From the IMG/VR virus record IMGVR_UViG_3300042691_031480, positions 1-42,258 of that record: a stretch of 42,258 nt of DNA; one strand, given 5' to 3'. The notes beneath the pieces are model-generated. The model searched no databases and was not told the origin of the DNA. It worked only from the letters and a program-made list of their open reading frames with translations. Origin of the DNA: a virus. Below are positions 1-42,258 of this stretch, one piece after another. A program made the translations under genes and the position numbers. Every line of letters starts with the position of its first letter. Position 1 is the first letter of the stretch.

Positions 1-2
1 CA

Positions 3-3000
3 GTCGTATTAGGTTGTGCAGAAACATTTCAATTCTCTGTGCCATATGTGAAAATTAAAGATGAAAATTCGGCAGGTGTTACTATAACATCCGCTACATA
101 TACAACATATCAAAATACTTTAATTGGTGCAACTATTAGTAATGAGGCAGGTGTATCAGCTAAAATTCTAATGGTAGAGTTTGATCCAGCTTCTGAGCAA
201 AGAGTACTGTACTTAAATTATCAGACAGCAGCTGCTGATGGTTCAACAACAGAATTTTTAGCGGATGATATTTTAACTGTAGTAGATGTTAGCAATAATA
301 CGTTGCCATCTAGATTAGTTGCTAAATCCTCAGCACCAACTGGTTTTGGTTCTTTATACACCATAAGTGATGGTATAGTTTATGCAGAAGGAAATTTCAT
401 TCGTCATGAAGAAACTACTAAAGTTTTAGATTACTTTTCTAACACGCCATCAAAAAATGTAGGTTTTAGAATTGTATCAGAATCAGTAACCTCTGAAGAT
501 GATGTAAGTTTATTAGATCCTGCTGCCGGATCTTATAATTACTCAGCTCCAGGTGCTGATAGATATAAACTAACCACACAATTAGAAAGTAATTCTTTGA
601 TAGTTCCCCCAGAAGAAGGATTTCATTTATTATTTGTTGTAGATACCGGTGAAGTAAAGCGCGCCTATAATAAACCACAATATGCTGAACTTCAAAAGGT
701 TTTAGCACAAAGAACCTTTGATGAATCAGGAAACTACACTGTTCGCGGTTTGAATATAGTTGTGCGCGAACATTTAAAAACAGAAAGCAATAATGGAAGA
801 TACACTTCCGGTGATTCATCTAAATTATTATATGGTGTTGAGCCTGGAAAAGCATATGTAGAAGGTTTCGACGCAGAATTAAAATCTACCGATTATCTTT
901 CAGCCACCAAAGCTACTGATACTTTATTGTTTGAAGAAAAAATTATTAGTTCCATTTATGGCAATTTTGTATATGTAAAAAACGTTACAGGTGATTGGGA
1001 TATAGGAGATAACAATTTAACGGTACAATTAAAAGATGGCGGCACAACTAAAGCTACCGCTAAAGTTCGTTTATTAAAACATTATTTAGGAACACCTGGC
1101 ACAAGTTCTACATCTTTTTACAAATTATATTTGTATGATATTGCGCTAGTAGGATCATATATTATTGATGACCTTGCAGGTGTTGATACCATTACAGATA
1201 ATTCATTAAATTCTGCTACAGTTGCAATAACACCTGGGGATGTTTTAAGTTCAGGTATTACACAAACAGAATTTACTCTACATGATTCAGGATATAATAC
1301 ATTAATATTTCCAACTACGGCCCGCGCTGTCCGAGAATATGAAGATGATACGGACTATTATTTCTGGAAAAAATTAGATACCAACTATGCAGTCGGTGGT
1401 TCTAATGAAATTAATATTTCAGTCAGTGGAACCGGTCAGACATTACCTTTCAGTGCCGCTCCATCTGGAGCAGAAAATATTGCGAAATACTTTTTAGTTG
1501 TGCGAAATTCTGATGGAAATATTCGTACGGTTAATACTATTACTAATGTTCTTGCAAATTCTTGCACATTGACTTTATCAGCTCCAAGTGCCGGAACACA
1601 TACGGTTTATGCTTATATAAAACAAACTAATGGTGATCCTATTGGTTTAACATTAGTGACTTCACATCTACGCGCGGATTGTTCAACATTTACTGGAACA
1701 TCCTTAACTAATTTAAATGCTAATAAATTATACCTAGGTGTATCTTATGCGTTTGATGTAGAAGCCGTCTATATGGCAGAATCTTCGGAAGCCTGGCCAG
1801 GCACATATGCTCTTGTAACAACAGATAACAGTTGGACAAATGTAACTGAAGATTTCAACTTAGTTGTTAATCAAAATGATAATTTATTTAGCACATCCTA
1901 TCTTGAATACACTGGAGCTTCTACATTATCAACAAAAAAGATAGTTGTTAAATTTAGAAATTTTGTTCGTGATTCTAGTTTTGGATATATTAATAAAAAT
2001 TCTTATGAATCAGCATTAATTGATTTCGATCCTTTAAATCCTGATACCGGGAAGCAAATCTACACCTACCAAATACCAGTTCATTCATCTAAAACAACTG
2101 GCATTTCCTACGATTTGCGAGATGTAATAGATTTCCGACCAGCAATGGAAAATAGAATTAATCATAGTGGTGCTGCTTATGGTGTTTCAGATATCATTGA
2201 TGGTGAAAATGTTCCTGTATCAACAATAGATGTTTCATCGGGTACAGGTCGTTTAGCTATACCAGATCCTGATAGTGCTATCACTGCTACTTTTACTGTG
2301 AATCTGCCCAGAAAAGATAAAGTTATTTTAACAAGAGAGGGTGAGTTTAAAATTATTACTGGTGTATCCTCATTGAATCCTCAAACACCCGCAGATGCTT
2401 CGCATGCCATGACATTGGCGGTTATTGAGTTAGCACCATACCCATCTTTGTCAACCTATGCTTCTCGGGTTTACAGTAGAGAAGATTATGCATCAATTGT
2501 TCGTTTAGTTGATAATCGTCGTTTCACAATGCGAGACATTGGTGATTTAGAACAACGAGTAAATAGATTAGAATATTATACAGCATTGTCCATCATGGAA
2601 AATAAAGTAGCCAACATGTTTATTACTGATAATTCTGGCAATGCCATGATTAAAAAGGGTATTCTTGTGGATGGCTTTGATGGACATGATGTGGGGAATG
2701 TGTTCGATGTTAATTATAATGTTTCTATAGATGTGAAAAATAAAGAAATGAGAGCTCCAATCACCATCGAAGATGTAAACTTCCAGGTTGTTTCTGGGGG
2801 GCATCAACAAGGAGCTTTAGTATTGAATGGTAACTCTCATACACATTCTGCCTTTATAAGCAATAATGCAGCCTCTAAAGGACGTATTTGTGGTAACTCT
2901 CTATTAAGAAATTACAAGTCTGGTAATTTATACTTAGATCCACAACAAGACATGTGGTTAGATGAGAATGCGCGACCTGATGTTCAAGTAAACTATAACA

Positions 3001-5594
3001 ATATGAATGATGGCTGGGAATATGATAACACACCATTTAATATTCATTGGAACGGTTGGCTGACGAATTGGCAGGGCGTAGATGTAACCTCGACTGCATC
3101 TGTAGTAAACAATAGTATAAATGGCATTACAGGTATTCGTAGTTATAATGAATCAGCACGAGTTGTTTCTGACATCACTCGTTCAGCAGTTAACGCTGCT
3201 CGATTACCCGAACACAATATGCGCTCGGTTGGTATGAAATTACTAGATGTTTCGGTGATTCCATATATTAGACAACAAGTAATTACATTTATTGCCACTG
3301 AATTGAAACCAAATACTATTGTAAAAGCATATTTTGATGGCGAAGATGTTTCAGATTTTTGCAGATATTTCACCTTACCAACAGGTGTTTCTGTAACTAC
3401 TATAAAAAATTTAACTACTGTTGGTTTAATTTCTAAGTATGAATCAACAGCTTCCAACTATGGTGATGATTTGATTGTAAATAGTAATGGGATACTAGTA
3501 GGTCAATTTTTAATACCTGCTAATACATTCCGCGCCGGAAGCAAAATTTTCAAGCTAGAAGATGTAGGATCTACAACATTGGCAGCTTCACAGTTTCAAA
3601 ATTCTGGATTAGCAGAAATTATAGATAATTCAATTTTTTCTACAAGATTTGCCGATGTTCGTCAAGATACATTAACCAACACGCAAAATACAGTTATCAA
3701 TCGTTTAATATTAAGTAATCCATCAACATTTGATTCATCATCTTATGGTGATCCAATGGCTCAGACTTTTATTGTTGAAGGTGAGTCAGATGGGGCTTTT
3801 ATTACAAAGATAGATTTATATTTCAAAACAAAATCTTCAACAAAATCATTTACTGTACAACTTCGTGAAGTTGTAAATGGTTTCCCTGGAAATAGAATTG
3901 TTCCTTTCAGCACAAAGACATTGCCAGCAAGTTCTATTAATGCGTCTGAAACGGCATCAGTTGCCACTACGTTTACATTTGATTCACCTGTGTACTTGAA
4001 AAATAATACTGAGTATGCCTTGGTATTACTACCTGAAAACAACGACACAGATTATCAAGTTTGGGTTTCTGAATTAGGTCAAAGAAAAGTTGGTACATCT
4101 GAAACTATTACTCAACAACCATATGTAGGAGTTTTGTTTGTACCAAACAATAATACTGTTTGGACTGGTTTAGAAAATGAAGATTTAAAATTTACCCTGT
4201 ATAAGGGTGTATTTTCAACTTCAGATACCATAGTGACTTTGAAATCCGAACCAATTGACTATATCACCTTTAGCTCCTCTGGTAGTCACATGTTAACACC
4301 TGGTGATGCAGTAAAAGTTTATGACGATACTCAAACAACATTGACCGGTACTATTGGTATTTCAGGGGCAACTGTGACAGGAACATCTACATTATTTTCC
4401 ACAGAAACTACTGTTGGTGATAGATTGCGAGTATTAATTACTAGTGTTACTGGTACTATTTCAGTTACAGGAACTTCCGTGGCAGGAGTAGGTACATCAT
4501 TTAGTACTCAGCTTCAGGTAGGAGACATCTTACATAAAACTGACAATACAGTTATTGGTAAAATTGCTTCTATATCGGACGATAATAATTTAACTCTTGA
4601 GTCCGCTGGGCCTACATTATCTTCTGATAATTACAAAGCAAGAAAAATTTTAGGAGTAGTGAAAGATGTAGTCAGTAATATTTCGATGACTTTAGAAGAA
4701 GCTTATACATTTTCCATCCCAGGTTCTGGATACACTGTATACAAAGATGATACCACGGGAGAAGGATTTGTACAAGAAGTGCAAGGCAACACAGCTAAAA
4801 TTTATATTACTAGTGGAATATTAGCAGCAGGAAATGATTTTCAGGTTAGAACTGCCGTGACAGGCGATACTGATCCTTCAACATATATCATTAGTAGTAT
4901 TGATACTAGAAATATTACAACAATAGTTCCAAATTTTGGTTCTTTAATTTTAGATCCTACTACATCAATTACTTTAAAATATAAGTTGAAAAATTCTTTA
5001 GGTGTTCAACAAACAGTATTTACTCCGTGTAAAAATGGTGACACTATCGAATTAGCCGAACCGTACACTCTGTTTTCTTACTCTTCTCCTAGTTATGGTG
5101 AAAGTGTTTCTGGAACTCCTGCTATTACTTTACAAGCAGTATTGCATACAGATTCCACAAATTTAACACCTGTATTGGACACCAGAAAACTGTCACTTTT
5201 AGCGGTTAGCAACCTTATCAATTATAATGGAGCATCTGAAGCGATTGCACAATACATCACTCGGGCAGTTACTTTAGATGATAGTGCTGACGATTTACGG
5301 ATGTTTATGGATATGAAACTTCCAGAAAATTGTAGTGTTCGTGTTTATGTCAAAATGCAACATCCAGAAGATGATAGACCTTTTGATGAAGTTGATGAAG
5401 TTGAGATGGTTGAGCATGCCCCATTAGTTGTTAATCGTTTGTCCTTTCAAGAATATATGTATTCTATTGCAACACCTGTAACATATTCCAAGTTTTCTAT
5501 ACGAGTAGAATTATATTCTGGATTTAGTTCAGGCACGCTAGATGTAAGTAAAACTCCTATTATTAAAAACTTTAGAGCTGTGGCATTGATATAA
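3..5594 (+). CDS. Large tail/baseplate-associated virion protein, DUF4815-like (5' end outside window)
   Basis: The reading frame is open to the left edge, so the true start lies upstream; about 1863 residues are visible. The GTG at 39 is probably internal. The text resembles the very large structural proteins of marine T4-like phages annotated with DUF4815, for example the stretch with NTPSKNVGF, SLLDPAAGS and APGADRYKL near the left end; this is recognition from memory. The rest is Ser/Thr/Asn-rich beta-type sequence with no signal peptide or membrane segment. At about 4340-4590 two neighbouring segments share the pattern GTI-x-(V/I)-(T/S)-G...T-x-FST...VGD, which is an internal duplication. 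It ends with TAATG, sharing one base with the next start, so the two are translationally linked. It probably forms part of the baseplate or its fibre attachment; the exact T4 equivalent is not clear. Confidence 0.72.
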   Translation, partial: VVLGCAETFQFSVPYVKIKDENSAGVTITSATYTTYQNTLIGATISNEAGVSAKILMVEFDPASEQRVLYLNYQTAAADGSTTEFLADDILTVVDVSNNTLPSRLVAKSSAPTGFGSLYTISDGIVYAEGNFIRHEETTKVLDYFSNTPSKNVGFRIVSESVTSEDDVSLLDPAAGSYNYSAPGADRYKLTTQLESNSLIVPPEEGFHLLFVVDTGEVKRAYNKPQYAELQKVLAQRTFDESGNYTVRGLNIVVREHLKTESNNGRYTSGDSSKLLYGVEPGKAYVEGFDAELKSTDYLSATKATDTLLFEEKIISSIYGNFVYVKNVTGDWDIGDNNLTVQLKDGGTTKATAKVRLLKHYLGTPGTSSTSFYKLYLYDIALVGSYIIDDLAGVDTITDNSLNSATVAITPGDVLSSGITQTEFTLHDSGYNTLIFPTTARAVREYEDDTDYYFWKKLDTNYAVGGSNEINISVSGTGQTLPFSAAPSGAENIAKYFLVVRNSDGNIRTVNTITNVLANSCTLTLSAPSAGTHTVYAYIKQTNGDPIGLTLVTSHLRADCSTFTGTSLTNLNANKLYLGVSYAFDVEAVYMAESSEAWPGTYALVTTDNSWTNVTEDFNLVVNQNDNLFSTSYLEYTGASTLSTKKIVVKFRNFVRDSSFGYINKNSYESALIDFDPLNPDTGKQIYTYQIPVHSSKTTGISYDLRDVIDFRPAMENRINHSGAAYGVSDIIDGENVPVSTIDVSSGTGRLAIPDPDSAITATFTVNLPRKDKVILTREGEFKIITGVSSLNPQTPADASHAMTLAVIELAPYPSLSTYASRVYSREDYASIVRLVDNRRFTMRDIGDLEQRVNRLEYYTALSIMENKVANMFITDNSGNAMIKKGILVDGFDGHDVGNVFDVNYNVSIDVKNKEMRAPITIEDVNFQVVSGGHQQGALVLNGNSHTHSAFISNNAASKGRICGNSLLRNYKSGNLYLDPQQDMWLDENARPDVQVNYNNMNDGWEYDNTPFNIHWNGWLTNWQGVDVTSTASVVNNSINGITGIRSYNESARVVSDITRSAVNAARLPEHNMRSVGMKLLDVSVIPYIRQQVITFIATELKPNTIVKAYFDGEDVSDFCRYFTLPTGVSVTTIKNLTTVGLISKYESTASNYGDDLIVNSNGILVGQFLIPANTFRAGSKIFKLEDVGSTTLAASQFQNSGLAEIIDNSIFSTRFADVRQDTLTNTQNTVINRLILSNPSTFDSSSYGDPMAQTFIVEGESDGAFITKIDLYFKTKSSTKSFTVQLREVVNGFPGNRIVPFSTKTLPASSINASETASVATTFTFDSPVYLKNNTEYALVLLPENNDTDYQVWVSELGQRKVGTSETITQQPYVGVLFVPNNNTVWTGLENEDLKFTLYKGVFSTSDTIVTLKSEPIDYITFSSSGSHMLTPGDAVKVYDDTQTTLTGTIGISGATVTGTSTLFSTETTVGDRLRVLITSVTGTISVTGTSVAGVGTSFSTQLQVGDILHKTDNTVIGKIASISDDNNLTLESAGPTLSSDNYKARKILGVVKDVVSNISMTLEEAYTFSIPGSGYTVYKDDTTGEGFVQEVQGNTAKIYITSGILAAGNDFQVRTAVTGDTDPSTYIISSIDTRNITTIVPNFGSLILDPTTSITLKYKLKNSLGVQQTVFTPCKNGDTIELAEPYTLFSYSSPSYGESVSGTPAITLQAVLHTDSTNLTPVLDTRKLSLLAVSNLINYNGASEAIAQYITRAVTLDDSADDLRMFMDMKLPENCSVRVYVKMQHPEDDRPFDEVDEVEMVEHAPLVVNRLSFQEYMYSIATPVTYSKFSIRVELYSGFSSGTLDVSKTPIIKNFRAVALI

Positions 5595-5788
5595 TGGAAG
5601 CCCCATTCGTCCGAGACCAGAATTCTAAAGCCCTTATAAATACTGACGTATCATCCATTACAGCTCGACGCCAGCAAAAGCGACAAGCACAGCAGGTTTC
5701 TGAGCTACAAAAAGAGATATCTGAAGTCAAAAATGACTTATTAGAAATAAAACAACTTCTTCAATCAATTCTGTCCAACCGAGGATAA
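5594..5788 (+). CDS. Small coiled-coil structural protein
   Basis: This 64-residue protein has an N-terminal segment with FVRDQNSKALINTDVSS, followed from about residue 25 by a charged heptad-type helix (QQVSELQKEISEVKNDLLEIKQ) predicted to form a coiled coil. Small proteins with a similar D-x-x-S-x-A-x-INTD opening followed by a coiled coil are common next to baseplate or fibre genes of marine T4-like phages; that is recalled and was not searched. The start overlaps the stop of the large upstream gene (TAATG). The following tail fibre gene starts 3 bases after its stop, so the three genes form one unit. A perfect late-promoter octamer lies inside it at 5635-5642. A role as trimeric connector or assembly factor is inference. 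Confidence 0.65.
   Translation: MEAPFVRDQNSKALINTDVSSITARRQQKRQAQQVSELQKEISEVKNDLLEIKQLLQSILSNRG
5635..5642 (+). promoter_or_regulatory. Late promoter-like octamer TATAAATA inside a gene
   Basis: The octamer TATAAATA is identical to the T4 late promoter consensus recognised by gp55-type sigma factors. It lies within the 64-residue gene, about 150 bases before the S74 tail fibre at 5792. It could give that fibre and the downstream genes extra late transcription. A chance match is possible in AT-rich coding sequence. Confidence 0.4.
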
Positions 5789-5791
5789 CAT

Positions 5792-7327
5792 ATGGCTACA
5801 TTAAATCTACGCCAAACTGCTGCTGTTAACGCTGGCGAAACCAATCAAAATCGTCCTTTAACCAATGCTGAAGTTGACGCCAACTTCATCAATTTAAACA
5901 CCGATAAATTAGAAAAGTCTGGCGGCACATTAACAGGCCTTCTTACATTACGTGCTGGCGCAGCAGGCACTAATGGTGCTCCACTTCGTTTCCAAGGTGG
6001 TACCAATTTAACAACTCCTGTCACAGGTGCCATGGAATTTGATGGTACCAATTTATACTTCACACCATCAGGATCACGTAAGACCGTTGCATTCACAGAT
6101 AGTAACATCACAGGTAACGCAGCAACTGCAACTACCTGGGCTACAGCTAGAACACTAACATTAACCGGTGATGTTACAGGTACTTCAGCAGCATTTGATG
6201 GGTCAGGTAACATTTCAATTGCCACAACTATTTCAGCAGATGCTACTGTATTAGGAACCGATACCACAGGTAATTACGTAGCAAGCATCACCAATGGTAG
6301 CTTTATGACTGGAGGTAATGGTGGCTCAGAAGGAGCTGCTCTTACATTGGCTGTAGACGCTACAAGTGCCAACACAGCTTCCAAAGTAGTTGCTCGTGAT
6401 GCTTCAGGTAATTTCAGTGCTGGTACTATCACAGCAACTCTTTCAGGTAACGCATCAACAGCTACTGCATGGCAAACAGCTAGAACATTAACATTAACTG
6501 GTGATGTCACAGGCACTTCAGCATCATTTGATGGTTCTGGAAATATCACTATTGCCACCACTATTTCAGGTGATGCCACAGTTTTAGGAACCGATACTAC
6601 AGGTAACTATGTTGCTAGTATTACTAATGGTAGCTTTATTACTGGTGGTAACGGCGGTTCTGAAGGCGCCGCCTTAACCATTGCGGTAGATGCTACCAGT
6701 GCTAACACAGCATCTAAGGTTGTCGCTCGTGATGCCTCAGGTAATTTCAGTGCTGGAACCATTACTGCTTCATTATCAGGTAATGCCACAACAGCAACAA
6801 CATTACAGACGGCTAGAAATATTCAAGGTGTATCCTTCAATGGATCAGGCGATATCACAGTAGTTACAGCAGGTACTGGTGTTTCAGTTTCAGGCACTTC
6901 AGTAAGTATCGGACAAGCTGTCGCAACATCAAGTAATGTAACTTTCGGGTCAATGCTTGTAGGTAGTGCCACTTGGCCTAGCGGAACTGTAACTGGACAA
7001 ATTCGTGCTTCTCATGACGTTGTGGCTTACTCTTCTTCAGATGCGCGTTTAAAGACAGATATCGAAACAATTCCAAATGCTTTAGAAAAAGTTTTACAGC
7101 TAAATGGTGTTACATTTACTTGGAACACATCAAATCAAGAGATTCATGGACATGAAGGGCGCGACACTGGTATTCTTGCACATGAAGTTGCTGCTGTTCT
7201 ACCTGAAGTTGTGACTACTCGTGAAGATGGATTCATGGCAGTACGCTATGAAAAGATGATTGGGTTGTTAATTGAAGCCGTCAAGGAATTGGATGCAAAA
7301 GTAAGTGCATGCACTTGTAACAAGTAA
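5792..7327 (+). CDS. Tail fibre with C-terminal self-cleaving chaperone (peptidase S74)
   Basis: The protein has 511 residues. The N-terminus (about 1-45, with RPLTNAEVDANFINLN) is a motif common at the start of phage fibre proteins and probably anchors it to the virion. The middle is Gly/Ser/Thr-rich beta sequence with two nearly identical 111-residue repeats (6137-6802) and the start of a third. The C-terminus (about 410-511) is an intramolecular chaperone of the endosialidase type: SSDARLKTDI, then GVTFTW, then ILAHEVAAVLPEV and a final helix IGLLIEAVKELDAKV. In this family the domain trimerises the fibre and cuts itself off at the serine before SD-x-RLK. It is probably a receptor-binding fibre. 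A second S74 fibre lies at 29763-32963 and shares sequence cassettes with it. Confidence 0.88.
   Translation: MATLNLRQTAAVNAGETNQNRPLTNAEVDANFINLNTDKLEKSGGTLTGLLTLRAGAAGTNGAPLRFQGGTNLTTPVTGAMEFDGTNLYFTPSGSRKTVAFTDSNITGNAATATTWATARTLTLTGDVTGTSAAFDGSGNISIATTISADATVLGTDTTGNYVASITNGSFMTGGNGGSEGAALTLAVDATSANTASKVVARDASGNFSAGTITATLSGNASTATAWQTARTLTLTGDVTGTSASFDGSGNITIATTISGDATVLGTDTTGNYVASITNGSFITGGNGGSEGAALTIAVDATSANTASKVVARDASGNFSAGTITASLSGNATTATTLQTARNIQGVSFNGSGDITVVTAGTGVSVSGTSVSIGQAVATSSNVTFGSMLVGSATWPSGTVTGQIRASHDVVAYSSSDARLKTDIETIPNALEKVLQLNGVTFTWNTSNQEIHGHEGRDTGILAHEVAAVLPEVVTTREDGFMAVRYEKMIGLLIEAVKELDAKVSACTCNK
6137..6802 (+). repeat. Two tandem 333-bp repeats inside tail fibre gene
   Basis: The unit starting at 6137 (W-A-TARTLTLTGDVTGTS...) recurs at 6470 (W-Q-TARTLTLTGDVTGTS...) with exact 333-base spacing. 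A degenerate third copy begins at 6803 (L-Q-TARNIQGVSFNGSGDI). The encoded units are almost identical, but the DNA has diverged at many third positions, so selection has kept the protein sequence. Confidence 0.85.
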
Positions 7328-7340
7328 GGGAGAATAACTC

Positions 7341-9089
7341 ATGGCATATTGTTCATGTAGTGGAGGACCGTGTGAAGAATCTGGTGCGTTTTACTGTTAT
7401 GAAATAGGTTGTGACGATTGTACTCCATCACCAACGGCGGCCCCAACCGCAGCTCCGTCACCCACTGAGGCCCCAACGGCATTCATACCACCAACCGCAG
7501 CTCCGTCACCCACTGAGGCCCCCACAGTAGCTCCTACCGAATCACCAACTGCGTCACCAACCGCAGCTCCGTCACCCACTGAGGCACCAACTGCATTCAT
7601 ACCACCAACAACGCCGACCGAGGCCCCGACCACTGCGCCGTCACCAACCGCAGCTCCGTCACCCACTGAGGCCCCAACGGCATTCATACCACCAACCGCA
7701 GCTCCGTCGCCCCCAACCGAAGCCCCGACCACTGCGCCGTCACCCACCGCAGCTCCTACGGCAGCATGCGTGGGTCAAGGTGGAGATTGTAGTTCAGGAA
7801 TTTGTTGCTCTGGTTTAGAGTGTTACGAAATAACAACTAATACATTTGTTTGTCAAAATCTATCGCCAACAGCGCCGCCAACGGTACCCCCGACAGCGCC
7901 GCCGCCAACGGTTCCGCCAACAGCACCACCGCCAACGGTTCCGCCAACGGTTCCGCCAACAGCTGCACCAACAGCACCTGCTTCTGGTGGAAAATGTTGT
8001 GGTGTTGATACAGGTAATATTTGTGCCGATGGATTCGTAGCAGAAAATCCTTGTCCAGCTGGATTAAGTCCATGTTCAACATTAGGTGCTACGTGCGGCC
8101 CAACAGCGCCGCCACCGACAGCGCCTCCAACGGTGCCACCAACAGCAGCGCCAACAGAACCCCCTTCTGGTGGAAAATGTTGTGGTCCTAGCACAAGTTA
8201 TTTTTGCGCAGATGGATTCGTAGCAGAAAATCCTTGTCCAGCTGGATTAAGTCCATGTTCAACATTAGGTGCTTGGTGCGGAGCCCCAACACCGCCACCA
8301 ACGGTCCCGCCAACGGTCCCGCCGACAGTACCACCGACGGTTCCTCCAACGGTACCACCGACAGTACCGCCAACAACAACACCGCCACCAACGGTCCCGC
8401 CGACAGTACCACCGACGGTACCTCCAACGGTTCCGCCAACGGTTCCGCCAACGGTTCCGCCAACAACAACACCTCCGCCGACAGTACCGCCAACGGTTCC
8501 TCCGACGGTTCCGCCAACAACAACACCGCCACCAACGGTTCCGCCAACGGTTCCTCCGACGGTTCCGCCAACAACAACACCGCCACCAACGGTTCCGCCA
8601 ACGGTTCCTCCGACAGTACCGCCAACGGTTCCTCCGACAGTACCGCCAACGGTTCCGCCAACAACAACACCTCCGCCGACAGTACCGCCAACGGTTCCTC
8701 CGACGGTTCCGCCAACAACACCACCTCCGCCGACCGTACCCCCAACGGTCCCGCCAACGGTCCCGCCGACAGTACCACCGACGGTTCCTCCAACGGTTCC
8801 TCCAACGGTTCCGCCAACAGTGCCGCCGACGCCAGCACCAACAGCAGCACCAACTTTACCTCCAATCGCACCTATTCCGGCTTCTAATGTTTCTATAGGA
8901 AGTGTAACTGTACATAAAGGAGGTACAGCTTTAGCTGGGGGTAATTATAGTCTAGCAACAATTTCACAGGATGGCGACGCAAATGCTAATCCTACATCTA
9001 TTAACCCGAACAGTACATCTAAGCCAGACAAGGTTGTACCACATGGTCTAGGTGAGTTTGTAAATTATAATCATAACACAGGAAGATAA
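7341..9089 (+). CDS. Pro/Thr-rich mucin-like protein with cysteine-knot-like modules
   Basis: This 582-residue protein has a GGGAGA ribosome site before the ATG. The first 30 residues hold six cysteines. Then come PTAAP/PTEAP linkers (about 30-140), a six-cysteine module at 7767-7853 with the spacing C-x6-C-x4-CC-x4-C-x8-C, more PT linker, two nearly identical 34-residue six-cysteine modules (7995-8096 and 8178-8279), and about 190 residues of TVPP/TTTPP repeats (about 8284-8850). A 70-residue, non-repetitive C-terminus (SNVSIGSVTVHKGG...) ends the protein. The C-x6-C-x4-CC pattern is that of knottins. Pro/Thr-rich linkers are typical mucin-type O-glycosylation substrates. No signal peptide is visible, so it is probably a virion surface protein whose disulfides form outside the cell. 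The gene lies between a tail fibre and the glycosylation island. Its GC-rich, repetitive DNA differs sharply from the AT-rich neighbours. I recognise no family for the whole protein. Confidence 0.8.
   Translation: MAYCSCSGGPCEESGAFYCYEIGCDDCTPSPTAAPTAAPSPTEAPTAFIPPTAAPSPTEAPTVAPTESPTASPTAAPSPTEAPTAFIPPTTPTEAPTTAPSPTAAPSPTEAPTAFIPPTAAPSPPTEAPTTAPSPTAAPTAACVGQGGDCSSGICCSGLECYEITTNTFVCQNLSPTAPPTVPPTAPPPTVPPTAPPPTVPPTVPPTAAPTAPASGGKCCGVDTGNICADGFVAENPCPAGLSPCSTLGATCGPTAPPPTAPPTVPPTAAPTEPPSGGKCCGPSTSYFCADGFVAENPCPAGLSPCSTLGAWCGAPTPPPTVPPTVPPTVPPTVPPTVPPTVPPTTTPPPTVPPTVPPTVPPTVPPTVPPTVPPTTTPPPTVPPTVPPTVPPTTTPPPTVPPTVPPTVPPTTTPPPTVPPTVPPTVPPTVPPTVPPTVPPTTTPPPTVPPTVPPTVPPTTPPPPTVPPTVPPTVPPTVPPTVPPTVPPTVPPTVPPTPAPTAAPTLPPIAPIPASNVSIGSVTVHKGGTALAGGNYSLATISQDGDANANPTSINPNSTSKPDKVVPHGLGEFVNYNHNTGR
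7767..7853 (+). other. Knottin-like six-cysteine module
   Basis: The encoded 29 residues have cysteines spaced C-x6-C-x4-CC-x4-C-x8-C, with CCSGLEC in the middle. This matches the inhibitor cystine knot pattern seen in small toxins and antimicrobial peptides. It sits between two Pro/Thr linkers. Confidence 0.6.
7995..8279 (+). repeat. Duplicated 34-residue six-cysteine module
   Basis: Two modules, 7995-8096 and 8178-8279, begin with CCG and share ADGFVAENPCPAGLSPC and STLGA. Each has six cysteines. A block of about 60 bases is identical in DNA, which indicates a recent duplication. A short Pro/Thr linker separates them. I recognise no family. Confidence 0.8.
8284..8850 (+). repeat. GC-rich 12-bp tandem repeats encoding TVPP
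   Basis: The DNA is built from variants of a CCN-ACN-GTN-CCN unit, interrupted at intervals by TTTPP-coding spacers. Third positions vary (ggt, gtt, gta), so the array is old or purified at protein level. Such arrays can lengthen or shorten by slippage or recombination in whole 12-base units without breaking the frame. Confidence 0.85.
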
Positions 9090-9096
9090 TTAAAAC

Positions 9097-10056
9097 ATGT
9101 CTACAATATTGGTTACTGGTGCAGGAGGATTTATAGGAGGTCATCTTGTCAAGAAGCTATCAGAATCTCACGAGGTTCGGGCTCTTGACAAGAAGCCTCT
9201 TTCCTCTTGGTATCAAATTACAGAGAACGTAACAAACATCGTGGGTGATTTAACTGATTATGAAGTTGCATTAAAAGCCACGGAAAATGTTGATGAAGTA
9301 TATCATTTAGCATGTGAAATGGGAGGTATAGGATTTATTGAATTAAATAAAATCCTATGTATGCTATCTGTTATTCCAGATACTAACACCATAAAAGCAG
9401 CACATGTAAATGGTGTTAAAAAGTTTTTGTTTGCATCTACAGCATGCATCTATCCTAAATATAAACAGCATACTGTAACCCCTGAACCATTAATGGAAGA
9501 CACTGCATATCCTGCGGACCCAGAAGATGGTTACGGATGGGAAAAATTGTTTATGGAACGCATGTGTCGGCATTTCTCAGAAGATTACGGTATGGATGTC
9601 AGGATTGTTCGATATCACAACGTCTTTGGTCCAGAAGGAACTTGGCAAGGGGGAAGAGAAAAGGCTCCTGCTGCTTTGTGTAGAAAAGTTATCGAGGCAG
9701 TTAAAACACAATCTAACGAGATAGAAATTTGGGGCGATGGAGAACAACGCCGTTCATTCTTGTACATTGATGATGCCATTGAAGGCACACTACGTATCAT
9801 GGAAAGTCCACACCAATCTCCATTTAATATTGGTTCAGATAGAATGGTGTCTGTGAATGAATTAGTTGATATTATTGAGAATGTAGCCGGCGTGACTGTC
9901 AACAGAAAGTATGTCTCTGGACCATTAGGAGTCCGTGGAAGAAATTCTCATAATGATAAAGTCAAGGCTCTATTGAATTGGGAACCATCTATTTCGTTAG
10001 AAGAAGGCGTATTAAAAACTTATACGTGGATACAATCTCAGTATGAGCAACTATAA
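9097..10056 (+). CDS. GDP-mannose 3,5-epimerase-like NAD-dependent enzyme
   Basis: This 319-residue extended short-chain dehydrogenase/reductase has a TGAGGFIG nucleotide-binding loop at 7-14, Cys117 in ASTACIYP, the Y146-x3-K150 catalytic pair, KAPAA around Lys189 and GVRGRN at about 278-283. This set (CIYP, GTW-x-GGREKAPAA, FNIGSD, GVRGRN) matches plant-type GDP-mannose 3,5-epimerase, whose known active site uses the Cys, Tyr, Lys, a second Lys and an Arg at these places. That enzyme turns GDP-D-mannose into GDP-L-galactose (and GDP-L-gulose) in the cytoplasm. The start has no strong ribosome site. The next gene starts 14 bases before its stop, and that gene resembles a fucosyltransferase, which suits an L-galactose donor. 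The exact product is inferred. Confidence 0.85.
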   Translation: MSTILVTGAGGFIGGHLVKKLSESHEVRALDKKPLSSWYQITENVTNIVGDLTDYEVALKATENVDEVYHLACEMGGIGFIELNKILCMLSVIPDTNTIKAAHVNGVKKFLFASTACIYPKYKQHTVTPEPLMEDTAYPADPEDGYGWEKLFMERMCRHFSEDYGMDVRIVRYHNVFGPEGTWQGGREKAPAALCRKVIEAVKTQSNEIEIWGDGEQRRSFLYIDDAIEGTLRIMESPHQSPFNIGSDRMVSVNELVDIIENVAGVTVNRKYVSGPLGVRGRNSHNDKVKALLNWEPSISLEEGVLKTYTWIQSQYEQL

Positions 10057-11059
10057 GTATTGGGATAATATAAATTTTACTAACAACTATGTACCAAGAG
10101 ACAAATATATTCTATTTGATCCATATCCTGCTGGTTTTAATAATGTTAGAATGTCCTATGAAATTGCCGCATGCATGGCATATGCTTTAAATAGAATTTT
10201 AGTAATATCAGAACACAGAAGAATAGCTGGATTAGATGAACAAATAAAATTTTCTGAATTCTATGATTTAAATAATCTAGGTATACAAATATTAGAAAAA
10301 TCTAGTTTAAAAGAAAGTTTTAATATTAAGAAAATAACAAACCGAGCACATGAAGTTTTATATAAATTAGATGTTTGCAAAGAAAGAGAGAGTTTCCAAG
10401 GTAATGAAATACTTAATTTATTTGATATGGATGATGATATATTATATTTTCCAAGAAATTTATTCGGTAATTTCTACCACGCTATAGCAAGTAGTAGAAT
10501 GCAAGAAATTAAAACTTTCATTGCCAAAAATTTCCATTACAAAGAAAATATTTTTGATTTAGCACAAAATGCTATTAATGAAAAATTAGGTGATTTAGAT
10601 TATTATGCTATACATATTCGAAGAAATGATTTTAATATGGGTTGGCACATAGGCACTATTGTTTTACCTGCTGAAGAAATTTTACAAACTATTGAATCTT
10701 TTATACCAAAAAAATGTAAGTTGTATATTGCAACAGATGAAATAGACAAAAGTTATTTTGAACCTTTTTTTAAAGATTATGATGTGTCTTTTTATGAAGA
10801 TTTGAACATTGACCATTCTTCTAAAAAATATTCTATAGCTATAGAGCAAATTATTTGTGCTAGAGCAATTTCTTTTGTTGGATGTTATAATTCTACATTT
10901 TCTACCTATATTAATAGACTCAGAGGATATATGAAAGACATTGAAGATAAAAGATGTTTACATTATTGTAAAAAATTTTTTGAACAAACAAATGATGAAA
11001 ATAATTTTTTAGGATTATTTTCTAGAGAATATAGTGAAGCTTGGAATTTTAACAATTGA
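10043..11059 (+). CDS. O-fucosyltransferase-like glycosyltransferase
   Basis: The protein has 338 residues. The N-terminus has D-P-Y-P-AGFNNVRMSYE (about 26-40) and an AxAxxLNRxLV-type helix, and the middle has HIRRND at 191-196. In GDP-fucose O-fucosyltransferases and related alpha-fucosyltransferases, a GxxN loop near the N-terminus and an H-x-R-R-x-D motif bind the GDP-sugar. The C-terminal half (YIATDEIDKSYF, then ICARAISFVGCYNSTFSTYI) also fits this fold. It overlaps the epimerase gene by 14 bases. A GDP-L-galactose donor is plausible because L-galactose is 6-hydroxy-L-fucose. The acceptor is unknown. The gene is markedly AT-rich. Confidence 0.68.
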   Translation: MSNYKYWDNINFTNNYVPRDKYILFDPYPAGFNNVRMSYEIAACMAYALNRILVISEHRRIAGLDEQIKFSEFYDLNNLGIQILEKSSLKESFNIKKITNRAHEVLYKLDVCKERESFQGNEILNLFDMDDDILYFPRNLFGNFYHAIASSRMQEIKTFIAKNFHYKENIFDLAQNAINEKLGDLDYYAIHIRRNDFNMGWHIGTIVLPAEEILQTIESFIPKKCKLYIATDEIDKSYFEPFFKDYDVSFYEDLNIDHSSKKYSIAIEQIICARAISFVGCYNSTFSTYINRLRGYMKDIEDKRCLHYCKKFFEQTNDENNFLGLFSREYSEAWNFNN

Positions 11060-11069
11060 AATTATAACG

Positions 11070-11774
11070 ATGAACAAAATTAAAACAGAATTTGTTGATA
11101 CAAGAAAAAAATATATTCTTTTAAAGAATGATATTGGTGTAACTGATTTCGCACGAGAAGGTCGAATATATGAAGAATACATGTATGACTATATTACAAA
11201 ATATGTAGAAACTAAAAATACTACTATTGTTGATGTTGGAGCGAACTTGGGGTTTCATACCTTAGAATTTGCTGATTTAGTAGAAAACGGACAAGTTTTT
11301 GCTTTCGAACCACAAAAAATAGTATACTATCAATTGTGTGGTAATATTATATTAAACGGATTTACTAATGTTACTGCATACAATTTTGGTGTAGGAAATT
11401 CTAACAAAAAAATACGTGTAGAAAATCAAGATTATAGCGCATCTGAAAAACTTAATATTGGAAATACCCATTTAGATGCTTTCACACACGCAGGTTATAA
11501 TGAAGTTGACCTAGTTAAATTAGATGATTTTAAATTTAATAATTTAAGCATAATAAAAATAGATGTACAGGGTTATGAGGTCGAGGTACTAAAAGGTGCA
11601 ATAAATACTATAAATGAACATCGACCTGTAATTTTCATCGAAATAGAACCGCCACAGTTAGCTATATACAATAAGACTAAAGAAGATGTTTTAAATGTAT
11701 TGAATCAATTAAATTATAAAGTTGAAAAAATACATGAATATGCTGTTTATGATTATGTTGCCACTCCTAATTAA
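11070..11774 (+). CDS. FkbM-family SAM-dependent methyltransferase
   Basis: The ATG at 11070 gives 234 residues and leaves 10 bases after the previous stop. An earlier ATG at 11034 would overlap the previous gene and add 12 atypical residues. The SAM-binding loop is VDVGANLG (54-61), followed by AFEP (about 78-81). The FkbM signature D-x-x-G-x-E is IKIDVQGYEVEVLKG, with D165 and E170, and Q where the family usually has E. FkbM enzymes O-methylate sugars and polyketides, so methylation of a sugar built by neighbouring enzymes is likely. A second FkbM gene lies at 20790-21500 on the other strand, also next to a glycosyltransferase. Confidence 0.82.
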   Translation: MNKIKTEFVDTRKKYILLKNDIGVTDFAREGRIYEEYMYDYITKYVETKNTTIVDVGANLGFHTLEFADLVENGQVFAFEPQKIVYYQLCGNIILNGFTNVTAYNFGVGNSNKKIRVENQDYSASEKLNIGNTHLDAFTHAGYNEVDLVKLDDFKFNNLSIIKIDVQGYEVEVLKGAINTINEHRPVIFIEIEPPQLAIYNKTKEDVLNVLNQLNYKVEKIHEYAVYDYVATPN

Positions 11775-11781
11775 AAATGCT

Positions 11782-12603
11782 ATGAATAAAGTATCATGTG
11801 TAATGACAACGTATAGAAGATTTCAGTGTGTAGAACGTTCTATTGCTATGTTTTTAGAACAGGATTACGATAACACGGAACTTATCATCTATAATACAGA
11901 TATTGAAAATCCTTTAGCATTAGATGAAACTTTTAATGGTCTTGAAAATAAAATCAAGGTCATTAATAATAATATTGATTTTGAAACAAAAGAATATTAC
12001 AATAATACTGGATCTATACGTAGAGATGCTAAACATTTTGCAACAGGTGATTTGTACATCACATGGGATGATGATGATATCTTTTTTCCTTGGAATATTA
12101 GACAGGGCGTGGCGGGATTAGTAGAATCAAAAAAATCTTCATGGAAACCTAAATTTAGTTTCATGAAACACCGTGGGCATGAACCTGAATTAGCTTTTAA
12201 CTATATGGAAGCTAGTATCGTAACCAAGTTAGAAAAAATTAATCAATATGGTTTCAAAAATAAGACAGGACCAGAACATTTAGGATGGTTTGAAGAATTA
12301 CAAAAAACCCATGATATGGAGGAAAGTGATTTTGCTATACCTGCATATTGTTTCTATTGGTCAGACCCAGAAGATGTTGGTGGGCATAAACAAAGTAATT
12401 TGAATGAGTTTGTACGAGAAGATAATTTTCAACGTCATAAAATATACACAACAGATTACGCAAAAAGAAAATTCACAAGAAAATCACTTTCAGATTATAA
12501 AGAATTGTTTGCTCCTTTTCTACCAATTTTAGAAAACTTTAAAGAAGCTAAACCTGAAAGGTTTCATAACTACATATTACCTAATATAGACAAACTACGA
12601 TGA
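11782..12603 (+). CDS. Family 2-like (GT-A) glycosyltransferase
   Basis: The ATG at 11782 gives 273 residues starting MNKVSCVMTTYRR, a typical GT-A beginning. An in-frame ATG at 11722 adds 20 hydrophobic residues overlapping the methyltransferase gene and is less likely. Next come RSIAMFLEQDYDNTELIIYNT (the first Rossmann half) and ITWDDDDIFFPWN, with the metal-binding acidic cluster at 96-99. Its stop overlaps the next start (ATGA), so the two transferases are probably co-translated. Donor and acceptor cannot be read from the sequence. Confidence 0.8.
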   Translation: MNKVSCVMTTYRRFQCVERSIAMFLEQDYDNTELIIYNTDIENPLALDETFNGLENKIKVINNNIDFETKEYYNNTGSIRRDAKHFATGDLYITWDDDDIFFPWNIRQGVAGLVESKKSSWKPKFSFMKHRGHEPELAFNYMEASIVTKLEKINQYGFKNKTGPEHLGWFEELQKTHDMEESDFAIPAYCFYWSDPEDVGGHKQSNLNEFVREDNFQRHKIYTTDYAKRKFTRKSLSDYKELFAPFLPILENFKEAKPERFHNYILPNIDKLR

Positions 12604-13589
12604 AAAAAATATCAGTGATTATGCCTTTTTTAAAGGAAGGTAAAGAACCTTTAAATACTATTATAAGTATGAATAGAACGGCTGATCCTTCTAGTTTTGA
12701 AATTTTAGCAATTTGTGACGGTGAAGAAAATTATGAACATGAAAATGAAATAAGGAAAATACCTAACGTTAAATATTTTAAGAACGAAGAACAATTAGGC
12801 CCGCATCTATCTACTGCTAATGGTGTTTACGAGGCCGAGGCACCTGTTGTTTTAATGATAGATGGGCATATGAGATTTTCTTCTGATAATTGGGTGGAGA
12901 AAATTTACAATATTGCAACTAATAGTCCTAAAACTGTATGGTGTACAAAAAGTTATGTTTTAACTAATGAGCAAGAACCTTTTTTCCTTGATCCTTATAA
13001 AGACATACGTGAGGTATCTACTCATTATTCCATTGGTTCTAAAATACATTTCTTTGATGAAAAGAATGGTGCTATGCGCGGCGGCGGAGTATTCTCATTG
13101 TCTTGGTCTAGCCATTCTATGACCAGTTCTAGGGATAATATCATAGACTGTGTTTTAGGTGCAAATTATATTGGAACTACTGAATGGTTAAAAACCATAA
13201 AGTCTTTTGATGGTTTACGAGGCTGGGGTGGTTGTGAACAACACATAAGTATAAAAAATTGGTTATTAGGTGGTGATTGCCGAGGCATTCCCTCGGTTAG
13301 TATTGGTCATATTTTTCGGAAAACACCTCCGTATTATACACCATCTAAATATAACTTGTATAACAATTTATATACGGTGTACACTCTTTTACCAGATGAA
13401 CTTGACATAACAGAAAAAATACTTAAATTTATGGAAGAACAGCCTGAGTTCAATAATGCAATGGAAATTGTAGAACAGAACAAAAACATGATAAGTGAAC
13501 ATAGAGAGCATTATATGAATTTAAAGGTTCAAAGTTTAAAGCAGTTCCTTAGCAATAACAAAATTGATTTTCAACATGTATGGACTTAA
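12600..13589 (+). CDS. Glycosyltransferase resembling polypeptide GalNAc-transferases (GT27-like)
   Basis: This 329-residue GT-A protein begins ISVIMPFLKEGKEPL. Instead of DxD it has D88-G-H90 in LMIDGHMRFSSDNWVEK. Further on are GWGGCEQHISIKNWLLGGD (about 208-226) and IPSVSIGHIFRK (about 230-241). In polypeptide N-acetylgalactosaminyltransferases the metal is held by a D-x-H motif and a later His in a GH-(I/V)-FR motif, and W-GGEN-x-E-x-S-x-x-W-x-CGG lies between. All three landmarks are recognisable here. The ricin-type lectin domain of the animal enzymes is missing, so this is the catalytic part only. It starts inside the stop of the previous transferase. A mucin-like Pro/Thr protein, a natural acceptor type for such enzymes, lies 3.5 kb upstream. 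The sugar donor is unproven. Confidence 0.72.
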   Translation: MKKISVIMPFLKEGKEPLNTIISMNRTADPSSFEILAICDGEENYEHENEIRKIPNVKYFKNEEQLGPHLSTANGVYEAEAPVVLMIDGHMRFSSDNWVEKIYNIATNSPKTVWCTKSYVLTNEQEPFFLDPYKDIREVSTHYSIGSKIHFFDEKNGAMRGGGVFSLSWSSHSMTSSRDNIIDCVLGANYIGTTEWLKTIKSFDGLRGWGGCEQHISIKNWLLGGDCRGIPSVSIGHIFRKTPPYYTPSKYNLYNNLYTVYTLLPDELDITEKILKFMEEQPEFNNAMEIVEQNKNMISEHREHYMNLKVQSLKQFLSNNKIDFQHVWT

Positions 13590-13610
13590 CATTTTAATTT
13601 AAGGTGATTT

Positions 13611-14141
13611 ATGAAAAACAGTGAACTATTTTCCAATTATGGTTATGCGTATATCTCTAATGTACTAACCAAAGAACAATGTGAAAGATTTTCCAATATC
13701 TTGTTAGATATGAAAAATGCCAATCAATTAGCGCATGAAGGTTCGGTGGATGCTTTAATCTACAAAGAATCCTATGGGGGTAATCACGAAGAATTTGAGG
13801 CAGCATTGCGTGAAATTCAACCAAGGATTGAAGAAGAAATTGGTTTAAAAATGAAGCCAGCAAATAGCTATGGAAGAATTTATTATAATGGAGGAACATT
13901 ACCCCCTCATAAGGATAGAAGTGTTTTGGATTACACTCTTTCCATTACACTTAAGCACAATTTAGAAAAAGATTGGCCGTTATGGTGTACTGATAAAAAG
14001 GGTAATAATGTTCCCCTATATATTGCAGAAGGTGATGGAGGAATAATGATTGGGAATTCAATGACACATTGGAGAGATCCGCTAGTATGTTCACCCGAAC
14101 AATTTAGTATTAATTTGTTTATGCATTGGTCATTGGTATAA
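13611..14141 (+). CDS. 2-oxoglutarate/Fe(II)-dependent oxygenase
   Basis: The protein has 176 residues with an AAGGTGA ribosome site. The iron-binding triad is H100-x-D102 in LPPHKDRS and H153 in SMTHWRDPL. The surrounding beta-strands (SYGRIYYNGG, YTLSITL, GDGGIMIGN, FSINLFMHW) fit the double-stranded beta-helix fold of prolyl-hydroxylase-like oxygenases. The basic residue usually found about ten positions after the last His is not obvious, but phage members with HWR-x-P and a later LFxHW look similar. Likely substrates are proteins or sugars. Given the Pro-rich protein upstream, prolyl hydroxylation is possible but speculative. It sits between the transferases and the DUF6065-like gene. Confidence 0.72.
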   Translation: MKNSELFSNYGYAYISNVLTKEQCERFSNILLDMKNANQLAHEGSVDALIYKESYGGNHEEFEAALREIQPRIEEEIGLKMKPANSYGRIYYNGGTLPPHKDRSVLDYTLSITLKHNLEKDWPLWCTDKKGNNVPLYIAEGDGGIMIGNSMTHWRDPLVCSPEQFSINLFMHWSLV

Positions 14142-14153
14142 TAGGGGTTAAAT

Positions 14154-15704
14154 ATGATAAAGGTTACGGCGTATGAGGTGGGTCTTAAATTAGAAATGAG
14201 GCCGGCCTCACCTAAAAGAGATTGGATGGATGAAGCGCGTTCAAAAAATCCTTATCGGTGTTTACCATTAAATATTGCTAATGGTTACGGATGGGAAATT
14301 GTTAATCCTTCAAAATTCACTTTAGAATGGAACGGCGGAAAAAATCCTAAAGATGTTGTAGTTAAAAAACAGGCAGGCACTATTTTTCCGGATAATCATT
14401 TTGGTGAGGGAACATTTACATGGCACACCGGGTATCTATTTCGGACAGAATATCCCTATGCTCTGTATGTTACAGGTCCGCCGAATTTTCCTAAACCTAA
14501 TGTAATACCTTTATCTGGTATTGTTGAAACCTATTGGACTCCATTTACATTTACGATGAATTGGAGATTTACACAGCCTGGATCTGTATCGTTTGAACCA
14601 GGAGATATTTTATGTCAGATTTTTCCAGTGAACATTTCTTTATTTGATGATGTTAAACCCGAGATACGCCATTTATCTGAAGATCCTGAATTTGAAGAAA
14701 AATACTGGAATTGGAATATTTCTCGTGTAGCTTTTAGTAGCAATCCAACACGAGGAGATGTTTGGCAAAAGGATTATTTTCAGGGTAAATATGCACAGTT
14801 GAATGAACAAACTGGTTGTCCTTTCCATGTGAAAAGAACACCAGAAGAAGAGGAAAAAAATCCCCATAGAACTAAACCTAATGTGCCAGAGTTTGTAAAC
14901 TTAGCGGAAAAACCCTACACAACACCGCCAAAATATGAGGAGTTGTTGAAAAAAATACGTGAGAAAAAATTTGAAACTAAACCTGAGGCCCCTGAAAAAA
15001 ACATGAACTTCAATATCAAATCCACATCAGAAAATACATTACCTGACATTGCAGAAAAAATTAATACAAGTAATAAATTAGTTTTAATGTATGTAATGTC
15101 TAATTCTACATGTGAAGAAAATGACATCAAGACAAATACACAGCAAGATTTGGAACAAAAAATAAAGGATTCTTATTTAGATAAAGTTGATTATCACGTA
15201 TTGTGTATTTCAGAACACAACATGCCTTTCCCTAAAATACAAACCGATGTCCTTTATTATTTTGCTCCTAAAAATCAGACACCATTATTTTTCCGTGACC
15301 GGTTTCAAGTACTGGTTGATTTGGATCATGATATTGAGACTGCAATTAAAATGATGAATACCGGGGCCTCATATTTTGAGGCTAAGTTTGATGATAAGAC
15401 TAAAGAAAATATTCTGAAAACAGAAGCTTACTTGAAAGAAGATACAACTAAATTTCCCTCATCATTCAAAATGGCTAGAAACCTAGCTAAGGAAATGTGG
15501 AAAACTGGCAAAAATGCCGCTAAAGGATTACCAATTTTAGTACCAGCAGATGTGGGAGTGAGTCGTTTCAGTACGTGTGAAATTTGCGAACATTTGGATT
15601 CTAAGGACTTCCGTTGCACTCAATGTGGTTGTTTCATGAAGACCAAGACACAATTGGCATCAGCTTCTTGCCCAGTGGGTAAGTGGGGAGAGTATACCGG
15701 TTAA
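14154..15704 (+). CDS. DUF6065-like protein with C-terminal zinc-binding motif
   Basis: The protein has 516 residues. The N-terminal 230 or so (GYGWEIVNPSKFTLEWNGG, IPLSGIVETYWTPFTFTMNW, FEPGDILCQIFPV) look like the DUF6065 family, whose function is unknown; this is from memory. A charged Pro/Glu/Lys-rich linker follows. The C-terminal 45 residues hold C-x2-C-x8-C-x2-C-x-C (CEIC...RCTQCGCF) and a final CPVGKW, a small zinc-ribbon-like motif common in phage proteins. DUF6065 genes often stand near oxygenases, as here, where a 2OG oxygenase precedes it by 12 bases. It may be an accessory or oxygenase-like protein acting on the same substrate. The role is uncertain. Confidence 0.6.
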   Translation: MIKVTAYEVGLKLEMRPASPKRDWMDEARSKNPYRCLPLNIANGYGWEIVNPSKFTLEWNGGKNPKDVVVKKQAGTIFPDNHFGEGTFTWHTGYLFRTEYPYALYVTGPPNFPKPNVIPLSGIVETYWTPFTFTMNWRFTQPGSVSFEPGDILCQIFPVNISLFDDVKPEIRHLSEDPEFEEKYWNWNISRVAFSSNPTRGDVWQKDYFQGKYAQLNEQTGCPFHVKRTPEEEEKNPHRTKPNVPEFVNLAEKPYTTPPKYEELLKKIREKKFETKPEAPEKNMNFNIKSTSENTLPDIAEKINTSNKLVLMYVMSNSTCEENDIKTNTQQDLEQKIKDSYLDKVDYHVLCISEHNMPFPKIQTDVLYYFAPKNQTPLFFRDRFQVLVDLDHDIETAIKMMNTGASYFEAKFDDKTKENILKTEAYLKEDTTKFPSSFKMARNLAKEMWKTGKNAAKGLPILVPADVGVSRFSTCEICEHLDSKDFRCTQCGCFMKTKTQLASASCPVGKWGEYTG

Positions 15705-15714
15705 TATAGATACC

Positions 15715-15722
15715 TATAAATA
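15715..15722 (+). promoter_or_regulatory. T4-type late promoter
   Basis: A perfect TATAAATA lies between the DUF6065-like gene and the dehydrogenase. By T4 rules, transcription would begin near 15728, leaving a leader of only about 14 bases before the ATG at 15742, with no clear ribosome site. Confidence 0.65.
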
Positions 15723-15741
15723 AACATTTTTAGAAAACATT

Positions 15742-16581
15742 ATGGTCTATAAAATAGGTATAGTCGGATTAGGATATGTTGGTAGCGCTATTGCAAATTC
15801 ATATCGTAATGGTAATACAAAAAATATTGAATTGTATACCTATGATATTGACTCATCTAAAAATCCTAACTGTAAAACTTTAAATGATTTGGTAAATTTA
15901 TCTGAAATAATATTCATTGCTGTACCAACACCAATGAATAAAGATGGATTTTGTGATACTAGCATTGTTGAAAATATTGTGGAGGACATAAATAAATTTT
16001 CTACAACAAAAATTATTATTATCAAATCCACTATAATCCCAGGCACAACTGAAAGATTACAAGAAAAATATTCAACACAACATATATTTTTTAGTCCAGA
16101 ATTTTTAACAGAAGCTAACCACTTAAATGATTATTTGAAACAGTCATTTTTAATTCTTGGTAAACCTGAAAAAATCTCTACAAAAATTTGCAATTATGTT
16201 CTAGAACATCAAACATCAGTTTTGAAGTTTGTTAGAAAAACTATGGTAGTATCTGCTACTAGTGCTGAAATGTTTAAATATCTGACTAATGCATTTTTAG
16301 CTACTAAAGTTTCATTCGCAAATGAAATGTTTCAACTTTCTAAAATAATTGGTGTCGATTGGAATGATTTACAAGAAATGATTATGATTGATGATAGGTT
16401 AGGAAAAACTCATTGGAAAGTGCCAGGACCAGATGGTCACCTAGGTTATGGGGGAAATTGTTTTCCTAAAGATGTATGTGCATTAATAAAACACGCAGAA
16501 ACTATGAACATACCAACTCCAGTATTAAATGCTACATGGAAGCGCAATAAGGAAATAGACCGGTTTAATGAAAACACATGA
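15742..16581 (+). CDS. UDP-glucose/GDP-mannose dehydrogenase-family protein lacking C-terminal domain
   Basis: The protein has 279 residues. It has the NAD-binding GLGYVG (9-14), FIAVPTPMNKDG (about 58-69), KSTIIPGTTE (about 95-104), FFSPEFLTE (about 116-124), the helix EMFKYLTNAFLATKVSFANE and the catalytic GYGGNCFPKD (235-244, nucleophile C240). These are the landmarks of enzymes that oxidise the C6 alcohol of a nucleotide sugar to an acid. Full-length enzymes have about 390-430 residues. This one stops soon after the central helix and lacks the C-terminal nucleotide-sugar-binding domain, with no remnant of it downstream. It may act as a reduced enzyme or need a partner. An epimerase follows after 10 bases. 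Confidence 0.82.
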   Translation: MVYKIGIVGLGYVGSAIANSYRNGNTKNIELYTYDIDSSKNPNCKTLNDLVNLSEIIFIAVPTPMNKDGFCDTSIVENIVEDINKFSTTKIIIIKSTIIPGTTERLQEKYSTQHIFFSPEFLTEANHLNDYLKQSFLILGKPEKISTKICNYVLEHQTSVLKFVRKTMVVSATSAEMFKYLTNAFLATKVSFANEMFQLSKIIGVDWNDLQEMIMIDDRLGKTHWKVPGPDGHLGYGGNCFPKDVCALIKHAETMNIPTPVLNATWKRNKEIDRFNENT

Positions 16582-16591
16582 AGATAAAACA

Positions 16592-17641
16592 ATGAGTAAA
16601 AATATATTAATAACAGGAGTTGCTGGTTTATTAGGTTCTCGGTTATCTGACTGGATTATTGATAATCATCCAAATTATAATATTATAGGTATTGATGATT
16701 TAAGTGGTGGTTACGTTTCTAATGTAAATCCTAAAGTTAACTTTCACCAGTTAGATTTAAGTAATAATCCTGATGATGTTGAAAAACTATTTAGCAGATA
16801 CAATTTTGATATTGTGTATCATTTTGCAGCCTATGCAGCAGAAGCATTGTCCCCTTTTATTAGAAAATATAATTATGTAAACAATTTATTGTCTACTACT
16901 GAGATAATAAATAATTGTATAAAATATAATGTCAGTAGATTGGTATTTACTTCTTCTATGGCAGTTTATGGCCACGGTACTAGTTCGCCTCCGTTTCATG
17001 AGGATATGCCGCGGTCACCTATTGATCCTTATGGTATTGCTAAATCTGCTTGTGAACAAGATATTGAAGTAGCTGGTCAGCAGCATGGCCTAGATTGGTG
17101 TATTATACGTCCACATAACATGTATGGTGCTAAACAGAACATCTGGGATAGTTATCGTAATGTTCTTGGAATTTGGATGTATAAAAAGTTGAATGACCAA
17201 CCATTTACTATATATGGTGATGGACTACAAGAACGAGCTTTTAGCTGTATTGATGATTCGGTAGAATGTTTGTGGAAAGCTGGCTGGGTTCCAGAAGCTT
17301 CAAAACAAATAATTAATCTCGGCGGCATTCATTATGTCACTATTAAAAAAGCGGCAGAAACATTGTGTGATGTGGTAGGAGGGGCGGAAGTCATTCATCT
17401 TCCTCCTAGACACGAAGTAAAGCACGCATATCCCACATGGCAAAAGTCGGTGGATATTCTTGGGTTTGAACACAAGACGAATCTTCATGATGGATTAGAA
17501 AAGATGTGGAAATGGGCTCAACAACAACCAATACGTCCTAGACAAGTTTGGTCTGAGTATGAATTGGATAAAGGCATTTATGATTATTGGAAAAAAGAAA
17601 GTCTACTAAAAAATTCTAATCTTGTTATAGAGTTAATATAA
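16592..17641 (+). CDS. NAD-dependent nucleotide-sugar epimerase/dehydratase
   Basis: The ATG at 16592 puts the NAD-binding strand at the N-terminus (KNILITGVAGLLGS) and leaves 10 bases after the previous stop, the same spacing as at 11070. An ATG at 16568 would overlap the dehydrogenase gene. The 349 residues show TGVAGLLG, YHFAAYAAE, TSSMAVYG (catalytic Ser), DPYGIAK (catalytic Tyr and Lys), RPHNMYG and YGDGLQERAF. This is an extended SDR sugar epimerase or dehydratase close to UDP-glucose 4-epimerase. The substrate cannot be fixed from sequence. After a UDP-glucose dehydrogenase, a UDP-uronate 4-epimerase role is one possibility. Confidence 0.8.
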   Translation: MSKNILITGVAGLLGSRLSDWIIDNHPNYNIIGIDDLSGGYVSNVNPKVNFHQLDLSNNPDDVEKLFSRYNFDIVYHFAAYAAEALSPFIRKYNYVNNLLSTTEIINNCIKYNVSRLVFTSSMAVYGHGTSSPPFHEDMPRSPIDPYGIAKSACEQDIEVAGQQHGLDWCIIRPHNMYGAKQNIWDSYRNVLGIWMYKKLNDQPFTIYGDGLQERAFSCIDDSVECLWKAGWVPEASKQIINLGGIHYVTIKKAAETLCDVVGGAEVIHLPPRHEVKHAYPTWQKSVDILGFEHKTNLHDGLEKMWKWAQQQPIRPRQVWSEYELDKGIYDYWKKESLLKNSNLVIELI

Positions 17642-17644
17642 ATA
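17637..17644 (+). promoter_or_regulatory. T4-type late promoter
   Basis: A perfect TATAAATA overlaps the epimerase stop codon. It would start transcription about 20 bases before the virion protein gene at 17669, which also has a GAGAGG ribosome site. This marks the change from the sugar island back to structural genes. Confidence 0.7.
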
Positions 17645-17668
17645 CTCTTATTAAACCGAGAGGATTTC

Positions 17669-18082
17669 ATGGCAAACATCACATTACGTTTAGTTAAAGG
17701 ATCTAGTTTAACATATCAAGAGTTAGACGATAACATGTCCAACTTGAATAGTTTCAAGGTTGAGGGGCGGTCTGGGTCTTTGACCACAACCGCCACCACT
17801 GCCAATCAAGTTGTGGATACTGTGTCTGCCTCAACTATAAGAACCTTACGTTATATAATTCAGGCATCTAACTCTACTTTATCCAGTTATCATACCACCT
17901 CTGTGATGTTAATTCATGATGGAACGACTGTCTATCTGACAGAATATGCCACAGTAATGACTGGCAATTCTTTAGCAACTTTTGATGCAGACATTTCAGG
18001 TGGCAACCTCAGGCTACTGGTCACACCTGCTAATGCCAGCAGTACAGTATTTAAGTTTTCTGCCATGACAGTTGCCGTATAA
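17669..18082 (+). CDS. Small virion/tail fibre-associated protein
   Basis: The protein has 137 residues. The opening ITLRLVKGSSLTYQELDDNMSNLN is the same type as the fibre N-terminus at 5792 (LTNAEVDANFINLN), so it may attach to the same virion site. The rest is beta-type sequence with HTTSVMLIHDGTTVYLTEYA and ATFDADISGGNLRLLVTPANA, a C-terminal domain often seen in marine phage structural proteins. It is preceded by a perfect late promoter and a GAGAGG ribosome site. Its likely job is a short fibre or cap; direct evidence is lacking. Confidence 0.7.
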   Translation: MANITLRLVKGSSLTYQELDDNMSNLNSFKVEGRSGSLTTTATTANQVVDTVSASTIRTLRYIIQASNSTLSSYHTTSVMLIHDGTTVYLTEYATVMTGNSLATFDADISGGNLRLLVTPANASSTVFKFSAMTVAV

Positions 18083-18086
18083 TTAT

Positions 18087-18094
18087 TATAAATA
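18087..18094 (+). promoter_or_regulatory. T4-type late promoter
   Basis: A perfect TATAAATA lies 5 bases after the stop at 18082 and 26 bases before the next ATG at 18121. It probably drives the run of genes from 18121 to 20763, which ends in the terminator at 20764. Confidence 0.68.
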
Positions 18095-18120
18095 ATGGTG
18101 TCTCTCTTACCTATTCTCAT

Positions 18121-18456
18121 ATGGCAACCATTAAAAATTTAGTCATAGACCAAGGATCAACATTCACAGTTTCCATTGTGATATTTGATCCTAATGGCAA
18201 TGAGCTAGATTTAACGGATTACACCATTCGTGCACAAATGCGTAAGAGTTATGGATCCAACTCGTACACAAGTTTTACTGCATCTAAAGGGGTGGATCCA
18301 ACTAATGGTGAAATTACTATTTCATTAACTGCAACACAAACATCAGCTCTTCGTAGCGGTCGATATGTATATGACATAGAGATTGAAGATGACGAAGATG
18401 TTGTGACCCGAGTTCTGGAAGGCATCGTTACTGTCACGCCCGAGGTTACACGATAA
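18121..18456 (+). CDS. Small beta-sandwich structural protein
   Basis: This 111-residue protein reads IDQGSTFTVSIVIFDPNGNELDLTDYTIRAQMRKSYGS, then GEITISLTATQTSALRSGRYVYDIEIED and VTRVLEGIVTVTPEVTR. This is the pattern of an Ig-like or BppU-N-like baseplate domain found in many phages, with a 'Q-G-S-T' strand, 'L-T-D-Y-T' and 'G-x-Y-x-YDIE'. It shares its final A with the next start (TAATG), so it is translationally coupled. It is probably a baseplate- or fibre-associated protein. Confidence 0.65.
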   Translation: MATIKNLVIDQGSTFTVSIVIFDPNGNELDLTDYTIRAQMRKSYGSNSYTSFTASKGVDPTNGEITISLTATQTSALRSGRYVYDIEIEDDEDVVTRVLEGIVTVTPEVTR

Positions 18457-18710
18457 TGGCACTAGAAGTACAAGTCAATCGTCCAGGAAAAATTAGCTCA
18501 GTACAAGTAACAGGTCCCGGTGTTATCAACACCAGTGTCAAAAAGGTGCAAATGCCTTTAGTGAAACTTGAAGAATTAGTGAATGTAGATGAAAATGTGA
18601 ACGGCTTACAAGATGGTTATACTTTGGTTTATAATGCTTCGACACAAACATGGGTGACCCAACAAATAGAATCAGTTGGATTAGCAAACATAGATGGCGG
18701 AACTTACTAA
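18456..18710 (+). CDS. Small structural protein ending in IDGGTY
   Basis: This 84-residue protein starts with a beta segment (ALEVQVNRPGKISSVQVTGPGVI) and goes on to LQDGYTLVYNASTQTWV, a turn-rich motif typical of phage fibre proteins. It ends with ANIDGGTY, and the 600-residue fibre at 18735 ends with AHIDGGTY. The start is coupled to the previous stop. It may be a fibre tip or connector; no family is recognised. Confidence 0.6.
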   Translation: MALEVQVNRPGKISSVQVTGPGVINTSVKKVQMPLVKLEELVNVDENVNGLQDGYTLVYNASTQTWVTQQIESVGLANIDGGTY

Positions 18711-18734
18711 ATTTAAACCAAAGAGGTACTTTAC

Positions 18735-20537
18735 ATGGCAACACGTATTCAAATTAAGCGTTCTTCTGGCGCAACAGCACCAACAACAGGTCAATTACTA
18801 GAAGGTGAATTAGCCTACTCCCAAGACCGCACAGGTAACGGCGCAGGCGCTATATTATACATTGAATCAGTAGCATCTGATGGTTCAACAGCAGTTATTG
18901 ATAAAGTCGGTGGTAAGTACTATACAGGAACTGTTGACAGTTTCTTAACACCTGCCACATCATCAGTAGCTGACAAAGTTGTGTTACATGAAGCAACAGC
19001 AAACGGCACTAACAATGTGACAATCAAAGCACCAGATACATTAGGTGCCAATGTCACATACACATTACCTGCCACATACGCCAATGACCAATATTTAAAG
19101 GTTGATGGTTCAGGTAATTTGTCATTTGCTGCCATCCCATCAGGCAGTTTCACAATTGCCGGTGACACAGGTACTGACACATTCACAACTGGTAATACAT
19201 TAACCTTCACAGGTTCAGACGCAATTGATACAACAGTTACAGATGATGTTGTAACTATTGCTGCCAAAGATGCGACAGACACACAAAAGGGTGTGGCATC
19301 TTTCAATAGTACCAACTTCACTGTAACAACAGGCGCAGTTGCCATCAACAGTGTTGAAGCATCAAAGGTTGATATCACAGGTGCAACAGCTCTTGATCCA
19401 TTAGCTGGCGATGACTCATTCCTAGTCTATGATTTGTCAGCAACAGCTAACAAGAAAATCACAGCAGAAAATGTTGCTGATTACATCTATGCCGGCGTTT
19501 CAGGTGCTATCACCATCTCAGAAGCCGGTGTTGCCTCAATGGCAGCCAATTCTGTGGCACTTGGCGCAGATACAACAGGTAACTATGTTGCCACAGTAGC
19601 AGGCACAGCCAATCAAATCTCAGTCACAGGTTCTGGTTCAGAAACGGCAGCCGTTACAATTGCCTTAACCAACGATGTTGCTTTAGTTGGTGATTTAACA
19701 GTTGGCGGTAACGACATCAAAATGTCAGGTGGCACAACAGCATTAACATTCTCTGGTTCAGGTGATGTTGAAGTTGCTGGTGATTTACAAGTCACAGGCA
19801 ATGACATCAAGATGGCTGCTGGCACAACAGCATTATCATTCTCTGGTACAGGTGATGTTAAGACTAACGGCGATTTAATTGTTGGTGGTCAAGACATCAA
19901 GTCCAGTAACGGCACAACAGCATTAACATTATCCGACACATCAGGAAACGTAGCTGTTGCTGGTGATTTACAAGTTTCGGGTAATGATATCAAGTCCTCT
20001 TCTGGTACAACTGCCATCACACTTGATGGTGCCAACGTAACTGTGGCTGGTAACTTGACAATTAACGGTACATCAACTATTGTTAACTCAACAACTGTTA
20101 CAGTAGATGACTCATTGCTCAAGTTAGGCGACGGCAACACAGCCAACTCCATTGACGTAGGTGTCTATGGTGAATATGACACAGGTACAACTGCCAAGTA
20201 TGCTGGTTGGTTCCGTGATGCTTCAGACAGCAACATCTTCAAGTTGTTCGTGGGTCTTGAAGTAGAACCAGGTACAACTGTTAATACAGCTGGAACAGGC
20301 TACACAGTTGGTACACTTCTTGCCAACATCACAGGCGGAACAGTTTCAGGATTGTCAGCCGACATCGGCGTAGCAGACGGTGGTACAGGTGCTAGCTCAT
20401 TCACAACAAACGGTGTCTTGTATGGCAACAACACAAGTGCTTTACAAGTAACATCAGCAGGTACAGATGGACAAGTATTACAAGCCAACTCATCAGGTGT
20501 GCCAATCTTCGCACACATTGACGGTGGTACATATTAA
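18735..20537 (+). CDS. Long beta-rich tail fibre protein
   Basis: The protein has 600 residues with an AAAGAGG ribosome site. The N-terminus RIQIKRSSGATAPTTGQLLEGELAYSQD is an attachment motif also used by the collagen-like fibre at 24295 (RLKRSATPSKVPTIGDIELGELAIN). The body is a Gly/Thr/Asp-rich series of short beta repeats, such as GDLTVGGNDIKMSGGTTALTFSGSGDV repeated with variation from about 330 to 430. Then comes LTINGTSTIVNSTTVTVDDSLLKLGDGN and a C-terminus with GVADGGTGASSF that ends in AHIDGGTY. There is no S74 chaperone. Similar repeats (NGTTTSVNSNTVNIGDNIIIL) occur in the S74 fibre at 29763, so the fibres exchange cassettes or share ancestry. Confidence 0.78.
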   Translation: MATRIQIKRSSGATAPTTGQLLEGELAYSQDRTGNGAGAILYIESVASDGSTAVIDKVGGKYYTGTVDSFLTPATSSVADKVVLHEATANGTNNVTIKAPDTLGANVTYTLPATYANDQYLKVDGSGNLSFAAIPSGSFTIAGDTGTDTFTTGNTLTFTGSDAIDTTVTDDVVTIAAKDATDTQKGVASFNSTNFTVTTGAVAINSVEASKVDITGATALDPLAGDDSFLVYDLSATANKKITAENVADYIYAGVSGAITISEAGVASMAANSVALGADTTGNYVATVAGTANQISVTGSGSETAAVTIALTNDVALVGDLTVGGNDIKMSGGTTALTFSGSGDVEVAGDLQVTGNDIKMAAGTTALSFSGTGDVKTNGDLIVGGQDIKSSNGTTALTLSDTSGNVAVAGDLQVSGNDIKSSSGTTAITLDGANVTVAGNLTINGTSTIVNSTTVTVDDSLLKLGDGNTANSIDVGVYGEYDTGTTAKYAGWFRDASDSNIFKLFVGLEVEPGTTVNTAGTGYTVGTLLANITGGTVSGLSADIGVADGGTGASSFTTNGVLYGNNTSALQVTSAGTDGQVLQANSSGVPIFAHIDGGTY

Positions 20538-20559
20538 TCATTAATCGGAGTAACATATT

Positions 20560-20763
20560 ATGGATCAACAAGCATTTATCAACGAGTATATTCAACAATT
20601 AGCTAATCAATGCAAGAACTTCTTGATGGAAAAAACCATGTTGGGTGTTCAACACGCCATGGCAGTAAAACAAGTAGAAGAACAAACAAAGCGAATTGAA
20701 GAATTACAACGACAAGTAGATGATTTGAATCGACAATTGACTGAACTTCGTCAAGACGTATAA
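20560..20763 (+). CDS. Small coiled-coil protein
   Basis: This 67-residue, nearly all-helical protein has a C-terminal heptad pattern (KQVEEQTKRIEELQRQVDDLNRQLTELRQ) typical of a coiled coil. It has a CGGAG ribosome site and follows the 600-residue fibre by 22 bases. A strong terminator begins right after its stop, so it is the last gene of this rightward run. It may help trimerise or cap a fibre. No family is recognised. Confidence 0.65.
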   Translation: MDQQAFINEYIQQLANQCKNFLMEKTMLGVQHAMAVKQVEEQTKRIEELQRQVDDLNRQLTELRQDV

Positions 20764-20791
20764 AAAAAGAGCGCCGAAAGGCGCTCTTTTT
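20764..20791. terminator. Bidirectional rho-independent terminator
   Basis: The inverted repeat is AAAAA-GAGCGCC, loop GAAA, GGCGCTC-TTTTT. The GC stem of seven pairs is perfect and flanked by A5 and T5, so it works in both directions. It separates the rightward run ending at 20763 from the leftward gene ending at 20790, whose stop codon overlaps the T-tract. Confidence 0.93.
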
Positions 20792-21500
20792 ATTTCTTTA
20801 TTAGACTCATAATATCTGGTCGAGATTTGTGAACTGCAATATAATCTGGACCATGAAAATCTTCATCCCAAAGATGATATTCTTTGAATTCAATTCCGTC
20901 CGGTGATATCTTACCCCAGACATATCCGAGAGGATTCAACATTTTATAAAAATCAATCAAGAGATTCTTTGTTAGCACATTCATGAAACTATATTCAAAT
21001 TGAATAAGGGCAACATGTCCTTTATTTAAGATATTTTCAAACCCCTGGAGTACTTCATATTCATGTCCTTCAGTATCTATTTTTAAATAATCCACATAAC
21101 CAATATCATGCATTTTCAAGTAGACATCACCCGGTAATACTACACCAGTTGTCCACACAGAATCATCATGTCGAATATCTGAAATGGTTGTTGTAACTCT
21201 ATCATTATGTGGTACATACTTTACTGGAATCTCTCTGAAACTATTTGATAATCCAAAGTTGTTGGGAACCATTTTATCATCTAACGTTTGTTCTTGTAAC
21301 ATATGACGATATGTTCGAGTACTTATTTCAAACATATGAATGTGTGCATTATGATGAAATGAACGCGCCATTTGTGTCCAATACCCCCGATTACATCCTA
21401 CATCTAGAATGGTGTTAAATCCTATAGGAATCAATTTTTCAAGAAGTTGATATTCTCCATGTGTTTGGAATTCTTCAATTGCATTATATTCTGGTAACAT
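20790..21500 (-). CDS. FkbM-family methyltransferase (leftward operon)
   Basis: The protein has 236 residues. It has LDVGCNRGYWTQ (32-43, the SAM loop), MFEIS (the acidic residue after strand 2), YLKIDTEGHEYEVLQGFEN (the FkbM D-x-EG-x-E motif) and GHVALIQFEYS. It is a likely SAM-dependent O-methyltransferase acting on a glycan. The start is coupled to the stop of the glycosyltransferase upstream (TAATG, one base shared), and the terminator at 20764 follows directly. The two genes form one leftward operon, unlike everything around them. Unlike the copy at 11070 it keeps the canonical Glu in the motif. The two are only distantly alike, so a local duplication is unlikely. Confidence 0.83.
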   Translation of the reverse strand: MLPEYNAIEEFQTHGEYQLLEKLIPIGFNTILDVGCNRGYWTQMARSFHHNAHIHMFEISTRTYRHMLQEQTLDDKMVPNNFGLSNSFREIPVKYVPHNDRVTTTISDIRHDDSVWTTGVVLPGDVYLKMHDIGYVDYLKIDTEGHEYEVLQGFENILNKGHVALIQFEYSFMNVLTKNLLIDFYKMLNPLGYVWGKISPDGIEFKEYHLWDEDFHGPDYIAVHKSRPDIMSLIKK

Positions 21501-24175
21501 TACAAAGCCCCTTTAGGATAAAATTCAGTTTTTCCAACATGTCTGCAAATGATACTGGTATCAACAAAAATTTTAGCACCCACTTCTTGTGCCCGGCGAC
21601 AAAAATATACATCTTCTGATATAGTGTTGGCATGATTTAAAGCCGATGTATATACAAATTGTGGATAACCAATTTTTCTTATAACATCAGATTTAACAAG
21701 TACACAACCAAAACCGCACCCATCAATTTCTTGTAACCCCTTGTTAGATAATAAACTTGTAATGAACACATTCGATACGCCGCCCTGTGCATTCTTTCTA
21801 TAAATCTCAGGAATTTCTACACCATCTTTTCTTTGAATATACACACCTGACACCATGTCCACGTTGTGGGACAGCAATTTTACTAAAGTGTCTTGTGGCA
21901 AAACAATATCACTGTCTACAGAAAACAGATAATCAAATCGTTCTGCCCAATTGGCAATTAAATTACGTATCTGGTCAATTTGATACCCGAAGAAATATTG
22001 GAATGTTATTTCCACATCATCAGGAACATCTAAATCATAGATGCTTTTAAAAGTTTCAGGCTCAACATATTTGTTGGTAGGAATAGCCAACAGAATTTTT
22101 TTCTTTTTCATGTCTTGTCTATTTCGAATGAATTTGCTCGTTCTGTCTTGTTCTAAACCATTCACTTTATAATCGTTTAAAGGATTGATATCATTATAAG
22201 AGTACACAATTTTTTGTAGTGCTTTCACCTTCTTAGGATCAGCTTGTTCTAAAATGGAATAGAACGTGGCATTATCTCCGCCAGCTCGGAACCAGTTCCC
22301 AGCGTCATCTTGAAACTCGGTTAATGGGATATTGTTAACCAAATATTTTTTGAATGTTCGTAAATGAGTATAAGGAATAGCCCAAGCAAAATGATGTTGT
22401 CGGTATGTTTTAGTTTCTTTTACATGTTCTGGGTATTCTTGAGCTATTAAAGGAATATCATCCGCTTGTGACCACATACTTCCATATGTGAATTCAGTTG
22501 ATCCATCGTACAGGGTATTGTAATAATGAAAGATGTTATTGTCAGGAATTAAACAATCATCACCATCAAGTAGCATGATGATATCATCATCAGATGCCTT
22601 CAGGAATCCCATGACTTGATTATGTACAGCACCCATATTCTGTTCATTATTAATTACAATGAATTTCTTTCGTAAGGCTTCAGGAAACAGCTCTAATGTT
22701 TCTTGTACTATTTTCAAGGAGTTATCCGTAGATGCATCATTGATAAGTACCATTTGATAATTATCATAATCCTGTGACGCCACCGACAATATGCATTTTC
22801 TAATATATTCTTCGGCATTATAAAATGGTGCAATTACAGTTATAGGTTGTTGCGGGTATGACCGAACAACATTCCATTCTTCTGAATTACTAAATCTCCG
22901 TTGAAACACTTCATGTACTTTTTGATTGATACGAGACACTTTACGGTACTCATCAACAGAAAGATACATATTTAACTTTTTGTAGATATGCTGTTTCCAT
23001 TGTAGAGCCACGGTATCCCAACCAGCAATATCATGAACGATATTGCAGTAATGCATCTTTTGTTGATGAACATACTTGTTGTAGTAGGCATCACAAGTTA
23101 ATTCAACAAATTTTTCCACTTGGTTCATTTTATCTATAGATGGAAATAATCCATTAGGTTCAATAGCATAATCCATTTTATAGCATGCCAAGTCTAACGC
23201 AGTTTCTTCTAAAGCCCCAAATCGTGTTGTAATGATGGGTGTGTTATACAGTAACGATTCTAAACTTGAAATGCCAAATGTTTCAGGGAACGCGCCCGGG
23301 AAAATCATGAAAGATGCTTTAGCTAGGTGATGTGCAATTTCTGGCTGAGGAATTACACCAGTAAACGTAACATCTAAAGTCTTGAAATCATCACGTTCAG
23401 TCAATTCATGAAATTTTATTTCTTGTTCATCTGGTGGAGCTCCGTCACGGAATCTATAGTAACCTCCAATGATAGTTAGCTTGGCTTGTGGAATTTTCGT
23501 TTTCACTTTAGGCCAAACATGTTCCAATAATGGTAACATGCCTTTTGTTATAGAGGCATTGTAAATGAACAAGTTGGGATCTTTTTGTGTAATGTTAACT
23601 TCAGGAATCCATTTCTTTGCCCCGTTTCGAGTCATGAAAATTTTATTTTTCAACACTTCAAAATTTCTTTTGCGCCCGTGGTCACAGTTTGAAACATATG
23701 TGGTATGAAAATCCGACAATGTGAAAATTTCATCAATATATTTCTGAGTGACTAGTTCTTCAACTAAGTGATCCCCAGAACAAAAAGTGTCGTGCAGCCA
23801 AAGAACTTTATATTTTGCACTTTGTTGTAGTTGGGTGAATACATTTGTGGGATAGGATTTCCCTATCATGTTATTGTTTTCCCAATGTTCTCCTGAAAGG
23901 AATGGAACCACTGACCGAGAGCCAATCATTACATCACAGGTATAATTGTTGGGATGATGTAACTTTTGAAGGTTCACATATTCCACACCATCATATATCC
24001 CTTCTTTGGCACGACTGTCATCACAATGGTTAAAGACAGTCACTTGAAATCCTAGTTCTTGAAGTTCTTTCGCCATGTAAATAATGGCTGATTCTGACCC
24101 GCCAAGACCATATTTTTCAATAGTAGTAGCGTCATATGTTAGCCCAATAACATCAATTATAGCAATTTTTATCAT
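21500..24175 (-). CDS. Three-domain glycosyltransferase (GT4 + GT2 + GT-A)
   Basis: The protein has 891 residues and no membrane segment. Domain 1 (about 1-400) is a GT-B transferase: YGLGGSESAIIYMAKEL at the start, VLWLHDTF, and FPETFGISSLESLLYNTPIITTRFGALEE, the E-x7-E motif of GT4. Domain 2 (about 415-680) is GT2: ITVIAPFYNAEEYIRKCILSVASQDY, then NDASTDNS and MLLDGDD. Domain 3 (about 690-891) is another GT-A fold: ILLAIPTNKYVEPETF, FSVDSDIVLP (DxD) and DGCGFGCVLV, SEDVYF. Domain 3 resembles the stand-alone protein at 37764. Such fusions build several sugar linkages in sequence. Ribosome site GAGGT is at 24181-24185. Because the gene has a sigma70-like promoter, it may act early. The target glycan is unknown. 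Confidence 0.85.
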   Translation of the reverse strand: MIKIAIIDVIGLTYDATTIEKYGLGGSESAIIYMAKELQELGFQVTVFNHCDDSRAKEGIYDGVEYVNLQKLHHPNNYTCDVMIGSRSVVPFLSGEHWENNNMIGKSYPTNVFTQLQQSAKYKVLWLHDTFCSGDHLVEELVTQKYIDEIFTLSDFHTTYVSNCDHGRKRNFEVLKNKIFMTRNGAKKWIPEVNITQKDPNLFIYNASITKGMLPLLEHVWPKVKTKIPQAKLTIIGGYYRFRDGAPPDEQEIKFHELTERDDFKTLDVTFTGVIPQPEIAHHLAKASFMIFPGAFPETFGISSLESLLYNTPIITTRFGALEETALDLACYKMDYAIEPNGLFPSIDKMNQVEKFVELTCDAYYNKYVHQQKMHYCNIVHDIAGWDTVALQWKQHIYKKLNMYLSVDEYRKVSRINQKVHEVFQRRFSNSEEWNVVRSYPQQPITVIAPFYNAEEYIRKCILSVASQDYDNYQMVLINDASTDNSLKIVQETLELFPEALRKKFIVINNEQNMGAVHNQVMGFLKASDDDIIMLLDGDDCLIPDNNIFHYYNTLYDGSTEFTYGSMWSQADDIPLIAQEYPEHVKETKTYRQHHFAWAIPYTHLRTFKKYLVNNIPLTEFQDDAGNWFRAGGDNATFYSILEQADPKKVKALQKIVYSYNDINPLNDYKVNGLEQDRTSKFIRNRQDMKKKKILLAIPTNKYVEPETFKSIYDLDVPDDVEITFQYFFGYQIDQIRNLIANWAERFDYLFSVDSDIVLPQDTLVKLLSHNVDMVSGVYIQRKDGVEIPEIYRKNAQGGVSNVFITSLLSNKGLQEIDGCGFGCVLVKSDVIRKIGYPQFVYTSALNHANTISEDVYFCRRAQEVGAKIFVDTSIICRHVGKTEFYPKGAL

Positions 24176-24197
24176 GGATTACCTCAAATAGAAATCA

Positions 24198-24205
24198 TAT
24201 AAATA
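24198..24205 (+). promoter_or_regulatory. T4-type late promoter for collagen-like fibre
   Basis: A perfect TATAAATA on the plus strand lies about 90 bases before the ATG at 24295. It overlaps the minus-strand -10 element at 24202-24207 by four bases. A second, weaker match, GATAAATA, lies at 24239-24246. Confidence 0.6.
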
Positions 24206-24230
24206 TAGTATTATATATCTCATTTGTCAA
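24202..24230 (-). promoter_or_regulatory. Sigma70-like early promoter for leftward operon
   Basis: Reading the minus strand, a perfect TTGACA (24225-24230) is followed after exactly 17 bases by TATATT (24202-24207), five of six matches to the -10 consensus. Transcription would start near 24195 and give a leader of about 20 bases with GAGGT just before the ATG at 24175. The late consensus is absent on this strand, so host RNA polymerase would read this unit. Confidence 0.8.
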
Positions 24231-24238
24231 GAGAAACA

Positions 24239-24246
24239 GATAAATA
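24239..24246 (+). promoter_or_regulatory. Possible second late promoter (GATAAATA)
   Basis: GATAAATA is one mismatch from the late consensus and is placed nearer to the fibre start at 24295. It may be a real variant or a chance match. Confidence 0.35.
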
Positions 24247-24265
24247 GTGAACAACATATACCCCT

Positions 24266-24279
24266 CTGCTATATAGCAG
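24266..24279. other. 14-bp palindrome in fibre leader
   Basis: CTGCTATATAGCAG is a perfect palindrome just before the ribosome site GAGGAG of the gene at 24295. In RNA it would form a short hairpin 5 bases from the ribosome site. It might set the mRNA 5' end, protect it, or bind a protein. Confidence 0.5.
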
Positions 24280-24294
24280 CTTTTGAGGAGCCAA

Positions 24295-27015
24295 ATGGCA
24301 AATTATATTAGATTGAAAAGATCCGCGACACCTAGCAAAGTCCCTACAATAGGTGATATAGAATTAGGTGAGTTAGCAATCAATACATATGACGGAAAAT
24401 TATATCTAAAAAAAGATAATGGAACTGCTAGTGTTGTTTCTTTAGGGGAAACAGGATTCACTGGTAGTATTGGTGCAACAGGTTTTACAGGTAGCCAAGG
24501 TGACCAAGGTGTTCAAGGAGACCAAGGTTTTCCAGGTGATACTGGATTCACAGGAAGTCAAGGCGATGTTGGTTTCACTGGAAGCCAGGGCACCCAAGGC
24601 ACCACAGGATTCACAGGATCTTTAGGGTATACTGGTAGTCAAGGACCTATTGGCGCTTCTGCTACCGGTCGTATCTATTGGTTTGCTTCAACTGCGAGTG
24701 ATTTAGGAAGTCCCGCTTATGAATCCATTAGTTTAACCATTTCTGGTCTAGCACAAGATGACATGTCTGCGTCTGCGACGAATACTTCAGGTGAAGTGTT
24801 TATTGCTGGATTCGCTACACCGCCTGGAGAACCTTATATCGAAGAAATTCCTGTTGGCGAAATTCAATGGCGCCTTTGGGCTAAAGTAGATGATGTTTCT
24901 GGTGTTTCCAACTTAGTTGTAAAAGTTTATAAAGTAGATACAACAAACAGCAATACCGAAACATTATTATTCAGCCAAGACAGCCCAGAAATCAATAGCA
25001 CCAGTTACCAACAATATCTGTTTAGCAGTTTCGTCACATCACCTGTCCCCTTGTTGTTAACTGACCGTATTGTTGTGAAACTTTACGTGAAAACTACTTC
25101 AACAACAAGTATTACTTTAACAACTGCCCATGATGGTAACACCTATCAAAGTAGTGTGGTAACACCTATTACCCAAGGTGTTACAGGATTCACTGGTAGT
25201 AAAGGGTTCACTGGTAGTAAAGGCGATGTTGGATTCACTGGGAGTCAAGGCTCCACGGGGTTCACAGGAAGTCAAGGTGATTTTGGTTTCACAGGAAGCA
25301 AAGGAGATACTGGCTTCACTGGAAGTCAAGGCGATGTTGGTTTCACCGGTAGTGTCGGCTTCACAGGAAGCAAAGGAGATACTGGCTTCACAGGAAGCAA
25401 AGGAGATACTGGCTTCACTGGAAGTCAAGGCGATGTTGGTTTCACAGGAAGTCAAGGAGCAGGATTCACAGGAAGCAAAGGAGATACTGGCTTCACTGGG
25501 AGTGTCGGCTTTACAGGTAGTCAAGGCTCCACCGGTTTCACTGGAAGCAAAGGAGATACCGGTTTCACTGGTAGTCAAGGACCTATTGGCGCTTCTGCTA
25601 CCGGTCGTATCTATTGGTTTGCTTCAACTGCGAGTGATTTAGGAACTCCCGCTTATGAATCCATTAGTTTAACCATTTCTGGTCTAGCACAAGATGACAT
25701 GTCTGCTACCGTGAGTAGCAGCACTGGTCAAGTATTGATTGCTGGATTCGCTACACCGCCTGGAGAACCTTATATCGAAGAAATTCCCGTTGGCGAAATT
25801 CAATGGCGTATCTGGGCTAAAGTAGATGATGCCAATGGAGCTAGTAAAATTGTTGTGAAGGTATACAAAGTAGATACAACAAACAGCAACACGGAAACCT
25901 TATTATTCAGTCAAGACAGCCCAGAAATCAATAGTACTAGCTACCAACAATATGTTTTTAGTAGCTTCGTGACCTCACCGGTTCCATTATTACTAACTGA
26001 TAGAATTGTTGTGAAATTGTTTGCTGAAACCACCTCGTCTACTAACATTATTGTTACAACTGCCCATGATGGTAACACCTATCAAAGTAGTGTGGTAACA
26101 CCTATCACCCAAGGTGTTACTGGCTTCACCGGAAGCAAAGGTGATACCGGCTTTACAGGTAGTCAAGGGTCTGGATTAGGTTCTTGGACTAATATTACAA
26201 CAACAGGTTCTACGGGTGTTCGAAGTAATCGTTACATCATTACAACATCTGGTGTTGGTTTTACATTCAATCTTCCCGCAAGTCCTTCAACAGGTGACTG
26301 GCTTATCATCACAGATGGAGCCGACTGGAGCACCAACACATTAACTATCGGAAGAAATGGGTCCACAATTGAAGGTGTGGCTGATGATTTATTAGTGAAC
26401 TTCAAAGGTATCACTATCGAATTCTTCTATTCAGGTAGTACATGGCAAGTCACAGCCAACCTAGGACCTAAAGGAGATGCAGGTCCATCTAATTTAATTA
26501 ATACTACCGATGACACTACATCTACAACATTATATCCCGTCCTGGTGGGATTTGTGGGTAGTAACACCACGGCTAAAACTACATCAACAAAATTAAGTTA
26601 TGATGCTGCAACCGGAGCATTGCAAATTCAAGCCTTGTTAGAAAAAGCCACGATTTCTGCTACTGCTGCCACAGGTACTATAAATTATGATGCGGCAGAC
26701 CAAGCGGTGCTATACTACACAACTAATGCCTCAGCTAACTGGACGTTGAATGTCCGTGGATCAGCAACCACATCATTAAACACCATGATGCCTATTGGGG
26801 AATCATTAACTGTGGCATTTTTAGTAACGAATGGAGCAACAGCGTTCTACGCTACAGGATTTCAAATTGATGGTAATGTTGTTACTCTAAGATGGGAAGG
26901 TGGCACAGCACCCACAGCAGGAAATACTAACAGTATTGATGTGTATACATACAGTATTTTGAAAACAGGAAGTGCTGCTTTCACTGTGTTAGCTTCACGC
27001 ACAAAATTTGCATAA
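24295..27015 (+). CDS. Collagen-like tail fibre with duplicated beta module
   Basis: The ATG at 24295, with ribosome site GAGGAG, is preferred to an in-frame TTG at 24283; this gives 906 residues. An N-terminal attachment motif (YIRLKRSATPSKVPTIGDIELGELAINTYDGKLYLKKDNG) is followed by Gly-X-Y repeats built from GFTGSQGDV and GFTGSKGDT. A 186-residue segment starting GPIGASATGRIYWF then appears twice (24643-25200 and 25579-26136), separated by about 125 residues of collagen-like repeat. A third short GFTGSKGDT stretch leads into a C-terminal beta domain (about 640-906), probably the receptor-binding tip. Collagen-like Gly-X-Y sections form rigid trimeric stalks in phage fibres. The Gly-X-Y repeats have almost no proline, so Thr/Ser must stabilise the helix. 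Confidence 0.85.
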   Translation: MANYIRLKRSATPSKVPTIGDIELGELAINTYDGKLYLKKDNGTASVVSLGETGFTGSIGATGFTGSQGDQGVQGDQGFPGDTGFTGSQGDVGFTGSQGTQGTTGFTGSLGYTGSQGPIGASATGRIYWFASTASDLGSPAYESISLTISGLAQDDMSASATNTSGEVFIAGFATPPGEPYIEEIPVGEIQWRLWAKVDDVSGVSNLVVKVYKVDTTNSNTETLLFSQDSPEINSTSYQQYLFSSFVTSPVPLLLTDRIVVKLYVKTTSTTSITLTTAHDGNTYQSSVVTPITQGVTGFTGSKGFTGSKGDVGFTGSQGSTGFTGSQGDFGFTGSKGDTGFTGSQGDVGFTGSVGFTGSKGDTGFTGSKGDTGFTGSQGDVGFTGSQGAGFTGSKGDTGFTGSVGFTGSQGSTGFTGSKGDTGFTGSQGPIGASATGRIYWFASTASDLGTPAYESISLTISGLAQDDMSATVSSSTGQVLIAGFATPPGEPYIEEIPVGEIQWRIWAKVDDANGASKIVVKVYKVDTTNSNTETLLFSQDSPEINSTSYQQYVFSSFVTSPVPLLLTDRIVVKLFAETTSSTNIIVTTAHDGNTYQSSVVTPITQGVTGFTGSKGDTGFTGSQGSGLGSWTNITTTGSTGVRSNRYIITTSGVGFTFNLPASPSTGDWLIITDGADWSTNTLTIGRNGSTIEGVADDLLVNFKGITIEFFYSGSTWQVTANLGPKGDAGPSNLINTTDDTTSTTLYPVLVGFVGSNTTAKTTSTKLSYDAATGALQIQALLEKATISATAATGTINYDAADQAVLYYTTNASANWTLNVRGSATTSLNTMMPIGESLTVAFLVTNGATAFYATGFQIDGNVVTLRWEGGTAPTAGNTNSIDVYTYSILKTGSAAFTVLASRTKFA
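24643..25200 (+). repeat. Fibre module, copy 1 of 2 (558 bp)
   Basis: This copy encodes a 186-residue module starting GPIGASATGRIYWFAS and ending in collagen-like GFTGS. The second copy at 25579-26136 has the same length. The first 65 or so bases and other blocks are identical in DNA, with scattered silent and coding changes elsewhere, so the duplication is fairly recent or kept alike by gene conversion. Confidence 0.88.
25183..25596 (+). repeat. Collagen-like Gly-X-Y repeat DNA (GFTGS units)
   Basis: An 18-base unit encoding (G-F-T-G-S-x) is mixed with GDT, GDV and GST triplets and repeated over about 410 bases with varied codons. Variation in the number of units would change fibre length. 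Confidence 0.85.
25579..26136 (+). repeat. Fibre module, copy 2 of 2 (558 bp)
   Basis: This is the second copy of the module at 24643-25200. It differs mainly around the ATVSSSTGQVLIAG and DANGASKIVVKV segments and near the end (AETTSSTNIIVTT), which suggests that exposed loops are diversifying. Confidence 0.88.
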
Positions 27016-27017
27016 CT

Positions 27018-27785
27018 ATGTCACCAATATTTGGCAGTTTCGGCTCCGGTTCTATTCGAGGATTTGGAAGAATTACTAAAGGATTTTCCTATAGTACAGA
27101 AGTATTATTAACTACGCCAGGTGCAGGTAATTGGACAAAGCCAGATGGCGTCACTCTCATTCAAGTTGAATGTTGGGGTGGTGGCGGAGCAGGCGGAGGA
27201 TGCTCAACTAATAATACTGGTGGTGCTAGCGGTGCCGGCGGCCAATATGCAAAAAAAATTATCGTGTATGGAAGTGCACAACAATCCATTGCTTATTCTG
27301 TGGCTGCATCTGTTGCAGGAACAAATGGAAATGGTGCCAATGGTAATGATACTACCTGGCAAACCAATGTTGTAGTAGCAAAAGGTGGCCCGGGCGGCCT
27401 AGCTAATCGAACTGATGATGTTGAAACTGCAGGATCTATTACAGGAGGCATCGGTGATATCGTATTTCGAGGCGGTACTGGTGGAGGAGGATTTTTTGTT
27501 GATGGACTGGGTGTCAATCCTAATATCGTAGGAAACGGTAATGGCGGCGGCGGTGCAGGACCACTTAGAAACGGTGATGATGTTAATTTTTTTTATAATG
27601 ATAACGCAGGAGATTTTGCTGGTGCCGGCGGCGTCGGCCTTAGTCTTAATTCAGCTATAGATAATGGATCTAATGGAAATCCAGGAAACAACTATGGAGG
27701 TGGTGGAAGCGGCGGAGCTAAATTTTCTGGCGGCGGTCGTACCGGTGGTGCTGGCGCCCAAGGTTTAATTCGTATTCGGTATTAA
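27018..27785 (+). CDS. Glycine-rich adhesin-like protein
   Basis: The protein has 255 residues and starts 3 bases after the collagen-like fibre. The N-terminal part (FGSFGSGSIRGFGRITKG) is followed by LLTTPGAGNWTKPDGVTLIQVECWGGGGAGGG, the start of a glycine-rich domain often found at fibre tips. Polyglycine runs (GGGGSGG, GNGNGGGG, GGRTGGAGAQG) fill the rest, and it ends LIRIRY. Such Gly-rich sandwiches form the receptor-binding tip in T-even adhesins of the gp38 type and in other phages. Being directly after a fibre gene, it may be that fibre's adhesin. Cysteines are few, so loops of polyglycine helices are likely. Confidence 0.78.
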   Translation: MSPIFGSFGSGSIRGFGRITKGFSYSTEVLLTTPGAGNWTKPDGVTLIQVECWGGGGAGGGCSTNNTGGASGAGGQYAKKIIVYGSAQQSIAYSVAASVAGTNGNGANGNDTTWQTNVVVAKGGPGGLANRTDDVETAGSITGGIGDIVFRGGTGGGGFFVDGLGVNPNIVGNGNGGGGAGPLRNGDDVNFFYNDNAGDFAGAGGVGLSLNSAIDNGSNGNPGNNYGGGGSGGAKFSGGGRTGGAGAQGLIRIRY

Positions 27786-27803
27786 CATTTAATTTAGAGA
27801 ACT

Positions 27804-28082
27804 ATGCCACAAAATCTTTTTGATATATTACAAGCATCTGCTCCTATAGGATTCACCGGTAGCATTGGCGGTACAGGATTCACCGGTAGTATCGGTACAG
27901 GATTCACCGGAAGTCAAGGAACCACTGGTTTCACAGGTAGCATCGGCGATACAGGATTCACAGGGAGCGTCGGTTTCACAGGATCACAAGGCACTGTAAA
28001 CGGATACACAGGCACACTTACTGTAGGCACCACCCAACCAGTATCTCCCGCAGTGAATGACTTGTGGGTAGACACAAACTAA
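27804..28082 (+). CDS. Short collagen-like fibre protein
   Basis: The protein has 92 residues, most of it GFTGSIG / GFTGSQG Gly-X-Y repeats related to those in the 906-residue fibre. The N-terminus MPQNLFDILQASAPI is unique, and the tail (TLTVGTTQPVSPAVNDLWVDTN) has the 'P-x-x-G-DLW-x-DTN' turn common at the end of phage collagen-like proteins. It may form a trimeric stalk joining the Gly-rich adhesin to other parts. The repeat DNA is similar to that of the large fibre, so it may be a split-off or recombination product. Confidence 0.72.
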   Translation: MPQNLFDILQASAPIGFTGSIGGTGFTGSIGTGFTGSQGTTGFTGSIGDTGFTGSVGFTGSQGTVNGYTGTLTVGTTQPVSPAVNDLWVDTN

Positions 28083-28093
28083 TAGGATAATTT

Positions 28094-28279
28094 ATGCATA
28101 CATATACTTTTCCACATGAACATTTTAAGTCAATCATGGACCATATGGTAGGATTACAAATTGTAGTCAGTAGTCTTTCATTGAGTGAGTTGACGTACAC
28201 GATGGTATGTACAACACAGGTTGATAGTGACCAATATCTACATTTAAATCAACTGTATAGTCTAATGGAGGTTGTATAA
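28094..28279 (+). CDS. Small hypothetical protein, 61 residues
   Basis: This 61-residue frame (MHTYTFPHEHFKSIMDHMV...) fills the gap between two structural genes, has an AGGAT site before its ATG, and its stop shares a base with the next start (TAATG). This packing supports a real gene. It is partly helical, with no signal peptide, cysteine motif or recognised family. Confidence 0.5.
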   Translation: MHTYTFPHEHFKSIMDHMVGLQIVVSSLSLSELTYTMVCTTQVDSDQYLHLNQLYSLMEVV

Positions 28280-29148
28280 TGTTGTTTGTTCCACAAGGTG
28301 CTAATGATTTTTCTGCTGTACTTTCGTATGGTACCACTAGACCAGGTACAACAGCAAACTTTGGTACGTCAATCACACCTGGAACTGGTGCAGTCTACGG
28401 AGCATATTCTCAGGTTGGTAACGATTTAACACAGGATTGTTATGGACTGCTTATCAACGTAAACAACGCATTTTCGGGTGGTGTATTTCGTCAAATCGCA
28501 ATCCAAATTGGTGTAGATTATGCTGGCGGTACGACATGGACAACCATTGCACAAGATATTATGGTCAGTCAAGCAAATAACTATGCAGGTGGTGGTGGAG
28601 CATGGTTATATTTTCCGTTATATATTCCCGCAGGTGCGGCGGTGGCGATAGCGGGACGTTCATCAGTGGCAACCACGTTTGGTGTAAATATTCGATATAT
28701 GACCGCACCACCAAATCCAACAATGGTTAAACGTGGGTCGTTTATAGAGTCATTAGGTATTACTTTAGGTACAGGTACGGTCACAGGAACTTCGGTTACT
28801 CCCGGTACAACAGCAGAAGGCGCGTGGACATTGATAGGTACCACAACCAAACGTTGTTGGCATTGGCAGTTTTCCTGTCAACATAGTGATACGACAATGA
28901 CCGCATTAAACTATCACGTAGATATTGCAACGGGTAATACCACAACAGTTGGTGACCCCAAAGACATTATTACGTCAGATGCTTATGTAAGAACAACTGG
29001 TAGTGAAACATTTGAGGTTAGTCCATTGGTAACTGGAGTGGAAAAAACCGTTCCCCCAGGAAAAACAATATGGGCACGTGTGCAGAACGCAGGTACTAAC
29101 GAAAACGCAGGTACATTTCAAGTCGTGGTTTACGGAACAGGGGGATAA
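28279..29148 (+). CDS. Virion structural protein, tail-fibre-like (289 residues)
   Basis: The protein is rich in Gly, Thr, Ala and Tyr (FSAVLSYGTTRPGTTANFGTSITPG, CYGLLINVNNAFSGGVFRQIAIQIGV) and probably forms a beta-jelly-roll-like structure. It has two parts: about 1-150 and 151-289, each beginning with a G-T-x-V-T/x-G-T-x-V-T-P-G-T-type strand pattern. The C-terminus includes VPPGKTIWARVQNAG. There is no enzyme motif. The gene is coupled to the upstream 61-residue gene and sits within the adhesin cluster. It is probably a tail or fibre component, otherwise unassigned. Confidence 0.6.
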   Translation: MLFVPQGANDFSAVLSYGTTRPGTTANFGTSITPGTGAVYGAYSQVGNDLTQDCYGLLINVNNAFSGGVFRQIAIQIGVDYAGGTTWTTIAQDIMVSQANNYAGGGGAWLYFPLYIPAGAAVAIAGRSSVATTFGVNIRYMTAPPNPTMVKRGSFIESLGITLGTGTVTGTSVTPGTTAEGAWTLIGTTTKRCWHWQFSCQHSDTTMTALNYHVDIATGNTTTVGDPKDIITSDAYVRTTGSETFEVSPLVTGVEKTVPPGKTIWARVQNAGTNENAGTFQVVVYGTGG

Positions 29149-29154
29149 TAATTT

Positions 29155-29508
29155 ATGGCTATAACAGAAGCATTTAGTGGAACAGCAACAGTTGGTGTTA
29201 CGGAATTTTCAGCACCAAATAACGCAAACTTCGTGGCAAATACAGGTGGACGTACGGAAGATGGAGTCTATCAAGTCTTTTTGGATGTAAGTGATATGGT
29301 GGCGGGTGACCAATTACAAATTCGTGTGTATGAAAGTTGTCGCGCCGCAGATACACAGCGTATCATTTACGAATCTATTTTATCAGGTGCACAAGCAGAT
29401 ATCTGGGTGAGTCCCTCGTTAATATTACTCCATAAATGGGATGTCACGTTGGACACATTACTTGGTACGTCGATTGTCGTCAACTGGTCCATCCGACGAG
29501 TAGCATAA
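29155..29508 (+). CDS. Small virion protein, 117 residues
   Basis: This 117-residue beta-rich protein (VTEFSAPNNANFVANTGGRTEDGVYQVFLDVSDMVAGDQLQIRVYES, then ILLHKWDVTLDTLLGTSIVVNWSIRRVA) is typical of small phage fibre or capsid-decoration proteins. It sits 6 bases after the previous gene. No family can be named. Confidence 0.6.
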   Translation: MAITEAFSGTATVGVTEFSAPNNANFVANTGGRTEDGVYQVFLDVSDMVAGDQLQIRVYESCRAADTQRIIYESILSGAQADIWVSPSLILLHKWDVTLDTLLGTSIVVNWSIRRVA

Positions 29509-29509
29509 T

Positions 29510-29704
29510 ATGTCATGGGTCTTTCAACCGCTTCTACCAGCGTCAGCAGATTTACAAGCGGCTGTCGCACCAACTGGACAAATTAAAGTCTGGACGGGTA
29601 CGGTATGGGTAGCAAAACCCGTGAAAGTCTGGACGGGTGCTGCATGGGTCACAAAACCTGTCAAGTATTGGAATGGAACACAGTGGGTGATAACACCATA
29701 TTAA
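29510..29704 (+). CDS. Small tail protein with VWTGxxWVxKPVK repeats
   Basis: The protein has 64 residues. The last 40 hold three copies of a 13-residue motif: KVWTGTVWVAKPVK, KVWTGAAWVTKPVK and a variant KYWNGTQWVITPY. Repeats of this W-x-G-x-x-W-V type are widespread in small proteins near phage tail fibres. The first 24 residues (VFQPLLPASADLQAAVAPTGQI) have no known match. The TAA stop is followed by a late promoter at 29720. Confidence 0.65.
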   Translation: MSWVFQPLLPASADLQAAVAPTGQIKVWTGTVWVAKPVKVWTGAAWVTKPVKYWNGTQWVITPY

Positions 29705-29719
29705 ACAATCCCGGATTAC

Positions 29720-29727
29720 TATAAATA
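29720..29727 (+). promoter_or_regulatory. T4-type late promoter
   Basis: A perfect TATAAATA lies 43 bases before the S74 fibre ATG at 29763, which also has an AGAGGATA ribosome site. It probably drives the fibre and the LamG-like genes after it. Confidence 0.72.
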
Positions 29728-29762
29728 TTCACATTAATTACCCGCCAAGAGGATAGAGAATC

Positions 29763-32700
29763 ATGGCAACAACACGTAGGTTTATCGCCCGTAATGGGTT
29801 AGATAATAATAACAATTCCATTACGAATATTGGAGCATCAGGCTCTACTTTGACTATGAGTGGCGGGCATACTGTCACATTGACAACATCAGGTACTTCA
29901 AGTATCACCCTCCCGACATCAGGTACCGTGGCAGTTCAAGGGGGTGCTTTAGGTACTCCAACCAGTATCACATTAACAAACGCCACAGGACTCCCATTAT
30001 CAACTGGTGTTACAGGAACATTACCCGTAGCTAATGGTGGTACAGGTGTCACAACATCAACAGGTAGTGGGAGTAATGTTTTAAGTACAAGTCCCACATT
30101 AGTTACACCCATCTTGGGAACACCCACATCAGGTACATTAACGAATTGTACCGGTCTTCCCATCAGCACTGGTGTGTCGGGCTTGGCATCCGGAGTTGCC
30201 ACCTTCTTGGCAACACCCACAAGTGCCAATTTAATAGCTGTTGTCACAGATGAAACAGGTTCTGGCAATCTGGTGTTCTCAGCAGGCCCAACGTTCACGG
30301 GTACCGTGAACGCAGCCAATTTAATATTAAGTGGCGATTTAACTGTGAATGGTACCACAACATCTGTGAATAGTAACACAGTGAATATTGGTGATAACAT
30401 CATCATTTTAAATAGTGATGAGACAGGTACACCGTCACAAAATGCGGGTATAGAAATTGAACGTGGTACATCCACCAATGCATCATTAATTTGGGATGAA
30501 ACTGCTGATGTGTGGGAAGCTGGCTTAGCGGGATCAGAAATTCCTATAGCATTAACAACAGCAACCCAAACATTAACCAACAAGACAATTGCTGCCGGCT
30601 CTAACACCATTTCAGGATTAACGAACAGTAATTTAAGTGGTACAGCGGGCATCACAAATGCCAACTTAGCTAATAGTACCATTTCTGGTGTTGCGTTAGG
30701 TGGCACTTTAGGAACGTTGACTTTAGGAACATCAGGGACTGGCTTATCTGGAAGCACCACATATAACGGTTCAGGTGCTGCCACGTTCACAGTTACCAGC
30801 AATGCCACAAGTGCCAATACCGCGTCAGCAATTGTCGCTCGTGATGCATCAGGCAACTTTAGTGCAGGCACTATTACCGCAGCTTTATCAGGTAATGCAA
30901 CAACAGCAACCAATATCTCAGGGTATTCAGGAACTTACTGGACTAGTAATAATGACGGCGCTGGATCTGGATTAGATGCTGACACAGTTGATGGATTACA
31001 AGTCCATACAGGAACTAATAACGCAGCAAATCAAATTGTTCGTACTGATGGTAACGGATACATTCAAGCAGGTTGGATCAATACCACATCAGGAGATAAC
31101 GGCACAACAGCAATTGACCGTGTATATGCATCTAGTGATGGCTATATTCGTTACTATACACCTGCCAATTTCCGCACAGTATTAAATGTACCCACTAGAA
31201 CTGGCGGAGATGCTTCCGGTACTTGGGGCATTAATATCACCGGTAATGCCGCTACAGCTACAACTGCGGATCAAATTGACGGTGTAGCATTTAGAAATAC
31301 TGCCAGCAATTCTGGTGTAAATGCGGACACCTTGGATAGTAATGGTGTAACTTATTATACTAGTGGTGTTACGAATTTTTCTGGTAATGCAACGGATGGT
31401 GCACTATATTCGCAGGCATACAGCTCATCATGGCAACATCAAATTGCAGGTGATTATCGTTCCGGACAAATTGCATTACGCGGAAAAAATAATGGCACCT
31501 GGCAGTCATGGCGTACTGTTTTAGATAGTGGAAATTATAACAGTTATGCACCTACCTTAACAGGAACTGGTGCTTCCGGTACTTGGGGCATTAATATCAC
31601 CGGTAATGCAGCAACTGCGACATCTGCAACATCAGCATCTTCAGCTGCAACATTAACAACTGCTCGAAATATTAACGGTGTTTCTTTTAATGGTTCTGCT
31701 GATATCACAGTAACGGCAGCAGCAGGAACCCTATCTGGTACTACTTTAGCATCTGGTGTAACAGCTTCTAGTCTAACATCTGTTGGTACTTTGTCTTCAC
31801 TTATAGTATCGGGTAATTTTACCGTTGATACTAATACCTTGTTTGTAGATGCTACTAATAACCGAGTTGGTATTGGAACTACAACACCTGTCTCTACATT
31901 TGATATTCGTGGAACAGCCGGACAACTATTCTCAGTTACAGATAGTTTAACTGGTGTCTTAATGTCTGTGAATGATGTCTCGGGATTACCTATTCTTGAA
32001 GTTACATCTAGTAACGTTGTGACCATGGGTACCTATGGACAAAACGCATTGGTAGTGAATGGTACAACAGTAGGATTTGGTTTAGCTTCTGGACATGCTG
32101 CACCAGTTCATATTTCTGGTGGAACTGGTATGACTGGAGGATGGAACAGAACACAAATGTTACAAGCAACATATCCTGTGCTAGGATTTTATTCTACCGC
32201 AGCTACTAAGTATGCGGGTATTGGATATGATTCAACAGCGGGCTTCCGTTTTTGGGTTAATTCATCCAGTACAGATATTGCTGCTGGAACTACTGGAATG
32301 ACTCTTAGCAATTCAGGTGTTATTGGCAATGCTACATGGAATGGTGCCTCTATTAGCACATCATACACCGATGCAAAGGTAACATCTGTCAATGCAGGCA
32401 CTGCAATTAGTGTTAGTGCCACGACCGGCGCAGTAACAGTAAACAACACAGGCGTAACATCCATCACAGGCACAAGCAATCAAGTAACAGCATCAGCCAG
32501 TACAGGCGGTGTTACTTTATCTCTCCCACAATCTATTCATACAAGCGCACTAGTTCAATTCAGTGGCATCGGTGCTGGCACAGCAGGTGTTGCCACCGAA
32601 ATTCGTGCCACGGGCGAAATAACTGCTTGGTATGGTTCATCAGATGTACGATTAAAGGAAAACATTCAACCATTAACTGATGTACTAGAAAAAATCGTTC

Positions 32701-32963
32701 ACATCCGTGGTGTTGAATTTGATTGGACAAAAGAACACATGGATTCACGTGGTGGTGAAGATGGTTACTTTGTTCGTAAGCATCAGTATGGAGTAATTGC
32801 CCAGGAAGTTGAACCCGTATTCCCACATCTAGTCAACGAAAGACAAGATGGAACTAAGGTAGTTGATTATCATCATATGTCTGCTATATTAATTGAAGCA
32901 GTAAAACAATTATATAGCAAAATTGAAACTTTGGAGAAGAAGATAAATGGGAATACATTATAG
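29763..32963 (+). CDS. Long tail fibre with C-terminal S74 chaperone
   Basis: This 1066-residue protein begins TTRRFIARNGLDNNNNSITNIGA and continues as Gly/Ser/Thr-rich beta repeats such as GGTLGTLTLGTSGTGLSGSTTYNGSG, including stretches shared with the fibres at 5792 and 18735 (NTASAIVARDASGNFSAGT; NGTTTSVNSNTVNIGDN). The C-terminus (about 955-1066) has SSDVRLKENIQ, the S74 autocleavage and chaperone start, then VEFDWTKE, YGVIAQEVEPVFPHLV and a final helix LIEAVKQLYSKIETLEKKI. The chaperone should fold the trimer and then be cut off at the serine before SD-x-RLK. It is probably a receptor-binding fibre. Its last 17 bases overlap the next gene. Confidence 0.88.
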   Translation: MATTRRFIARNGLDNNNNSITNIGASGSTLTMSGGHTVTLTTSGTSSITLPTSGTVAVQGGALGTPTSITLTNATGLPLSTGVTGTLPVANGGTGVTTSTGSGSNVLSTSPTLVTPILGTPTSGTLTNCTGLPISTGVSGLASGVATFLATPTSANLIAVVTDETGSGNLVFSAGPTFTGTVNAANLILSGDLTVNGTTTSVNSNTVNIGDNIIILNSDETGTPSQNAGIEIERGTSTNASLIWDETADVWEAGLAGSEIPIALTTATQTLTNKTIAAGSNTISGLTNSNLSGTAGITNANLANSTISGVALGGTLGTLTLGTSGTGLSGSTTYNGSGAATFTVTSNATSANTASAIVARDASGNFSAGTITAALSGNATTATNISGYSGTYWTSNNDGAGSGLDADTVDGLQVHTGTNNAANQIVRTDGNGYIQAGWINTTSGDNGTTAIDRVYASSDGYIRYYTPANFRTVLNVPTRTGGDASGTWGINITGNAATATTADQIDGVAFRNTASNSGVNADTLDSNGVTYYTSGVTNFSGNATDGALYSQAYSSSWQHQIAGDYRSGQIALRGKNNGTWQSWRTVLDSGNYNSYAPTLTGTGASGTWGINITGNAATATSATSASSAATLTTARNINGVSFNGSADITVTAAAGTLSGTTLASGVTASSLTSVGTLSSLIVSGNFTVDTNTLFVDATNNRVGIGTTTPVSTFDIRGTAGQLFSVTDSLTGVLMSVNDVSGLPILEVTSSNVVTMGTYGQNALVVNGTTVGFGLASGHAAPVHISGGTGMTGGWNRTQMLQATYPVLGFYSTAATKYAGIGYDSTAGFRFWVNSSSTDIAAGTTGMTLSNSGVIGNATWNGASISTSYTDAKVTSVNAGTAISVSATTGAVTVNNTGVTSITGTSNQVTASASTGGVTLSLPQSIHTSALVQFSGIGAGTAGVATEIRATGEITAWYGSSDVRLKENIQPLTDVLEKIVHIRGVEFDWTKEHMDSRGGEDGYFVRKHQYGVIAQEVEPVFPHLVNERQDGTKVVDYHHMSAILIEAVKQLYSKIETLEKKINGNTL

Positions 32964-33555
32964 TCCTCGCACGTACACGGATGGGTTGATACTTTATCTT
33001 GATGCGGGCAATCCCAATTCCTATTCTGGTTCTGGTACTACATTCACTGATTTGAGTGGTCGTGGCAATCATCACACTATTGTAAATAGTCCTACATTTT
33101 CAGGAGGAAAATTTACATTTAATAACACCTCCATGGGCTTCACAAAAGCTTCGGCTCTTACAGGTGTGACCTCCACATGTACGGTTGTGCTGTGGTATAA
33201 AAACAATAACGACACAGAATTGTGGGTACGGGGAAATCAAACTAATGGAACTTATTTAAGTGCAAGCTCGGGAAACCCTTATTATCATAGTAATGTGGGA
33301 TCTCCTACAAATTTTGTGGATTTAAATACAGTAACTAATCCTACATCTCCCACCAATTATAGAAATAATGCCTATCATATGTGGGAAGCAAAAAATGTAG
33401 ATTTTTCTGGCTGGTCATATTTCGAATGGTTTCAATATCCAGATCCTTGGTTTCTTTCAGGTGAGGTAGCAATCATCATGGTGTATGACCGTGTATTAAG
33501 CACTGCACAATCAACAGCAAATTTTCATGCGCTGCGTTCTCGGTTTGGTGTTTAA
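32947..33555 (+). CDS. LamG/concanavalin-like adhesin 1 of 3
   Basis: The protein has 202 residues, overlaps the S74 fibre gene by 17 bases, and starts HYSPRTYTDGLILYLDAGNPNSYSGSGTTFTDLSGRGNHH, the opening typical of LamG-like (concanavalin-like) carbohydrate-binding domains. Later it has VTSTCTVVLWYKNN and YFEWFQY...SGEVAIIMVYDRVLS, closing the beta-sandwich. It ends HALRSRFGV. Two more proteins with the same N-terminal (LDAGN / MDPGN) and C-terminal (RSRFGV / RNRYGI) signatures follow. It probably binds sugar on the host surface or in the fibre. Confidence 0.75.
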   Translation: MGIHYSPRTYTDGLILYLDAGNPNSYSGSGTTFTDLSGRGNHHTIVNSPTFSGGKFTFNNTSMGFTKASALTGVTSTCTVVLWYKNNNDTELWVRGNQTNGTYLSASSGNPYYHSNVGSPTNFVDLNTVTNPTSPTNYRNNAYHMWEAKNVDFSGWSYFEWFQYPDPWFLSGEVAIIMVYDRVLSTAQSTANFHALRSRFGV

Positions 33556-33557
33556 GC

Positions 33558-34895
33558 ATGGCATATACTAATGGTCCTAAAATATCTACAACAGGATTAT
33601 TATTATCATTAGACGCGGGAAATTTAAATAGTTTTCCTGGACAGCCTACAAGTAATTTATCCTATCATCAAAATCCTAGATTAGATAGTTATTATCAACC
33701 TTATATGCCTGAGTCTGCCTCTGGTACTATAGCAGCAAATCACCCAGGTGCTATACGAGTATATAATAGTAACGGTAGTGATATATCCTATTATTTAAAT
33801 ACAGGTATCAGTGTTGCAAATTCAGGTATTGCATGGGAGTTTACCCGTCATGCCTATTGGATATATGATAACACGTTAAAAAAACCTGTGGTGGAAATGT
33901 ATGATACCAATTCAGTTTGGAAAGCAAAATATTTTAGTTTAGGAACTGGATCTTGGTCTTCTAACGGTTGGGGAGTAGGTACAAAATACACCATCTCCTG
34001 GTTGCAATGGACTACAGACATTGCCAAGGCAGCATATGTAGGAATGTACACCAGAAATACGGCAGGCACTTATAATTTTTGGGACGGCCTATCTTTTGGA
34101 TATAATACTGAAGTTAATAAATGGGAACGAGTGTCAGCTACCTTTACTGTAACTTCAAGTTGGGATCAAACAATAGATTACAATAGCATTTACATGTATG
34201 GTATGTATGGTCCAGTTCCCAATACGTTAAGAATTGCGGATGTACAAGTTGAAATAAAAGATGCCGCTACAAATTTTTCCGAGACATTGACTCGTGGAAC
34301 TTCTGTGGCTACGAACGGAGGATGGCGAGATATTTCTGGAAACAACAACCATGGAACTCTAGTTGATAATCCTTCATTTAATAGTTCAAATGCTGGAAGT
34401 ATAGTATTTAATGGAAGTAATTATGTTTCTGCTGTTAGTGTGAACGCCAATAATAGTATAACATTAGAAGCTTTTATATATCCTACTTCATACCCGTCCG
34501 GCGGTGGGGGAGGAGGTTTTATAATATCCAATTTAGGATATTACTTAGAATTAGCTAATTCTGGTGTATTGAGAAGTTATTTTTATGGTTTAAGTTCTGC
34601 TGGATATCACAATGGGACTGTCACTATACCATTAAATACATGGAGACATGTAGCAGTTGTAAGAAATACAAGCGATAACACCATCCGCCATTATGTCAAT
34701 GGTGTATTAGACAATACAATATCAAGTGTCACTGGAACTACAAATAATGGGTCGCAAACATTGATAGGAGCCTATACAAGCGGAGGATATGGATTTGTAG
34801 GCAGAATTGCCAATGTGAAAGTTTATAACCGCGCTCTATCTTCTACAGAATTATCCGAAAACTTCAATGCTACACGGTCAAGGTTTGGTGTATAA
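33558..34895 (+). CDS. LamG/concanavalin-like adhesin 2 of 3
   Basis: This 445-residue protein starts ISTTGLLLSLDAGNLNSFPGQPTSNL. A unique part (about 30-245, with NSGIAWEFTRHAYWIYDN, KYTISWLQWTTD, WERVSATFTVTSSW) looks like a carbohydrate-binding or jelly-roll domain. A canonical LamG domain (about 260-445) follows: DISGNNNHGTLVDNPSFNSS, SIVFNGSNYV, SITLEAFIYP, WRHVAVVRNTSDNTIRHYVNGVLD, GRIANVKVYNRALSSTEL. It ends NATRSRFGV and is coupled to the next gene, whose ATG overlaps its stop (TAATG). Confidence 0.8.
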   Translation: MAYTNGPKISTTGLLLSLDAGNLNSFPGQPTSNLSYHQNPRLDSYYQPYMPESASGTIAANHPGAIRVYNSNGSDISYYLNTGISVANSGIAWEFTRHAYWIYDNTLKKPVVEMYDTNSVWKAKYFSLGTGSWSSNGWGVGTKYTISWLQWTTDIAKAAYVGMYTRNTAGTYNFWDGLSFGYNTEVNKWERVSATFTVTSSWDQTIDYNSIYMYGMYGPVPNTLRIADVQVEIKDAATNFSETLTRGTSVATNGGWRDISGNNNHGTLVDNPSFNSSNAGSIVFNGSNYVSAVSVNANNSITLEAFIYPTSYPSGGGGGGFIISNLGYYLELANSGVLRSYFYGLSSAGYHNGTVTIPLNTWRHVAVVRNTSDNTIRHYVNGVLDNTISSVTGTTNNGSQTLIGAYTSGGYGFVGRIANVKVYNRALSSTELSENFNATRSRFGV

Positions 34896-36136
34896 TGGCA
34901 TTATTTCATAGTACACGAATTGTTACCTCGAATTTACAGTTTCTTATGGATCCGGGAAATTTAAATAGTTTTCCCGGACCTGCTACTACCAATCTATCTG
35001 CTAATTATGGATTATCCATTTATAATAATGTACCTTCAGATGTGTCTGCTACTTTAGTTCAGACCTCAGAATTTTATAAAGATGCTCCTGTTTGGAAACT
35101 CACACTTACGCCTATTACTAGTACAGGTGTTAGTTATCTTATGAATGCCAACAATCCGGGGATAGGAGTCGTTACAAGTGGCGGCGGCGGCCTAGCTAAT
35201 CGCTATACGGGACATTCTATATTTTTTAAACCTACCGTACCTATGCATAGTAGTGCCCCTATATACACTCATTATAGTAATATTTCAGGTTGGCAATCAT
35301 ATACCAATTATGATGATATGGGAGATGGCTGGTTTCGCGCGCATGTTATTTGGTATGACACTGTAACACGTTCAGACGGAAAATATTGGGCTATTAATCC
35401 AGCATCAGCAACATTAAATGTTCCGATGATTTTCTACTGGGCGGGCCCATTTAAAGAAGATAGAAATGATAGCATATTTGTTTCTAACTTTATAAATGGA
35501 ACTAGAACTACAGCAATGAGTGCTAAAGATATTACAGGTAATAGAACAACCACAACATCTAATCTGACATATCCTACAGGCTCTACAGCATTGTATCCCT
35601 ATTTAAATTCCTCCACGAATGCTGTCATCACAGATTCTAGTTCTATCTTAGACACGGATACACATTCAATTTTTTTCATGGTGAGATTTAACACCACAAC
35701 TTCTTACGGGAGTAATGGATATTCTGGCAGCTGGGATAAGATATTTTCTTTTAATGCCGGCGGGAGTGATAGAAGTCCTGGTATATGGCGTTGGCCAAGC
35801 GAAAGAACTTTACATTGGAGATATGATCCAGGTAACAGCGGTTGTGATTTTGGAAAATCTGCCGCAGGAACAGGAGATCCATTCAATATAGATACCTGGT
35901 ATTATGTTGGTGTTACAAAAAATGGTGCAACCGCCACTATGTACGTTAATGGAAATTCTGTGGGAACATCTACTGTATCCTCTCCTAAAACTGCAGGCAG
36001 TTCCTCTATAATTTTATTTGAATATTTTCCTACAGGATTAGCTAGTTTAGGATTGATAAAGGTGTATAACACAGTTCTTACTGCTACACAAGTTCAACAA
36101 AATTTTAACGCCGTAAGAAATCGGTACGGAATATAG
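34895..36136 (+). CDS. LamG/concanavalin-like adhesin 3 of 3
   Basis: This 413-residue protein has the same layout as the previous gene: TSNLQFLMDPGNLNSFPGPATTNL at the N-terminus, a unique middle (about 30-230, with GHSIFFKPTVPMHSS and DGWFRAHVIWYDT), then a LamG domain (about 240-413; TDTHSIFFMVRF, WYYVGVTKNGATATMYVNGNSVG, GLIKVYNTVLTATQVQQNFNAVRNRYGI). The two N-terminal and C-terminal ends are clearly homologous while the middles differ, so the tandem genes arose by duplication and then diverged in the part likely to touch the receptor. Confidence 0.8.
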   Translation: MALFHSTRIVTSNLQFLMDPGNLNSFPGPATTNLSANYGLSIYNNVPSDVSATLVQTSEFYKDAPVWKLTLTPITSTGVSYLMNANNPGIGVVTSGGGGLANRYTGHSIFFKPTVPMHSSAPIYTHYSNISGWQSYTNYDDMGDGWFRAHVIWYDTVTRSDGKYWAINPASATLNVPMIFYWAGPFKEDRNDSIFVSNFINGTRTTAMSAKDITGNRTTTTSNLTYPTGSTALYPYLNSSTNAVITDSSSILDTDTHSIFFMVRFNTTTSYGSNGYSGSWDKIFSFNAGGSDRSPGIWRWPSERTLHWRYDPGNSGCDFGKSAAGTGDPFNIDTWYYVGVTKNGATATMYVNGNSVGTSTVSSPKTAGSSSIILFEYFPTGLASLGLIKVYNTVLTATQVQQNFNAVRNRYGI

Positions 36137-36147
36137 GAGAACATCAT

Positions 36148-36807
36148 ATGGGAGTTCATTCAGGTCCTGTTGTATATGATGGTACAAGTGCAAAAAATGT
36201 TTTATCTTCGAATCAATATGTAGCCTTACGTAGTAGTCAAAACGGTACTGTTAGTGTGCCAAAAGTTTGGGCAGATGTTACATCTGATTCTACAACTGGA
36301 TGGTTTTTAACATTTATGGCATATCCCCGTGTAACATCACCGTATAATGCGTCTGCTGTTGGTTCTGATTCCCCACATCCAAATGACGCTGGTATGACTA
36401 AATTATCAGACACATCTATTCAAACAATTTTAAATCAAGGTGCAAAAACTACTAGAACACAATGGTTTCATACATCAGAAGCAGATGGCTCAGTATGGGC
36501 AGACGGATCATTAAATAATAGTAGCACTATGTATAACATTTTTGAAAATCCTAGTCAGTGGAATAGCGTTTCATCAAGTTCAGGACAAAGATTTAAACGC
36601 AGACAAGGGCCAACCGGTAGTTATACTGATTGGATAACTTCAGGTTCTACTAGTGGTTGTGCTGGACCAGCAGGAGGGTGGAGTAATTATTATGAACAAA
36701 GTTGTACTATTTCCTGGTTTGCAAGTTGTGAAGGAGCACCAGCATACTACCACTGCTGTGCCTGTCCAGTAGACAGAGCATCAAAACTTATTGTTTGGGC
36801 TAATTAA
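36148..36807 (+). CDS. Cys-rich adhesin-like protein (possible fibrinogen-like domain)
   Basis: This 219-residue protein has an AGGAG ribosome site. Its start GVHSGPVVYDGTSAKNVL resembles the openings of the three LamG-like genes. It continues KVWADVTSDSTTGWFLTFMAYP, a segment with fibrinogen-like flavour (V-x-x-D-x-T-S-x-x-x-GW-x-L). The C-terminus holds C-A-G-P, S-C-T-I-S-W, S-C-E-G and HCCACPVDRASK, six cysteines in about 45 residues. It probably binds a ligand. The fibrinogen-like assignment is tentative. Confidence 0.5.
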   Translation: MGVHSGPVVYDGTSAKNVLSSNQYVALRSSQNGTVSVPKVWADVTSDSTTGWFLTFMAYPRVTSPYNASAVGSDSPHPNDAGMTKLSDTSIQTILNQGAKTTRTQWFHTSEADGSVWADGSLNNSSTMYNIFENPSQWNSVSSSSGQRFKRRQGPTGSYTDWITSGSTSGCAGPAGGWSNYYEQSCTISWFASCEGAPAYYHCCACPVDRASKLIVWAN

Positions 36808-36808
36808 A

Positions 36809-37033
36809 ATGGTTAAAACACTACTTCTTATTAAAAATGACATATCTGGAACCTGGGTTGATGTTTTTAATCATACTCAAAGTAGTACAGAAACGTTACA
36901 AACATCTGACGATATTTTAAGTTACATTCAACGGTATTATAGTTCACCTCTTGGTAATTATACCGTAGAGATAACGGATAATGAAGTGTATACTATAGGA
37001 GATAGAATCATTCCGTGTATAAATTGTCCATAA
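36809..37033 (+). CDS. Small hypothetical protein, 74 residues
   Basis: The ATG at 36809, 2 bases after the previous stop, gives 74 residues (VKTLLLIKNDISGTWVDVFNHTQSS...). An in-frame TTG at 36791 would overlap the previous gene. It has mixed alpha/beta character, with a C-terminal CINC. An AT-rich inverted repeat (37015-37042) spans its stop codon. No family is recognised. Confidence 0.55.
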   Translation: MVKTLLLIKNDISGTWVDVFNHTQSSTETLQTSDDILSYIQRYYSSPLGNYTVEITDNEVYTIGDRIIPCINCP

Positions 37034-37042
37034 TTTATACAC
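37015..37042. other. AT-rich perfect inverted repeat
   Basis: GTGTATAAATT (37015-37025), loop GTCCAT, AATTTATACAC (37032-37042) is an 11-bp perfect stem with no U-tract. It may be a weak terminator, an mRNA-processing hairpin, or a pair of late-promoter-like half-sites (TATAAATT on each strand). Confidence 0.55.
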
Positions 37043-37049
37043 ATAAATA
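37042..37049 (+). promoter_or_regulatory. Possible late promoter (CATAAATA)
   Basis: CATAAATA is one mismatch from the late consensus and lies 22 bases before the ATG at 37072, with ribosome site AGGAG between them. It overlaps the edge of the inverted repeat at 37015-37042. Confidence 0.45.
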
Positions 37050-37071
37050 GTACTATATTTAGGAGAATTAC

Positions 37072-37248
37072 ATGGGTTTAATACCAGCTACCGGTTCTGC
37101 AATACAAATGGGGCGTGTGCGAAATGCATACGGTTTGTCTGGTGCAACTCGCTTACGTACTGATTTAGGTGCACAAATCGGTATTAATAGTGGCCCAATT
37201 CGTTTATCTATTGATTTTGGTGGAAGAACAACTCCGAATACTTACTAA
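37072..37248 (+). CDS. Small structural protein, 58 residues
   Basis: The reading frame runs from ATG 37072 to TAA 37246-37248 with AGGAG at 37061-37065. It gives 58 residues beginning LIPATGSAIQMGRVRNAYGL and ending SIDFGGRTTPNTY. Short proteins with an 'A-x-G-x-I-x-M' opening followed by 'R...GL' are common in the virions of T4-like marine phages and act as small tail or fibre parts; this is from memory. It is the last gene before the sigma70-like promoter at 37254. Confidence 0.6.
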   Translation: MGLIPATGSAIQMGRVRNAYGLSGATRLRTDLGAQIGINSGPIRLSIDFGGRTTPNTY

Positions 37249-37253
37249 AATGC

Positions 37254-37282
37254 TTGACTAAGTAATAGTAGTACGTTATATT
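37254..37282 (+). promoter_or_regulatory. Sigma70-like early promoter for three-gene unit
   Basis: TTGACT (37254-37259) is followed after exactly 17 bases by TATATT (37277-37282), each one mismatch from the bacterial consensus. Transcription would start near 37290 and the first ATG is at 37309. The same 17-base spacer and the same TATATT are used by the leftward operon at 24202-24230. Confidence 0.72.
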
Positions 37283-37308
37283 ATTTTATATTTTATGAGG
37301 TGATAATT

Positions 37309-37767
37309 ATGGAACCGATTACCAGTGACACATTAATTTCTGCTTTAAATGATAGCCCATCGGAATATGAAGAACGATATGTCCGATGGGTTTCTATTGG
37401 GTATGATAAAACTCGGTTATCTGAGTTGTTGTACGAGTTGAAATATTTAAAAGAGCAAAACACCTGGCCCGAACGGATTGCTTTACTAGAAGATATTCTG
37501 TCTCAGCATGATCCTGAACATTTATTAAATCTTCTTAACAATGATATGCAAACTCATAGATTTGCCATTATTGAAAAATGGGCACGGCTAGCTGCCATGG
37601 AAATCCTTATTTATGACAAGTACAGCATTGAGACACTAAACACAGTTACACAATTTCCTTTAGCTGATTATCAACTATTTGTGAAACGAGTTTACGAACT
37701 CACTGAGTTGATTCGTGGCATCACTACACAAGCTACCACCTTAGCATCAGGCATAGCTGGCGTATGA
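37309..37767 (+). CDS. Hypothetical protein, 152 residues (helical)
   Basis: The ATG at 37309 with ribosome site GAGGTG is preferred to an in-frame GTG at 37300. The 152 residues are mainly helical: SEYEERYVRWVSIGYDKTRLSELLYELKYLK, WPERIALLEDILSQHDPEHLLNLL and LFVKRVYELTELIRGITTQATTLA. No catalytic motif or known family is recognised. It opens the three-gene unit with a sigma70-like promoter and overlaps the next gene by 4 bases (ATGA), so a link with that glycosyltransferase is likely. Confidence 0.55.
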   Translation: MEPITSDTLISALNDSPSEYEERYVRWVSIGYDKTRLSELLYELKYLKEQNTWPERIALLEDILSQHDPEHLLNLLNNDMQTHRFAIIEKWARLAAMEILIYDKYSIETLNTVTQFPLADYQLFVKRVYELTELIRGITTQATTLASGIAGV

Positions 37768-38471
37768 AGAACATTTATGATTTAAGTGCATGGCAAGCAA
37801 AACCAGTGAAACTTGCTGTTCTAGTTCCTTGCCGAGAAAACATGTACAGTTTATTCACAGCATCATTGGTTGAATTAGTAAAAACTACAACCATGGCGGG
37901 TATAGATGTGCATGTGATTTATGACCAAAGCACTATACTACTTTCTCAACGTGAGAAACTAGCAAAACAAGCTATATCTATGAATTCTGATTATGCTCTG
38001 TGGTTAGATTCTGACATGTTATTTCCTAGCACCGCAGCTTTGCGTTTATTAAATCATAAACAAGATATAGTTTGTTCTAACTATATGAAACGTTCCGTGC
38101 CTTTACAAACTGTAGCATATCCAGAACGTGGTAATTGGGAAAATTGGTTACCTTTAGAAGGTGACCAAGAACTTCAAGAAGTTGAAGGTATTGGCATGGG
38201 ATGTATGTTAATGAAAACTGAAGTATTGAAAAATATAGAGCCTCCGTACTTCAATTTTGAATATCGTGATGGTGACTGGCACGGTGAAGATTTTTATTTT
38301 CAACAAAAACTTCGTAATGCTGGATATAAAATATTAGTTGATATGAACTTAAGTTTTCAAGTTCGACACATCGGTCAATGGGCGTTTGGACCAAACATTG
38401 GAACTAATGAAGAACAAAGAATAAAACGTGAAGTAACTAAAATGAAATCGAGGAAAAAGAATGCTAAATAA
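37764..38471 (+). CDS. Glycosyltransferase-like protein (GT-A, DxD)
   Basis: This 235-residue protein has KLAVLVPCRENMYSLF at the start, LWLDSDMLFP with the DxD at 82-84, VEGIGMGCMLMKTEVL, and DWHGEDFYFQQKLRNAGYKILVDMNLSFQVRHIG. These match, segment by segment, the third domain of the leftward glycosyltransferase (VDSDIVLP, GCGFGCVLVKSDVI, SEDVYF...AKIFVD...CRHVG). It is probably a family 2-type transferase acting on a glycan. It starts 4 bases before the previous stop and overlaps the next gene by 11 bases. Confidence 0.8.
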   Translation: MKNIYDLSAWQAKPVKLAVLVPCRENMYSLFTASLVELVKTTTMAGIDVHVIYDQSTILLSQREKLAKQAISMNSDYALWLDSDMLFPSTAALRLLNHKQDIVCSNYMKRSVPLQTVAYPERGNWENWLPLEGDQELQEVEGIGMGCMLMKTEVLKNIEPPYFNFEYRDGDWHGEDFYFQQKLRNAGYKILVDMNLSFQVRHIGQWAFGPNIGTNEEQRIKREVTKMKSRKKNAK

Positions 38472-39567
38472 TGAATCATGGTTGGCTCATAGTGACTTGT
38501 TTGACAAATATTGGACTATAGAAACTAAACCCTGGGTTCGGAGTTTAGGGTGGTTTACTGATTTCATTGATACTGTGCGTGATTCAAAAGGCTGGGCACA
38601 GGCAGGAGATAAAGAATTATCAGCATTTGATTATATTGATATCATTGACGCGCCTTTAGCTGAAAAGAGACTGTATCGGTGTGTAAATGGTGTTACGTGG
38701 GAACATATTTCTGGTCCTGTTTTATTTGTTGTAAAAAAAGATGCTGAACAAGTGTTTATTGCAGGCTGGGCAGGTGATAAAAAAATCATTGAAAAACTGA
38801 AAAAAGAAAGCAAAGATCCATGGGATTGGGAAGATAAAATGATTGTAGAAGTAGATCCAATCATTGCTCTTCATACATTGAAAGTTCGAAGAACACAAAA
38901 ACAGAATCCAGTCCCTGTGTTTTTTGTGAGTAACGGAGAATCTAACGCAGAACAGAATTGGAAACATCTAGTGAAGTTGTGTCCCAGAGCTGTTCGAATT
39001 GATGGCATTAATGGACGAAGAAAGATGTTTCATCGGTGTGTAGATTTAGCAGGAGATGCGTCACAATTCTTTGTAGTGACTGGAAAAAATTACATTACCG
39101 ATTCTTCAGTATTTGATTATCCTGTGGAAACTATCACAGATGCCCATATCATCTTTCAAGCAAAAAATATGAGTAATCGGTTACAGTATGGGCATATGGG
39201 TGTTGTATGTTATAACAGTAATCTTGTGTTAAATACACCTGCCAATTTTGGTTTAGATTTCACACAATATAGCAAAACAATAACTATTGCCAGAACAGTT
39301 TCAGAAGCCACGTTTGCCACAACTCCCTTTGAGGCCTGGAGAACAGCATTTCGTGAAACTGTGAAGCTGACTACTCAGTATTCTAAAGATGCACATCTTT
39401 GGTTAGAACGTTGGTTAGCTTTTGCTGAAGGAGAACATGCTGAATGGGTATTACGCGGAGCGAAAGACGGCGTTGAATATGCAGAAACCCATCGTGAAAA
39501 CCCTGAAGCTCTAAGAAAATCTGTCGATTGGAATTGGTTAGAACAATACTTTGAAGAAAACAGATAA
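38461..39567 (+). CDS. GT-A-like phage protein, possibly with a lost DxD motif
   Basis: This 368-residue protein has VPVFFVSNGESNAEQNWKHLVKLCPRAVRIDGINGRRKMFHRC, then FFVVTGKNYITDSSVFDY and later TTPFEAWRTAFRETVKL. Many marine T4-like phages carry a family with 'FxSYxExNAxENWxxL...AxRVxGVxG...' and 'FxVVDGDAxI', a GT-A-type fold with a metal-binding DGD, and ending 'FNxSPFxTWRSAFREC'. The correspondence is clear, but here the DGDA position reads TGKN, so the metal site seems to be missing. It could be a non-catalytic partner or use a different site. The unit ends in the terminator at 39581. Family recognition is from memory. Confidence 0.55.
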   Translation: MLNNESWLAHSDLFDKYWTIETKPWVRSLGWFTDFIDTVRDSKGWAQAGDKELSAFDYIDIIDAPLAEKRLYRCVNGVTWEHISGPVLFVVKKDAEQVFIAGWAGDKKIIEKLKKESKDPWDWEDKMIVEVDPIIALHTLKVRRTQKQNPVPVFFVSNGESNAEQNWKHLVKLCPRAVRIDGINGRRKMFHRCVDLAGDASQFFVVTGKNYITDSSVFDYPVETITDAHIIFQAKNMSNRLQYGHMGVVCYNSNLVLNTPANFGLDFTQYSKTITIARTVSEATFATTPFEAWRTAFRETVKLTTQYSKDAHLWLERWLAFAEGEHAEWVLRGAKDGVEYAETHRENPEALRKSVDWNWLEQYFEENR

Positions 39568-39574
39568 TCATTCT

Positions 39575-39582
39575 TATAAATA
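39575..39582 (+). promoter_or_regulatory. T4-type late promoter for neck genes
   Basis: A perfect TATAAATA lies 8 bases after the previous stop. Transcription by T4 rules would start near 39588, inside the left arm of the terminator stem at 39581-39590. It should drive gp13-gp16. Confidence 0.75.
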
Positions 39583-39609
39583 GTTGGGAAGAGATTCCCA
39601 ACTATTTTT
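39581..39609 (+). terminator. Rho-independent terminator overlapping a late promoter
   Basis: TAGTTGGGAA (39581-39590), loop GAGA, TTCCCAACTA (39595-39604), then TTTTT. The 10-bp stem is perfect. It ends the unit starting at 37309. Its left arm shares two bases with the late promoter, and the promoter's own transcript would lack most of that arm, so it should not be terminated. Confidence 0.9.
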
Positions 39610-39624
39610 GTTTAGAGGGTGGAA

Positions 39625-40596
39625 ATGCCAATCACAAACCGCCAAGGATTAAAAGATTATTGTTTGCGTCGCTTAGGTTATCCCGTCATTGAAATCAATG
39701 TCGATGACGACCAAGTGGAAGATAGAATACAAGATGCTATAGATTTTTGGCACGAATATCATTTTGATGGTGTGGAACGTATCTATTTTTCTGCTGAAAT
39801 TACAGCATCCACACTGAAATTATCTACAATTTTTGCGGGCAATTTCAGTGTAGGTGAAACTGTCACAGGTGCCACCTCTGGAAAAACTGCTGTTATCACA
39901 AAAGTAAAAGGTAGTAATGAGTTGGAAATAGATGAAGAATCTGGTGCGTTCACTAATGGTGAAACCATTACAGGTTCAGTTTCTGGATTTTCCACTACGT
40001 TACATGCAACTACTGCATATACTGAAGGCACTATGCATAAACAATACATTGAAGTGCCTGACAGAATCACAGGTATTGTTCGTGTATTTCCTTTAGGATC
40101 CGCAGGCAGTAGTGTCACAGGATCAACAAACATTTTCAATGTAGTATATCAATTTCGTTTGAATGACATGTACAACTTGTTGTCATCTGACTTGATTTAC
40201 TACCAACAAGTAAAAATGCATTTGCAAATGCTTGATGACATGTTTGCTGGCAATAGAACGATTCGTTTCAACAGAAAGATGAATCGCATCTTCATTGATG
40301 TAAATTGGAAAGAAACTTTCGTTCCAGGTGACCATGTCATTTTTGAATGTTATGCTATTATTGATCCAGACACATATACAGAAGTATATAACGATATGTT
40401 TCTTCGTAAGTACGCCACATCATTGATTAAACGTCAATGGGGTGAGAACATGAAGAAGTTCCAAGGCATGCAACTCCCTGGTGGCATTCAAATGAATGGA
40501 CAGCAAATATTCAATGAAGCGGAAGAAGAAATCCGTCAAATAGAAGAACAAATGCAAAGTCGATACGAGCTTCCAGTAGATTTCATGGTAGGCTAA
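39625..40596 (+). CDS. 13: Neck protein, T4 gp13-like
   Basis: The ATG at 39625, after ribosome site GAGGGTGG, is preferred to an in-frame GTG at 39619. The 323 residues begin PITNRQGLKDYCLRRLGYPVIEINVDDDQVEDRIQDAIDFWHEYHFDG, an opening matching gp13 of marine T4-like phages. An inserted beta domain at about 65-140 (FSVGETVTGATSGKTAVITKV, FTNGETITGSVSGF) is absent from T4 gp13. Conserved blocks follow: DMYNLLSSDLIYYQQVKMHLQMLDDMF and RKYATSLIKRQWGENMKKF. Gp13 seals the DNA-filled head and accepts the tail. The next gene is gp14, as in T4. Confidence 0.88.
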   Translation: MPITNRQGLKDYCLRRLGYPVIEINVDDDQVEDRIQDAIDFWHEYHFDGVERIYFSAEITASTLKLSTIFAGNFSVGETVTGATSGKTAVITKVKGSNELEIDEESGAFTNGETITGSVSGFSTTLHATTAYTEGTMHKQYIEVPDRITGIVRVFPLGSAGSSVTGSTNIFNVVYQFRLNDMYNLLSSDLIYYQQVKMHLQMLDDMFAGNRTIRFNRKMNRIFIDVNWKETFVPGDHVIFECYAIIDPDTYTEVYNDMFLRKYATSLIKRQWGENMKKFQGMQLPGGIQMNGQQIFNEAEEEIRQIEEQMQSRYELPVDFMVG

Positions 40597-40597
40597 C

Positions 40598-41338
40598 ATG
40601 GCAACAAATTTCTATTTTCAAAGTGGCAATACATCAGGTACCACTAATGAACAGCGTTTATTGGAAGATTTGATTATTGAAAGTATTAAAATATATGGTC
40701 ATGATGTATATTACATGCCTCGAACAAGCATGAAACAGGACAATATTCTTGGTGAGGATGTACTTAGTCGTTTTGATAATGCCTATCCTTTGGAAATGTA
40801 TTTGTCTAATATTGAAGGGTGGGATGGCGATAGTGAGTTGTTAACAAAGTTTGGTATTCAAGTTACACATCAAGCAACATTCGTAGTAGCCAAGCGTCGA
40901 TGGGAAGATGTTGTAGGAGCTGTCGATGAAAATTTCCTCCAACTTCCTAATCGTCCTGCTGAAGGCGATTTGTTATATTTTCCCAAGACTAACAGCTTGT
41001 TTGAAATTAAATTCGTTCAACATTTAGATCCCTTCTTCCAACTTGGCAAGTTTCATGTCTATAGCATGCAATGTGAATTGTATCAATACAGTTCAGAAAT
41101 CATTGACACAGGCGTGGAAGAAATTGATAAGATAGAAGATGAGCGCACACAAGACATTTTTGGTCATCAAATTCTTTCACAAACAGGTGATTTACTTCTT
41201 TCACAAGACGGATTTAGTATCATTCAACAAACATTTGCATCACGAACAAATATTCCAAGCGCCGACAATGAAGATTTTGAAACTTCAGGAGCCGACATCT
41301 TGGATTTCACAGTTATCAATCCATTCGGTGAATATTAA
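40598..41338 (+). CDS. 14: Neck protein, T4 gp14-like
   Basis: The protein has 246 residues, close to T4 gp14 (256). The text NEQRLLEDLIIESIKIYGHDVYYMPRTSMKQDNILGEDVLSRFDNAYPLEMYLSNIEGWDG, followed by KFGIQVTHQATFVVAKRRWEDVVG, matches the conserved core of the family. It begins 1 base after the gp13 stop and shares its final A with the gp15 start (TAATG), so the three are tightly coupled. Gp14 works with gp13 in the neck at the head-tail junction. Confidence 0.9.
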   Translation: MATNFYFQSGNTSGTTNEQRLLEDLIIESIKIYGHDVYYMPRTSMKQDNILGEDVLSRFDNAYPLEMYLSNIEGWDGDSELLTKFGIQVTHQATFVVAKRRWEDVVGAVDENFLQLPNRPAEGDLLYFPKTNSLFEIKFVQHLDPFFQLGKFHVYSMQCELYQYSSEIIDTGVEEIDKIEDERTQDIFGHQILSQTGDLLLSQDGFSIIQQTFASRTNIPSADNEDFETSGADILDFTVINPFGEY

Positions 41339-42147
41339 TGTTTAAAGGGCGTCATTTCTATCATCAGCATATTCGTAAAGCTATTATTGCTTTTGGTACA
41401 TTATTCAATGGTATTCAAATTCGAAGAAGAAATGAAGCCAATGAAGTCACACAAAGTTTGTTTGTGCCATTAAGTTATGCACCAAAACAAAAATTCATTG
41501 AACGTATTCGTGAAGCTCCTGAGTTAGATACCAGTCGCCCAGGTATACAGGTAACAGTTCCGCGTATTGGTTTTGAAATCACCAATTTCACATATGATCC
41601 TTCACGTAAACTTGCCATTACACAAAATGTTCGGGCAGTAGACCCAGATTTAACAAACACAGGTGTTCGATATTCTTATGTGTCAACTCCGTATAATATG
41701 GGTATTGGCATGAGTGTGTTCACAAAAAACCAAGATGATGGATTACAAATCATCGAACAAATTCTTCCATATTTCAATCCAGATTTTAACATCACCATTA
41801 ATGAATTGCCAGATTTAGGCGTTCGTCGTGATTTAAAGATTGTTTTAGAAAGTGTGAATTATCAAGATGAATGGGAAGGTGGGTTTGATAAACGGTTGAG
41901 TGTTATCTGGGATTTAAATTTCACAGTGAAAATGAACTTGTATGGCTATGTTCAAGATGCCAATCTCATCAAGAAATCCATACAAAAAGTATACTCCGAT
42001 AACAGTTTGTTTGAGGGTAGTGAACCTACCAATGTGTTAGTAGGACGACGCATCACAAATGAGGTGGATCCGAATTCCGCGTTACCTACTGACTCGTATA
42101 ACTATATAACAGAGTTTGATGATATTTACTTCGGTGAGAATGAATGA
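41338..42147 (+). CDS. 15: Tail sheath stabiliser and completion protein, T4 gp15-like
   Basis: The protein has 269 residues (T4 gp15: 272). It begins FKGRHFYHQHIRKAIIAFGTLFNGIQIRRR and has VPLSYAPKQKFIERI, TVPRIGFEITNFTYDPSRKL, YNMGIGMSVFTKNQDDGLQIIEQILPYFNPDFNITINE and RRDLKIVLESV, all conserved blocks. Gp15 caps the contractile tail and stabilises the sheath before joining the head. The start shares a base with the gp14 stop. The TGA stop overlaps the next ATG (ATGA). Confidence 0.93.
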   Translation: MFKGRHFYHQHIRKAIIAFGTLFNGIQIRRRNEANEVTQSLFVPLSYAPKQKFIERIREAPELDTSRPGIQVTVPRIGFEITNFTYDPSRKLAITQNVRAVDPDLTNTGVRYSYVSTPYNMGIGMSVFTKNQDDGLQIIEQILPYFNPDFNITINELPDLGVRRDLKIVLESVNYQDEWEGGFDKRLSVIWDLNFTVKMNLYGYVQDANLIKKSIQKVYSDNSLFEGSEPTNVLVGRRITNEVDPNSALPTDSYNYITEFDDIYFGENE

Positions 42148-42258
42148 CATTTGAAAGTTTAGATGATAAATTTGATGTAGAACCTACAACATCAGAACAA
42201 TTGGAACAATTAAACAAGCCCGTGATTGAAGATGATGCATTACATGCGCGTCAAACAT
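42144..42258 (+). CDS. 16: Small terminase subunit, T4 gp16-like (3' end outside window)
   Basis: The ATG overlaps the gp15 stop (ATGA) and the frame runs off the window after 38 codons (TFESLDDKFDVEP...EDDALHARQT). The acidic N-terminus and the start of a DD-x-x-x-AR element, together with its place after gp15, fit the small terminase subunit that recognises phage DNA for packaging and regulates the large subunit. Only the first 38 residues are visible, so the call leans on gene order. Confidence 0.72.
   Translation, partial: MTFESLDDKFDVEPTTSEQLEQLNKPVIEDDALHARQT

What the first reader, a model, noticed from the sequence alone, without database searches (positions are those of the whole stretch)
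12600..13589. GT27-like glycosyltransferase in a T4-like phage
The protein has D-G-H in place of DxD, W-GGCE-x-x-x-S and a GHIFR motif in the order and spacing of polypeptide GalNAc-transferase catalytic domains, without the lectin domain. This family is best known from animals. A phage homologue suggests protein-linked, rather than lipid- or DNA-linked, glycosylation.
Basis: partly seen in the sequence, partly recalled or inferred. Interest (0 to 1): 0.7.

Follow-up and report, generated by a model that had tools for sequence, protein, structure and literature searches.

The report
Phage enzyme resembling animal mucin glycosyltransferases
A T4-like phage carries, among its late tail-fibre genes, a sugar-transferring enzyme whose nearest solved relatives are the animal enzymes that start mucin glycosylation, and just upstream in the same gene block lies a Thr/Pro-repeat protein that looks like a ready-made target, so the phage may sugar-coat its own fibres.

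Summary
The ORF and motifs are as described. The sequence relationship to GT27 is real: in a PDB-wide search the single protein retrieves polypeptide GalNAc-transferases first (7e-14), and a profile of five phage homologues retrieves all 16 GT27 sequences at 2e-31 to 9e-23, ahead of chondroitin synthase (1.6e-15) and ordinary GT2 enzymes (N-half only). D88, H90 and H237 align with the Mn ligands D224, H226 and H359 of GalNAc-T2. Two GT27 active-site residues are not kept: E334 is C212, and N335 is E213, an acid at the position that holds the catalytic base of inverting relatives. It is therefore a GT27-like, lectin-less phage/bacterial branch; retaining chemistry and GalNAc cannot be assumed. 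Context favours a protein acceptor: the gene lies between two T4-type late promoters with a tail-fibre gene, a 582-aa mucin-like PT-repeat protein, sugar-nucleotide enzymes and other glycan enzymes. A relative on a 115-kb contig also sits beside a poly-Ser protein. But PT-repeat proteins occur in many phages without such an enzyme, so the substrate pairing is a hypothesis. The metal site could not be checked in 3D (pLDDT below 50 there). Verdict: new variant of a known kind.

The parts
12600..13589 (+). GT27-like GT-A glycosyltransferase, 329 aa, no lectin domain
   Evidence: (PF00535 2.5e-8)
12861..12869 (+). D88-G89-H90, DxH metal motif (aligned with D224 and H226 of GalNAc-T2)
   Evidence: alignment; DxH in four of the five relatives aligned with it, DCD in L004/L006
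13224..13238 (+). W209-G-G-C212-E213: aligned with W331-GG-E334-N335 of GalNAc-T2; acid at the xED-Asp (catalytic base) position
   Evidence: xED meaning from PMC7185993
13305..13319 (+). G236-H237-I-F239-R240 (aligned with G-H359-V-F361-R362 of GalNAc-T2)
5635..5642 (+). T4-type late promoter octamer TATAAATA, start of the putative transcription unit
5792..7327 (+). tail fibre protein with C-terminal endosialidase-type chaperone (Peptidase_S74)
   Evidence: 1.1e-16
7341..9089 (+). 582-aa mucin-like Pro/Thr-repeat protein with Cys-rich knots; candidate acceptor
9097..10056 (+). NDP-sugar epimerase/dehydratase (GDP-fucose synthase/GalE superfamily; exact activity not assigned)
10043..11059 (+). 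O-FucT-type (PF10250) fucosyltransferase-like protein
   Evidence: 2.7e-22; relative in Synechococcus phage S-SCSM1
11067..11774 (+). FkbM-family methyltransferase (start at 11067 by inspection; ORF caller gives 11034)
11782..12603 (+). second GT2-like glycosyltransferase (not GT27-like); start by inspection, ORF caller gives 11722
13611..14141 (+). 2OG-Fe(II)-oxygenase-like protein (HKD at 100-102, H153); assignment by motif and by annotation of phage neighbours only
14154..15704 (+). DUF6065 protein with C-terminal zinc ribbon
15715..15722 (+). next late promoter octamer TATAAATA, probable start of the following unit
15742..16581 (+). UDP-glucose dehydrogenase-like protein, 279 aa, without the C-terminal domain
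16568..17641 (+). NDP-sugar epimerase (GalE/4,6-dehydratase superfamily)

Best explanation
The gene encodes a soluble, metal-dependent GT-A glycosyltransferase whose catalytic domain is homologous to GT27 but belongs to a separate phage/bacterial branch. It is probably a late protein. In the infected cell it most likely transfers a sugar from a UDP-sugar to Ser/Thr of the phage's own fibre-associated proteins, first of all the Pro/Thr-repeat protein encoded a few genes upstream in the same unit. Neighbouring enzymes (O-FucT-like, GT2, FkbM methyltransferase, epimerases, UDP-glucose dehydrogenase) would extend and decorate that first sugar, giving a glycosylated, mucin-like appendage. Shown: homology, alignment of the metal-ligand residues, late-gene context, a Ser/Thr-rich neighbour here and in one relative. 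Inferred: UDP-sugar donor, Ser/Thr acceptor, identity of the acceptor, order of steps. Open: which sugar, and whether the linkage is alpha (retaining, as GT27) or beta (inverting, as suggested by E213).
For: GT27 sequences are the top hits of P0001, of relatives L002 and L013/L023, and of the five-member profile (16 GT27 sequences 2e-31 to 9e-23, then K4 chondroitin synthase 1.6e-15). The single-sequence match to GalNAc-T10 runs on into the segment after GHxFR (residues 191-268). Foldseek ranks 1-41 are all GT27 for both models. Seven of seven TATAAATA octamers lie on the + strand in intergenic DNA 27-157 nt before a gene, P about 1e-9 under uniform placement; the GT gene lies between those at 5635 and 15715, together with the fibre and the PT-repeat gene. 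The PT protein has 144 Ser/Thr; 76 of them have Pro at -1 and +3, against 13 expected after shuffling. Its repeat units vary 90:12:12 at codon positions 3:2:1, so the peptide appears to be under selection. In G001 the homologous gene is followed, three genes on, by a 1053-aa protein with 241 Ser and poly-Ser tracts. Phage-encoded virion protein glycosylation is established in mycobacteriophages (Freeman 2023, as cited in PMC12363180).
Against: C212/E213 replace E334/N335 of GalNAc-T2. PT-repeat proteins are common in phages without this enzyme: none of 83 such IMG/VR loci carried a GT27-like gene in the stored flank. Only 2 of the 5 loci with close homologues have a strongly Ser/Thr/Pro-rich neighbour. 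No donor, acceptor or activity has been measured. Large GT clusters in cyanophages may build free glycans instead (S-SCSM1 cluster).
Confidence: 0.5

Rival explanations
1. It is a glycan-chain enzyme: a GT27/GT7/chondroitin-synthase-clade transferase that adds a sugar to another sugar of a glycan attached elsewhere (fibre glycan started by a neighbour GT, or a free or host-surface polysaccharide), probably with inverting chemistry.
For: E213 sits at the xED-Asp position that is the catalytic base of inverting GT-A enzymes and is variable in retaining ones (PMC7185993); all five relatives aligned with it also have E or D there. K4 chondroitin synthase is the next profile hit. The same operon has other GTs, NDP-sugar enzymes and an FkbM methyltransferase, as in polysaccharide loci.
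Against: DxH and GH[IV]FR, GT27/GT60-type features, are kept; the best hits are GT27, not GT7 or CHS. PF02709 (Glyco_transf_7C) is not found in P0001 and only in one of six relatives. Two homologues are isolated single GT genes among structural genes, without a polysaccharide pathway nearby.
Confidence: 0.27
2. It glycosylates modified phage DNA (5-hydroxymethyl pyrimidine), as other phage GTs do.
For: Phage GTs that hypermodify DNA exist (Pyle 2024, as cited in PMC12619734). G004, which carries a homologue, has a thymidylate-synthase-family gene.
Against: No TET/JBP match in the five records (but no control genome rang either, so weak) and no thymidylate-synthase match in four of five; the records are fragments. 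The gene lies in a late tail-fibre unit, whereas T4 DNA glucosyltransferases are early/middle genes (own knowledge).
Confidence: 0.07
3. GT60-like chemistry: it adds GlcNAc to hydroxyproline made by the neighbouring 2OG oxygenase in the Pro-rich repeat protein.
For: GT60 shares the DxH motif with GT27 and also glycosylates polypeptides (PMC7185993; Skp1 hydroxyproline from own knowledge). A 2OG-oxygenase-like gene follows directly (13611) and the acceptor candidate is 30% Pro.
Against: No match of P0001 or its relatives to the GT60 Pfam model PF11397. The 2OG gene has no Pfam or PDB match, and 2OG oxygenases are common in cyanophages without this GT.
Confidence: 0.08

Closest known systems
CAZy GT27, polypeptide GalNAc-transferases (GalNAc-T2, -T10, Drosophila PGANT9, Toxoplasma GalNAc-Ts)
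   Same: Homologous catalytic domain; DxH plus GHxFR; W331, F361, R362 and Y367 equivalents; exact WGG-to-GHxFR spacing; match continues past GHxFR
   Different: E334 to C, N335 to E, H365 to P; no lectin domain, no signal anchor or stem; cytosolic phage protein; donor and anomeric outcome unknown
GT2-CHS / GT7 (K4 chondroitin synthase, beta-1,4-galactosyltransferases)
   Same: Same GT-A clade 5 of PMC7185993; acid at the xED-Asp position
   Different: DxH instead of DxD; profile E-value about 16 orders of magnitude weaker than the best GT27; no Glyco_transf_7C match in P0001
Mycobacteriophage virion-glycosylating GTs (Che8 gp110, Corndog gp38)
   Same: Phage-encoded enzymes that glycosylate virion proteins
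   Different: Targets there are capsid and tail tube; no sequence comparison was made here; no mucin-like acceptor known in that system
Cyanophage GT clusters (Synechococcus phage S-SCSM1)
   Same: T4-like phage, O-FucT-like gene beside 2OG oxygenases, epimerases and GTs
   Different: No full-length GT27-like gene found in 50,697 phage records with P0001, L002 or L023

Membership tests
GT27 polypeptide GalNAc-transferase | Best sequence/profile relationship to GT27 rather than other GT-A families | tested here: met
   control GT2 of the same operon negative
GT27 polypeptide GalNAc-transferase | DxH and a C-terminal His as metal ligands (D224, H226, H359) | tested here: met
   aligned residues D88, H90, H237; sequence only
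GT27 polypeptide GalNAc-transferase | The three metal ligands cluster in 3D | tested here: inconclusive
   model residues 205-247 have pLDDT below 50 and coordinates are not given
GT27 polypeptide GalNAc-transferase | WGGE[NQ] motif (E334, N/Q335) | tested here: not met
   WGGCE in P0001; WGG[DR][ED] in near relatives
GT27 polypeptide GalNAc-transferase | C-terminal ricin-type lectin domain | tested here: not met
   ORF ends 89 residues after GHIFR; no Pfam lectin
[quoted passage not shown]
   biochemistry needed
GT60 (PF11397) | Match to the GlcNAc (GT60) profile | tested here: not met
GT7 / GT2-CHS | DxD metal motif and Glyco_transf_7C match | tested here: not met
   DGH at 88-90; no PF02709 match in P0001
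GT7 / GT2-CHS | Acid at the xED-Asp base position | tested here: met
   E213; E or D in all five relatives aligned with it
T4-like late gene | TATAAATA late promoter upstream on the same strand | tested here: met
   5635, followed by 15715; 7 of 7 octamers intergenic
Phage virion-glycosylation system | Glycan on virion protein dependent on the phage GT | not testable with these tools
   no virions or mass spectrometry

The most novel reading that the evidence does not exclude
A phage that makes its own mucin: a GT27-like initiating transferase, extending and capping enzymes and a dedicated Pro/Thr-repeat acceptor in one late transcription unit, producing densely O-glycosylated tail appendages, and using an enzyme that combines the GT27 metal site with an inverting-type catalytic acid.
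Probability: 0.3. Interest if true: 0.82.

Novelty: new variant of a known kind. Interest (0 to 1): 0.6.

Why it matters
GT27 is textbook animal and protist biology. A phage/bacterial branch with the same metal-site motifs but an acid at the inverting base position is a natural test case for how retaining and inverting chemistry diverged inside one GT-A clade. If the acceptor is the PT-repeat protein, phages would have a self-contained mucin-type O-glycosylation module, which bears on adsorption, stability and recognition of marine T4-like phages, and offers small soluble enzymes for making O-glycoproteins in bacteria.

Tried and rejected
Direct searches with P0001 alone found nothing in IMG/VR, GTDB contigs or INPHARED. 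A first DNA motif pattern returned nothing, and a second had one N too few and did not match the window itself, so searches are void; the corrected pattern and a looser one found the relatives. Group L003/L010/L011/L012/L014 (WGGQ.VELGIKA, DAH) also hits GT27 weakly but lacks the acid; set aside as a second branch. Two structure models were poor in the C-terminal half, so no statement on 3D ligand geometry is made. The converse test of PT proteins versus GT27-like genes was negative. A codon count restricted to perfect PTVP units was circular and was replaced by an unconditioned one. An animal-to-phage transfer of the gene is not supported: the relatives are other phages and a Bacillaceae plasmid.

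Full report
Observation. Window 12600-13589 (+) is an intact 329-aa ORF that starts at ATG. It overlaps the end of the upstream GT2 gene by four bases, and no competing frame exists on the other strand.

Family. Pfam gives only the generic PF00535 (2.5e-8, residues 5-121); neither PHROGs nor NCBIfam has a specific family. Against all PDB sequences, phmmer returns GT27 polypeptide GalNAc-transferases as the first 14 hits (GalNAc-T10, 7.4e-14). In the printed alignment D88, H90, W209, H237, F239, R240 and Y245 fall on D224, H226, W331, H359, F361, R362 and Y367 of GalNAc-T2. The match to GalNAc-T10 continues past GHxFR to residue 268. A GT2 from the same operon finds no GT27, so the result is not a generic GT2 effect. 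A profile of five phage homologues finds all 16 GT27 sequences at 2e-31 to 9e-23, then K4 chondroitin synthase (1.6e-15), then other GT2 enzymes over the nucleotide-binding half only. Foldseek with two models ranks GT27 structures 1 to 41. Those models have mean pLDDT 58-62 and TM-scores of only 0.4-0.5, and Foldseek scores include sequence, so this is supporting evidence, not proof.

What differs from GT27. Position 334 (E in GalNAc-T2) is C212 and position 335 (N) is E213. Relatives read WGGDE (three), WGGRD (one) and WGFEE (one, L025). The second of these positions is the xED-Asp, the catalytic base of inverting GT-A enzymes, which is variable in retaining families. GT27 and GT60 (retaining, DxH) form a clade with GT7 and GT2-CHS (inverting) in the analysis of PMC7185993. 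The phage branch thus combines the GT27/GT60 metal site with the inverting-type acid. The lectin domain, signal anchor and stem are absent. GT60 (PF11397) is not matched. The claim "it is a GT27 enzyme" is therefore lowered; the claim "it works like a GT27 enzyme on protein" stays open.

Relatives. A DNA motif scan (TGG GGN GGN ... GGN CAY NTN TWY MG, checked against the window) of 2.9 million viral contigs gave few true relatives: contigs behind L013 (114.8 kb, 29% identity, E 4e-41), L015 (78 kb), L002 and L004, plus L025 through an alignment search. No match exists in 50,697 phage records with P0001 or L002, and only partial, GT2/TarP-type matches with L023. One full-length relative lies on a Cytobacillus plasmid (24%), itself closest to GalNAc-T10 (7e-21). 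In these collections the branch is rare, and it is phage and bacterial.

Context. The window is the tail module of a T4-like phage: gp10-like protein first, gp13/14/15 last, as in S-WAM1. Between them lie fibres with an S74 chaperone, collagen-like fibres, and GT, methyltransferase and NDP-sugar genes. The T4 late-promoter octamer TATAAATA occurs seven times, all on the + strand, all in the 5.5% of positions that touch intergenic DNA, 27-157 nt before a gene (P about 1.5e-9 with uniform placement; octamers of the same composition touch intergenic DNA in 13% of cases). That this octamer is the T4 late promoter is own knowledge. The GT gene lies between the octamers at 5635 and 15715, in a unit that starts with the S74 fibre and the Pro/Thr-repeat protein. 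This argues for a virion-assembly-stage role and against DNA modification.

Candidate acceptor. The 7341-9089 protein (582 aa) has 177 Pro and 111 Thr, with repeats PTVP, PTAA and SPTEAP and small Cys-rich knots. 76 Ser/Thr have Pro at -1 and +3 (shuffled mean 13, maximum 23). Repeat units differ mostly at third codon positions (90 of 114 differences), so the amino-acid sequence appears to be maintained. In a 50-residue scan it reaches 84% Ser/Thr/Pro; the only comparable protein in 13 scanned loci is the 1053-aa poly-Ser protein (74%), third gene downstream of the GT27-like gene of G001. The other three homologue loci have no such neighbour, and 83 phage loci with PT-repeat proteins carry no GT27-like gene in their stored flank. 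The pairing is therefore suggestive only.

Mechanism (inferred). UDP-sugar and a divalent metal bound by D88, H90 and H237; transfer to Ser/Thr of the PT protein; extension by the O-FucT-like protein and GT2; methylation by FkbM; donors made or modified by the epimerases and the UDP-glucose dehydrogenase. Whether the first sugar is GalNAc, and alpha or beta, is unknown. The main rival is sugar-to-sugar transfer in the same pathway.

Known parallels. Mycobacteriophages glycosylate capsid and tail-tube proteins with their own GTs (Freeman 2023, as cited in PMC12363180; the original paper was not held). So phage protein glycosylation is not new; a GT27-like enzyme with a mucin-like partner would be. 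No paper describing a phage GT27 homologue was found, within an open-access library only.

Noticed in passing
window 24283-27015 and 21500-24175: A 910-aa collagen-like protein (GFTGSxGD repeats, PF01391 6.7e-31) is divergent from an 891-aa protein with GT-B-type, GT2 and a further GT-like stretch on the minus strand: possibly a second fibre/GT pair.
   Followed up: partly
window 5635, 15715, 17637, 18087, 24198, 29720, 39575: Seven exact TATAAATA octamers, all on the + strand and intergenic: T4-type late promoters that divide the module into units.
   Followed up: yes
window 13611-14141: Protein with a 2OG-oxygenase HxD...H pattern but no Pfam or PDB match; PHROG calls its relatives ferrochelatase, which looks like a mislabel.
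   Followed up: partly
window 15742-16581: UDP-glucose dehydrogenase-like gene of 279 aa keeps YGGNCFPKD but lacks the C-terminal UDP-binding domain.
   Followed up: no
window 14154-15704; L020:14053-14511: DUF6065 protein ends in a zinc ribbon (CxxC..CxxCGC..CPxGKW) that by eye also occurs in a separate gene near the GT27-like gene of G001.
   Followed up: partly
L003, L010, L011, L012, L014: A second phage GT branch with DxH and WGGQ/M.VE[LI]GI...GHVFRH; L014 is also closest to GT27 in the PDB (8.7e-7) but has no acid at the xED position.
   Followed up: partly
L020:2079-5240 (minus): 1053-aa protein with 241 Ser in tracts such as SSSSCSSWDSSSC, using all six Ser codons, third gene downstream of the GT27-like gene.
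   Followed up: partly
   Followed up: partly
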